Positions 1 through 64,000 of a stretch of DNA of 64,000 bases are shown piece by piece (positions within the stretch are counted from its first letter, which is position 1; every line of letters begins with the position of its first letter). Origin of the DNA: Papaver somniferum (taxonomy: Eukaryota > Streptophyta > Magnoliopsida > Ranunculales > Papaveraceae); NCBI RefSeq assembly GCF_003573695.1, contig NC_039361.1:86074149-86138148 (forward strand). Direction: 5' to 3'. A program made the position numbers and the translations under genes. The notes beneath the pieces are model-generated. The model did no database searches and had not been told where the DNA came from. It saw nothing but the letters and a program-made list of their open reading frames with translations.

Positions 1-32
1 AAGAAAACTCATAATTAATTCAATTATAATTA

Positions 33-172
33 CACAACTAAATTAACCACAAAAGTGATCAATTCAATTGGTCATGCTCGTCATAAGAGAACTTACGGAG
101 CCACAACTAAACTGACCACAAGAGAATGATCAATTCAATTGGTCATTCTCTAACATAAGAAAACTTATGGAG
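33..172. repeat. Imperfect direct repeat, two units of about 70 bp
   Basis: Two similar units lie head to tail, roughly 33-100 and 102-172. Both run from an ACAACTAAA start through GATCAATTCAATTGGTCAT to a CATAAGA..ACTTA.GGAG end. The end of a further unit is visible at 1-10. The repeat lies in what should be the distal internal region of the minus-strand Copia-like element. I see no coding function. Confidence 0.7.
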
Positions 173-706
173 CAACACAGTATATGCACAAAAATGTGGA
201 TCGAAGATCGACCAATACTGCGGAATAGAATAGGGTTCATTTTAGTTTCCATCACTATTTGCACAATGACATACAATAGACTTAATCCTTGTAAACAAAA
301 GTTTTATCCTTTCTTCCATCAAAAGGATGACAGAAAAGGCTTTAATTTTTGTAATGTCAAAAGTTCATTCTATATTTTATCAATACTTCCATACGATATA
401 ATAAAGATAAATTTTGAACAAGTATGGGACAGTCACAGGTTCACGGACGTAAACAACATATCCCATAACAATTTGCAATATATAAAAGCATAAAGATTAA
501 AATTGCAAAAAAGCATCTTCCAAATAACTTAGAATTTAAATAAATAAATATAAAAACATTGAAGATGAAAATCGTTGGACATAGCTATGTGTACTCACAA
601 TAATGGCTATTCCAAAACCTAGTTATTCTTCTAAAAACATAAAAAAGAATATTTACTAGACCAAAAAGAACAAATCTAAAAATCAAAAACACTTCTCAGG
701 CAGAGA
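173..706. other. AT-rich retroelement interior, no gene seen
   Basis: This stretch has one short open frame on the plus strand (167-493) with no recognisable motif and a composition typical of chance frames in AT-rich DNA. I see no promoter, RNA gene or coding pattern. By position it belongs to the interior of the element whose 5' LTR is at 2826-5261, but I cannot prove continuity. Confidence 0.4.
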
Positions 707-1015
707 TCAGAGTTCAGGTACGGAGGCTTCACTGGTACCTAGACCTTCATGTTTTTGACTGACAGAGTTGACAACATCTTCAGACACAACATTGAGGCAA
801 TCCTTAAGCCGTGTCCTCATAAGAGCAGTTTCAGAGTTTATATTTATCAACTCAGTTCTTAACACATCAAGATATTTAAGAGTGTTAACAAGTAACTTCT
901 TTGTGTCATTAAACTGATCAATAAAGTTTCGAACAACTTCATTAGAAATCTCTTCATCATCCTCAAAATCTGAGAAGTTATCAGGAAATTGAGAAGATGT
1001 GTCATCAACTTCCAC
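707..1015 (-). CDS. Hypothetical 102-residue acidic open frame inside a retroelement
   Basis: This is an uninterrupted minus-strand frame starting with MEVDDTSSQF. The first 25 residues are strongly acidic (FSDFEDDEE). The middle has heptad-like leucines (FIDQFNDTKKLLVNTLKYLD), suggesting a short coiled coil. It has the same orientation as the decayed ORF at 1818-2761, so it may be a downstream part of the same gag-like region, but intervening frames are broken. I do not recognise a family. It could be a chance frame; the acidic bias and charged helical pattern are the only support. Confidence 0.25.
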   Translation of the reverse strand: MEVDDTSSQFPDNFSDFEDDEEISNEVVRNFIDQFNDTKKLLVNTLKYLDVLRTELININSETALMRTRLKDCLNVVSEDVVNSVSQKHEGLGTSEASVPEL

Positions 1016-1817
1016 TAGAGAATTTTCCTCATTCTCTTCGAGACAAAATCCTTATCAAGAAATCCTTTTGGAATATTACAAGTTCCCGACGAAGAGGCCA
1101 TTCTTGACGGAAATGCAGCCTGAGTATGCGTACTTTTTAAATAAGGTTTGGTATTTAAAAGATTTCACAGGAACCAGGAGATTAGGGTTTCTAAATTCGG
1201 TCTGTAGTATGTAGCAAAGATACCCGTACGAACACAAACTTGGCCCGTTATCCATAAACAACTCAAGAAGAGAAGAGCTCAATAAAAAAAAACTTTTCAA
1301 CACGGAATGTTTGCCTATGTGAAAAGTTTCACACATCTTAGCTCAATAAATTTTGTATACTCATATGAGAGAAAATTTAGAGCATAAGAGTAGCAATTTT
1401 GATACACAAAATTTCAAACAAAAATTAAGAAATTAAAAGCTTGACAAGACAAACACAAATACTTATGCAAAAGTGTTTGTGATTGATAATCCAGCTAAGA
1501 GCGATAAGAAAATAGCTAGAGACTCACAAAACACTTTTCCATCAAGTATACCTGACTATATCTCACTCAACCAGGATTTTTTGTGAGTGAGATTTCAAAC
1601 TTGTGATTAATTAGCACAAGTATGAGCCTTGAGCTCATTAAATGAACGTTGCTTATAGTTAAGCCTCTTCTTCCTGATCTTTGGAGGAAAACCATTGTAA
1701 TGTGAAAAGTTATCATAAACTTGTTATCATCAAAGTATGATGCACAATGTTGATTCTTACCTGAAGAATTTACAAAGAGACTTGTCAAACTGTTGATGAT
1801 ATCTTTATATCCTTCAA
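1016..1817. other. Degenerate retroelement interior
   Basis: No sustained frame is visible on either strand. A single 10-mer GTATGCGTAC at 1124-1133 matches the modules found in the LTR at 4431-4597. Short frames on both strands (for example 1567-1842 minus) do not resemble known proteins. This is probably decayed internal sequence of the minus-strand Copia-like element. Confidence 0.4.
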
Positions 1818-2761
1818 TTATCCTTTTTGGGTTGGCTTCCATTTTCCATTGCTTCCTTCTTCTGGTACCTTTTTCACATCACGAACAACATAATCTCCCT
1901 TCTTAATCGAAGAATATCCATGAGTGCTTCTTTGTCGATATGGCTTAGGAAGACTGTTATGTGTTTGAACATTTGAGGAACACATTGTACTGACTTTCCT
2001 GGTGGAGTACACAGGGTGAGTACTAAAACCAATAAGTTTAGACATTCGAATGTAAGTTACACCTTTAAGAATTAAATCTAATGTGCGTTGAAGACGAATA
2101 ATAGAATTGTCATTCTACCTAGAATTCCCCTTTTGTTTACACGGACCTTGTGAATCACAAAAGAGACATACTTTCTGATCACCTGAGTGATTATCCAGGC
2201 CAGTCTTAACACTATTGTCGGGAGAATTCTTCCTTCTGTGTCATGTGGGCTTCCCTTGATTAGAAGAATATACAGGCACATCCTTTTTAACAGAAAGGGT
2301 TTTTAGTTTTGTTTCTGAACCATTAATTTTTTCAGTTAAATCAGAAGCAGTTGGTATGGCGAACTCTTTTGAACACTCTTGAAATGATAGTTTACTTAAG
2401 AGATGTTCAATTTTCAAAGCAATCCTTTGTGAGATTTTCCTCTTGAAGAATTTAAACGAGAGTCACGCTCACATATCATACCAACAAGGACATTGACTTT
2501 CTGTTTCAACTAGTTGACATTATCATCCTGGATTCTAACAAGTTTTAGAATCACTTCACTCTCTTTGGCTGCATGCCTTTTAACTTCAGAGTCAGACTCG
2601 TCAGTAAGGTGGTCAGGGAAACACTTGTCAATGTCTGTCTGTTTCCTTTGAACACAAGGTTCTTCTATATTCGAGATTGACAAATCTTTCTCTTTAATAG
2701 ACTTTAGTGGAACATAACTTTTATTTCTAGCGGTGTGTTTATCAGAGACAATATCGTCCAT
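1818..2761 (-). pseudogene. Decayed first ORF (gag-like) of the Copia-like element
   Basis: The frame starts with ATG at 2761, about 50 bp inside the primer binding site, where gag of an LTR element is expected. It opens MDDIVSDKHTARNKSYVPLK and runs 83 residues to a stop near 2510. Reading through, the frame continues (LKQKVNVLVGMICERDSRLN), shifts once near 2450, and goes on through two more stops to about 1818. Near 2150 it contains KVCLFCDSQGPCKQ, a cysteine cluster resembling part of a zinc knuckle. The last stretch is basic (PKPYRQRSTHGYSSIKKGDY). Position, strand and the cysteine cluster suggest a gag-like nucleocapsid protein. I see no capsid motif that would settle the family. At least three stops and one frameshift make it non-functional. 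Confidence 0.5.
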
Positions 2762-2811
2762 CCTCAGATCACTACAAACACAGACTTATAAGGTATTTAA
2801 CGTGTTTGCCT

Positions 2812-2823
2812 GCTCTGATACCA
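2812..2823 (-). promoter_or_regulatory. Primer binding site, initiator Met tRNA type
   Basis: On the minus strand the bases read TGGTATCAGAGC, the standard primer site complementary to plant initiator methionine tRNA, used by many Copia elements. It lies 2 bp inside the LTR edge at 2826. This fixes the element on the minus strand and marks 2826-5261 as its 5' LTR. Confidence 0.9.
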
Positions 2824-2825
2824 AT

Positions 2826-5261
2826 TGAAAATGCGGGGGTCTAACAACTACACCCAACAATTCGTTTGGCAATCTGAGAGGACTTACTCCAATACTCTTT
2901 CTAGAGAATCATTTAGACAGTCAGACTCAATCTAGAATAAAGTATATCAAAGAGTTTAATATCTCTAACTCTTAATTCAATCCGCAATCAACAAATGGAA
3001 ATCTGTGAGCCCGATTGAGTATAAGAGGAATTACTTGAACGGTACCAAAGACCAATGTTCAAGTGTCAATCAATGTAAACCAACAACCAAAGGTTGGACA
3101 TTCTAATTGATTGATATTAATGCACAACCATTGATATTTCAATTATGTAACAAAATATAATGCGGAAAAGAAATAACACAGACACCAGAATTTTGTTAAC
3201 GAGGAAACCGCAAATGAAGAAAAACCCTGGGACCTAGTCCAGATTAAATACCACACTATATTAAGCCACTACAAACACTAGCCTACTACCAATTAACTTC
3301 GGAATGGACTGTAGTTGAACCCTAATCAATCTCACACTGATTCAAGGTACAGTTGCGCTTCTTACGTCTCTGATCCCAGCAGGATACTATGCACTTGATT
3401 CCCTTAGCTGATCTCACCCACAACTAAGAGTTACTACGACCCAAAGTCGAAGACTTGATAAACAAATCTGTCTCACAAAGAAAAGTCTATACGATTAGAT
3501 AAATCTTTCTCCCACAGAAATACCCAAGAGTTTTTGTTTCATCTTTTGATAAATCTTGGTGAACAGGAAACAATTGATAAACTTGACTCATATTCCCGAA
3601 GAACAGCCTAGTATTATCAATCACCTCACAATAAACTTAATCGACTAGCGAAATAAGTTATTGTGGAATCACAAACGATGAGACGAAGGTGTTTCTGATT
3701 ACTTTTATATATTTCCTATCGGAGATATAAATCTCAAGCCAACTTTACTTTTGCACTCAATCACGATAGAAGTAGCAAGATCAGATCACGTAACTACAAA
3801 GAGAATAGTTGGGTATGGCTTCACAATCCCAATGAAGTCTTCAAGTCGTTAACCTACAGGGTCTCGAGAAGAAACCTAAGGTGAAAGGAGAATCGACTCT
3901 ATTTATGCAACTAGTAACACACATGAGGTGTGGGGATTAGGTTTTCCAGTTTATAGAGTTCTCCTTTATATAGTTTTCAAATCAGGGTTTGCAATCCAAG
4001 TTACCTTGGTAGCAAAGCATTCAATAATCACCCTTAGATGAAAAACCTGATTCAACCAAGATAATATCTTTCAATTGTTAGATCGAACCTAGCTTGTTAC
4101 ACACAAATGAACATTTAGGTTTATGTAACCGTACCCAAACATGTACACCATGTTGGTTCACAAATAGTTAACCAAGGTTAGCCATATGATTACTCTCATA
4201 TAAACCTTATTCATCTTAACCATAACTAGTTCAAATGACTTAAATGAAACTAGTTAAATAGTTGTTCAATTGTTATATTCTCATGGATTTATACAAGAGC
4301 ACAATTGAAGCAAAATCGGTTTGATTCACTCGAATCGACACATGAACATTATAACCACGGTTTCCAAAGAGTGCAATCCTTATTGATAAATGTTTTAGGT
4401 TCATGTACAACCTATATTAGAAAGTAAACACTTAAGTATGCATACGGGTATGCGTACTTAAGTAACCGGATTTGAGTTTTTTATTTTTCAAACTCAGCAG
4501 AAATTCACGGATGTGAAGTTCCACCAGTATGCGTACGGGTACGCATACTTACCCAGTCTTTTACAACTTTTTCGTATACAGACAAGTATGCATACTTTAG
4601 GCTCCCGGTTTTGGACTTATACACTAATGTGCGAAGACACTATATTTATATCCAAAGATGGTTACAGGATTCTAAACTCTTTATTTCAATCATGGAAACA
4701 TTTTTCTATAATGACAATAGCCGTTTTCACACACTATTAGCATCAAAGCAATTTTCAAGATATTGAAATAATCATTATCGAAACATTCCAAGTCTCACAC
4801 CAAATGATTGTATCACACAAACCATGTAAGATGTTACTCGGCAATTTTCTCATGATATAAGATGAACTTGGTCGAAGCGAAAGCTTACCAACACATATTT
4901 CGAGAAAAATGTAAGCGAGATATACTCAGCTCGGAATCTCAAATGTGTATAGAGAAAGCTATATCGTAACACGACTTCTGTCTCAACATAGGACATAGAG
5001 TAGAAATAGACTTTCCAAGTGATAGATGAGTTTAAGTTTCCACATACCTTTTATCGATGAAGTTCCACAAGCTCTTCTTAGTAATTCTTCGTCTTCAAGT
5101 GATAAGCGCCGTGAAGTCTAAGCTCAACTACACAAACTATGTCCTAGTACGGGACATCTATAAATAGGCTAGAAATCAAGACTTATAGTTTTGATCACTA
5201 ACATTGACAAACATGCTTGAGATAAAAATGCATGCGAGTTCGGCCGAGCAGTGCTCTAACA
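2826..5261 (-). repeat. 5' LTR of minus-strand Copia-like element (about 2.44 kb)
   Basis: On the minus strand it begins TGTTAGAGCACTGCTCGG and ends TTTTCA, followed by a Met-tRNA primer site. Two more copies occur in the window: 58708-61164, complete, and 62474-64000, partial. All share a block beginning, on the plus strand, with GTCTAACAAC near one edge and CTCTAACA at the other. The size is long for a Copia LTR. The segment 4431-4597 holds short palindromic modules described separately. The element interior runs left and leaves the window, so its 3' LTR and pol are not seen. Confidence 0.88.
4431..4597. repeat. Palindromic 10-mer modules within the LTR
   Basis: Three modules occur in 167 bp. 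At 4431-4462 a near-palindrome is bounded by CTTAAG at both ends. At 4527-4548 two exact inverted arms GTATGCGTAC and GTACGCATAC flank GG. At 4584-4597 there is the perfect palindrome AAGTATGCATACTT. The homologous part of the LTR at 60309-60567 has different 10-mers in the same layout. Confidence 0.8.
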
Positions 5262-5443
5262 AAATCAAGTTGAAGTAAATGCTTGAGTTCTAAACATTAA
5301 AGAGGTATAAGCTTAAGACTATATCTTCTTCTCCTAAGTAATAAATGCCCCTTGTTTGTTGGTGAAGTTTGGTATTTATAGCTTCTTTTGCTCCATATAT
5401 ATCTTTGTTGTCTTTGGGTCCATCATTCCCTGATATACCTTTC
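5262..5443. other. Short unassigned flank of the Copia-like LTR
   Basis: This sequence lies between the LTR edge and the repeat at 5444. It shows no coding pattern. It is probably the upstream part of the older antisense gene's promoter region, into which the Copia-like element inserted. Confidence 0.3.
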
Positions 5444-5593
5444 GTACAAATGGTACCTTCGTTCACCGCACGCTTTCTCCAGTCGGACTCTGCCATCTCA
5501 GCTGACGCACGTTCCTTCGGGAACTACCCTGCCTCAGTACAGATTGTACCTTTGTCCACCGCTAGTCTTCGCCAGTCAGACTCTGCCACCTCA
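5444..5593. repeat. Direct repeat of about 57 bp in a promoter-like region
   Basis: Unit one is 5444-5500 and unit two 5538-5593. Both start GTACA, contain GTACCTT.GT.CACCGC and end CCAGTC.GACTCTGCCA..TCA. They are offset by 94 bp and lie about 450-600 bp upstream of a TATA-like box at 6047. G-box cores CACGTG follow at 5602-5607 and 5849-5854. The arrangement resembles an upstream regulatory region, but function is inferred only. Confidence 0.65.
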
Positions 5594-6046
5594 TTTTTCT
5601 CCACGTGTTTTGGTTAAGCGTGTAGATAAGAGATTTGTGTATTAAATGCTGATTGGATATGTCATCTACATCTGTCCCGTCGCCAGCTGCCTCCCTCTAG
5701 GCTAGGTTCTACTTTTCCATCTTAGCCGTCGAGGTATCCCTCATTGGGATGGGATAAAATAGATCTGTGAAGGTGTCTTATGCTACTTAGATTCCTGTGT
5801 GTAGTGAGGGCTACACAGTTATTCTACATGTGTCCACTAAAACCGTGACACGTGCTCCGCGGAATATTGATATTCACAGTTTGCCCCTGTTCTTTCATAT
5901 TCTACCGTTTGGTAGTATTGGAAGAAAAAACTTCCATAACGCCGTCATTTTTGCACGTACCGGTTGGGTGGTCCATATGTGTCCTTTCATGCAATAACTT
6001 CCCCTTGAATTTCGGGACATCCAAATTTTTTGATTCCCTAGCCGCC

Positions 6047-6205
6047 TATAAGAAGAGAATAAAAGAATGGATTTCATTAACTTTACCTTCTCTTCACGAA
6101 CTGTCGCTCTCTATCATTTTCTCAGAGATTTTTTCGTCTCTTTTTCTTCCAACTGCCGGCTTTCTCTTCGACTTCCAGAAGTCCTTGCTCGCTCTTCGCC
6201 AGCAG
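6047..6205 (+). promoter_or_regulatory. TATA-like box and 5' UTR exon of an old antisense gene
   Basis: TATAAGAAG occurs at 6047 in a GC-CCTATAAG context. It is followed by a pyrimidine-rich leader (TTCACGAACTGTCGCTCTC, TCTCTTTTTCTTCC) and a donor-like site, CAGCAG then GTTAGT, at 6206. The order TATA, CT-rich leader, donor, intron, ATG is the same as in the antisense genes of E1 (10250) and E3 (45591). This points to the same kind of gene in an older element. Confidence 0.5.
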
Positions 6206-6588
6206 GTTAGTAAACGTTGTTATTTGATTTTACTGTTACTTCTCGCATTCTCTATGTTCGGCTTTTTTGGCTGTTGATGTTGTTGTTATCCTTGCATGTA
6301 TCAATTTCCATCTTCTTATGCTTCTTCATGTCATTTGAAAACATGGGTTACTTCCCATTTCATGATTTCATCATGATTATGCCATGATTGTTCATCGTCC
6401 GCAACTTCGAACATGGTGGTTTATAATCCTCCATTTTGTTTCATGAAGGAGTTAAGTTGTTCCCTTTGGTTGGTTTAGTTAAACCCATGCCCAAAGTATG
6501 CTTGTTTTCCCCCAAATGCGTTTTTGAGCCATCTGTAATTTTTTCCGCCAGTGTTGAAGGACTAGTCTTTCTGTTGGTGTTAGGGATT

Positions 6589-6707
6589 ATGAGGCTTCCG
6601 AAGAAACCTGTGCGCAGAGATCAGAAGCCTAGATCGTCTACTGAGCCACCTCCGCGTATGGATTATCCTGATTCTACGCCTTCTCCACCCCCTGAGGATA
6701 CTGATAT
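6589..6707 (+). pseudogene. Truncated N-terminus of an older antisense gene
   Basis: An ATG at 6589 opens a frame MRLPKKPVRRDQKPRSSTEP that continues with proline- and acid-rich residues (DSTPSPPPEDTDI). It is cut at 6708 by the LTR of E1; the frame stops 19 bp into the LTR. An acceptor-like TGTTAG lies just upstream at 6577-6582, matching the 5' UTR donor at 6206. About 40 residues remain. The arrangement resembles the leader and first exon of the PMD genes in E1 and E3, but the protein sequence itself is not PMD. The coiled-coil fragment at 58208-58630, on the same strand beyond the nested insertions, could be its far end. That link is speculative. Confidence 0.45.
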
Positions 6708-9700
6708 TGTAGATGGGGAAAAATGATTTGCTGGTTCTTATGGAATTGAAGAGACGACCGTGCGGAGGAAATTCCTTGAACCGAGCGAAATGCTTAACCT
6801 CACACAGATGCACTGCAAGAAGGGAGTACTTTAAGTTCGAGAGATCAATCTGTAGGACTCCGACCTAAAACAAGACAATGGTCGTTCCAGAGTCAATTCG
6901 GTCACAAGAGAGGATGGGTCGATCTGTAGGAGGGAAGCTGACAAATGTGTGATGTCAATGGTGATCGAAGATTGTTGGTGTGTTGTGTACTTTGCGTGAA
7001 AATAGTTTTTTGAATGATTGAGTTTACTCAGTTGAGAGTAATTGTTAAGAAGATGAGTTCGTGTAGACGAAAGACTTTCTACCGAGAATTGTCTCTTGTC
7101 TCAATCCTGGATTCCGATAAATATTTATATTGCAAAAGCAGTAGACACCTTGATCCCAGTAAGTGTGACAGTTGCTGAAGTCGAAGAGTAGGAAAGTGGG
7201 AAATCGTGTAAAACCAGTTTCTCATCGTGCGGAGGTTTGGTTGATTGTCCACCCACTACTTTGTTAACTCCTTCAACTGCTTGCACGAATTAGTCACATT
7301 CTCATCATGGATGAACACACGTGCCGTAGACTACCAGACCAAAACTCTAGTTAATATCCCCCGTGTGACACGATTGATGTCTCGTGATTGTGGAGTCTAC
7401 AAGGCAGACGCGTATTTAGTTAGTCAGTTGCTGACTTCATGTGATGATGAGTCCTTGTATTGCTGAGTCGAATGTGATTTGTAAATGTTCTAAGACTCAC
7501 GAATTGAACGTGTCTGTTGAGACAGAGGTATAATATGTTGATAGTTAAGGTGAGCAGATATTGCTCATTTAATGAATTGTTGAATATTGATAGTTGAACC
7601 AATATTTCCTGAGCAAATATTGCTTATCTGAGCAAATTTTGCTTGTTTGATGAATTATTGGTAGCAGGACCAAATAAAATATTAATTTAAAATACTGGTA
7701 ACTGAACCAAGTATAATTAATTAAAATGTTGATCATGGGATCAACGTAAAATTATTAGTGTTTGAATCTGCTCAGAATTATGTTTTGCAGAGCTTTGGAT
7801 CCAAAACCCTAATTTTGATCATTGTTAATCAATTAATGATTCATTGAAAATCAACCACGGGGTGAAGGAGGGACCGACTACATAATATGATGAGTCGACC
7901 ATGTAACACCCAGATGCTCGAGTGAGAAAAAATACCAAAGTCTCATGATGACCAGTCGGTGAAAAGATGATTAAATGCTGGTTTAATCATTTATTCAAAT
8001 AATATTCGTCTGAACCTTAGGTGATAAAACCTAATAAATTATGAAGAGATGAAGGACCGACCAAGGGGTCATGAAACCGGCCCTGGTTGGTCATGGAATC
8101 GACTGACGATCATTTTATGAAATTCCAAGTCGTTTGGAAGAGTTCTGGACCTAATGTGTGCAATTGTGCAAATTAGGTCAAATTGTGAAAATGCGTGGGA
8201 CCGGATCCTTGCAAGCCAAAGATCCAACCTTGGTTGGTCAAGGTAATATGCTCACGTCGCCAAAGTGTCTCATCCCTGAGAATTTTGATATTTTATGATG
8301 TGCGTTTGAGCAACATTTTGAGAAAATATGAAGAAATCAAGGATTTTGCTGAAACCGGGGAAACTTCATAAGATGAAAGAAATAATAATAAAATAAAGAA
8401 ATCATGAAGTGTGGGACCGGATATGGCCAAGGCATGGCCGGCCGGCCAATGAGCCCGGTCCCATGGCACTTTTCCAAATTTTATATTATTTTCATGATTT
8501 TAGGGAAATATCATGAAATCAAGGAGTTTGTTGAAATCAAGGAGTTTCCTTGAAGTGAAGGATTTTCCATGAGATGAGGGAAACAAATAATATAATAATA
8601 AAATAAAGGCGTGTGGGACCGGCTTGGGCATGGTCAGTCAGCTAGGGCCCGGTCCCGTGAGTCTCCCCTAATTTTATATTATTTTCATGATTTGATGGAA
8701 ATATCATGAAATTAAGAGATTTCCGTGAGATGATGGAAATAATTAATAAAATAGGGAATTACAAGGTGTGGGACCGGTCATGTCTAGGGCATGACCGGAT
8801 GGCTAATGTCCACGGTCCCGAGACACCTTTTCTAATTTTATGTAACTTTTGTATAGTTTCCTTAATGTGAAGGAAATACCATGAAACGAAAGAGTTTCAT
8901 AGAGGAATTTCCATGAGATGGTGGAAATAATTAATAAAATAAGGAATTACAAGGTGTGGTACCGGTCACGGCGAGGGCATGGCTGGCTGTCTAGTGACCA
9001 CAGTCCCGTGACACCTTTCCTAATTTTATGTAATTTTTGTACAATTTTCTTAATGAGAAGGATATACCATGAAGCGAAGGAGTTTCATAAATTGAAGGGA
9101 TTTTTATGGGATCAAGGAAAAATAATAAAATATGATAAAATAAAGGGAGAATCGTGGGACCGACCACGATGGCGTGACTGGCCGACGGTGGGTTGGGTCC
9201 CCTTAGACTACTCCTTTAAATGTTTTATTATTATTATTATTTTATCCACGGTTTGATCGTTCCTTCGTGTTATTGAATGTTCGTTCGTGCATTCAGGTGC
9301 TCGTTAGTGCATTTATTGCTGAATACATTTGCACCATTTTCTCGAGGCTTACTCGATGGTGGCTCAGATGCCCGTACATTGAATATTTATTACCAACCCA
9401 TGGAATTCTGTTGGGAATAACCATAAATTGAAGTAATGAAATATTATGCGGAATGCAAAGTATTTTTCTAGGAATTCAATTGATGAATCTTGCGACTAGA
9501 AATAATTAATTGGTGGCTCTATACTAGCAGGAATGTTGTCTAGGAGCATTAAAATTATTCGGAAATCGAGGTATAAGCTAGCTGAAGCAGAACGCTCGAT
9601 TTGAGTGTTTATTATGTAAAGTCGGGGAACATTGCAACGTTCTGAAGACGTAGTGCTCTATACTAGTGAGTAATACATCTAGGAGCCGTCCAATCATTTC

Positions 9701-9943
9701 GATTCTTTGCAGAAGTAATTACTGAAATTGCTCCGTATTCATGAGATATGTCGTTACCTCAGCTGAGAGACTACACATCAACATATGCTCTGAGAGGCAG
9801 TATTCTCAGTCAGAATCTTGTGGCATGAGCTTTCATGCTCTGATGAGAGACATGAGCCTCAATACTCATCTGATTGCTGAATCAGGAGCATGTATAATTA
9901 TGGTTTTACGATTTTAGCCCTTGTCGAAAATCCACCATCAACA
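6708..9943 (-). repeat. E1 3' LTR (3236 bp)
   Basis: The plus strand runs from TGTAGATGGGGAAAAATG to CCACCATCAACA. The ends form an inverted repeat of about 9 bp (TGTWGATGG with CCATCWACA), longer than the usual TG..CA. The right edge meets a polypurine tract as expected for a minus-strand 3' LTR. The inside holds short AGCAAAT(A/T)TTGCT units (7553-7660) and an array of hairpin-bearing repeats (8411-9215). The first 1.7 kb matches 31241-32972 closely. Confidence 0.92.
8411..9215. repeat. Tandem array of hairpin-bearing units in the E1 LTR
   Basis: Five units start with GTGGGACCGG or a variant at 8411, 8612, 8768, 8956 and 9154, giving spacings of about 156-201 bp. Most units pair GGGACCGG with CCGGTCCC about 35-45 bp later, for example 8413-8420 with 8455-8462. 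GGCCGGCC-like sequence fills the loop. Between units lie AT-rich ATGAAAT, GGAAAT and AATAATAAAAT stretches. The same arrangement recurs in every LTR of E1, E2 and E3. Confidence 0.8.
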
Positions 9944-9958
9944 TTAAGTCTCCTGCTT
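9944..9958 (-). promoter_or_regulatory. E1 polypurine tract
   Basis: On the minus strand it reads AAGCAGGAGACTTAA and then TGTTGATGG, the LTR start. The same tract with small changes precedes the 3' LTR in E2 (23014-23027), E3 (45292-45305) and E4 (36666-36679). It is the expected plus-strand primer position and fixes orientation. Confidence 0.75.
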
Positions 9959-10249
9959 AGTGAGGGACATTCATGTTCCTCAGTCATCACTGGATGGTGA
10001 TTTTCTTGTTACGACGAAAAATAAGTAGTTGAACTTAGTCGTAAGATAAGATTTTACCAGATTTTCGATTGCATGAACAGACCATGGCTTGAACGAAGAT
10101 CCCAGTAGAATGATAGAGCGTCATCTAACAAGCATAAAGTGGTGTAACACCATTGATTTGGTGATGGAACCTTGGTCGATTTAGGATTCACGGGCCCTGG
10201 CCCAAGAAAGGAAATCCTTGTGAAATTAGGTTTTGGAAATAAAATTTGA
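9959..10249 (+). other. Upstream region of the E1 antisense gene
   Basis: About 290 bp lie between the polypurine tract and the antisense TATA box. The sequence is alignable by eye with 45306-45590 of E3, including a shared ATGGTGATTTTC, ATAGAGCGTCATC and GGTTTTGGAAATAAAATTTG. It holds no open frame. The shared sequence suggests it is the proximal promoter of the antisense gene. Confidence 0.45.
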
Positions 10250-10422
10250 TATAAAAGGGATTAATCCTTTTTTTTTTATTATTTCTCCTTCACATAAACG
10301 ACCACCACCTTCATCCCTTTACCTCGTTCACGCCAGCATCAGGAGAAATAAAAAAAATTCGTCGGGATCATCACTCCCGGTCGTCCGACCGTCATCGTTA
10401 CCGTCCGGCCGGCACCGACCAG
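10250..10422 (+). promoter_or_regulatory. Antisense TATA box and 5' UTR exon of the E1 PMD gene
   Basis: TATAAAAG at 10250-10257 is followed by a pyrimidine- and GC-rich leader with CCGTCCGGCCGGCACCGACC, then a donor-like AG/GTACGG at 10423. E3 has the same box (45591-45598) and a consensus donor CAG/GTAAGT at 45764. Transcription would run left to right, opposite to the retrotransposon. Confidence 0.6.
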
Positions 10423-10881
10423 GTACGGAATTTTTATTTATTTATAAGATTTTTTGTTTGTTCATGAGTTGTTCGTCATAAAAATCATATGTGTATATAC
10501 ATGATTTTGGACGTGAGTTTTATGAAAAAAAACATTGTTTTAGGAACGTACGTTCGTTCAATCGTTAGTTTAAGAAACTAGCAATAATCCCTGATTTAGA
10601 AAATATTTTATTTTAAATAGACCTGTGTCTAATGATAAAAAAAAATTTATGAGCTTTCATGAGAACCAAAATTTATCTTAAAGGTGTGAGTTTTCACAAA
10701 ATCGAAATAAACCTTCGTTTCAAAGACATGCGATCGTACGAAGGAAAAAGATTCTTTGATAAAACCGTGGAATATCCATGATTTTTTTTTATATGAAACC
10801 GTTACATGTTCACGGATTTTTTTACGTGAGTTTTACTCACATTAAAATAATAAACTTTATTTTTTACGTGAATAATTCACT

Positions 10882-10919
10882 TTATATATATATATATATA
10901 TGAATATATATATATATAT
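10882..10919. repeat. TA microsatellite in the 5' UTR intron of the E1 antisense gene
   Basis: An interrupted (TA)n tract of about 38 bp lies in the inferred leader intron (10423-11270). E3 lacks it at the matching place, so it expanded after the copies separated or was lost from E3. Confidence 0.85.
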
Positions 10920-11283
10920 TTTGAAAATCAAAGCCTGACTTTGAATAATGTTTAAAGGTAAAAAATTACTTGTGATGAAATATTGTTTAGTTTTCATAAT
11001 TAAGTAGTCAATGTTCACACAGTAGAAGTGTTCATGATTTTATGAAAATCTGAGTTTTACTCGTCTGTTGTATATTTCGAAGAAACGAGTAAGTCTTGAA
11101 GTATTAACTCTTGCATTACAATCACTACTGTTAGTGGAATCGTAAAAGTTAAGAGTTAAGAATTACCATTTTCGTAGATGTTTCGCCGTGTGCATGATTC
11201 CATCATCTTGTCGAAGTTTGCATCTTATATGGATGATATACTGAAGTAGAATTTTGTGTGCATGTTACAGCTATTCCACAAGG

Positions 11284-12935
11284 ATGTATGACTCTCAAGA
11301 AAATGTGTCTCCAGAGATGATACATGCATGGATGAGGCTTCCATTAGTGAAGAAGATGATGAAACACCTGGAATCAAGAATGTTCCAAACAAAGAGGATG
11401 CATTTTTTGTGGCTCAAGGACCTGAAAAGTGCCTCAGAACTCCAGCATTTCGTCTTCTGATAAATCCTAAAGAGGTTACTCATAAAAAATTGGTGACTCC
11501 TCAGGAAGCCATTCGGTTCTATCTTGAACAAGGATATTTTTCTGCGTCAATCATTGAATTCAAGCTTTCTCGACGGCCTATAGAAAAATTTTCTGGATAG
11601 GTGAGGTGTATGCTGGGTTTTCCTCGTGTTCGAGCCATGCTGCATAATGCACAAATAACACAGGCTATCCAAGCCTCTGGAGACTTGTTCGTTTTTCATG
11701 ATGTGCGAGGTATGGTAGCTCTACTTTCTCGTGGGTGTATTCCAACTCACACTTTCATATGCAGATGGGGAGAGTTTACCATCACCTTAGAGGATGTATT
11801 TGCTTTGTTGCATCTTCCCATCACGGGTAACCTTCCTGAAGGTATTTCTTCCTTAGAGGAAACATCAATATCTAATAAATTGACAGCTGCAATGGAGGAT
11901 ATCAATAAGGTATCCGGCAGCAAAGGTTGTTACACTCATTGGTTAATACATTGGTGGCTGAGAGATACTCCTCTTGACTAGCCAGTTGACAGTATGTTAT
12001 CTATTGCTGCTTTCTTGTGTTTATGGATGTCCAGAGATGTATTTGAAGATGCTGGAAATTTGTTGAAGCCGTTCGTGATTCCTTTTCCCATTAAGATGGC
12101 TCAGGGTGAGCAACTCCCAATAGGTAGTCTGTTCTTGGGCTCTTTGTACTCTAACTTAGACTCCTTGATTATAAACTCCAGCGTCTCGAATGGCTTTATG
12201 AAGATTGAATGATATGCCAATACGATGTTTCGTCAAGCTTTGGTGTGGGAACGTTTCAAGAATTATGCACCCATTCCACGTACTATCTTGCAAGGACTGA
12301 ACTCTGATGCTCGTCATGTTTTCTCTAAGAGGGACAATACCAGGATCATGCGCTGGTCTACAAAGCAGCCCCGACTCAAGACTTGTTTCGTTGATGTGTT
12401 AGACCATGAATCTGAATTCAACCTCCGTCCATTGGTGTCAATCACTCCTCATATTTCTCAGTTGAAAACTTTCAATGCTGAAGAGAGAATGACTTTGAAA
12501 TATGGTGCTGATTTGAGCGACGGAGAGAGGTCTTTTATGCTGAGTTGCACTCCTGGTTACCTGATATCAACAACACATGGAGAATTCTCGGTGGAAGAAT
12601 ACAATATTGATAGGGCAGCTCGGCAAATGGGTATGGATCAATGTGTTCCGACTTTTCGGAGAAGGAAACCATCAGTTGAACAACTCATGACCCGTTTAGA
12701 CCGCACACATGTGGAAGTAAGTGAATACTGGTTCCCTAGATCCGAGCGAGTTACATATGTAACTCCGGGTTACATAAACTTTTGGGATCAACAACTCAGG
12801 CGTTTACTCGATTTAGTGACGGTGGATCAACGTTTGGTGAAGGAGCCTCCTTCTGCTGGGATGATTGCTACTCGACCAAGAATGAAGCATTTCCCTAGTG
12901 GTGATAAACGGAAAACATCTCCAGGATGTTCACAA
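11284..12935 (+). pseudogene. Plant mobile domain gene of E1, exon 1 (broken)
   Basis: ATG at 11284 follows an acceptor-like TTACAG (11265-11270). A one-base loss near 11316 shifts the frame to MDEASISEEDDETPGIKNVP. In-frame stops occur near 11598 (TGG to TAG compared with E3), 11979 and 12210. The conceptual exon is about 550 residues. The plant mobile domain signature is clear: FPRVRAML, then CIPTHTFICRWGEFTITLED followed by hydrophobic residues and LPITGN. Further on are GDLVVxK-less but conserved blocks such as MAQGEQLPIGSLFLGSLYSN and DGERSFMLSCTPGYLI. PMD proteins in plants include MAIN/MAIL-type nuclear proteins and many transposon-borne copies. The exon ends TCACAA/GTGAGT at 12936. 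The gene is antisense to E1 and its intron hosts E2. Confidence 0.85.
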
Positions 12936-12978
12936 GTGAGTATTCTTTGCATAATCTTCATAAAATTATGATAATTGT

Positions 12979-15900
12979 TGTTGATGGTGGATTTTCAAAA
13001 AGGTCAAAACCGTAAAATCGTGACGCATGTTTTTGACACGGCTTTAAGGCATGCAACGATTCATATTTTACGAAGCCATGATGAACATGTATGTCGAAAG
13101 GCCTCCACTAGCTGAGCGTTCGATCCCTGACATTTCATCGTGCCCTCTATGTAGAATAACATAATTGGGCGGTTCTCCGTAAGATTGAGAGCAATAACGC
13201 CTTCAGGACGCCGATGACACTCACTGTTCCCTAACTACGTGAGAGATACCCCCCTCTACATAGAAGAACGATTGGGTGGTTCTACGTAAGATTGAGAGCA
13301 ATAACGCCTTCAGGACGTCGGTGATACTCACTGTTCCCTGACTATGTATAGAGACCGTGTATATACCCAGGCGGTTCACCGTAAGATTGAGAGCAATAAC
13401 GTCTTCAGGACTTCGGAAAACATCCGTTGTTTCCTGACTATGCACCTCAGAATGGGTATGACGCTTTAACTGGCTAGTATCCCTTCTGCAATAGATTAAT
13501 TCTACCGTGACATTCACCACTGGATTCCTAGAAAATAATCTATCTTTTCTTATTGCTCCTATTCCATGGTCAAACTCACGAATGGTTCTATGGAATGGTA
13601 ATAGATAAATGTATTTCTCCGATTTCATGATCGAATCCACGACTTGATCTCATGAAATGGTAATAGATATTACTTCTATTTCATGGTTGAATCCACGTTC
13701 ATCTCATGAAATGGTAATATCACCACCTATCTTATTAATCCGATTCTGTGGTCGAATCCACGATCCCATGAATGGTAATACCTATTTTATTGTTATTTCG
13801 AATTCATGGTCGAATCCACGGATGATCCTATGATAATAATAAACTACTCACTTTTATTGCTCAATTTCATGAATCATTATCCACCGAATTTCATAAATTA
13901 GTAATAAATACTTAGTAATCGGGCATCTGGACTGCCACTGAGTAAGCCCCATAAAATGGTGCAAGTGTATTCGACAATGATGCACAAACGACCACCCAAA
14001 TGCGTGAACGCGCATAAAAAATATGGACAAATGAGGAATCCCGCACAAAACAGGAGAGATAAAATAATAATATTAAAATAATGGAGAAGCGCCCATGGGC
14101 CGGGCCCACCGGCCGGCCGGTCCCATGCTTTCTCCATTATTTTTCCTTATTTTCGTTGTTTTCATAAACTCATGAAGACTTCTCCATTCTAGCAACTTTC
14201 CTTGTTTGAGCAAAACTCGTGGTTTCTCCATATTTTCATGGTTTCCCCAATTTTGTGTAGTTTCACAAAAATAATAATACAAAATAGGGAAAGATGTTGG
14301 GGGACCGGGAAACTTAGCCGGCCGTCCATGCCCTAGTCGTGGCCGATCCCACACCTTGCAATCCCTAATATTTCATAAATTGTTATTTTCTTCATCTTGT
14401 GAAACTCCCCAGTTTTAGCAAAAATCATGGTTTCTCCATATTTTCTCAAATATTGCACAAATCATGAAAAAGCCAAAAGTCAACATGGTCACATGACCGA
14501 CTAGGCTACTCACGAAAAATATATTTAAATATTATTATTTTAAGATTCACAAAATATTGATCAAATGAGCATACTTGCTCATTCGAGCAAAAACGAGGAT
14601 TTCAGTCAAAGATCGAACTCTTCTGAAAACCTGAAATATTGCTCAAACGCACATCAGAAAATGTTGAAACTCTCATAACTGAGACACGGGCATTATGGAG
14701 ACATGGTCATGCTCCCTTGACCGACCAAGGGAAGCCCCAAGGCTTGCAATAAGACGGTCCCACACATTTTCACACTTTTGACCTAATTTGCGCAATCGCT
14801 TATATTGGGTCCAAACTCTTCACAATTAACTCAGAGTTTGTGCAAACGCCCATCAGCGGTCCCACGACCACCAAGGGTCGGTATCATACCATCTTGGTCG
14901 GTCCCTCACCTTTCCATAATTAGGTTTTATCACCTAACACTCAATAGAGCAATATTTCAATAAGTGATGAAACCAACATTTAATCATCATTCTTTCACCA
15001 ACTCTGATGCACGCTCACTTAAGCGCTCGAGCATCACATGGATGGACATCCATAATTCCATGTGGTCGGTACTCTCTCACTCGACCTATTTTCGGCGATC
15101 CACCAATTAACGAACAGTCGATTGAAAACTAGGGTTTTGAACAAACTCTCAACAAATCATCATTCTGAGCATGATTCATACACCGAATAAATTTATGTTG
15201 ATCCAGCAAACAACACGCGAATTAATTGTATACTTTTTGGTAATATACCAATATTTTAATTGGTCACGTCACCAATAAATAATTTGTCGAATCGAGCAAC
15301 ACTTGCTCAATTGCTCGAATATTGATCCAACTATCAATATTCAGTGATCTATCAGTAATACATCGAATTGAGGAATACTTTCTCAATTGCTCGAAGATTG
15401 ATCCAACTACCAATATTCAGTAATTTGCCAGTAATTCGTCGAGCAATACTTGCTCAGTTACTCGAATGTTCCACTGAGCAATTCGTCATTCATGCTCAAT
15501 TCAACAAAACCTAGACTCACTGTCTAAACAGTCAACAACTGACTAATTAATAAACGTATGTCATGCATAATCCACGATTCGTGAGACATCAATCACCTCA
15601 AATTGGGGGATATCAATTAGGGTTTTGGTATGGCGGCCTACAGCACGTGGATTCATCCACAACGAGAAATGTGAGTAAGTCGTGTCAACGGTTGAAGGAG
15701 TTAGCAAAGTAGTGGGTGAATGATCAACTAAGTTTCCGCACAATCTGGAACTGGTTTCACCACGATATCCCACTTTCCCACTCTTTCACTCAAGAAACCG
15801 TCACACTTGCAGGGATCAAGGTGTTCACGACTCTGACAATGTAAATAAGTCTCTGAATCCATGATTAAAGAGAACGAATGATCACTAGCTATCAACAATT

Positions 15901-16274
15901 GTCTACACAGAATTTCTCGAGTAACTACTCTCAAGAATTCATCAATCCATCAGAACTTATTTGAACTCATCAGTTCACCAAAAAGTGCAGAAACCTTCAA
16001 CACATCCACAATCCTTGATCATCACTGATCCCACATAATTCTTAGCTTCCCTCCTACATATCAACGGATCTCCCTCTTTGCGACCGAATTGACTCTGGAA
16101 CGACCATTGTCTTGGTTTAGGCTGGAGTCCTACAGATTGATCTCTCAAATCTAAGCACTCCCTCTGCAGTGCATCTGTGTGAGGTTAAGCAGTTTGCTTG
16201 ATTGAGGATTCTTGACAACATGCTCGTCTCTCCACTTCCCTAAAAAACTAGTGACTCGTTTTTCCTCATCCACA
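12979..16274 (+). repeat. E2 5' LTR (3296 bp)
   Basis: It starts TGTTGATGGTGG and ends TCCTCATCCACA, followed after 2 bp by the primer site. It aligns in reverse with the LTRs of E1 and E3, for example the GCGACCGAATTGACTCTGG block near 16080. Repeated blocks near 13150-13450 each contain CCGTAAGATTGAGAGCAATA and CTTCAGGAC, about 110-120 bp apart. These are followed by AATGGTAATA units (13560-13830) that pair ATTTCATGGTCGAATCCACG-type sequences. Confidence 0.92.
13140..13840 (+). repeat. Two short tandem repeat fields inside the E2 LTR
   Basis: Three units with GTAAGATTGAGAGCAATAACG occur near 13179, 13286 and 13381, each followed by CTTCAGGACG and CACT..TTCCCTGACTA. Downstream, units of about 50-60 bp repeat TTCATGGTCGAATCCACG with TGAAATGGTAATA (13560-13830). 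The same fields occur in the 3' LTR (23220-23890) with small changes. Confidence 0.75.
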
Positions 16275-16276
16275 GA

Positions 16277-16295
16277 TTGGCGACCACAATGGGAG
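16277..16295 (+). promoter_or_regulatory. E2 primer binding site
   Basis: TTGGCGACCACAATGGGAG lies 2 bp inside the 5' LTR. The same site, with TGGCGACCACAGTGGGAG as consensus, lies next to the 5' LTRs of E1, C', E4 and E3. TGGCGAC-type sites are used by Tat/Ogre elements. I do not name the tRNA. Confidence 0.85.
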
Positions 16296-16330
16296 ATTAA
16301 TCTCTTGGTTACAATCTCAACTTTCACAAA

Positions 16331-18785
16331 ATGGTTGATCTTAGGTCAGGTTCAGTTACAAATCATAACGCAAACAACCGCTAGCACTAGCAAAAATGGT
16401 GGTACTCCAGAAACCATTCCTGCTTCCAACACCGATGTTATTGATACCACTCCTCCTCAAACCAACATTGGAGACCATCCCCTGTTCGGCCGCTCTCCCG
16501 AAGAAATTAGAGAAAATCCGCCTACCATAGCTGATCTCATGAAGGTGCAAGAGACTCTCGCAAAAAATCATATTGGCATGGCCACCACTCAGAAAGAGCT
16601 GTGCAATTATCTCAAAACTCTTACTAACAAGATGTAAGAGAAAGCTCAGGAGAAAGGAAAAGCCAAAAAAATATCTCCGGCTGCTGATCCTGAAGTCACT
16701 CCGATTCATGTAGAAGATGATGATGAGGTGCACAAGGCTGCAGATAACCCACCAACAAAGGAACCTGTAGGCTTCATCACTCGTGAGGACCTGGAACGCT
16801 CCATGGAGGATCGATGAAAAACATCATCTGTTCACCGTCATCAACCTCCATATCCTGCTGCTAGGAAAAGAATTCCTCTCACTAAGGGATACACCTCTCC
16901 AACGTTCACACTGTACAACGGAACAGGGAATGCTCGAGAACACTTATTTCGATTCCTGGAAGCATTAGGCGAACGTGAACACAACCATGTTGTCCGTCTG
17001 AAGGAATTCTCGAAATCTCTGACAAGTAGAGCATACACATGGTACAAAAACATTGCACCTGGATGCATCACTGGCTGGGGAGAAATGGTTAATTATTTCT
17101 ACCGAAAATACTTCTTTTTCTCAGAGAAGATTAGTCTCTCTGACTTAGGAATAATGCCTCGGAAGAGCAATGAACATCCGAACGATTATGTGAAAAGGTT
17201 CAGAGTCCAATCTTTGGATTGTCATGACCCGAATATCACGGAACAACAACTGGGGACTTGTGCATTAACAGAATGATCCCGGTCTATAGAGCCTTGCTGG
17301 AAAATCTATGGTTCCATACTTTCTCAGAACTTCATAAAACATCCAAGCGATCAGCGACTACTGCACCTGCTTTACTGGAAATAGCAAAGTCTGCAAGTTC
17401 GAGAAACCTCGAAGCAGCCGACGCCTAGTCAATAGGAGGTAGAATCTCCAACCTTCCATGAATGTTGATGAAGGGAGCAAAAAAAAAGACGAAGTGCATC
17501 CACATAAGAACGCTTCTCCAACATCCCAAGCTCATACGAAAGTGCAAAGAAAGGATAACCAATCTTGCACAATCCTCGACCTGGCATCAACGAACGGGGA
17601 AATGATCAAACGGGGACTCAAACTTCCATATTCCCACAGTGATCGAGTTACTGGAATTTTGGGTTCAAGATGATGCAATCTACCATTCATCAGAGAGAGC
17701 CAACTGAAGAAAAAATGGAGAATACTAGAAGGTTGATCCACAATAGCTTCAACTGGTGACTAAAGGAGTACACACAAATCCTCTCCCAATCAGAACCTTT
17801 ACACTCTCTGAAAAACCAGTCAAAGAAGCAGTTCAGTCATTGATCGAGCACATCTGTGAATTGCTTTATATATCAAAGGCACGAAGGATGGATATGTTTG
17901 CGGCTTTGAACTATATAGTGTCTGGAAAATGACTATCCATTCCAGAAACACTCCCTGAGCCTCCATCCACATACAAAGAGATGTACGACTGGGGACTGCT
18001 TACCACAGTCAATCTCCAAGGAAATGAATTTGAGAAAACGTTGATCGATGATGTCACTTCTATCAACATTGTTCCACTGAAATCCCTCAGATTCACAGGC
18101 ATCACTCGAAAAGAAGCTATTCATGCTCCCATTTCAATTAAAGACCATGAAGGAACGCTCAGAGATACTTATGGCTACATCACTCTCAAGGTGAAAATAT
18201 GTTCAACCTGAACATATACCAAGTTTCACATAATCAGGAAGATCCAAGATATGACACGATCCTCGGACGAGCGTGGATCCATGCTGAAAACATGACTACA
18301 AACAAAGCGTCCTTTGGTTGCACATCTCTCTAGCGAAGAAAGTTCTGATCCAGAAGATTTGGCGAACGTTCCATCATCAGATGACTTGGAGGAATTTCGA
18401 ACTGTGACAAGGTTGAAACAAGAACCTGTAAAGATGCATAAACATTCATTAATAGGTTCCGCACTCATACGTTATAAGTGGGTAATCCCACTTCAACAAT
18501 ATTTTACCAAGTGTTTGAATCTGACACTTCTACGAATCGAGCGTCTCACTGAGACAATCATTGAGATGATGTTCAAGCATGTCGAAGAACAATTTGGGAA
18601 ATTTTCCACATCCTAGCAGGAGTATCCATTTGTGCCACAAAATCGGAATGCTCTGATGTCTGCACAAGTGTTGAATCCCACTTCCGCAACGAAAAGAATG
18701 CTGAATCGACATAAGATACTCGGGGCCGAGATGATCAAGCCTAAGACATTCAAATCTTAAAGGATATAAAGCTTCAACGCTCAAG
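16331..18785 (+). pseudogene. E2 gag-protease, broken
   Basis: ATG at 16331 opens MVDLRSG, as in the other copies. Readable blocks in order: HPLFGR and KVQETLAKN (N-terminal region, 16480-16570); FITREDLER (16785); a Retrotrans_gag-type capsid with FSKSLTSRAYTWYKNIAPG (near 17000-17060) and DYVKRFRVQSLDCHDPNITE (near 17190-17240); then a protease-like block LIDDVTSINIVPLKSL (near 18045-18090) and YDTILGRAWIH (near 18250). Stops are present near 16380, 16635 and 16815, and several frameshifts follow 17270. The protease active-site motif reads DVTS instead of D-T/S-G-A/S. The integrase C-terminus seen in E1 and E3 is not recognisable here. Confidence 0.85.
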
Positions 18786-20474
18786 CATCTAAGAATTCTT
18801 CAAATTGTACTCCCAATCAAAGAGTACACCTTCAATATTGGCGCCTCTGGCTTCAGCACAAATATCTCGACGATGACACACTGATTCAGCAACAACATGA
18901 TCAAAGTGTAACTAAACTACAATCGATAAGTCTTCGTTATCCCATGATAAGACTTCTGAAGTAGATGCAACATCATTCGCACAAGCTCCTGAACATACAC
19001 TGGGGACTTAATCTTATTGTAGAAATCGATTCAAATCAACTTCCATAAATGTTATCCACATAACAAGTTCTTGCAACCTATGTAGTTTCATGAAACTTCA
19101 TCAACGATACCTCTCTACATCACAATCCCCTGCACGATTGAAGAACTTCCTCTCTTCACCAATCGCATTCAGAATGAAGACTGCTGCTGCTATCTACCGT
19201 AACAACATCAATTCCTTGACAAAACCACTTCATGGTAAAGTCATAATGTTAAGGAGAATTTGGGTTGAACTCCCATTACACCTTCATCTTAATAATGCTG
19301 AACCCATCAACTAGTTCATGAATGTAAAGGCTCACTGGATGGAGGAGCAAAGATTATCGATAATCATGGTACTAGCCTTTTCGGTCTCTGGAGCGACTCC
19401 AACCATACTATCGCCATCAACAAGGATATGTAGAGGAGCTACATTCATGGTCTCATCATCAACAAGAATTTATGGAGAAAATTCAATCGTGATCTCAACA
19501 TCAACAACGGTTTCATGAGAAACATCCTCGCTTCATCAATTAATCATTCTCTGAAGTATTACTCGATGAAGCGTACTTCTCCAAGCACTAATGATTCATA
19601 TCAAGGTGTGTAGACATGAAATATTTTCACATGAAAGTCTTTCCGAATCTTGCACGACGGGCGGGCACAATCCCAAGTCTTCTACAAGATGTTCTCAGCA
19701 CCTCTACAAATGAGATACAACACATTTCAGGCCATGAGTTTACAAAAACGTACGAATGGGTGAGGAATGGGACAATTCCTCCTCAACAAAAGATGTTTGT
19801 CTATGTCTCTTCTACAACATACCAAAACGGCGTATCAATCGGAAATACGAGCTGAAAGATATGGCCTTTACCGTCAGGTCTATGAAATCTGAAAAATTTG
19901 TACGGGATTACAAATTACAAATATGCACGCCTCGTTGGCTGACTTCTACAACTCTAAATTAAGTGATTATTTTCTCATTTGATAACCCAGTCACTTAGCT
20001 TCAAAATTTGGGGTCAAGTATCGAATTACGACGTCATATGAGGTTCCTACAGCTTCCAGAGCATACAACATGCAAGAAACAGTTCTTAGACGGGATTCGT
20101 AACTTCCACAGTCGATCGGTGTCCACCAGGTCATTCCGACAAGTCCTTCATCAAGGTACCTCCAACTTCGACCACCTAGGTATTTACATCAATTTATCTA
20201 CCTGGGTCCTCTATCTAGGTCTTGCCAGAAGAAGGAAAAACGAAAAGAGAGATTTAACAAAACACTGGGGACTGACGGTCCACTGATCATGGCGATGAGT
20301 TTCACAGTCCAAGACTCGTGACACCAGACTCTCGTGCGCTGATCATTCATCATAAAAGGAATTCTTCCATCAGTACATGCAATCATGGTCATTACATCAC
20401 CCCCTCTTGAGAGTAATCTCAGTGATGATCCCGTGACCAGGGTTTCAGAAGTGATGTTTCTACGACTGACAGAA
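18786..20474. other. Unassigned interior of E2
   Basis: This 1.7 kb has no counterpart of similar length in E1 or E3, where gag and the antisense gene end about 300 bp apart. Short frames on the plus strand (19090-19314, 19616-19855, 20008-20286) show no motif I recognise. TGGGGACTTAAT at 19001-19012 and TGGGGACT near 20266 resemble the core of the polypurine tract. A field at 19380-19520 repeats TCATCAACAAG-like triplets. Confidence 0.4.
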
Positions 20475-21803
20475 ACAAGTTGGCACCGCAAGCACCATGC
20501 TCATGTATCAATCAAGGGTTCCTGATCTCAAATGAATCATTGACATCAAAATCTTTCACCAACCGTTCAAGACACAAGCGAATGGTCTAAAGACACAACA
20601 AGAGTGTTTTACAACAAACCCGTCTGAGATAATTTTACGCTTCCCTGTATAAGATGACGAACTGGGATCAATTGGTGAAGAATCTAGGGATGGGTCATAT
20701 ACCATTCTATTTGTATGGATGTTCTCTACAAATATCAAAATTTCATAATAATCGGATGAACGAGCAAGGAGATGTGGCCAAAACATTGAACAACATACAA
20801 TCTGAAAAAGTTCTGAAAGTCTCCTGGAAGTTTACTGTTTCGCCTTTTTCAGGCCCTCAACATGCTCAAAACTAAAAAAGCTTCTTCAAAAATCTTGGAA
20901 ATTTCCTGGGATTGAAGATACATATGCAGACCGCAAAAATCCGATTCCGGACTGAGATTCTACAGTGTTTTTACTAAAAGGCTGAAGTCTGAAATTTTCT
21001 GGTGACGTATTTCAGCAAAATTACTCGTATACTCACATGGATTCTCATTCATTCATTCATAAATCAGCAATTTCATACTTCCATGAAGAAATTACAAGAG
21101 ATGTACTTACCAGGGGAGTCTCTAAATCATTTGAAGGATCGAGAATGCCGGAATCTCCATTGGCAATGCTGTTATCTCCATTCGGTTCGGGATTTCGGAA
21201 TTCTCCATATTCCCATGTTCCAAAGAAGAGTGCGCTTCATCAACATGCTGAGTATCTACAATAATTTATTCCTGGATTCATCAACAATAATTATTTTTAT
21301 TTCATTCAAAGGGATGCCACGATCACTTGCGCGAAAGAGATACTTACATCGACTTCTTCATCAGTGCTGGATTCCTGAATTGTTTGCCCGGGAACAAGTT
21401 GAGGACCGTCAATCGATGGAGCAAAAGTCTGAAAAGAAATAACAAACCTTGGTCTTGTGATCCTAATTGCACGAGCACATTTATGACACAAGGAGCGCTA
21501 ACAACTCACCAAAGAAACGGCTGGGGATTGCACGTCATTTGCTAACATCCTGTAGTCCTTACTTCTGGTTTCTCCGCTCCCGTAGACTTTCTTCCATTTC
21601 CGTGGAGTCTACATTGATCCTGGATCTCACTATACGATCATCCTGTGGTAAAGCTAATGAAATAACCAGAAGTGCAACTCAGTATGAAGAATCTCTCACC
21701 ATCACTCAGAGGTCCCAGAAGTACCATTTCTTAAAGTTGCATCCGTAGAGATGTCATCTCTGGAAACACCATCTTTGGAATTATAATCATGGGAGTCAGT
21801 CAT
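20475..21803 (-). pseudogene. Decayed antisense PMD gene of E2
   Basis: On the minus strand, ATG at 21803 begins MTDSHDYNSKDGVSRDDIST, matching the start context of E3 (MSDSQEN). About 25 codons later the text jumps to a block like DGERFFILSCTSGYFI, homologous to DGERSFMLSCTPGYLI deep in exon 1 of E3. The entire PMD signature is therefore deleted. The small exons persist with introns: exon 2 end and donor at 21510, exon 3 at 21348-21428 with acceptor CAG and donor GTAAGT, exon 4 at 21111-21271 with donor GTAAGT. The following stretch resembles intron 4 of E3. Exon 5 is not recognisable. This copy shows that the intron positions are ancestral. Confidence 0.7.
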
Positions 21804-22752
21804 TCTTGTAAAGTGGCTACTTCAGCACATCTTTCATACAAAGCGCAGGATTCAACAAAACAATGAATCATGGAATAAAGCTGCTCACAACAGCGTCTAC
21901 AAAAATGGTAATTCTCAACTCTTACATATTTACAGTTTCACGAACTTAGTGATAACAACGTAAAACTCCGAAAAACTTGCTTGCTCTTTTAAACCTGCAA
22001 AAGTGAGCAAAAAACTTATCATTCAAGAGTCAACACTGACTTTTCACGAAACTTCCATCACGTGAACAATTCATATAATTTTCACCGTGTGAGTGACTCC
22101 CACCGAATGAAAACTCATTGGTTTTGTGCATACACTATCAGATCACAAAATTCATACAAACAATATTTTATCAAAAATTGTTTACTTCTAGCAATTGCTG
22201 AAAATCAAAATTTGATTTCATATAAATTTTCACTGTGTGAACATTCACTGGTTTTTTAAAATTTGGACAGACGTCCATTCTACAATTATGAAAACTCACA
22301 TACAAACATTTTTTTCACCGTGAATAATTGCTTATTTTCAACAATTGTTCAAAATCAAAACATTGATTTTACAAAAAAATATATATTTTAACGTGAAACT
22401 TACGTAACTTTGAAAATATATGTATGTATTTTTGCTCCCTCTCGCGAGCATTCGTCTTTGAAACGAGAAGTGTATTTTCAAAAATTTATGAAGGCTCACA
22501 TATCGAAAATAAATCTTTTTCATGAAAGCTCATAGATAAATTTTTTATTACTAACAGACGCACGTCTATTCAAAAAAAAAAAAACTTTTATCTCGTACGA
22601 GCATCCACCTTTGAAACGAGAATTTATTCCCTTTTGTGAAATCTCACATATTTAAAAATAAAATTTTGGCTTTCGTGAAGGCACATAGACAAAAATTTTA
22701 TCACTATATTTTGTTTGTTTCTTAACTAACGAACGAACGCCTGTTCTTAAAA
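21804..22752 (-). other. Leader intron remnant of the E2 antisense gene
   Basis: This AT-rich, frameless stretch aligns in reverse with the 5' UTR intron of E1 and E3, for example TTAGTTAAGAAAC near 22720 and the ACGAG/CGTACGA blocks. The TATA box and 5' UTR exon that should follow are missing; see the junction at 22753. Confidence 0.55.
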
Positions 22753-23013
22753 CAAGGATTTCTTTTTGGGCTTGGGCCCGCAAACATTAAACCGACCAAA
22801 ACAAGAAACCCGATCGTCCAAATCAGCAGTGCCTCATCTCACGCGATGGAACTCTATCATTCAGGGTCCTTACCTGAGCATTTGCTTGTACATGACACCA
22901 TTGGAGCAAATCGAGGATTCTGAGACTACCTTTGTAGAATGAGTTCAACCACCGATCTCATCGACTGAAAATCACCAATTAATGCATACTGCGGAACATG
23001 ACTGTCCCTCACT
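22753..23013 (-). other. Deleted promoter junction and upstream region of the E2 antisense gene
   Basis: On the minus strand, sequence upstream of the promoter (GGGCCC, AAATCCTTG) joins directly to leader-intron sequence (TTTTAAGAAC) at a CCTTG, plus-strand 22753-22757. In E3 these two places are 311 bp apart (CCTTG at 45557 and 45868). The segment between them holds the TATA box and 5' UTR exon. This copy therefore has no antisense promoter. The rest of the stretch is frameless. Confidence 0.65.
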
Positions 23014-23027
23014 AAGCAGGGACTTAA
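23014..23027 (+). promoter_or_regulatory. E2 polypurine tract
   Basis: AAGCAGGGACTTAA directly precedes the 3' LTR start TGTTGATGG. It matches the tract of E1, E3 and E4. Confidence 0.75.
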
Positions 23028-26000
23028 TGTTGATGGTAGATTTTCAAAAAAGGTCAAAACCGTAAAATTATGACGCATGTTTTTGACACGGATTTCAGGC
23101 ATGCAAAGATTCATATTTTACGAAGCCATGATGAACATGTATGTCGAAAGGCCTCCACTAGATGAGCGTTCGATCCCTGACATTTCATCGTGCCCTCTAT
23201 GTAGAATAACATAGTTGGGAGGTTCTCCGTAAGATTGAGAGCAATAACTCCTTCAGGACGTCAGTGACACTCACTGTTCCATGACTATATGAGAGATACC
23301 CCCCTCTATATAGAAGAACGATTGGGAGGTTCTCCGTAAGATTGAGAGAAATAACGCCTTCAGGACGTCAGTGACACTCACTTTTCCCTGACTATGTATA
23401 GAGACCGTGTATAGACCCAGACGGTTCTCCGTAAGATTGAGAGCAATAACGTCTTCAGGACTTCGGCAAACATCTGTTGTTTCCTGACTATGCACCTCAG
23501 AATGGGTATGACGCTTTAACTTGCTAGTATCCCTTCTGCAATAGATTAATTCTACCGTGACATTCACCACTGGATTCCTAGAAAATAATCTATCTTATCT
23601 TATTGCTCCTATTCCATGGTCAAACTCACGAATGGTTCTATGGAATGGTAATAGATAAATGTATTGCTCCGATTTCATGATCGAATCCACGACTTGATCT
23701 CATGAAATGGTAATAGATATTACTCCCATTTCATGGTCGAATCCACGTTGATCTCATGAAATGGTAATATCACCACCTATCTTATTACTCCGATTCTGTG
23801 GTCGAATCCACGATCCCATGGAATGGTAATACCTATTTTATTGTTATTTCGAATTCATGGTCGAATCCATGGCTGATCCTATGAATTGATAATAATAAAC
23901 TACTCACCTTTATTGCTCAATTTCATGAATCATTCTCCACCGAATTTCATGAATCATTCTCCACCGAATTTCATAAATTAGTAATAAATACTCAGCAATC
24001 GGGCATCTGGACTACCACTGAGTAAGCCCCATAAAATGTTGCAAGTGTACTCGACAATGATGCACGTCTGAGCACCCAAATGCGCGAACGCTCATCCAAA
24101 ATATGGACAAATGAGGAATCCCTCACATAACAGGAGAGAGAAAATAATAATATTAAAATAATGGAGAAGCGTCCATGGGCCGGGCGCACCGGCCGTCCGT
24201 GTCCTAGCCGTGGCCGGTCCCATGCTTCCTCCATTATTTTTCCTTATTTTTGTTGTTTTCATAAACTCATGAAGACTTCTCCATTCCAGCAACTTTCCTT
24301 GTTTTAGCAAAACTCGTGGTTTCTCCATATTTTCATGGTTTCCCCAATTTTGTGTAGTTTCACAAAAATAATAATACAAAATAGGGAAAGGTATTGCGGG
24401 ACCGGGAAACTTAGCCTGACGTCCATGCCCTAGCCGTGTCCGGTCCCATACCTTGCAATCCCTAATCTTTCATAAATTGTTATTTTTCTCATCTTGTGGA
24501 ATTCCCAAGTTTTAGCAAAAATCATGGTTCTCCATATTTTCTCAAATATTGCGCAAATGAAAAATCCAAAAGTCAACATGGTCACATGACCGACTAGGCT
24601 GCTCACAAAAAAATATTAAAATATATTATTTTAATATTCACAAAATATTGATCAAACGAGCATGCTTGGTCATTCGAGCAAAAACGAGGATTTCAGTCAA
24701 AGATCGAAATCTTCTGAAAACCCGAAATATTGCTCAAACGCACATCAGAAAATGCTGAAACTCTCATAACTGAGACACGGGCATTATGGAGACACGGGCA
24801 TGCTCCCTTGAACGACCAAGGGAGGCCTCAAGGCTTGTAATAATCCGGTCCCACACATTTTCACACTTTTGACCTAATTTGCGCAATCGCTCATATTGGG
24901 TCCAAACTCTTCGCAATTAACTCAGAGTTTGTGAAAACACCCATCAGCGGCCCACGACCCCCAAGGTCCGGTCTCATACCATCTTGGTCGGTCCCTCACC
25001 TTTCCATAATTAGGTTTTATCACCTAACGCTCAATCGAGCACTAATTCAATAAGTGATGAAACCAACATTTAATCATCATTCTTTCACCAACTCTGGTGC
25101 ACGCTCACTCAATCGCACAGCGAATAAATTTATGTTGATCTAGCAAAAAACACGCGGATTAATTGTATAATATTTGGTAATCTACCAATATTTTAATTCG
25201 GTCACGTCACCAATAAATAATTTATCGAATCGAGAAACACTTGCTCAATTGCTCGAATATTGATCCAACTATCAATATTCAGTAATTTATCAGTAATACG
25301 TCGAATTGATCAATACTTGCTCAATTGCTCAAAGATTGATCCAACTATCAATATTCAGTAATTTACCAGTAATTCATCGAGCAATACTTGCTCAGTTACT
25401 CGAATGTTCCACTGAGCAATTCGTCATTCATGCTCAATTCAACAAAACCTAGAATCATTGTCTAAACAGTCAAAAACTGACTAATTAATACACGTATGTC
25501 ATGCAGACTCCACGATTCGTGAGACATCAATCACGTCAAATTGGGGGATATCAATTAGGGTTTTTTTCTGGCGGCCTACAACACATGGATTCATCCACAA
25601 TAAGAAATTTGAGTAAGTCGTGTCAACGGTTGAAGGAGTTAGCAAAATAGTAGGTGAATGATCAACCAAGTCTCCGCACAATCTAGAACTGGTTTCACCA
25701 CGATCTCCCACTTTCCCACTCTTTCACTCAAGAAACCGTCACACTTACAGGAATCAAGGTGTTCACGACTCTAACAATATAAATAAGTCTCTGAATCCAT
25801 AATTGAGGACAACGAATGATCACTAGCTATCAGCAATTTTCTACACAGAATTTCTCGAGTAACTACTCTCAAGAATTCATCAATCTATCAGAACTTATTC
25901 GAACTCATTAGTTCACCAAAAATTGCATAAAACTTCAACACATCCACAATCCTTGATCATTACTGATCTCACACAATTTTCAGCTTCCCTCCTACAGATC

Positions 26001-26209
26001 AATCCATCTCCCTCTTTACGACCGAATTGACTCTGGAACGGCCATTGTCTTGGTTTAGGCTGGAGTCCTACAGATTTCTCTCGAATCTAAGCACTCCCTC
26101 TGCAGTGCATCTATATGAGGTTAAGCAGTTTGCTCGGTTGAGGAGTCTTGACAACACGCTCATCTCTCCACTTCCCTACAAAACCAGCGACTCGTTTTTC
26201 CCATCCACA
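23028..26209 (+). repeat. E2 3' LTR (3182 bp)
   Basis: It starts TGTTGATGGTAG and ends TTTCCCATCCACA. It matches 12979-16274 along its length with scattered substitutions. It also lacks a segment of about 85 bp (near 25105, compared with 15030-15185), which explains much of the length difference. The target duplication ATTGT follows. Confidence 0.92.
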
Positions 26210-26245
26210 ATTGTGTTTTGATTATTGCATCAAAAAATTTCACAG

Positions 26246-28139
26246 GATGGTCGTAACGTAAGACCTCGAATCGACGTAGAACTCTCAGAAACTGAAGCAA
26301 CTGTTCATGGCGGAGAAGGCAGGAGCAAGAATTATAAATTATGGTCCAATACCATAAAGTCCCCGCTTGTTTCTTTGGTGAGTTGTCAGTACTTCTCTTG
26401 TTATGACTTATTCTCATCCTTATTATTAGGATTAGAAAACCAATATTTGTTATTCCGTTGCAGAACTTCACTCTATCGAGTATTGATGGTTTTCAGTTCT
26501 CTGCTGCTGGGCAGACAGTTTCTGACTTGAGTGATGAAGAAGATGCCGTAAGTATTTCTTCGTATAACCAATTATGATGCTTTATAGACAAAATGCTAAT
26601 TGTTGAGAATATATCCAGGAGGATGTCGCCACGGAAGTGGAGAATACCGATGATGTTCGTTCATATTCGAAAAATGGCGATAAAGAAAATTCCCAAAGCC
26701 CAACAACGAATGAAAGCAATGGTGCTCTTGATGTTGATACGGGAAATTCAGGTTCTTTGAACGCTTCAGAGACCACCCAAGTAAGTATTTGTCTTGCATT
26801 TTATCCATAGAAGTATAAATTTCTTGATTTATGATATAATGAATGGGAATTCATGTGAATATAGGAAAAGGTTTGCCGAAATACGTCACCAGAAATTCCA
26901 GAATTCATCCCTTTAGAAAAAACGCCATACAATCTTCATCCGATGTCGGATTTTTGCGATCTATCCATGTATATTCATGCCTAGAAAATTTCCAAGCTTT
27001 AGAAAAGAAGCCTTTTAGGTTTTGAGCACGTTTAGGGGTCTAAATCGAAAAAACAGTAAACTTCTAGGAGACTTTCAGAAGATTTTCAGATGTCATGTAG
27101 TCCAATGTTGTGATCACGTCTTTTTCGTTCATCCAATTGCTATAAATTTTGATATGTTGTAGATAAAATCCATACGAAGAGAATGGTATATAACTCGACC
27201 TTAGATTCTTCACCAATTTCTCCCAGTTCGTCGTTTTGTACAGGGTAGTGTAAAATCATCTCAGACGATGTAAAACGTGTTTTTATGACTTTCACGCTAT
27301 TTTCTCGTGTCGCTAATGCATGATGATGAACTTTGATTATTTTAGACCACTTGTATGTTGTAGTTTATGATTTAATTTGGTTTCCATATTTATATTGATC
27401 TAATCTCATGTAATCTTCGTATTAGGTACTAAATGCCGAAGTTGAGAATAATGGAACAAATAATGATGATTCGAACAACCCTGTGGATATTGATAAAGGG
27501 AAAACCATCACTTCACTTCAAGGTCGTGAGGGGATTGATACTGAAACCATTAAAGGAACTGAGACTTCAATAGTTGTTGCTCCAGTGGCGGAAGAAGGCG
27601 AACCACGAGTGGAAGAAACTGTCGACCTGACTGTAGAAGTTGCTCCAGTAATTGAGAATCGTATAGTGGTGCATGAATACCCTAGTGCAGGGATTGATTT
27701 TGATCCTCTATTTGATGCATCACTCCCATACCATGAACTAGTTGGTGAATTCAGCGTTTCTATTGGATATGCCGACTTGTACGAGAAGATATGGAGGAAA
27801 TTTGGTCACATCATCGTGACCATATATCCAAAGCATGCTTATTATTTAACCATACAAGTAAGTGTCATCTTGCGTGTTGTAAGTGATATATGCGCTAGGG
27901 CCAGAAATACTGTTACTCTAGATGTACTCTTTGATTGGGAGTTCAATTTGGAGAATTCTGAGAGACTTGGCTTCAACGTGAAGTGGCTTCGTAAGAAGAT
28001 AGATGCTATCAAGGACTCATGTGAGAATAACATACCCTTTCCCAATGATGTTGTGATGGAGAAGGAAGACAAGATTGCTAGGCTGACTGAAGAGTTGAAC
28101 ATGGAGAAGGCGGCCTTACAAGTCTTGAAGTATGCATAG
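26246..28139 (+). pseudogene. Plant mobile domain gene of E1, exons 2-5
   Basis: Exon 2 is 26246-26377 (acceptor TTTCACAG, donor GTGAGT). Exon 3 is 26464-26547 (acceptor TTGCAG, donor GTAAGT). Exon 4 is 26619-26780 (acceptor TATCCAG, donor GTAAGT). Exon 5 is 27426-28139 (acceptor GTATTAG). Exons 2-4 are short and acidic or serine-rich (LSDEEDA; GNSGSLNASETTQ). Exon 5 encodes an uninterrupted C-terminal region with YEKIWRKFGHIIVT, VILRVVSDICARARNTV and a coiled-coil tail (EKEDKIARLTEELNMEKAAL). E3 has the same region at about 80 percent identity by eye. I do not recognise this region as a named domain. The first intron contains E2 and would be over 13 kb. Exon 1 is broken, so the whole is a pseudogene. 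Confidence 0.8.
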
Positions 28140-28454
28140 GAGCGAAAATATTTCTTTACTGATTTTCTTTGATTTCCCTTTTATAATCTCTTGAACTCTG
28201 AACTTCTGAGAGATGCGAGGTTTTATTTCTGTTTTTGATTGTTTTTGATAAGTAGATGATTGAAGATTTTCCTTGGATTTGATAGAGATTTTCTTTAAGT
28301 AAACTGAATTTTGATAAATTGCTGGATTCAAATTACTGAATGCAAGTATTGATAACATTTTGGAGGAATTTAAATACAATGAAAGAAAATCCTAAATGCC
28401 AAATCCAGACGTCGTGAATGTTCAAACGCCTAGTACCTCAAGTGCCCAATAATT
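28140..28454. other. Convergent gap between antisense PMD gene and gag in E1
   Basis: About 315 bp separate the end of the plus-strand PMD gene from the end of the minus-strand gag fusion. The sequence is T-rich on the plus strand with no frame. The two transcription units are tail to tail, so read-through would give overlapping RNAs. Confidence 0.5.
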
Positions 28455-31183
28455 TCAGGCGTCAAATGCTTTAAGCCAATTCTCGTGTATCATTGGCACG
28501 GACCTGCCATCTGTGTTGATCAGCCTGTAGTATCCTCCAACTATGGATTTAGCAACCACGAAAGGTCCTTCCCAATTAGAGTTTCTTGCAGAATGAAGGT
28601 TGCGCTTAGCTGCTTTGAGAACTAGGTATCCTTCATGGAATTTTTTAGGTTTGGTCGTCCGCGCCTTGAATATCTTATGTTAATTCGGAATTCCTTGTGC
28701 GGTGGGATTCCATGGTTGTGGCACATATGGACACTCATGCAAAGGGGAGTATCCATAGTACTGTTTGTCATGTTGAGACATGTCTTCAGCAATAAACCTT
28801 TTGATAGAATGCTCAGTTTGAAGAAGCTCTGTATTCAACCATTGGGTGTAATATTGCCGCGGTGAGGCTATCCACTCATATCACTTTGCGGCGGCTAATT
28901 TTTCAGTGGGAAAAAGTCCTGGGACCGGGGTAACATGATTAAACATTGGTAGTATAGGCGCATGAAGGGGAATCAGACTTGCCTGAGTATGAAACCTTTT
29001 GATGAAAGAGTGTGCACTTTCTCCAGGTTTCTGTGTTAATTCCACCAAGGCTTTAACTTCCTCCAGATGCTCGAATGATGGAGTATCTTCTATTTCTTCT
29101 GAATCAGAGCTTTCTTCAATCGAAGGCATTAGAGTCACCTTTCCAGCATGAATCCAAGGTTGTCCAAGAATCATGTCATATCCTGGATATTCCCGGATTA
29201 TATAAAACTTGGTCTCAGTGTAGACCGAGTTTTCTCTGACCTTGAGGGTGATGTAGTCGTATGCGTCTCTGAGTGTCCCTTCATGATCTCTGATTGACAT
29301 GGGAACATGCGTAGCTTCTTTTCGAGTAATGCCAGCAGCTCTGAGAGTTTTCAAAGGAATGATGTTGATGGATGTGCCAACATCAACGGATACTCTTCTG
29401 AATTCATTTCCTTTGAGATGCACTGTGGTGAGCAGTCCCAAATCATACATTTCTTTGTCAGTGGATGGAGGCTCAGGAGGTACTTCTGGGATCACTAGAC
29501 GTTTCCCAGATACTATATGATTCAAAGCCGTGAACATGTCTCCCCTTTGAGCCTTCGACAGATAAAGCAATTCGCAGACATGTTCGATCAACGACTGAAC
29601 TGCTTCTTTGACTGGTTGTTCAGAGATGGAGAAAGTCCTGACTGGAAGAGGGTCCTTGTGTATTCCTTCAGTCCCCAAGTTAAGTTCCCCGGATTCGACC
29701 TTTTCATTGAATATGCGCTTCAAGACCCTGCAGTCGCTGGTGGGATGATTGACGAACCTATGGAAACGACAGTAGCAAGGGTTCTCCATTTCCTCTTCAG
29801 TTGGTTCTTTCCTGACACATGCCAACTTGATCTCACCGTCTTGGATCCAGGCATCTAGCAGTTCAATGACCTCTTCAATGGAGAGAGGGAAGTCAGGTTC
29901 CGCTGGATCTGTGTTTTGAGTTGGAGCTTGTGCGTCCCGGGTTTGATTACCCTTTCTTGGTGCTTTTTGAGGAGCTGAAGATGCAGGCTTGCACTGTGGT
30001 TCGGCTTTCCGTTTGCTCCCTTCTGCAACATCATTTGTGGAAGGATGTAGGTTGTACTGTTTTCTGATCAGACGCCTGCTACCTCGAGTCTCTCGCGGTT
30101 CCTCAGCTTTTATAGCTTTTCCTCTTTCCAATAAAGCGGGTGCAGTAGTCGCTGATCTTTTCGCCGCTTCATGAAGTTCTGAAAAGGTCTGGAAACAAAG
30201 ATTTTCCAATAAATCTCTGTAGACCGGGATCATGTTGTTGATGCACAAGTCTACAAGTTGTTGCTCCGTGACATTTGGATCATGACAGTTCAGGGCTTGA
30301 ACCCTGAACTTTTTCACATAATCATTAGGATGTTCATTGCTCCTTTGAAATATCCTTCCAAGATCAGAGAGGGTGATTTGCTCTGAAACAAAGAAGTATT
30401 TTCTGTATAAAGCATTAATCATTTATCCCCAACTTTTGATAGACCCTGGTGTGATATTGTTGTACCAAGTGTATGCCCTGCCTTTCATATATTTTGAAAA
30501 TTCCTTAAGGCAGACAACATGGTTGTGCTCATGTTATCCCAATGCTTCCAAAAACCGAGATACATGTTCTCGAACATTTCCTGTTCCATCATAAAGGGTG
30601 AATGTTGGAGAGACATAACCTTTTGGTAGAGGAATCCTTTATATAGCAGCAGGGTATGAAGGTTGGTGACGATGGACAAATGAAGTTTTATCTTTTCCAC
30701 GGTCCTCCAAGAGGCGCTCCAGTCTTCACGAGTGATGAAACTGGATTGTTCCTTCGCTGGCAGATTGTCTGTAGTTTTAGCTCTAGGAACTTCTTCATCA
30801 TCTACTTCATGGATTTGAGTGCCTTCAGGATCAGCGTTTGAAGATGTTTCTTTAGATTTTCCTTTCTCCTGAGTTTTCTCTGACACCTTGTATGTAAGAG
30901 TCTTGAGATAATTGAATAATTCCTTCTGAGTGGCAGCCATGTCAGTCTGATTCTTGGCAAGAGTTTCTTGCACCTTCATGATATCGCCTATGGTAGGCGG
31001 ATTTTCTCCGACTTCTTCAGGATGCCGGCCAAAAAGGGGATGACTTCCAGTGTTGGGATGAGGAGGAGTAATGTCACCACCGTTGTTGGAAGCATGAATG
31101 GTTTCTGGAATACCATCATTGTCATTGTTGCTAGTGCTAGCGTCGTTTGCATTTTTAACTAACCCAGACCTAAGACCATCCAT
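28455..31183 (-). pseudogene. E1 gag-protease-integrase C-terminus
   Basis: ATG at 31183 opens MDGLRSGLVKNANDAST. FITREDW near 30740 is followed by a frameshift. From 30422 a 513-residue frame runs uninterrupted to 28881: capsid part YRKYFFVSEQITLSDLGRIF and DYVKKFRVQALNCHDPNVTE; a zinc-like block CRFHRFVNHPTSDC; protease-like VDVGTSINIIPLKTL and YDMILGQPWIH; then a linker SAHSFIKRFHTQASLIPLH. After a stop the reading continues to NWEGPFVVAKSIVGGYYRLI and ENWLKAFDA, a GPY/F-like integrase C-terminal block, ending at 28455. RT, RNase H and the integrase core are missing between protease and this block. The gag supplies the particle in such elements; pol would have to come from another element. 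Confidence 0.85.
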
Positions 31184-31219
31184 CTTGTAAAAATATGAGA
31201 CCGAAACCGAGAGAATGAT

Positions 31220-31237
31220 CTCCCACTGTGGTCGCCA
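31220..31237 (-). promoter_or_regulatory. E1 primer binding site
   Basis: The minus strand reads TGGCGACCACAGTGGGAG, 3 bp inside the LTR edge at 31241. It confirms the minus orientation of E1. Confidence 0.85.
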
Positions 31238-31240
31238 ATC

Positions 31241-32972
31241 TGTAGAAACGATTTGCTGGTTCTTATGGAATTGAGGAGATGACCGTGCGGAGGAGACTCC
31301 TTGAACCGAACGAAATTCTTAACCTCACACAGATAAACTGCAAGAAGGGAGTGCTTTAAGTTCGAGAGATCAATATGTAGGACTCCAGCCTAAATCAAGA
31401 CAATGGTAGTTCCAGAGTCAATTCGGTCACAAGAGAGGATGGGTCGATCTATAGGAGTGAAGCTGAGAAATGTGTGAGATCAATGGTGATCGAATATTTT
31501 TGGTGTGTTGTGTAGTTTGCATGAAAATAGTTTCTGAATGATTGAGTTTACTTAGTTGAGAGTAATTGCTAAGACGATGAGTTCGTGTAGACGAAAGACT
31601 GTCTATCGAGAATTATCTCTTGTCTCAATCCTGGATTCCGGGAACTATTTATGTTGCAAAAGTAGTAGACACCTTGATCCCAGTAAGTGTGACAGTTGCT
31701 GAAGTCGAAGAGTGGGAAAGTGGGAAATCGTGTAAAACCAGTTTCTCATCGTGCGGAGGTTTGGTTGATTGTCCACCCACTACTTCGTTAACTCCTTCAA
31801 CTGCTTGCACGACTTAGTCACATTCTCATCGTGGATGAACACACGTGCCGTAAACCGCCATACCAAAACCCTAGTTAATATCCCCCATGTGACACGATTG
31901 ATGTCTCGTGATTGTGGAGTCTACAAGGCAGACACGTATTTAGTTAGTCAGTTGCTGACTTCATGTGATGATGAGTCCTTGTATTTCTGAGTCGAATGTG
32001 ATTTGTAAATGTTCTAAGACTCATGAATTGAACGTGTCTATTGAGACAGAGGTATAATACGTTGATAGTTAAGGTGAGCAAATATTGCTCATATAATGAA
32101 TTGTTGAATATTGATAGTTGAACCAATATTTCCTGAGCAAATATTGCTCATCTGAGCAAATGTCGCTCGTTTGATGAATTATTGGTAGCGGGACCAAATA
32201 AAATATTAATTTAAAATACCGGTAACTGAACCGAGTATAATTAATAAGAATGTTGATCATGGGATCAACGTAAAATTATTAGTGTTTGAATCTGCTCAGA
32301 ATTATGTTTTGCAGAGCTTTGGATCCAAAACCCTAATTTTGATCAATTGCTGATCAATTGATGATTCATTGAAAATCAACCATGGAGTGAAGGAGGGACC
32401 GGATACATGGGATGATGAGTCGACCATGTAACCCCCAGATACTCGAGTGAGTAAAAATACCAAAGTCTCTTGATGACCAGTCGGTTAAAAGATGATTAAA
32501 TGCTGGTTTAATCATTTATTCAAATAATGGTTGTTTGAACCTTAGGTGATAAAACCTAATAAATGATGAAGAGATGAAGGACCAACCAAGGGTTCATGAA
32601 ACCGTCCCTGGTTGGTCACAGGATCGACTGACGATCATTTTATGAAATTCCAAGTCGTTTGGAAGAGTTCTGGACCTAATGTGTACAATTGTGCAAATTA
32701 GGTCAAATTTTGAAAATGCGTGGGACCGGATCCTTGCAAGCCAAAGATCCAACCTTGGTCAGTCAAGGTAATATTCTCACGTCGCCAAAGTGTCCGCATC
32801 TCAGCCCTGAGAATTTTGATATTTTTGTGATGTGCGTTTGAGCAACATTTTGAGAAAATATGAAGAAATCAAGGATTTTGCTGAAACTGAGGAAACTTCA
32901 TAAGATGAAAGAAATAATAATAAAATGAAGGAATCATGAAGTGTGGAACCGGCTATGGAAAAGGCATGGTCA
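31241..32972 (-). repeat. E1 5' LTR, truncated
   Basis: It starts TGTAGAAACGATTTGCTGG and follows the 3' LTR (6708 onward) closely for about 1.73 kb. It stops within the first hairpin-bearing unit (AAGGCATGGTC). The outer 1.5 kb, including the terminal TGTTGATGG, is absent. Unrelated sequence follows, so a deletion or rearrangement occurred here. Confidence 0.88.
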
Positions 32973-33134
32973 GATAATTCAACTAGAAGGGATACATCAC
33001 GGAACGGAAATTGAGATTGGTAATTGGAATGTAATCAGGTTAATGACTGAGTTTTAGAACTAAGATCTACCCGTTCTCAATTTAGGAAGATTGAAATGAA
33101 TATTGACATCAATTTTTTGCAACCGAGAGATCAA
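32973..33134. other. Unassigned spacer and leader of element C'
   Basis: About 160 bp between the broken E1 LTR and a primer site. The last 30 bp (AACCGAGAGATCAACCTCCC on the plus strand) resemble the gag leader next to the primer sites of E3 and E4. The rest is unassigned. Confidence 0.4.
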
Positions 33135-33152
33135 CCTCCCACTGTGGTCGCC
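33135..33152 (-). promoter_or_regulatory. Primer binding site of element C'
   Basis: On the minus strand it reads TGGCGACCACAGTGGGAG, 2 bp inside the LTR starting at 33155. Only about 180 bp of interior is left, so this is the 5' end of an otherwise lost minus-strand element. Confidence 0.8.
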
Positions 33153-33154
33153 AA

Positions 33155-35739
33155 TTGTTTGTGGGTGAAAACGGTTTCTGCTGTTTTTGCTAAACTTGGG
33201 TGTGTTGATGAGAAACGAATCCAAACCCTAAACAATGCACTGCACGGGAGTACTTTTATATTCGAGAGATCAATCTGTAAGACTCTGGCCTAAACCAAGA
33301 AATGGCCGTTCCAGATTCAATTCGGTCAAAAAGTGAAGGAGAAGGGTTGATCTTAGGGAGGGAAGCGAAGAAGATGTTTGAGTTTATGAAGGTGTTGGCT
33401 GTTTATGACATGTATAAGAATGTCGAACTGGCTTGTATAATGTAAGCTATCAGTTCTGGGTGTTTTTCTGGATACTATGTTGACAACACTTGTGTTGTTC
33501 GTGTTGTTTGGAAATAGGTTGGAGAACCTATTTATACAAGTCATTTGAGCACAATCTTCATCTCGTAGGAAGTGGAGGAAGTTGAGTGATGGAGTAGTGG
33601 GGTCGTGTAGGTGATTGTCACACGATCACGCCTTTGCTCACTTCCCTCATCATCGTTAACCGTCCATGCTTCCTGACACATTCTAGCAATGGGCGCGTTG
33701 CACGCCGCACGTTGTAAACCGCCAGACCAATACCCCAGTAAGTATCCCCCAGTTTGTGACATGTTTGATGTCTCGAATGAGTGGGCCAATTCGTGGGACC
33801 TGCCGCAAGAAATAACATATGGTGCTATTAGGTTAAATAACTAAGTTATTTAAGGAATTTATATTCATGAAATATCATGCATGCTCGATGTATGTAATGC
33901 ATCGTTTTCAAGCGAGCAGCTCAAAACAATCGATATGCATGAAGCATCGTTGTTTTAAAGCTTGATTGAATAAGTCGCGGATTAAGCGTCTTAAAATGGC
34001 AGCATGTCCAACCATCTTTGAGTGATCGTTTGGAGGTCTCATGGGCGGGCCACCATCTGGTCGATCACTCCTTGTGACAGAGTGATCATTGAGGCGCTTC
34101 ATTGATCGCCTAACTTTTAATCCAAGCCATCCGACCAAGCTGGTAAAGTTGGACGGACGAGATGACTTACGGCACATATTTGCTGTCGTTTAAGAATTTT
34201 AGGGTTTTTTAGAGGTGCGCGAACATCCCCTTTGGCTTGATCGAATCCAAGCACGGGTGCTAATTTTGGAGGGACCGACTAGGCATGCATGGAGACGACC
34301 CGCTGGCGTGCATGTATACACCTATCCGTCCCACAAAGACTCGATCTAGGTCACTCAAGTTTACCGGCAAAGATGAGTGGTCGTGATCGATTTGCGACAG
34401 AAATATATTGCCGCAAAGGGTTCAAAAGCCGTGTGGTATGCCACCTTTGGGCGTGCGTTTCAAGGCGCCAGTTCCTAGTCTGCTATGTCGGATAATCATA
34501 CGCAAAGGTGGGCCCACGTTGATCACGTTGACATCCTTGGGACCTCTTGAGTCTATATCTACACCATCCGTTTAGGCTGGTGAAGATGGATGGTCACGAT
34601 CAATCTACAACACATGTGCATTGCTGCAAACCCTAATTAAGGTTTTGAAACAGTCACGCCCTCGTGAGTATGGCCAAGCGGTTTGGAACGCTGTGAGCCT
34701 CCTCTTTGGAGATCGATCACGTGGGGCCCATGTTGGGATGACGGTGAACGCATGTGAACCTTCCTGATGGTCCTAAATGCGATCTAAGCCATCCAAATAG
34801 GCTGTCTAATTTGGATGGTTGTGATCGATTTAAGACACTAATGGACTTCCGCGACCCTTAGAAGCATCACGCCTGTCATGGTTCAAGCAAACGTTTCATT
34901 CTCCGTGGCCTTGCCGTGAGAAACCGATTGAGTGAAGGAAAAATGAGCCCTCCAACGTGTGCGTTAGCGCTTCCTTGATCTTTCATGGGATGAGCTAATC
35001 CGTCCAACCAGGCTGGCGAAGTTGGAAGGTTGCGATAGTTTTAAGACTGCCCTGAACAGTCTATGCTCATCGAGCTTCTCCCAAAACAGCGCGGCCACCC
35101 TACTTTGGGTAGGCGTTTTGACAGCGCTGGGAGATGTATATGTGGTATTTGACCGGCTAGGGCACTCTTGGGCCCGCTGGTGGTCACTATAGTGATTGCC
35201 TAGTTCTGCTAGGAATAGGCCATGCTTATTAAATCGCGCGGCTAAACTGTGTGGCCGTGATTGTTTCTGAGACTGACACTAAAAGTCTAGACTTTCTTTA
35301 AGAATAAATGTGTGTTCAGTCACGCTAACTTTAATTAAAAGTGTGTGAACGTATTGATCTCTTTGTCAGAGAGATATAGCCTGTATGAGTATTTTATTGC
35401 AGATCCCAATAATAGTACTTCGGGAGATTCATGCTACTCTGCTGAGAGTGAGCATTGATCGTCATGTCATGTCAGTATTGAGAGTTCGGCTGAGAACATA
35501 GCATGGAAAAATACCAGGCGCACAATGCACTAAATGGATAATGTTACTAGGAATATTCATAGAATATTCGGGATTGTTGCACCATTCTGAATGAATTCCA
35601 TACATATTGAATTACTCAATGAGTGAAGAGGTTTTTTGCACTCATCACTTCTTAAATGGATTTATACCCTTTCAGGGCGTCAGCGCATTAAATATAGGGT
35701 TTTATAATTTTAGCCCTATTCGAAAAACCACCATCAACA
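33155..35739 (-). repeat. LTR of element C' (2585 bp, second LTR family)
   Basis: It runs from TGTTTGTGGGTGAAAACGG to CCACCATCAACA. It shares its ends and primer site with the E1-E3 family, but most of the body differs. It matches the E4 LTR (41279-42042 and 56566-58207) in many blocks, for example the CATCGTTGTTTTAAAG and GATTGAATAAGTCGCGG blocks. The interior repeats blocks like GGCTGG(C/A)GAAG(T/A)TGGA.GG(T/A) and GATCGATTTG(C/A)GACA (34330-35060, again 35745-35800), suggesting internal duplication. Confidence 0.8.
34120..35060. repeat. Diverged internal repeats of the C'/E4 LTR family
   Basis: A unit of roughly 200-250 bp repeats several times. Each has TCCA..(T/C)AGGCTGG, then AAGTTGGA.GGT(C/T)G(C/T)GAT, then a run with GACAG or GACACT, AAACCCTAATTAGGGTTT-like text and GTGCGTTT or similar. 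Examples start near 34130, 34340, 34570, 34790 and 35000. Similarity is moderate; I did not measure it. Confidence 0.5.
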
Positions 35740-36665
35740 TTAGTATGGCAAAGTTGGACGAACATGATTGATTTGCGACAGTTGTAAACTGCCGTGACCC
35801 AAATTAGGGTTTCGAATGCAATTTGTCTGCTTGAGTTTGGGTAATCGGTTGAGCACCCTATAGGCTTGCCGCAGGCAAGTTGATTGACCAAGGGGAAAAT
35901 TGGGCCTCCACCGATCATGCCGGCACTTCTTTAATTGTTTGTAGGAAGATATAAGTCGTCCAACTAGGCTGGAGAAGTTGGACGGTCGTGATGCTTCTGA
36001 GACCGTTTTGGACAATCTAGCTCGTTTGAGCTATTCTTCAACAGCGCGACCACCACACTTGGGTTTGGCGTTTGACAACGCTAGAGCATGACAAACAGAG
36101 TTCGACCGGTGATGATTTCCTAATTATGCCAGGAGTGGTCTAGGCTTGCCGAAACACGCGGTCAAATTTTGTGGCCATAATCGTTTCTGAGACTGATATT
36201 AACAGTCTAGATTTTCCTTTAAGGAATTTAAACATGTTCGATCGAGCTGTCTTTAATTACAAGTGCGTCGATACGATATTCTCAGAGAATGACGTAGTCT
36301 GTGTGGGTATTTTCATGCAGATCCCAATACCGACACTTCGGGAGATTCATGCTACTCTGCTGAGAGTGAACACTTAATCGTCATGTCATGTCAATGATGA
36401 GAGTTTGACTGAGAACATAGCACGGAAAATACTAGGCAAATCATGCATTAATTAATAATGCTGGTATAAAATAGAAATCACATAATATTTGGGATTGCTA
36501 CTACGCGCACCATTCTGAGTGAATTTGATATACATTGAATTGCTCAATTAGCAAGGAAGTTTTTTGCACTCGTCACTTTTCAAATGGCTTTACCCCTTGC
36601 AGGGTGGAAGCGCATTAAATACAGGTTTTACACTTTTAGCCTTGAACTAAAAACCACCATCAACA
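35740..36665 (-). repeat. E4 3' LTR fragment (926 bp)
   Basis: It matches the last 0.95 kb of the 5' LTR (57255-58207), including GATTGATTTGCGACAGTT, and ends CCACCATCAACA against the polypurine tract. The other two thirds of this LTR are missing; the C' LTR abuts it directly at 35739/35740. Confidence 0.8.
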
Positions 36666-36679
36666 TTAAGTCCCCTGCT
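36666..36679 (-). promoter_or_regulatory. E4 polypurine tract
   Basis: The minus strand reads AGCAGGGGACTTAA and then TGTTGATGG. It matches E2 and E3 almost exactly. Confidence 0.75.
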
Positions 36680-37097
36680 TAGCACGTAATGATAATGCCA
36701 TTGCGGGATAAGCATTAGATTGTGACAATAAAATAAATTCACAAGAAAAGTTTCAGTGCGTGTTACCAGGATAGAGTCTGGCTCGTCTCTTGGACAAGAT
36801 ACATTCCTTTTATCGCACGGCAGTTGTCCTCAGATATTTAGATAAGCGTATATCTGATTGCTATCCCGCATATGGAGCCTTTATAGACGGAGAGTAGACA
36901 CACCTTCTCTTCCCGGGACCTTGCTGATTTGTGAAATATAAAGAAGACGCTGAGGCTTTTCCTCTCATCATAAAATTGCTTTTCTTCTTTATTCCAGGTA
37001 TTGCTCCATATTTATCATGCAATTTGGTCTTCTGACTGCTGACGATTATATATATACCATCTATTGATATAATCACAACTCCTTCTTTCAGTATACC
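36680..37097 (+). promoter_or_regulatory. Upstream region of the E4 antisense gene
   Basis: A TATA-like TTATATATATACC occurs at 37047-37058 and an acceptor-like TTCTTTCAG at 37083-37091, directly before the ATG at 37098. An upstream leader exon cannot be placed with confidence. The layout parallels E1 and E3. Confidence 0.4.
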
Positions 37098-37740
37098 ATG
37101 GAGACTGCTGGAAATGACCATTTTGTTACCTCTCCGAAAAAAGCTTCGAAGTTGACAAACCTGAGGCCGATGCGCTCGAGGAGGTGATGGCCAATAGGTT
37201 CTCCATTTCGCGAAGCCAATCATGCTATACAGGGTATGTCTCTTCTGCACTTGAGTATCGTTCGGGAGCGTACTCAATCTTTTTTTGGCTTCAGTCGAAA
37301 TGAAAGAGAAATGGAGGCATGATGAAGCGTCACAGATGCCAAGCGCAAGAGCTGAGAGATTTACAGCTCTACTGAAGAGGCGAAGGATAGAACATAAGCA
37401 GCCTTCCGGTGAAAACAAGTGTGATTATCCGATCCACAATGGCGTAATAATCCTCGACTCTGAAGTGGACGAACCCGGACATCCAAAGGTTGTTAGCACA
37501 ATTTCTGAAAAGGACGCTGAAGAGACTTATGGAGAGGACGTCGAAGCGGAAAAATGTGTTGGTGCATCTTCCGAAGGAGAAGACGCGACGGTTCCTGGGG
37601 AGGATGCTGAAGTAACATCCAAAATGGAAGTTTGAGGAAGATCCTGGAGAGGGTGCAGTAGCAGCTCGTGATGAAGGTATTATGGCAGCTTCTGGTGACG
37701 ACTCTGGTGAAGGCACTGTCAATCTCTCTGTTGGCTAGAT
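37098..37740 (+). pseudogene. Antisense gene of E4, acidic protein without PMD
   Basis: ATG at 37098 opens METAGNDHFVTSPKKASK; after one shift near a run of A at 37135 the text reads EVDKPEADALEEVMANRFS and reaches a donor-like ACAGG/GTATGT at 37231. An acceptor TTGGCTTCAG ends at 37294. The second exon encodes EMKEKWRHDEASQMPSARAE, a basic KRRRIEHKQ patch that may be a nuclear signal, and an acidic tail with repeated EGEDATVPGEDAEV-like text. A stop at 37635 is followed by more readable codons (EEDPGEGAVAARDEG) in another frame. No PMD block is present. I do not recognise the family. Position and intron show it is the E4 counterpart of the PMD genes. Confidence 0.55.
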
Positions 37741-38552
37741 ATCCTCTTTTGCTATCTCTTTTTTTTAGCTGAGTAATTCTTTGTATCTTGTTAACATTTT
37801 CTTCTTTCACTCAGTGGCGGCTGAGTTTAAGTTAGGCTCCTTTCTTTTGGTTCGAACACTAGCCTTTATTCATGTCATCTTGAGATCTTGACTGCGGATC
37901 TTTATTCAGAAGGGCTAGAATCTTCCCATTTCATCATCGTGTCGCCACCCCTTATATGTGACTTGTGGGCTGTCTCTATGATGATTGCTCATGACCTCAA
38001 AAAATAATGAAGGGGATGCAATAATAGAAATCAGAGATCGGCCATGAACTTGCATGTCCTCTAATTGATGACACTTTGCAATCCACCTAACCCTGTGGTG
38101 ATCGAGAGGCCGCTTTATTGTTGGAGTAAACTGCTCTTTGAGCGCTTGCCCTAGCAGTCATACATTTCTTTTGCACTTCCTTCTTTCTGCGCGTATCCCT
38201 TCAATGTTTCCCAGATGAGATGTCTCTTTTGGGTTTTTAGGGTTCTGTCTTCTAGTTTGGACTGATAGGCGATGATGAGGGTTTAGACCGGCTGAAGACT
38301 TTGTGTCATGATTTAGGGGTAAAAATATTTCTAAAAGAAACAATACTTTGATTAATTGACAAACTAAAACCCTAATAATCATGAATTCAACCAATGCAAT
38401 CATTTTGGAGGAATTACAAATATTGCATGAAATGGGAAATTGTTGGAAGAAATACTACGGAAAATGTTGGAGGAAAGGTAGCACAACGTTTTAGGTATGA
38501 AGAACGCTGGAGGAAAAGGTAACACTGCGTTTTAGGTATTGTAGGGCTTGAT
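37741..38552. other. E4 interior between antisense gene and gag end
   Basis: About 800 bp with no sustained frame. The minus frame 38158-38403 lacks a recognisable motif. T-rich runs after 37740 may be the antisense 3' end. Bases 38290-38530 contain two GCTGGAGGAAA-type repeats (near 38430-38520), a match to the tail region after gag in E1 and E3 in composition only. Confidence 0.4.
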
Positions 38553-41196
38553 CTATCGTAAGTGAACCTTGACACCTTCCATTTTGTCAGCGTTGATGAG
38601 CTTGCAGTAACCGCCGAAGATAACATCTGCCACCGGGTATGGTTCGTCTTCCTTTTCTGCAGGAAAATCGGTCTGAGCGGTAATTTTCACTGTCATGTCT
38701 CCAACTCGAAACGTGGTCGTCTTCACTACCAAATATCCAATTTGAAATGGGGTTGGGCGTTGTACAACTACTTGATTCTGAGACCCGTTGCCTTTGACTG
38801 AGGCAGCTTTTAAATTTTTGATAAAACATTTGAAAGGACCAGCATCCCATTCACATCTCCTAGTGGCGGCAGGGTTGTTGATCGAAGCGAGTCCGGGTTG
38901 TTCAACAAGACTTACTTGGGCTCGGAACCTTCGAAGGTATGATGACTGGATCTCTCCAGGAAGTTGCGTCACATTTGTGAGTGGTCGATATGGCAGCAAG
39001 TAGTCCTCGGGATCGGATGGCTTATTGGAGATCCTCTCAGGTATAGATATCGGCAAAGGACATACACTTTGCCTTGTTGTCGTGTATCCATGAGCGCCCC
39101 AGGACCAGATCATAGCTTATATACTCTTTAACTGTATGAAATTTAGCGTGTATTAGAGCATCTCCCACCTTAATTTCAAGATCGATGTACCCATAAGCAT
39201 CTCGGGCTTCTCCTTCTGAATTTTTGATTATGGTTGGGCTGTCAACAACTTCCTACTTTGAAACCTTTGCAGCTCTCAAAGTCTTGATGGTGACAATGTT
39301 GAAATCAGAGGTTGCATCAATCAGCGTGTCGTCGAACTCAACATCCTTCAAATGGGCGACGGTTAAGATTCCCCAGTTGCATTTATTAGTCGCGCTTTCT
39401 AAGAAAGATTGGGGTTTGGGAACGACCTCTTTGACTGGAAATAAATGTTTGCCTGCTACAATACGATTGAGGGATGCAAATATGTCTTGTGCTTTGGATA
39501 AATACAGGATTTCACATAAATGCTCCATCATACACTGTACGGTTTTGTGGACGGAGTCCCCAGAAATCATGCAACTCCTGACAGGAAGAGGATCTCTGTG
39601 AACGCCTTTGTTCTCTAATTGGAGTTCTCCCGCATCCACTTTTACTTTGAAAATGCGTTTCAACTTGTTGCAATCACTAGTTGGGTGATTGACGAACCTA
39701 TGGTAACGGAAATATTTGGGATTTGCCATTTCTTCCTCGGTTGGTGGACCCTTGAGAGGAGCTATCTTGATGGCGTCATCTTGAATCCATGCTTCCAGGA
39801 GTTCTATGACCTCGTTCATTGGAAATGGGAAGTCCGGTGCATCATCTCCAGTTTCTTGTGCAGGAGTCTTAACGGTTTTCCAGGATGAGGTTGTCTGTAC
39901 CGGTGCTGCACGCTTGGGTTGTTGTTCCGCCGCTATAGATTTCATTTTTACTCCTTTACCTACCACGCTCACAGAAGGACCGGGGTTATATTGCTTGTTG
40001 ATGAGACGTTTGTTTCCTCGAGTTTCGCGTGCATCTTCACCCCTGGCCGGCCTGTCTCTCTCCAATAGCACTGGTGCGGTTGTAGCCGAACGCTTAGCGA
40101 CTTCATGGAGTTCGGAAAACGTCTGGAAACGCAATTTTTCCAGTAAAGCACGATATATTGGAACCATGCCATTAACGAACGATTCCACCAACTGCTGCTG
40201 AGTCACGTTTGGTTCATGACAATCTAAAGCTTGAATTCTGAATCTCTTGACGTAGTCGTTTGGATGTTCATTGTTCCATTGAAACATTCGTCCTATGTCT
40301 GGGAAAGTGATTTGCTCAGACACAAAGAAATATTTCTCATAGAAAGCGGTGATCATCTCACACCAGTTGGATATGCTGTTTGGTGGGATTTTATTGTACC
40401 AGGTGTATGCTCTTCTAGTAAGTGACTTTGAAAATTCCTTTAGGCGGAGGAATGGTTGTATTCATGGTACCCCAAAGATTCCAGAAAACGAGAGATATGT
40501 TCACGAGCATTACCAATGTCATCATAGAGGGAGAATTGAGGAGAGGAGTATCCCCTCGGAAGAGGAACCCTTTGCACGTCAGGAGGGTACGGAGGTTGAT
40601 GCTGGTGCATGTCCACTGGATTTTCTTTGCCTCGATTTTGGAGGAGTTGCTCCAAATCCTCACGCGTAATGAAATTGGATGGATGATTCATCTCCCACGG
40701 TCGTTCAGGAACAACACGCACTTCTTCATCTATAACGGCTTTCCCTGTTGAAGTACTTGCACCAGGAGTGTTAAAAGTAGTCCTTATTGGCTCTGCAGGT
40801 TGACGCGGCTCTTGTGGTAACCGCTCCGTTAATGTCTTGAGAAAAGTGATCACCTTTCTGAGTTGTAGCCATGTCCATTTGAGACCTAGAAAGAACTTCT
40901 TTCCTATCCATCAAATCAACAATACTAATAGGGGGTTGTCCTCCTAAGATTCCTCTGGCCCCTCGTCCTGACGGGGGTGTGGCAGCTGCTCTGGCTCTGG
41001 TGATAGGAGATGTCACGCCTGAGGGAATATCTCCTGCTCCGCTGGTGTTGGTGGTAGAGTACGTAGTTCCACCAGATGCATTGATCGTATTGATAGGATG
41101 CACGGTAGCGCCACTGACAGGGACATCAACCCCGAGAGTGTTGTGAGTGCTAGTTCCATCGGAATTGGTTTCCGATCCAGACCTAAGATCCACCAT
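38553..41196 (-). pseudogene. E4 gag-protease with integrase C-terminal-like end
   Basis: ATG at 41196 opens MVDLRSGSETNSDGTSTHN; a frameshift near 40850 separates it from FITREDLEQLLQNRGKE and PLPRGYSSPQFSLYDD. From 40356 a 367-residue frame has YEKYFFVSEQITFPDIGRMF and DYVKRFRIQALDCHEPNVTQ (capsid), YFRYHRFVNHPTSDCNKLKR (zinc-like), and protease-like LIDATSDFNIVTIKTL, where D-A-T-S replaces the active-site motif. A further frame has YDLVLGRSWIH-like text and then SSYLRRFRAQVSLVEQPG (linker). It ends with ADVIFGGYCKLINADKMEGV, similar in layout to the GPY/F-like end of E1 and E3. At least three frameshifts. RT, RNase H and the integrase core are absent. Confidence 0.8.
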
Positions 41197-41258
41197 TTTG
41201 AAATCAGGAAAATCGAATTGGGTATTGAAAAATTGACTTTCACGACCGAGAAATTAAT

Positions 41259-41276
41259 CTCCCACTGTGATCGCCA
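41259..41276 (-). promoter_or_regulatory. E4 primer binding site
   Basis: The minus strand reads TGGCGATCACAGTGGGAG, one base different from the E1 and C' sites. It lies 2 bp from the LTR start at 41279. Confidence 0.8.
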
Positions 41277-41278
41277 GT

Positions 41279-42042
41279 TGTTTGAGGGTAAAAACTGGTT
41301 CTTCTGTTTTTGGTAATTTTGGGTGTGTTGATGAGAACAAATTCAAACCTTAAACAATGCACTGCACGGGAGTACTTTCAGATTCGAGAGATCAATCTGT
41401 AAGACTCTGGCCTAAACCAAGAAATGGTCGTTCCAGATTCAATTCGGTCACAAAGTGAAGGAAATGGGGTTGATCATATGGAGCGAAGCGAAGAAGGTAT
41501 TTGAGATCAAAATATTGAATTATGAAGGTTTGGATTTTTTATGACTTGTATCAGAATGTGGAACTGGCTTGCATAATGTAATCTATCAGTTATGGGTGTT
41601 TTCTGGATATTATGATGATAACACTTGGTCTGTTGTTGAAATAGGTTGAAAAACCTATTTATACAAGTCATTTGAGCGCAACCCTGATCTCGTAGGAAGT
41701 GGAGGAAGTTAATTAGTGGAGTAGTGGGGCCGTGTAAGAAGTGGTGATCATCACGTGGTCACATATTCGTCCACTACTCTCATCGTTGTTAACCGTCCAT
41801 CTTTTCCCAACACGTTCACATAATGGGCGCGTTGCAGCCCGCACGCTGTAAATCGCCAGACCAATACCCCAGTAAGTATCCCTAGTTTGTGACATGTTTG
41901 ATGTCTCGAGTGAATGGGTCAAGTCGTGGGACTTTGCCGCAAATAATAGCATATGATGTTATTAGGTTAAATAACCAAGTTATTTATGAAGCCGATATTT
42001 ATCAAATATCGTATGTATTCGATGCATGTGAAGTATCGCTTT
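41279..42042 (-). repeat. E4 5' LTR, inner part
   Basis: It starts TGTTTGAGGGTAAAAACTGG and matches the start of the C' LTR (33155). It is interrupted at 42043 by E3. The last five bases, CTTTT (42038-42042), are the target duplication of E3. It continues at 56566. Confidence 0.88.
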
Positions 42043-42926
42043 TTGTAGATGGGGAAAAACGATTTGCTGGTTTTTACGGAATTGAGGAGACGTCCGTGTG
42101 GAGACTTCTTGAACCGAGTGAAATGTTGAACCTCACACAGATGCACTGCAACAAGGGAGTTCTTTAAGTTCGAGAGATCAATATGTATGACTCCGTCCTA
42201 AACCAAGAACAATGGTCGTTCCAGAGTCAATTCGGTCACAAGAGAGGATGGGTTGATCTGTAGGAGGGAAGCTGAGAAATGTGTGGGATCAATTGTGATC
42301 TGAGATTGTAGGAGTGTTGTGAATTCAGCGTAGGAAAGTTCTGAATGATTGAATTTTTACTCAATTGAGAGTGATTGCTCAGACGATGAGTTCGTGTAGA
42401 CGAAAGATTGTCTGTATGAACTTGCTGAGAAAAATTGCTTGTCCTTTCAATCATGATTCAGAGGTCTTTTTCTATTGCTAAATTGAAAACACCATGATCC
42501 CATGAAGTGTGACATTTGCTGCAATCAAAAAGTGTGGAAGTGGGAAATCATGTCAAAAACCAGTTGCTCATCATGCGGAGACTTGGTTAACTTTCCACCC
42601 ACTACTTTGCTGACTCTTCCAACTGATTGCACGACTTTTTCACATTCTCGTCGTGTGTATGAACACACATGTCGTAGACCGCCAGACCAAAACCCTAGTT
42701 AATATCCCCCATGTGACACGATTGATGTCTCGTGATTGTGGAGTCAGTTGCTGACTTTATGGGACGATGAGTTCATGTATTTCTGAATTGAACATGATTT
42801 GTAAATGTTCTGAAACTCATGAATTAAGTGTCTGCTGAGACGAGGTATTATTATGTTGATAACCTAAGACGAGCAAGTGTTGGTGAATTGTTGAATATTG
42901 ATAGTTGAACCAATATTCTTTAATCT

Positions 42927-43002
42927 GAGCAAATATTGTTGGTTTGAGCAAATATTGCTAGTCTGAGCAAATATTGCCGGTTTGAGCAAATATTGCTCGT
43001 TT
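42927..43002. repeat. 19-bp tandem repeat, four copies
   Basis: GAGCAAATATTG begins at 42927, 42946, 42965 and 42984, a strict 19-bp period with variable spacers (TTGGTTT, CTAGTCT, CCGGTTT, CTCGTTT). The other LTR of the same element has three copies (54243-54299), and E1 has about two. Copy number differs between LTRs that were identical at insertion. Confidence 0.92.
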
Positions 43003-43758
43003 GATGAATTGTTGGTAGCATGACCAAATAAAACATTAATTTAAGTTATTTACTGTTGGGTCGAGTGTAATAAATAAAAGTGTTGATCATGGGATCAACA
43101 TAAAATTATCAGAATTTAAATCTGCTCAGAATCCCGTTTTTGCAGAGCTCTGGATTCAAAAACCTTAATTTTAATTAAATTGATGATTTATTGAAAATAA
43201 ACCGCACAAAGAGAAGGGACCGGCTACCTGGGATGATAAGTCCACCATGTAACGCCCAGATGCTCGAATGAGCAAAATACCAAAGTCTCTTGGGGACCAG
43301 TTGGTGAAAGAATGATTAAATGCTGGTTTAATCATTTATTGAAATAATGCTCATGTGGGCGTCAGATAATAAAGCCTAGTCATGAAAAGATGAGGGACTG
43401 ACCAAGAGGTCATGAGACTGGCTCTTGGTGGACGTGGGACCAATTGATGGTCGTTTGAGAAAACCCTCAATTGTTTGAAAAGAGTTTGAACCTAATATGA
43501 GCAATTGAGCAAATTAGGTTAAAATCATTAAAACGTGTGGGACCGATTGGTTGCAAGACTTAAGGCCACCCTTGGTCGGTTAAGGGGATGTGCCCGTGTC
43601 TCCATAGTGTCCGTGTCTCAGTCCTGAGAGTTTCAATATTTTCCGATGCGCGTTTGAGCAACATTTTGAGAAAATATGCAGAATCCAGGGTTTTGCTGAA
43701 ACTAGGAAAAATACATGAGATGATGAAAAATAATAAATAAAACAGGGAATTGCAATGC

Positions 43759-44580
43759 GTGGGACCGTCCACGGCTAGGGCATGGCCGGCTGACAAGCAC
43801 GGTCCCACACATTTTCCCAGTTTTATGTAATTTTATGTAGTTTCTATGAATTGAGGGAAATTCCATGAAACTAGAGAGTTTTATGAAATTAGGGAACTTC
43901 CATGAGATCAGAGAAATAAAATAATAATAAAATAGGGAATGATGGAGTGTGGGAATGACAATGGCAATGGCCAAGGGCATGGCCAGCTGGCCAACAGGCA
44001 CGGTCCCATGGCACTCTTCCCAATTTTATGTAATTTTCATGATTTTAGGGAATTTTCATAAAATCAAAGAGATTTGTAGAAACCAATGTATTTTGTTGAA
44101 ATCAAGGAGTTTTGTTGAAATCAGGGAGTTTTCATGGAATGAGGAAAACAAAACAAGTAATAATAATAAAATAAGGGGCACGTGGACCGGCTAGGGCATG
44201 ACCGGCCGGCTAGAGCCCGGTCCCACGGTTTCCCTAATTTTACAATAATTTTCATGGGTTTAGGGAAAATTCATGAAATCAGGGAATTTTCATGGGATGA
44301 GGGAAATAATAAAATAATAAGGAACCGTGAAGTATGGGACCGGCTAGGGAATTACCGACCGGCTAGTGGGCTTGGTCCCGCGACACCTTTCCTAATTTTA
44401 TTATTTCTTTGACATAAGGAAATATCATGAGTTTAGGGAATTTCCTTGAAACGAAGGAGAATTGCTCAAATGAAAGGATTTTCATGTGATCAGAAAATAA
44501 TAAAATGTGATAAAATATAAAATTGGGTGCGGACTGATCACGGCATGAATGGTCGGCTGGTGAGCCCAGTCCCCTGACGC
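43759..44580. repeat. Hairpin-bearing repeat units in the E3 LTR
   Basis: Units occur near 43759, 43951, 44179, 44336 and 44527. The first has perfect 10-bp arms, GTGGGACCGT (43759-43768) and ACGGTCCCAC (43799-43808). Others pair GGACCGG with CCGGTCC across a loop rich in GGCCGGC. The last is more diverged. The counterpart in the right LTR spans about 55065-55855. Confidence 0.8.
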
Positions 44581-45291
44581 CTTTGCAAATATTTTATTAT
44601 TATTTTTTTCTTCCTATTTTGCATAGGTTCATCATTCCTTCGTGTTCTGAAATGCTCGTTCGCGCATTCAGATGCTGGTCTGTGCATTATTGCTAAACAC
44701 ATTTACACCATTTTAGTCAGGGCTTATTCGATACTCAGATGCCTGTATGTTGAATATCTATTACTAACCCATGGAATTCTGCTGGGAAAACCATAAATTG
44801 AAGTAACGAAACATTCGAAGAACCGTAGAATATAGTTGAATATTCAACTACGATTAGAGATAATTAATTGAGGTCTCTATACTAGCATGGCTTCCTATCT
44901 AGGAGCATTAATTATCTGAGAGTTGAGAAATATGAACTTTTTGGAGTGTCATATTTCTCCTAGATAGTCAGGGAAAACCTGGTTGCATCCTGAAGATGTT
45001 GTTGCTCTATACTAGCAGGCATGCTGTCTAGGAGCCATCCAATCTTTCGATTCTATACAGAAATAATTACTGAAATTGCTCAGTATTCATGAGATGTGCC
45101 GTGGCCTCAGCTGAGAGACTACACATCTACATAAACTCTGAGAGACAGCCTTCTCAGTCAGAGGTTTTATGGCATGAGCTTTCACGCTTTATTTAGAGAC
45201 ATGAGTCTCAATACTCATCTGATTGTCGGATCCGGAGTATGTATAATTATGGTTTTACTGTTTTACCCTTGTCGAAAATCCACCATCTACA

Positions 45292-45305
45292 TTAAGTCCC
45301 CTGCT
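45292..45305 (-). promoter_or_regulatory. E3 polypurine tract
   Basis: The minus strand reads AGCAGGGGACTTAA directly before TGTAGATGG. Same position and sequence as in the other copies. Confidence 0.75.
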
Positions 45306-45590
45306 TAGTGAGGGACAGTCATGTTCCTCAGTCAGCATTGAATGGTGATTTTCCAGGTACTGACAAAAATTAGTAATTGAACTTAAAAAGATAAGATATT
45401 ACCGGATTTTGACTGAATGAGAAAACTATGATTTGAGAAAAACCCCAGTGGCATAATAGAGCGTCATCCAGAGAGCATAAATTGATATAGAACCGCTGAT
45501 TTGATGACGGGTCCTTGGTCGTTTTAGGATTCATGGGCCGGGCCCGATAAGGAAATCCTTGTGAAATTAGGTTTTGGAAATAAAATTTGA
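45306..45590 (+). other. Upstream region of the E3 antisense gene
   Basis: No open frame. The stretch aligns by eye with 9959-10249 of E1, including GAGCGTCATC and GGTTTTGGAAATAAAATTTG just before the TATA box. It is the likely proximal promoter. Confidence 0.45.
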
Positions 45591-45763
45591 TATAAAAGGA
45601 AATTAATCCTTTTTTTTTAATTTCTTCCCACAGGACCACCTCCTTCATCTCCTTCCTCCCTTCACGTTAACTGCAGAAGAGAGCAAGGGAAAATCGTCGG
45701 AGCGCCGACCGCCGTCCGACTGGAGCCACCACCGTCCGGCCAACTTCCGGCCGGCGCCGACAG
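45591..45763 (+). promoter_or_regulatory. Antisense TATA box and 5' UTR exon of the E3 PMD gene
   Basis: TATAAAAG at 45591-45598 is a consensus plant TATA box. It is followed by a pyrimidine-rich leader (CCACCTCCTTCATCTCC) and a consensus donor CAG/GTAAGT at 45764. A small second leader exon is possible: TTATTGCAG ends at 46400 and GTAAGG follows at 46474. The final leader acceptor is ACATTACAG ending at 46612, just before ATG at 46626. Confidence 0.65.
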
Positions 45764-46625
45764 GTAAGTGATTTTTTTTTCAAAAACTTGATGTTTGTTC
45801 ATGAGTTGTTCATCATAAAAATAATATGTGTATATACATACTTTTGGATGTGAGTTTTATGAAAAACCCTTGTTTTAGGAACGTACGTCCATTCGATCGT
45901 TAGTTTAAGAAACTAGCAACAATCCCTAACTTGAGAGAGATTTTTATTTTGAAATAAAATTGTGTCCAGTGATAAAATTTTGTTTATGAGCTTTCATGGA
46001 AACCAGAACTTTATCTTTAAAAGATGTGAGCTTTTCACAAAACTGAAAGAAACCTTCGTTTTAAGGAAAAACAATCGTACGAAGGAAAAGAGACTTTTTT
46101 TTTAATATGTGAAACCGTGGAGCTTCACAAGGACATTTTATTTTTGATAAACTCACGTGATCCGGAGCTCGCGTAAAAAAAAAAACAATTACGTGAGTTA
46201 ATCACGGTTTTTCATTGTTTCGTAGAATCAAAACATGGGTTTTGAGTAACCCTCGAAATTTGACAATTTATTTATGATGAAATATTGTCTTGGTGTAAAT
46301 TTCATATCTCCGTTGTGGATGTTTATACTATGAAAATTATGTCTACGATTTTATGAAAAATCAATTTCGAAAATTAATAAAGCTTCGTTTGTTATTGCAG
46401 GTTTCAAGGAACAAACTAATTTCGGAGTGTTAACTCTTGCGACACTATCACTATTGTTAGTGGAATTGTAAAGAGGTAAGGGCTAAGATTTACCATTTTC
46501 GTAGATGTCTCCATAAGTACCTTGTTGTCAGATTATATGATCCCATCATATTGTCGAAGTTTGCACCTGATATGACGATATACTAAACTAGAATGCTTTG
46601 TGCACATTACAGCTTCTTCGCAAGG

Positions 46626-49600
46626 ATGTCTGACTCCCAGGAAAATGACTCTTCCAGATATGATACGTGTATGGATGAGACTTCTATTGGTGATGAAGAA
46701 GAAGAAACACCTGGAATCAAAAATGTTCCAAATATAGATGATGCATTCTTCGCGGTTCAGCAACGCGCTGAAAGACGTCTCAGAACTCCAGCATTTCATC
46801 TTTTGATAAATCCCAGAACGGTTATTCAAAATAAATTGGTGACTCCTCGAGCATTCAGTTTTTCCTTAAATGACGACTTTTCCTGGCCTCAATTATAGAA
46901 TTCAGGCTCTCTCGAATACCTTTAGAGAAATTCTCCGGATGGGAAAGACACATGCTGGGTTTTCCTCGTGTTAGAGCTATGCTAGATAGAGCACAGGTTA
47001 CCAGCGCTATTCAATCATCCGAAGATTTGTATATCTTTCACGATGCGCGAGGTATTGTGGCGCTTCTTGCTCGCTGGTGCATTCCAACTCATACCTTTAT
47101 ATGTAGTTGGGGAGAGTTTACTATTACCTTGGAAAATGTAGTTGCTTTATTTCATCTTCCAATCACAGGTAACTTTCCTGAAGAGCTTTCGACGGAGGAG
47201 AAAGCAATTTCCAACACCTTAACAGCTGAGATGCAGAGAATTAACAAGGCTTCTGTCAAAGGTTGTTATGCTCACTGGTTAACACACTGGTGGCCACGAG
47301 ATGTCCCTTTCAACGAACCTGAGAGTATGTTGTCTATTACTGCTTTCTTGTGTTTATGGCTGTCCAGGGACGTGTTTGAAGACGCCGAAACTTTGCTAAA
47401 GCCATTTGTAATCCCTTTTTCTATTAAGATGGCTCAAGGTGAACAACTTCTCATATGTAGCTTATTCTTGGGTTCTTTGTACTCTAACCTGGACTCCTTG
47501 GTTATATACTCCAGTGTTTCGAACGGCTTTATGAAGATTGAATGCTATGCCAATACGATGTTTCTCCAAGCCTTGATGTGGGAACGCTTCGAGAAGTATG
47601 CACCAATTCCCCGTAGTATCTTGCAAGGGTTGAATGCTGCTGATCTCGACGTATTTTCTCCGAGAAGGATAACGCCAGGATTATGCGTTGGTCAACAAAA
47701 CAGCTTCAATCCAAGACGCGCTTCATTGATGTAGTAGACAATGAGTCTGAGTTTAGCCTCCGTCCCTGGATGTTGATTCCTCCTCATGTTTCTCAATTGA
47801 TAACTTTCAATGTTGGAGAAAGCATGGCTTTGAAATCTGGTACTGACTTGAGAGATGGAGAAAGATCTTTCATGTTGAGCTGCACTCCAGGTTATCTAAT
47901 AACATCAACATATGGAGACTTTTCGGTGGAGGAATACAACATTGACAGAGCAGCCCGTCAGATGGGTATGGATCAATGCGTTCCAACTTTTCGGAGGAAA
48001 AAACCATCGGTGGAACAGAATAAGACTTGTTTAGACCGTACACATGTCGAAAGAAGCTCTTATTGGTTCCCCTGTGCTGACCGAGTTACATATGTAACTC
48101 CGGGTTATATAGATTTCTGGAACCAGCAATTTAAACGCTTATATGATTTCGTTAAGGTTAGTCAACCTTTGGTGAAAGAGCCTCCTTCTGATGATATGAT
48201 TGCTTCTCGACCCAGATTGAAACACATCTCCGACGGTGATAAGAGAAAGACATATCCAGGATGTTCAACAGTATGTATCTTTTGCACATTCTTTGTAAAA
48301 TTGAAATAATTTCCTTTGATTATCACCTCAATTTCTTTTGCAGTACGGTCGTGCTGTGAGACCTCGTATTGAAGTGAATTTCTCAGAAGCAGAAACAGTT
48401 ATTCACGGTGGAGAAGGTAGGAACAAGAATTGTAAGTTGCTGCCTAACACCATAAAGTCCCCAGTTGTTTCTTTGGTGAGTTGTCGACACTTTTCCGCCG
48501 TGACTTCTTCTATCCGTATTACTAGGATCGTAAAACCAATATTTTTTATTTGGTTACATAATTTTGCTCCGTCTAGTATTGATGATCTTTGATTATCTGC
48601 TGTTGGGCAGACAATTTCTGATTTGAGCGTTGAAGAAGAAAATGATGTGAGCACTCTTCCTCATAGCCAAATATAATGCTTCATATGTAAAATGCTAATT
48701 TTTGAGAATATGTCCAGGAGGATGTCTCTATGGAGGTGGAGAGTGTTGATACTCGGTTATCCTCTCAGAATAGAGATGAAGGAAATTCCCAAGGTTCGAA
48801 ACCGAATGGAAGTAATGATCCTCTTGATGCTGACACGGGCAATTACAATTCCTTGAATGCTTCAGAGACTCCACAAGTAAGTATATCTCCTGTAACCTCT
48901 TCATAGAAGTATGGAATTTCTGATTTGTGAATGAATGAATGAGGATCCATGTGCATATACGAAAAACTTTGTCGAAATTCGTCGTCAGAAAATTCAGAAC
49001 TTTAACTTTTAGTAGAAACGCAGTAGAGTCTTCGTTTGAAGTCGGATTTTCATGGTCTGCATATTATCTTTAAGACCGGAGAATTTACAAGATTTACCAA
49101 TGAAGCTTTTTAAGTTTTGAGCACGTTCAGGACTTGAAAAATGCTAAACAGTAAACTTCCAGGAGACTTCAGAACTTTTCAAACTGTATGTTGTCCAATG
49201 TTTCGACCACATCCCCTTTCTCGTCCATCGGATTGTTATGAAATTTTTATATGTGGTAGAGAACATCCATACGAAGAGAATGGTATATAACTCATCCTCA
49301 TATTCCTTGGATATTTCTCCCAGTTCATCTTCTTGTACAGGGCAGAGTAAAATCTCTTCGGTTGAGCTTGTCGCAGAATGTGTTTTCATGTCTTTCACGC
49401 TATTTGTTCGTATATTGAGTGCACAATGATGAACCTTGATGATGTTGGACTGCTTGTATGCTGTAATTTATGATCCTATTTGGTTCCATGTCTAGATTGC
49501 TCTAACCTCATGTAATCTTCGTATTAGGTACCAACTACCGAAGTTCAGGATACTGAAATCAATAATGATAACGCGAGCAGCCATGGAGTTATTGATGAAG

Positions 49601-50271
49601 AGATAACCATCCCTGCACTTCGAGGCCATGAGAGGGTTGTTACTGAAGTTATGGAAACCTCGATTGTTGCTACTCCAGTAGTAGAAGAAACCGAGCCACA
49701 AGTAAAGGAGATTGAAGAAACTGCTTCCATGACCGTAGAAGTTTCTCCAGTAATTGAGAACCGTATAGTGGTGCATGAATATCCAAGTGCAGGAGTTTAT
49801 TTTTATCCTCCATTTGATGCATCGCTTCCACATCATGAAGTTGGTAGATTCAGCGTTCCTATTGGATATGCAGGCTTGTACGAGAAGATATGGAGGAAGT
49901 TTGGTCACATCATTGTTACCAGAGACCCTGGACGCGCTTATGATTTAACAATGAAAGTAAGTGTCATCTTGCGTGTTGTAAGTGATATATGCACTAGGGC
50001 CAGAAATACTGTGACTCCAGATATACTCTTTAATTGGGAGTTCAACTTGGAGAATTCTAAAAGACTTGGCTTCAACGTGAAGTGGCTTCGTAAGAAGATA
50101 GATGCAATCAAGAGCTCGTGTGAAAATAACATACCCTTTCCCAATGATGTTGTGATGGAGAAGGAGGAAAAGATTGCTAAGCTGACTGAGGCGTTGAACC
50201 TTGAGAAGGCGGCTTTGCAAATATTGAAGGATGCAGAGGAGCAAAAGTCTTTCTTTGATGACTTTCTTTAA
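46626..50271 (+). pseudogene. Plant mobile domain gene of E3, five coding exons (two frameshifts)
   Basis: Exon 1 (46626-48270) begins MSDSQENDSSRYDTCMDETS. A frameshift near 46850 interrupts it; from 46952 a 260-residue frame holds the PMD signature: FPRVRAMLDRAQ, then CIPTHTFICSWGEFTITLEN and LPITGNFPEE, then FVIPFSIKMAQGEQLLICSL. A second shift near 47670 leads to a 208-residue frame with DGERSFMLSCTPGYLI and YVTPGYIDFWNQQ. Introns: 48271-48343 (GTATGT..TTTTGCAG), from 48476 (GTGAGT), 48647-48717 (GTGAGC..TCCAG), 48877-49527 (GTAAGT..TATTAG). The acceptor before exon 3 is changed (TTACAT, where E1 has TTGCAG), so CAG at 48610 may be used. Exon 5 (49528-50271) is open, with YEKIWRKFGHIIVT and a coiled-coil tail ending FFDDFL. 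The gene lies antisense to the element. PMD proteins are plant nuclear factors or transposon passengers; the role here is unknown. Confidence 0.85.
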
Positions 50272-50565
50272 TCTCTTTTCATAATCTCTTGAACTTTTAA
50301 ACTTCTGAGAGATGTGAGGTTTTATTTTGGTTTTGATATTGATTGGTTTTGGATTGGTAGATGATTGAGGATTTTCTTTTGGATTTGATAGAGATTTTCT
50401 TTAAGTAAAATGAATTGAATTTTGATAAATTGCTGAATTCAAATACTGAATGTAAGTATTGCAAACGTTTTGGAGAAATTGAAATACAGTGAAAGAAAAT
50501 CCTAAATGCCGAATCCCAGGTGTCATGAATGCTCAAGCGCCCAGTACTTTAGACGTCCAATAACT
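50272..50565. other. Convergent gap between antisense PMD gene and gag in E3
   Basis: 294 bp separate the two stop codons, on opposite strands. No frame. The same layout occurs in E1 (28140-28454), with recognisably similar sequence (GAGATTTTCTTTAAGTAAA). Confidence 0.5.
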
Positions 50566-53300
50566 TCAGGCGTCAAATGCCTTAAGCCAATTTTCGTGGA
50601 TTACTGGTAGGGTCCTACCATCAGTGTTGATCAACATGTAGTAGCCCCCGGTCATGGATTTATCAACCACGAATGGCCTTTCCCAATTGGAATTTCTTGC
50701 AGAGTGGAGGTTGCGCTGGGTTGCTTTGAGAACTAGATCTCCTTCACAAAATTTGTTAGGTTTAGTTGTCCGCGCCTTGAATATCTTTTGTTGATTCGGA
50801 ACTCCTCGTGTGGCGGGATTCCAAGACTGTGGCACATATGGACACTCATGCAAAGGGGAGTATCCAGAGTACTGTCTGTCACGCTTAGCCATATCTTCAG
50901 CAATGAACCTTTTGATAGAATGATCGACTTGATGGGGATCTGTGCTTAACCATTTGGTGTAATATTGTTGAGGTGAAGATATCCACTCGTAGATTTTTGT
51001 GATTGCTAAGTTGTTAGTGGGAAGAAGTCCCCGAATCATAGCAACATAATTAACCATTGGTAGTGCAGGCGCATGAAGAGGAATTAGACTTGCCTGAGTT
51101 CGGAACCTTTCGATGAAAGAGTGTGCACTTTCTCCGGGTTTCCGTGCTAATTCCACCAAAGCTTTAACTTCCTCCAGGTATTCGAATGATGGAATATCTT
51201 CTATTTCTTCTGAGTTGGAGCTTTCTTCAATTGAAGGCATTAGAGCCACTTTTGCAGCATGAACCCAAGGTCGTCCAAGAATCATGTCATATCCTGGATC
51301 TTCCCGGATTATATAAAACTTGGCTTCAGTACAAACCGAGTTTTCTCTTACCTTAAGAGTGATGTAGCCATACGCATCTCTGAGTGTCCCTTCGTGATCC
51401 CTGATTGACATGGGAGCATGAGTAGCTTCTTGTCGAGTAATTCCAGCGGCTCTGAGAGTTTTCAAAGGAATGATGTTGATGGCAGTGCCCATCAACAAAT
51501 GTTCTCTGGAATTTGTTTCATTTAATATGCATTGTGGTGAGCAGTCACCAGTCATACATTTCTTTTTCAGTGGCTGGAGGTTCAGGAGGTACTTCTGGAA
51601 TTAGTAGACGCTTCCCAGATACTATGTGGTTCAAATCCATGAACATGTATCCCCTTTGTTCCTTCGACAGATAGAGCAATTCGCAGACATGCTCGATCAA
51701 TGACTGAACTGCGTCTTTGACTGGTTGCTCAGATATGAAGAAAGTTCTGACTGGGAGAGGATCTCTGTGTAATCCTTCATCCCCCAGATTAAGTTCTACT
51801 GACTCAACCTTTTCCCTGAATATGTGTTTCCAAACTTTGCAGCTACTTGTGGGGTGATTGACGAACCTGTGAAAGCGGTAGTAACGAAGATTTTCCATGT
51901 CTTCCTCAGTTGGGTCATTCCTGACATATGACAATTTGATTGCACCATCTTGGATCCAGGAATCCAGTAGTTCGAGCACCTCTTTAATTGGAAGGGGAAA
52001 GTCAGGTGCGTCTTGATCAGGAGCCTCTGTACGTTGGCCAGGGGCTTGTGCATCTTGTTTATCCTTCTTTTGTGTTTTTGAAGGAGCTGAGGTATGTTTA
52101 CGCGGAGGTTTGGCTTTTTGTTTGCTCCTTTCTGCGACAACATTTGTGGAAGGCTGCAGGTTGTACTGCTTGTTGATCAGACGTCTGCTTCCTCGAGTGT
52201 CTCGTGATTCTCCAGCCTTTGTAGATTTTGCTCTTTCCAGTAGAGCAGGTGCAGTAGTTGCCGATCTCTTTGCTGCCTCATGAAGCTCCGAGAAAGTCTG
52301 GAAACGAAGATTTTCCAGTAAAGCTCTGTATATCGGGATCATGCCATTGATGCAAAAATCTACCGGCTGTTGCTCCGTGACATTGGGGTCATGGCAGTCC
52401 AGGGGCCTGGACTCTGAATCTTTTCACGTAGTCATTGGGATTTTCACTGACCCTTTGAAACATTCTTCCAAGATCAGAGAGAGTTACTTGCTCTGACATG
52501 AAGAAGTACTTCCTGTAAAAGGCGTTAATCATTTCTCCCCAATTGTTGATAGTTCCTGGTGCGATGTTTTTATACCAGGTGTATGCCCTACCTTTCAAAG
52601 ATTTTGAAAACTCATTGAGGATAACAACATGGTTGTGTTCATGTTCTCCCAAGGCTTTCAGGAAAAGAAATACATGTTCTCGAGCATTGCCAGTTCCATC
52701 ATACAGAGTGAAGGTTGGAGAGGTATACCCTTTTGGAAGAGAAATCTTTTGCGTAGCAGCAGAATATGGAGGTTGATGATGATGGACATGTGATGTCTTG
52801 TCTTTTCCATGATTCTCCAAGAGGCGTTCCAAATCTTCTCGAGTAATAAAATTTGATGACTCTCTCGCCGATGGATCGTCTGCAGCTTTGCGGACTTCAC
52901 TGTCATCCACTGTATGAATTGGAACTACTTCAGGATCAGCATCTGAGGATGTTTTCTTTTCTTTTCCCTTTCCTTGAGCCTTCTCTGACATCTTGTTAGT
53001 GAGAGTCTTGAGATAATTGAATAGCTCTTTCTGTGTTGCAGCCATGTCAATTTGATTATTCGTAAGAGTCTCTTGCACTTTGATGAGATCATCCATGGTA
53101 GGTGGTGGATTTCCCCTGACTTCCTCAGGGTGTCGGCCAAACAGGGGATGACCTTACATGTTAGCGTGAGGAGGAATAACATCACCACCGTCAGTGTTAG
53201 AGGTCGGAATGGTTTCCGGGATATTCTCATTGTTGTTGTTGCCAGTGCTAGCATCGTTTGTGTTGGAACCTATAACTAACCCAGACCTAAGACCAACCAT
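50566..53300 (-). pseudogene. E3 gag-protease-integrase C-terminus
   Basis: ATG at 53300 opens MVGLRSGLVIGSNTNDAST. A stop lies near 53154. A frame from 53096 has KVQETLTNNQIDMAATQKEL, FITREDLERLLENHGKD, LPKGYTSPTFTLYDGTGN and FSKSLKGRAYTWYKNIAPG (Retrotrans_gag core). A shift near 52390 precedes IPIYRALLENLRFQTFSELH and RYYRFHRFVNHPTSSCKVWK (zinc-like). A shift near 51550 garbles the protease start, where the active site reads MGTAIN in one frame. From 51555 a 329-residue frame carries protease remainder (YDMILGRPWVH), linker SAHSFIERFRTQASLIPLHA and integrase C-terminus NWERPFVVDKSMTGGYYMLI, in one uninterrupted frame. That fusion replaces RT, RNase H and the integrase core. At least one stop and two shifts. 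Confidence 0.87.
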
Positions 53301-53336
53301 CTTGTGAAATTGTGAGATTGGAACCGAGAGATTAAT

Positions 53337-53354
53337 CTCCCACTGTGGTCTCCA
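53337..53354 (-). promoter_or_regulatory. E3 primer binding site
   Basis: The minus strand reads TGGAGACCACAGTGGGAG, one base different from the E1 site (TGGCGAC). It lies 3 bp from the LTR. Confidence 0.8.
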
Positions 53355-53357
53355 ATC

Positions 53358-56300
53358 TATAGATGTGGAAAAACGATTTGCTGGTTTTTACGGAATTGAG
53401 GAGACGTCCGTGTGGAAACTCCTTGAACCGAGCTAAATGTTGAACCTCACACAGATGCACTGCAAGAAGGGAGTGCTTTAAGTTCGAAAGATCAATATGT
53501 AGGACTCCGGCCTAAACCAAGAACAATGGCCGTTTCAAAGTCAATTCGGTCACAAGAGAGGATCGGTTGATCTGTAAGAGGGAAGCTGAGAAATGTACGT
53601 GATCAATGGTGATCTGAGATTGTAGGTGTGTTGTGAATTCAGCGTAGGAAAGTTCTGAATGATTGAATGTTTACTCAATTGAGAGTGATTTCTCAGATGA
53701 TGAGTTCGTGTAGGCGAAAGATTATCTGTATGAACTTGCCGAGAAATATTGTTTGTCCTTTCAATCATGATTCAGAGGTCTTTTTATATTGCTAAATTGA
53801 AAACACCATGATCCCATCAAGTGTGACAGTTGCTGGAATCAAAGAGTGGGGAAGTGGGAAATCATGTCAAAAACCAGTTGCTCATCGTGCGGAGACTTGG
53901 TTAACTTTCCACCCACTACTTTGCTGACTTTTCCAACTGATTGCACGACTTGCTCACATTCTCGTCGTGTGTATGAACACACGTGTCGTAGACCGCCAGA
54001 CCAACACCATTGTTAATATCCCCCCATGTGACACGATTTTATGTCTCGTGATTGTGGAGTCAGTTGTTGACTTTATGGGACGATGAGTCCATGTATTGCT
54101 GAGTTGAACATGATTTGCAAATGTTCTGAAACTCATGAATTAAATGTCTGCTGAGACGAGGTATTATTATGTTGATAACCTAAGAAGAGCAAGTGTTGCT
54201 GAATTGTTGAAAATTGATAGTTGAACCAATATTCTTTAATCTGAGCAAATATTGCTAGTCTGAGCAAATATTGCTAGTCTGAGCAAATATTGCTCGTTTG
54301 ATGAATTGTTGGTAGCAGGACCAAATAAAACATTAATTTAAGTTACTGACTGTTGGGTCGAGTGTGATAAATAAAAGTGTTGATCATGGGATCAACATAA
54401 AATTATCAGTATTTAAATCTGCTAAAAATCACGTTTTTGCAGAGCTCTGGATTCAAAAACCATAATTTTAATTAAATTGATGATTTATTGAAAACCAACC
54501 GCACAGAGCGAAGGAACCGGCTACCTGAGATGATAAGTCCACCATGTAACGCCCAGATGCTCGAATGAGCAAAATACCAAAGTATCTTGGGGACCAGTTG
54601 GTGAAAGAATGATTAAATGCTGGTTTAATCATTTATTGAAATAATGCTCGTGTGAGCGTCAGATAATAAAACCTAGTCATGAAAAGATGAGGGACCGACC
54701 AAGAGGTGATGAGACCAGCTCTTGATGGCTGTGGGACCAGTAGATGGTCGTTTGAGCAAACCCTCAATTGTTTGAAAAGTGTTTGAACCTAATATGAGCA
54801 ATTGAGCAAATTAGGTTAAAATCATTAAAACGTGTGGGACCGGTTGTTTGCAAGCCTTAAGGAGGCCCTTGGTCGGTCAAGGGGATGTGCCCGTGTCTCC
54901 ATAGTGTCTGTGTCTCAGTCCTGAGAGTTTCAATATTTTTCGATGCGCGTTTGAGCAACATTTTGAGAAAATATGCAGAATCCAGGGTTTTGCTGAAACT
55001 AGGAAAAATACATGAGATGATGAAAAATAATAAATAAAACAGGGAATTACAAGGTACCGGACACGGCTAGGGCGTGGCCGGCTGACAAGCACGGTCCCAC
55101 ACATTTTCCCAGTTTGATGTAATTGAGGGAAATTCCATGAAACTAGAGAGTTTTATGAAATTAGGGAACTTCCATGAGATCAGAGAAATAAAATAATAAT
55201 AAAATAGGAAATGATAGAGTGTGGGACTGGCAATGGCAATGGCCAAGGGCATGGCCAGCTGGCCAACGGGCAGGGTCCCATGGCACTCTTCCCAATTTTA
55301 TGTAATTTTCATGATTTTAGGGAATTTTCATAAAATCAAAGAGATTTGTTGAAACCAAGGTATTTTGTTGAAATCAAGGAGTTTTGTTGAAATCAGGGAG
55401 TTTTCATGGAATGAGGAAAAAAAACAAGTAATAATAATAAAATAAGGGGTGTGTGGACCGGCTAGGGCATGACCGGCCGGCTAGAGCCCGGTCCCACTGT
55501 TTCCCTAATTTTACAATAATTTTCATGGGTTTAGGGAAAATTCATGAAATCAGCGAATTTTCATGGGATGAGGGAAATAATAAAATAATAAGGAACCGTG
55601 AGGTATGGGACCGGCCACGGCCAGGGAAAGACCGGCCGGCTAGTGGGCTTGGTCCCGCGACACCTTTCCTAATTTTATTATTTCTTTGACATAAGGAAAT
55701 ATTATGAGATTAGGAAATTTCCTTGAAACGAAGGAGATTTGCTCAAATGAAAGGATTTTCATGAGATCAGAAAATAATAAAATATGATAAAATATAAAAT
55801 TGGGTGCGGGACTGGTCACGGCATGACTGGCCGGCTAGTGAGCCCAGTCCGCTGGGGCCTTTGCAAATATTTTTTTTCTTCCTATTTTGCATTAGGTTCA
55901 TCATTCCTCCGTGTTCTGAAATGCTCGTTCGCGCATTCAGATGCTGGTTTGTGCATTATTTCTAAACACACGTGCACCAATTTAGTCAGGGCTTATTCGA
56001 TGCTCATATGCATGTACGTTGAATATCTATTACTATTCCATGGAATTCTGCTGGGAAAACTATAAATTGAAGTAACAAAACATTCGAAGAATCGTATAAT
56101 ATAGTTGAATATTCAGCTATGATTAGAGATAATTAATTGAGGGCTCTATACTAGCAGGGCTTCCTATCTAGGTGCATTAATCATCTGAGAATTGAGCAAT
56201 ATGAACTTGTTGGAGTGTCATATTTCTCCTGTATAGTCAGGGAAAACCTGGTTGCATCCTGAAGATGTTGTTGCTCTATACTAGCAGGCATGCTGTCTAG

Positions 56301-56560
56301 GAGCCATCCAATCTTTCGACTCTATACAGAAATAATTACTGAAATTGCTCAGTATTCATGAGATGTGTCGTGGCCTCAGCTGGGGGACTACACATCTATG
56401 TATACTGTGATAGACGACCTTCTCAGTCAGAGGGTTTATGGCATGAGCTTTCACGCTTTATTTAGAGACATGAGTCTCAATACTCATCCGATTGTCGGAT
56501 CCGGAGTATGTATAATTATGGTTTTACGATTTTGTCCTTGTCGAAAATCCACCATCTACA
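53358..56560 (-). repeat. E3 5' LTR (3203 bp)
   Basis: It runs from TATAGATGTGGAAAAACG to CCACCATCTACA. The inner terminal dinucleotide is changed (plus-strand TG to TA), so on the element strand it ends TA in place of CA. It otherwise matches 42043-45291 with scattered differences, one fewer 19-bp unit, and a few small indels. Confidence 0.93.
54243..54299. repeat. 19-bp tandem repeat, three copies
   Basis: GAGCAAATATTG starts at 54243, 54262 and 54281. This is one unit fewer than the partner LTR at 42927. Confidence 0.92.
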
Positions 56561-56565
56561 CTTTT

Positions 56566-58207
56566 AAGCAAGCATCTAAAAATAATCGATGTGCATGATG
56601 CATCGTTGTTTTAAAGTTTGATTGAATAAGTCGCGGATTGGGCGTCTTATAAAAAGTAGCATGATCGGTCATCTTCGGGTGATCATTTGAAGGCCGCATG
56701 GGCGAGCCATCACTTGGTCTATCGCTCCCCCTGAAAGAGAGATGTCCGGTGATTTCCATGCTGGTTTGTTGGTTTGATGGAAATAAATCTACATCGTCCA
56801 TCTGGGATGGCAAAGTTGGATGGGGAGATGATTTACTGCAGTTGCATATTGCCGTTGATGCAATTTCAGGGTTTGAAAGTCGTGTGGACCACCCCTTTTT
56901 GGTCGTGCGTTTCGAGGCATTGAGCCTTGGTTTGCATAGGCCGGTCGGTCACGTGTAAAGGAGGGTCGATGGTGATTATATTAACACCTTCGGGACCGCT
57001 TGAATCTAGATCTATACCGCTTATTTAGGCTGGCGAAGATGGATGGTTGTGATCAATTTGCCACAGAAGTGTATTGTCTTAAACCCCAATTAGGGTTTTG
57101 ACACTGCCACATCCGCCCTAGTTCGATCAAACGTTTTACCGTGTCATTGACTTCCCTTGGGCAGGTCGATCAAGAGAGGACAAAATTGGGTCGGTGATGA
57201 ACCCGTGTGCACCCCTCGACTGTCTGAAACGCGATCTAAGTCGTCTAATCAGTCTGGAGAAGTTGGACGGGCACGATTGATTTGCGACAGTTATAAACTG
57301 TCGTGACCCAAACTATGGTTCCGAATGCAGTTTGTCTGCTCGAGTTTGGGAAATCGGTTGAGCACCCTATAGGCTTGCCGCAGGCCAGTCGATTGACCAA
57401 GGGGAAAATTGAGCCGCCACTGATCATTCCGGCACTTCTTTAATCGTTTGTAGGAATATCTAAGACGTCCAACTAGGCGGACGAAGTTGGACGGTCGTGA
57501 TGCTTCTGAGACCGTTTTGGACAGTCTAGCTCGTTTGAGCTATTCTTCAACAGCCCTACCACCACACTTGGGTTTGGCGTTTGAAAATGCTGGAGCATGC
57601 TAAATGGAGTTCGACCGGTTTGGGACATTAACGGGCCCGCCGGTGGTCAATGTGATGATTTCCTAATTCTGTCAAGAGTGGTCTAGGCTTGCTGAAACAT
57701 GCGGTCAAATTGTGTGGCCGTGATCATTTCTGAGACTGGTATTAACAGTATAGATTTTCCTTTAAGGAATTTAAACATGTTCGATCGAGCTATATTTAAT
57801 TACAAGTGCGTCGATACGAGATACTCTTTGTCAGAGAGTGACATAGCCTGTGTGGGTATTTTCATGCAGATCTCAATCCTGGCACTTCGGGAGATTCATC
57901 CTACTCTGCTGAGAGTGAACACTTAGCGTCATGTCATGTCAATGATGAGAGTTCGGCTGAGGACATAGCACGGAAAATACTAGGAAAATCATGCATTAAT
58001 TAATAATGCTGGTATAAAATAGAAATCACAGAATATTTGCTACTACGCGCACCATTCTGAGTGAATTTCATGTACATTGAATTGCTCAATGAGCGAGGAA
58101 GTTTTTTTCACTCGTCACTTTTCAAATGGCTTTACCCCTTGCAGGGTGGTAGCGCATTAAATACATGTTTTACACTTTTAGCCTTGAACTAAAAACCACC
58201 ATCAACA
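56566..58207 (-). repeat. E4 5' LTR, outer part
   Basis: It continues the E4 LTR after E3. It begins after the duplicated CTTTT (56561-56565) with AAGCAAGCATC, matching 33910 in C', and ends CCACCATCAACA at 58207. With 41279-42042 the LTR is about 2.4 kb. Confidence 0.85.
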
Positions 58208-58630
58208 CATAGTCCTGAGAGAACCTACGCCCGTCAGTTGGTAGCTCTGGTGAGCTTAGACATCTTCGGGAGCAAGTAGCCAAGTTGACCTCCGATGTTT
58301 GGTATTATCAAAAGAAGTCTGATAGGTTAATGAATGTAACCGTTCATAATGAAGCCAAAATATCTCTTGAGTCTGGTCATAACTCAGACCTCGTGAATAA
58401 GATTGATTCGCTTCGTAAAGAATATGACGAAACCCTCAAGTGGAAAGAGTATCTCATTTTAAAGCAAAAGGAAGATATTGCCTTGGTTGAAAAACGTCTC
58501 TCAACACAAGATGAGACAATCTTCCTACCTCGGGATTCGGAAGAATCAACTAAGGAGCAATCCTTTGAGGTATTCCCGAGACAACTGACATGGTTGAAAG
58601 CTTTAGGAGGCATCTTGGTATGCGTAAGAG
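58208..58630 (+). pseudogene. Coiled-coil C-terminal fragment of an unidentified gene
   Basis: The plus strand reads GELRHLREQVAKLTSDVWYY, then KSDRLMNVTVHNEAKISLES, SDLVNKIDSLRKEYDETLKW and EDIALVEKRLSTQDETIFLP, about 125 residues without a stop. Charged heptad spacing indicates a long coiled coil. It is cut on the left by E4 and on the right by remnants of a Copia-like leader (from about 58630). The strand is the same as the antisense genes of E1, E3 and E4, whose proteins also end in coiled coils, but I see no sequence match. It may be the 3' end of the older antisense gene starting at 6589. Identity is unknown. Confidence 0.55.
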
Positions 58631-58693
58631 ATTCTGTCCTCAGACTCAGATTGCTACAAACACAGACTTGTAAGGTCTTGAACGTGTTTGCCG

Positions 58694-58705
58694 GCTCTGA
58701 TACCA
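58694..58705 (-). promoter_or_regulatory. Primer binding site, initiator Met tRNA type
   Basis: The minus strand reads TGGTATCAGAGC, 2 bp from the LTR edge at 58708. About 65 bp of leader to its left matches 2765-2811, for example GCTACAAACACAGACTTGTAAG. The rest of the interior is gone. Confidence 0.9.
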
Positions 58706-58707
58706 AT

Positions 58708-61164
58708 TGAAAAAGCGGGGGTCTAACAACACCACCCAATATTTAGCTTAGCAATCTGTATGGAAAAACTCGAATATACTTTTAAGAGAATCAACAAGAC
58801 TCAATCAACTAAAAGTATATCAACGAGTTTATATCTCTCTCTTGATTTGATTTACTCAAGTAGGAACTGCGAGTTCTAATCAAATGCAAGGAATAACTTG
58901 GATGGTACCAAAGACCAATATGCAAGGATCAATCAATGAAAATCAACAACCAAAGGTTGGATTACTATAATTGATGATCTAACGCACAACTTGTATGATT
59001 TCAATTATAAAGATAAAAAAAATATAATGTGGAAATTGAAATAACACAGACACCAGAAATTTTGTTAACGAGGAAACCACAAATGCAGAAAAACCCTAGG
59101 ACCTAGTCCAGATGGAATACACACTGTATTAAGCCGCTACAGACACTAGCCTACTCCAAGCGAACTTCGGATTGGACTGTAGTTGAACGCCAATTAGTCT
59201 CCCACTGATCCAAGGTACAGTTGTACTCCCTACGCCTACGATTCCAGCAGGATACTGCGCATTTGATTCCATTAGCTGATCTCACCCATAACTAAGAGTT
59301 GGTACGAGCCAAAATCATAGGCTTTGACAATAAACAAATCTGTCTCACACAGACAAGTCTATCAAAGTATCAATCTGTCTCCCACAGATAAACCCTAAAG
59401 GTTTTGTTCCGTCTTTTGATAATAATCAAGGTAAACAGGAACCAATTTATAATCCGGTCTTATATTCCCGAAGAACAGCCTAGATTTATCAATCACCTCA
59501 CAACAATCTTAAATGTATGGTAGTGAAACAAGATGTTTCGGATTCACAAACAATGAGATGAATATGTTTGTGATTACTTTTTATATCTTGCCTATCAGAG
59601 ATATCAATCTCAAGACAATCAATCTGATTGTACTCGTACAATATAAGATGCAAGGTCAGATCACACAACTACGATAAAAGCAGTATCCGTATGGCTTCAT
59701 AATCCCAATGAAGTATTTAAGTCGTTAAACTGGTTTTAGAAGAATAAATCCAAAGGTTAAAGGAGAAACGACTCTAGCACTCAAACTAGTATCACACGTA
59801 AGGTGTGGGGATTAGTTTTGCATAATACTAGATGTCTCCTTTATATAGTATTTAAAATCAGGGTTTGCAATTAATTTACCTTGGTAACAAAGAAATCAAT
59901 ATCCACCGTTAGATAAAACCTGATTTAGATTCAAGCTAATATTTCTCAACCGTTGGATCGAAAACTTAGCTTGTTACACACACTTGACAATGCACGTTTC
60001 TAGGTTTGTTAACCGTACCCAAATGTATGCACTTGTTGGTTCAACAACAGTTAACCAAAAAGGTTAGCCATATGAGCATTTCATATCAACCATGTTCTTC
60101 TTCACCATAACTAGTTCAAATGACTTCAAATGAACTAGTTAGAGAGTTGTTCAATTTCAAGGAAATTTTATGTACTCACAATTGAAGCAAAGATGATTTG
60201 ATTCACTTGAATCGGTTCATGAACTTTTATAGCCACGGTTTGCAAACTGCATTCCTTAGTATTTTTAAGTTTAAGTACAAAAATCATCTTCAGATATATA
60301 ACCTTCTCAAGTTCGCAGACTAGGTTCGCGGACTTAAGTTACCGGGCAGAGTTTACAAACTCCAGCAGAAATTCTCGGGTATGAGAACTTCGCAAGTTCG
60401 CAGACTGGGTCCGCGGACTGAGTTCGCGGACTTAGCTTCACGCAAGTAGTTTGTCAACTCCAGCAGAAATTCTCGGGTTTGAGAACTTCGGCAGTTCGCA
60501 GACTGAGTTCGCGGACTTGGCTCACGCCATTCTTCCGGTTCTCTTGATCAACAAAGTTCGCAAACTTTGGTTCAAGTAATAGGACTTATACATAAATGTG
60601 TTTCCACAACAATGCTTATGTCCACCATTGATTATATAATCTAAACTCTTATTTCAATCATTGAAACATTCTTAGAGGACGTTATATAGTTGTTACACCA
60701 TTTCTCGTCAAAGCAATTTTCAAGATGATTGAAACATATCATGACTTTCGTCACTAGGTAAAGATAAACTTGATCGAAGCGAAAAGCTTACCAACACATA
60801 TTTCGAGATATAGATAGGCGAGGTATACTCAGATCTAAATACCAAATGTGTTCCAAGTCTATATATATAGCATACGACTTCTTGTCTCAAAGAGTAGGAA
60901 ATAGAGTAGATAGACTTTTGAGAGATAGATAAGTTCAAGTCTTCACATACCTTTTTGTCGAGAAGTTCCACCGGTTTCTTGAGTAGTTCTTCTACTTGTA
61001 TGATGAATCACCATGAAGTCCTTGAGCTCAACTACACTTTCTATCCTAGTCCGAGACTTAGCTATAATAGACTAGAAATCAAGACTTATAGTTTTGATCA
61101 CTAACATTGACAAACATGCTTGAGATAGCAACGCATGCGAGTTCGACCGAACAATCCTCTAACA
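58708..61164 (-). repeat. Second Copia-like LTR (2457 bp), 5' LTR of a minus-strand element
   Basis: It runs, on the plus strand, from TGAAAAAGCGGGGGTCTAAC to AATCCTCTAACA. Same family as 2826-5261. The outer edge is inserted in the second RNase H of a Tat pol fragment (61165 onward). Its interior survives only as a short leader. Confidence 0.88.
60309..60567. repeat. GTWYGCRKAC-type modules, second version
   Basis: Modules lie at 60309-60338, 60394-60434, 60493-60518 and 60553-60567. They repeat GTTCGCAGAC, GTTCGCGGAC and GTCCGCGGAC. The layout and flanks (CAGCAGAAATTC upstream of each) match 4431-4597, where the 10-mers are GTATGCGTAC, GTACGCATAC and GTATGCATAC. Confidence 0.75.
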
Positions 61165-62473
61165 CCAAGCGTAAACCATGTATGACCGCCTCGTATTATG
61201 TGATGTTGTTGGTGTATTATTCGAATTCTAACCTGAATGCGTAAATGAGTCGGTCTCCGGTAGGGGTTGTTATTATAATCCCTATGCCTGCGCCTTCTCC
61301 TTTGGAGGAGTTATCTACGAATGTTTCCCATCTTCGTGAATTCTGAGGTTCTAGCAGATCCTTCGAATCTTGCTTGTCTTCCTTCATTCCTGGGATGCCG
61401 TCTATTTACGCTTTGTCGCTGAGAGATAGGTCTGCCAGAAAGTCTGCTAAGATTTGTGATTTCTCAGCCTTCCTTGTTTCGAAGATTATTTGGAACTGTT
61501 TGATCATGGCATTCCATTTTCCACCCTTCCAATCTTCTCCGTGCTGTCGAGAATTTGAGCTAGCTGAGCCTTTGTGAAGACTCGGATGGTATGTGCATCA
61601 AAATATATCCTTAGTTTTTGTGTTGCCACTACTAAGGCATATATGAGTTGCTCCACCTTAGTGGAGTTACGCTCCGCTGAACTGAGTGTCTTGCTGATGT
61701 AATAAATGGGTTTTTCTCCTCGCCCTTGGTCTCGTACCAAAATTGTGCTTACAGCGTAGCTTGTTGCTGCTAAGTAAAGAGTGAGTATTTCACCTGGCTC
61801 CGGCTTCTGTAAGATAGGTACCGAGGCCAGGTACTCCTTGATTTTCTGGAAAGCTTGTTCGCATTCTGTGGTCCACATGAACCTGCTTCTTTCCTTAGAG
61901 TGTCGAAAAATGCTTTGCATTTGTGCGGGGATCTTCCTATGAATCTTCCCATGGAGGCTAAGATTCATTTTAGTTTTTGTACTCATTTCAACGTTTTTGG
62001 AGATGGCATCTCCATTATTGATTTGATCCTTTCGGGGTCTACTTCTATTCCTCGCTTACTTACCAAGTATCCTAGGAATTTTTTTGAGGTTACTCTGAAC
62101 GTACATTTATCCGGATTCACTTTCATGTGAAAGTTTCTCATGGCTTCGAATATCTCCCTTAGGTCTGATAGGTGATTTTTCGCCTCTTTTCTTTTGACAA
62201 ACATGCTGTCCACGTAGACTTATAGTATCTTTCCCATTCATGGCTTAAAGATTTTGTCTACCAATCGCTGGTATGTTACCCCGCGTTCTTTAGTCCAAAA
62301 GTCATCCTTGTACAGCAATACAAGCCTCGTGGGGTAAAGAACGCAGTATGCTCCTGATCTTGTTCTGCAAGGACGATTTGGTTGTAACCAGAGTAACCGT
62401 CCATGAAGGATAGCCTCTGGTGACCTTCGGTTGCATTTGACCAGTTGGTCAATATTTGGTAGCGGGTAGCTGT
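61165..62473 (-). pseudogene. Tat-lineage pol fragment: RT end, RNase H, start of second RNase H
   Basis: On the minus strand from 62473: SYPLPNIDQLV (RT), frame-shifted fingers/palm, GVTYQRLVDKIFKP, then YVDSMFVKRKEAKNHLSDLR and NPDKCTFRVTSKKFLGYLVS. The catalytic YVDD reads YVDS. RNase H follows (61504-61900): FQKIKEYLASVPILQKPEPG, LYLAATSYAVSTILVRDQ, KPIYYISKTLSSAERNSTKV. Beyond a shift, ILADFLADLS and then WETFVDNSSKGEGAGIGIII start a second, archaeal-type RNase H, a hallmark of the Tat lineage; YEAVIHGLRL follows near 61190. It is cut at both ends by Copia-like LTRs (61164 and 62474). Several frameshifts. This is the only pol catalytic sequence in the window and could represent the autonomous relative, or the host element of the whole nest. 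Confidence 0.87.
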
Positions 62474-64000
62474 TGAAAAAGCGAGGGTCTAACAACCACA
62501 CCCAATATTTCGCTTAGCAAATTGTATGGACAAACTCCAATATACTTTTAAGAGAATCAACTAGAAAGTCATACTCAATCTTAATAAAACTATATCAAAG
62601 AGTTATATCTCACTTTATCGAGTCAATACTTACTCAAGCAAATAGAAATCTGCGAGTCTAATCGAATACAAGAGTAATCACTTGAACGGTACCAAAGACC
62701 AATGTTCAAGGATCAATCAATTTCAATCAACAACCAAAGGTTGGATTTCCCAATTGATCGATTCAACGCATAACCTGTGATATTTCAATTATATAACAAA
62801 ATATTACGGAAAAGAAATAACACAGACACCAGAAGTTTTGTTAATGAGGAAACCGCAAAATGCAGAAAAACCCCTGGACCTAGTCCAGATTGAACACACA
62901 CTGTATTAAGCCGCTACAGACACTAGCCTACTACAAACTAACTTCGGCCTGGACTGTAATTGAACCCAAATCAATCTCACACTGATCCAAGGTACAGTTT
63001 CACTCCTTACGTCTCTGATCCCACCAGGATACTACGCACTTGATTTCCTTAGCTGATCTCACCCACAACTAAGAGTTGCTACGACCCAAAGTCAAAGACT
63101 TTAATAAACAAATCTGTATCACACAAAAAAGTCTACGGTAATAGATAAATATGTCTCCCACAGAAATACCTACAAGTTTTTTGTTCCGTCTTTTGATAAT
63201 CAAGGTGAAAAGGAATCAATTGATAACCCAGACTTATATTCCCGAAGAAAAGCCTAAAATTATCAATCACCTCACAATAATCTTAATCGACTAGCGAAAG
63301 AAGATATTGCGGAATCACAAACAATGAGACGAATATGTTTGTGACTTCTTTTATATCTTTCCTATCATAGATATTAATCTCAATCCAATCTTACGATTGT
63401 GCTCAAACACGATAGAAACAGCAAGATCAGATCACGCAATTACGGAGAAAATAGTTGGGTCTGGCTTCACAATCCCAATGAAGTCTTCAATTCGTTAACC
63501 TATAGGGTCTCGATAGAAACCTAAGGTTAAAGGAGAATCGACCCTAGCTAATACAACTAGTGTCACACATAGGGTGTGGGTATTAGGTTTCCCAGTTGCT
63601 AGAGTTCTCTTTTATATAGTCTTTCAAATCAGGGTTTGCAATCTAAGTTACCTTGGTAACAAAGAATTCAATATTCACCATTACATGAAAACCTGATTAG
63701 ATTTAAGATAATATCTTTCAACCGTTAGATCGAACTTAGCTTGTTGCACACAAATGAAATGCACGTTTATTTAGGTTTGTGTAATCGTACCTAAACATGT
63801 GAACTTAGTTGGTTCAACAGTAATTAACCAAATGGTTAGCCATATGAGCACTTTCATATCAACCATATTCATCTTCACCATAACTAGTTCAAAGGACACA
63901 AGAGAACTAGTTACAGAGTTTTTCAATTGCTTAGATCTCATAGAAACATATAAGACACAATCGAAGCAAAAACGATTTGATTCACTCAAATCAATTCATT
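62474..64000 (-). repeat. Third Copia-like LTR, leaves the window
   Basis: The plus strand starts TGAAAAAGCGAGGGTCTAAC and follows the other two copies, with shared blocks such as CACAGACACCAGAA and TTAAGCCGCTACAGACACTA. No primer site adjoins it; RT coding sequence does. It is therefore a 3' LTR (element strand) or a solo LTR. The distal part lies beyond 64000. Confidence 0.85.

Follow-up and report, generated by a model that had tools for sequence, protein, structure and literature searches.

Self-comparison of the 64-kb window (the whole stretch of DNA that was analysed) revealed three related LTR elements, designated A, B and E3, each of which carries a plant mobile domain (PMD) sequence, reduced to a remnant in B. 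In all three elements this sequence and gag lie on opposite strands, and two of the three are bounded by target duplications. In E3 and A the PMD sequence forms a gene that is interrupted by four coding introns at shared positions and has been under purifying selection between these copies. According to the original prediction, a conserved multi-intron gene had been copied with its introns through several elements. Our results fit an antisense, multi-intron PMD gene copied in this way as far as the phase-0 junctions, which A and E3 have in common and which recur in a Papaver somniferum protein model (P0001), the codon-biased substitutions of exon 1 and the flat substitution pattern of the T-rich introns are concerned, but a leader intron and the copy in B bear the prediction out only in part. 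We consider it likely that the gene is an antisense, intron-bearing accessory gene of a non-autonomous Ty3/gypsy family, which is kept by selection and spliced to encode a PMD protein.

Anatomy of the three elements

The elements are probably members of a family of Ty3/gypsy LTR retrotransposons of the Tat lineage. By our own equation, A and B correspond to the elements called E1 and E2 in the original prediction.

42044-56560, sense strand minus: element E3, a complete LTR retrotransposon (LTRs at 42044-45291 and 53358-56560)
About 6.7-9.9 kb, and from about 31.2 kb: LTRs of element A, the second broken off near 33 kb
12979-26209, sense strand plus: element B, nested in intron a of the PMD gene of A, in the orientation opposite to A
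50566-53153, minus strand: gag ORFs of E3 in overlapping frames, then a protease-like part and a tail (PF03732, E=1.4e-07)
28881-31318, minus strand: gag ORFs of A, opposite to the PMD gene (PF03732, E=0.0023, under the cut-off)

The LTRs of E3 are 92.6% identical (K2P 0.057), and the element is flanked by a 5-bp target duplication (CTTTT, at 42039-42043 and 56561-56565). The LTR pair of B shows about 92% identity, with the duplication ATTGT at 12974-12978 and 26210-26214; for the LTR pairs in the window, K2P divergence is 0.057-0.075. The insertion of B has split the PMD gene of A within intron a, an event that by itself would spare the exons of A. Repeats internal to the LTRs were also observed in A (8333-9132) and E3 (43687-44443).

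The gag regions of A and E3 share 80.6% DNA identity. The protease-like part was recognized in A alone, by a weak PF13975 match (12.9 bits against a cut-off of 28.2), and the tail of the E3 gag-protease ORF, which may resemble the C-terminus of an integrase, had no match in Pfam. Besides the gag ORFs and the PMD gene, the interior of E3 between the LTRs comprises about 1.3 kb devoid of long ORFs; the layout of A is identical. As judged from the ORF inventory and the available space, gag is present in both elements and there is no room for reverse transcriptase, RNase H or integrase; E3 and A are therefore non-autonomous. In B, the inventory contained no ORF longer than 100 aa at 18450-20640. 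The tail that follows gag-protease marks the loss of pol and is common to both full copies: residues 2-344 of the E3 tail ORF align to A in two pieces. This suggests that pol was probably lost before A and E3 separated, in which case the selection on the PMD gene would have acted in a pol-less lineage.

A neighbouring gag element occupies approximately 33000-42040 (gag ORF at 39253-40461, minus strand). The sequence following its gag is weakly similar to the E3 tail, and the element yielded no match to the Papaver PMD proteins tried. At the right end of the window, the RNase H of a reverse transcriptase (61504-62055; PF17919, E=9e-22) represents a different element family, which is accompanied by repeats at 2763-5261, 58645-61164 and 62473-64000. 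A search of positions 6000-57000 against Rfam returned no match at the gathering threshold.

The antisense PMD gene and its introns

It had been predicted that E3 carries, on the strand opposite to gag, a PMD gene with four coding introns bordered by GT and AG. Both parts of this proposal were confirmed: the gene occupies the plus strand and gag the minus strand, and the borders stand at all four places.

46626-50271, plus strand: antisense PMD gene of E3, from start to stop codon, with two frame breaks, both in exon 1
46626-48270, plus strand: exon 1, containing the entire PMD domain
48271-48343, plus strand: coding intron a, of phase 0 and 73 nt long; A and E3 share its GT/AG borders, and P0001 and P0004 join here exactly
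48344-48475, plus strand: exon 2; identity to P0001 of 73% (E3) and 80% (A)
48476-48610, plus strand: coding intron b, of phase 0 and 135 nt long; A and E3 share its GT/AG borders, of which B has the donor alone; P0001 joins here exactly, and P0003 and P0004 use the donor
48611-48646, plus strand: exon 3
48647-48717, plus strand: coding intron c, of phase 0 and 71 nt long; its GT/AG borders occur in all three elements; P0001 joins within a one-residue gap, and P0010 uses the donor
48718-48876, plus strand: exon 4
48877-49527, plus strand: coding intron d, of phase 0 and 651 nt long; A and E3 share its GT/AG borders, and B has the donor; P0001, P0010 and P0011 join here exactly, and P0004 uses the acceptor
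49528-50271, plus strand: exon 5, the C-terminal tail
11284-12978, plus strand: exon 1 and the first part of intron a in A, with a frame break near the start and in-frame stops
26215-28169, plus strand: the rest of intron a and exons 2-5 in A (intron b 26378-26514, c 26548-26618, d 26781-27425)
About 20650-21800 (approximate ends), minus strand: PMD remnant of B, antisense to gag
45589-45599, plus strand: TATA-like motif of E3, at the same place in A (10248); possible own promoter
45764-46400, plus strand: possible leader intron of 637 nt, its donor GT present in A and E3 and its acceptor CAG in E3 and B

The E3 sequence at 46874-47734 matched PF10536 with 99.1 bits (E=3.8e-28) against a curated cut-off of 34.9, which identifies it as a plant mobile domain; a second piece (E=1.3e-05) falls under this cut-off.

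As had been claimed for E1, A contains GT/AG introns at each of the four aligned positions. They measure 74, 137, 71 and 645 nt versus 73, 135, 71 and 651 nt in E3, the 74 nt of intron a in A being the sum left once a single copy of the target duplication is subtracted. Every one of these borders is of phase 0 in A as well as in E3. The lengths of introns a and b differ modulo three between A and E3, and the exons remain joined in frame. Both full copies are individually broken; the A gene has, overall, one frame break near its start and four in-frame stops.

The claim that E2 keeps the borders of exons 2-4 holds for most of these sites: B retains donors b, c and d, acceptor c and an AG at acceptor a, but the AG of acceptor b has been lost. 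Most of the PMD domain and everything after approximately 49353 (in E3 terms), hence exon 5, are also missing from B.

Upstream of the coding region, the nine-base core of the TATA-like motif occurs on the plus strand of the window at the A and E3 sites only, and its conservation is suggestive of a promoter belonging to the PMD gene itself. The predicted leader intron is no more than suggested by its borders: the donor GT is aligned in A and E3 and the acceptor CAG is found in E3 and B, but this acceptor is absent from A in the alignment.

Protein models, splice sites and selection

Three protein searches yielded 9, 3 and 14 proteins, i.e. 21 different ones: 14 from Papaver somniferum, three without a name and four from other plants. 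In two of these searches, scoring was confined to the 8000 candidates with the most words in common. Judging by the best matches, the DNA probably comes from a Papaver or a close relative. The joins in the Papaver proteins are those of gene models or predictions. P0001, an NCBI model of Papaver somniferum, is the sole one of the 21 that joins at all four junctions (exactly at a, b and d, and at c within the one-residue gap). P0004 joins exactly at a and then passes from donor b to acceptor d, while in P0003 acceptor a and donor b are present and the surrounding joins differ; both models skip exon borders. P0010 and P0011 join exactly at d; in P0010, moreover, donor c is combined with a different acceptor, and the end of intron b is read as coding. 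P0019 aligns over a, b and c and is too distant for its joins to be judged, and the remaining 13 proteins reach no junction. In a tree of 20 rows, whose proteins are from Papaver, unnamed or, in four cases, distant, P0018 is the partner of E3 (support 100/98); A joins this pair less firmly (86/89), and P0003 and P0004 are placed in other groups. Provided that the models are correct, junction a would predate the split between A and E3, as would donor b and acceptor d.

An open spliced frame is not diagnostic in this case, because 558,748 four-intron combinations of conserved GT and AG leave both A and E3 open over 47674-50130. It was therefore dropped as proof of the introns, and since the open frame alone is not beyond chance, the case rests on the pattern of selection and the Papaver models. 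Donors a-d score 7, 7, 6 and 8 of 9 (among 130 conserved GTs), and acceptors a, b, c and d rank 23rd, 43rd, 56th and 6th among 136 conserved AGs by a simple score. The modest ranks of acceptors b and c count against our preferred reading, as do the read-through and skipped borders in the other models, the broken state of both full copies and the leader acceptor missing from A. The strength of the donors relative to random conserved GTs (P 9e-05) was set aside as evidence, the sites having been chosen partly for their consensus. One of the two best donors, a strong GTAAGT at 49957 that is conserved in A and E3, lies inside exon 5 and is left unspliced in P0001 and P0010; a further intron starting there was not taken up, as these two models splice elsewhere.

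GT and AG are common in this region (66 and 67, respectively, are conserved between A and E3 in 48000-49800), as would be expected if the introns were an artefact of gene finding, i.e. if islands of a decayed ORF were separated by non-coding spacers with chance GT and AG edges. We regard this as very improbable: phase 0 is found at all four places in both copies, P0001 joins at these places, and the spacers change in length modulo three although the frame across them stays joined.

The PMD gene has been under purifying selection between A and E3, much as gag. The single pair formed by these copies gives a dN/dS of 0.21 over 871 codons (bootstrap 0.17-0.26), and the values for their gag ORFs are 0.19 and 0.31. 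Within the PMD gene, dN/dS amounts to 0.36, 0.11 and 0.15 in three parts of exon 1, 0.25 in exon 2 and 0.34 in exons 3 and 4 taken together; there is no clear sign of selection at the start of exon 5 (0.62; 0.32-1.21), and its second part gives 0.29 (0.17-0.49). In the two large parts of exon 1, substitutions are distributed over the codon positions as 102/42/30 (the register being shifted by a frame break) and 33/25/78, and those of the introns are even across the three positions. Length changes are divisible by three in nine of 12 cases in exons and in three of nine in introns, and the T content of the introns is 37-38% versus 29% in exons. The introns have diverged less than the four-fold sites of exons 1-4 (0.25 versus 0.37; Fisher p=0.002). 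Slower change of the introns was discarded as a sign of RNA function, since transversions alone are non-significant (p=0.16). A coding role of intron d was also rejected, its substitution pattern being flat and two ORFs tried having no Pfam match at E 0.5.

Two of the protein models, P0002 and P0013, stop a few residues past the exon 1 border, apparently within intron a, and for this reason a shorter, PMD-only product of unspliced RNA is conceivable. Taken further, exon 1 alone might make the protein, with translation ending in intron a and the downstream exons unused, a reading with which the location of the entire PMD domain in exon 1 and the very many alternative splice sets that are open would agree. 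However, when read in the spliced frame, exon 2 shares 73-80% identity with P0001, and dN/dS is low in exon 2, in exons 3 and 4 and in the second part of exon 5, which makes this explanation quite unlikely. P0002, whose identity to exon 1 of A is 57%, had no match among solved structures at E 1, and three pattern matches in viral contigs included none related to it.

It could also be argued that the gene is real and intron-bearing but is now a passenger of pol-less elements, the signal of selection having been left by autonomous ancestors. The broken state of A and E3, the loss of most of the domain from B and the dependence of the estimate on one pair of copies would be in keeping with this. 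Nevertheless, the tail that marks the loss of pol is common to E3 and A, and the low dN/dS was measured over their split; moreover, with the LTR divergence found in the window, much of the decay can postdate insertion. We therefore think it unlikely that the gene is a mere passenger, and prefer to regard it as an accessory gene maintained by selection.

Known antisense genes and a proposed mechanism

Antisense extra ORFs, the PMD in Ogre elements and Papaver families with gag and protease only have already been published. The antisense additional ORFs of plant LTR retrotransposons known as aORF-3R (Grande gene23, RIRE2, Retand) have been reviewed by Vicient and Casacuberta (2020, PMC7264820), who propose a regulatory role for their proteins, like that of retroviral accessory proteins, and urge a look at antisense and spliced transcripts. 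The PMD coding region described here lies within the LTRs after the pol-less gag region, is antisense to gag and adjoins the 3' LTR, which places it among the aORF-3R, and it may likewise possess its own promoter, as reported for Grande gene23. In contrast, it is a PMD gene with four coding introns, and the text of that review never mentions an intron. In Retand, the available part of Vicient (2025, PMC11963269) gives antisense TRP28 (PF04195) ORFs for 97% of clusters; these are also near the 3' LTR, and some Retand elements are non-autonomous. The four antisense pieces of E3, however, had no match to PF04195, which sets them apart from Retand, and the main text of that paper contains neither intron nor PMD.

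As in Ogre, where the accessible sections of Neumann et al. (2019, PMC6317226) report a PMD in the extra ORF of 57% of elements, the domain is carried here by an element probably belonging to the Tat lineage, but the intron known in Ogre, according to the same sections, belongs to the sense gag-pol transcript. Tat elements (Ogre, Retand) are marked by an additional RNase H between RNase H and integrase, in the pol region missing here, and Ogre by a tRNA-Arg primer binding site; in the elements described here, the LTR is followed by a conserved stretch. The Papaver Retand Group I sublineages contain GAG and PROT only (PMC12582370, main text), and thus resemble the elements described here in having gag and a protease-like part, and no other pol domains, in poppy; mentions of antisense, introns or the mobile domain were not found in that main text. 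From the parts available of the respective papers, the PMD is the most frequent unusual domain in Gypsy consensuses of 121 angiosperm genomes (PMC9289625), PMD clades consisting only of Gypsy sequences exist (PMC5418596), and PMD proteins encoded by TEs have been proposed to act in counter-silencing (PMC8616336). MAIN and MAIL1 share the domain with the gene described here but, as presented in the available portions of PMC5418596 and PMC7156037, are host genes, and MAIN is drawn with introns in a figure legend.

In the literature searched, outside which most subscription papers lay, we found no description of introns in an antisense gene of a retrotransposon. What is new here is that E3 and A are non-autonomous, yet their PMD gene is under purifying selection to much the same extent as gag. 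Two surveys (PMC7264820 and the available part of PMC11963269) regard where the antisense genes of plant LTR retrotransposons come from, and what they do, as open questions. A multi-intron example under protein-level selection would mean that surveys based on ORF length can miss or truncate such genes, and would suggest that the gene was acquired and retained in its nuclear, spliced form.

We propose that the genomic RNA of E3 would run leftwards from the right-hand LTR, so that gag is represented in sense orientation and the PMD gene by its complementary strand. Introns with GT/AG borders are not removed from RNA of the opposite strand, in which the spliceosome leaves CT...AC in place. Since the genomic RNA complements the PMD gene and the introns read CT...AC in it, they would remain unspliced and so be copied into cDNA; reverse transcription, presumably by the enzymes of an autonomous relative, would then write them into every new copy. 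Transcription of the PMD gene itself would start at a promoter of its own close to the 3' LTR and proceed towards gag. The transcript would be spliced at the four phase-0 introns and perhaps at the leader intron too, and the predicted translation product is a PMD protein that ends in a C-terminal tail. Since gag and the PMD protein have both been maintained by selection, the latter probably promotes the spread of the elements. If this scheme is correct, antisense genes of retroelements should keep their introns, and sense genes should lose them.

As to how the protein might act, our favoured guess is that it interferes with host PMD silencing (MAIN/MAIL1-PP7L). The complete scenario is speculative, and we hold it to be doubtful: a pol-less family would maintain a multi-intron antisense gene with a promoter of its own, the PMD protein made from the spliced RNA would block or redirect MAIN/MAIL1-PP7L silencing, and an autonomous partner would provide reverse transcription. 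Were it true, introns, protected from loss by the copying of the opposite strand only, would be a hallmark of such antisense accessory genes throughout plants, and surveys of single ORFs would cut these intron-bearing genes into pieces.

The first part of intron d (48877-49353 in E3, about 20632-21131 in B) is 78-80% identical between B and either A or E3, whereas exons 2-4 and introns b-c of B show only 48-69% identity to A and E3, the shift occurring at the exon 4 border. Possible causes of the better preservation of the start of intron d in B are recombination, the insertion of a repeat common to these copies, or a signal carried by the genomic RNA.
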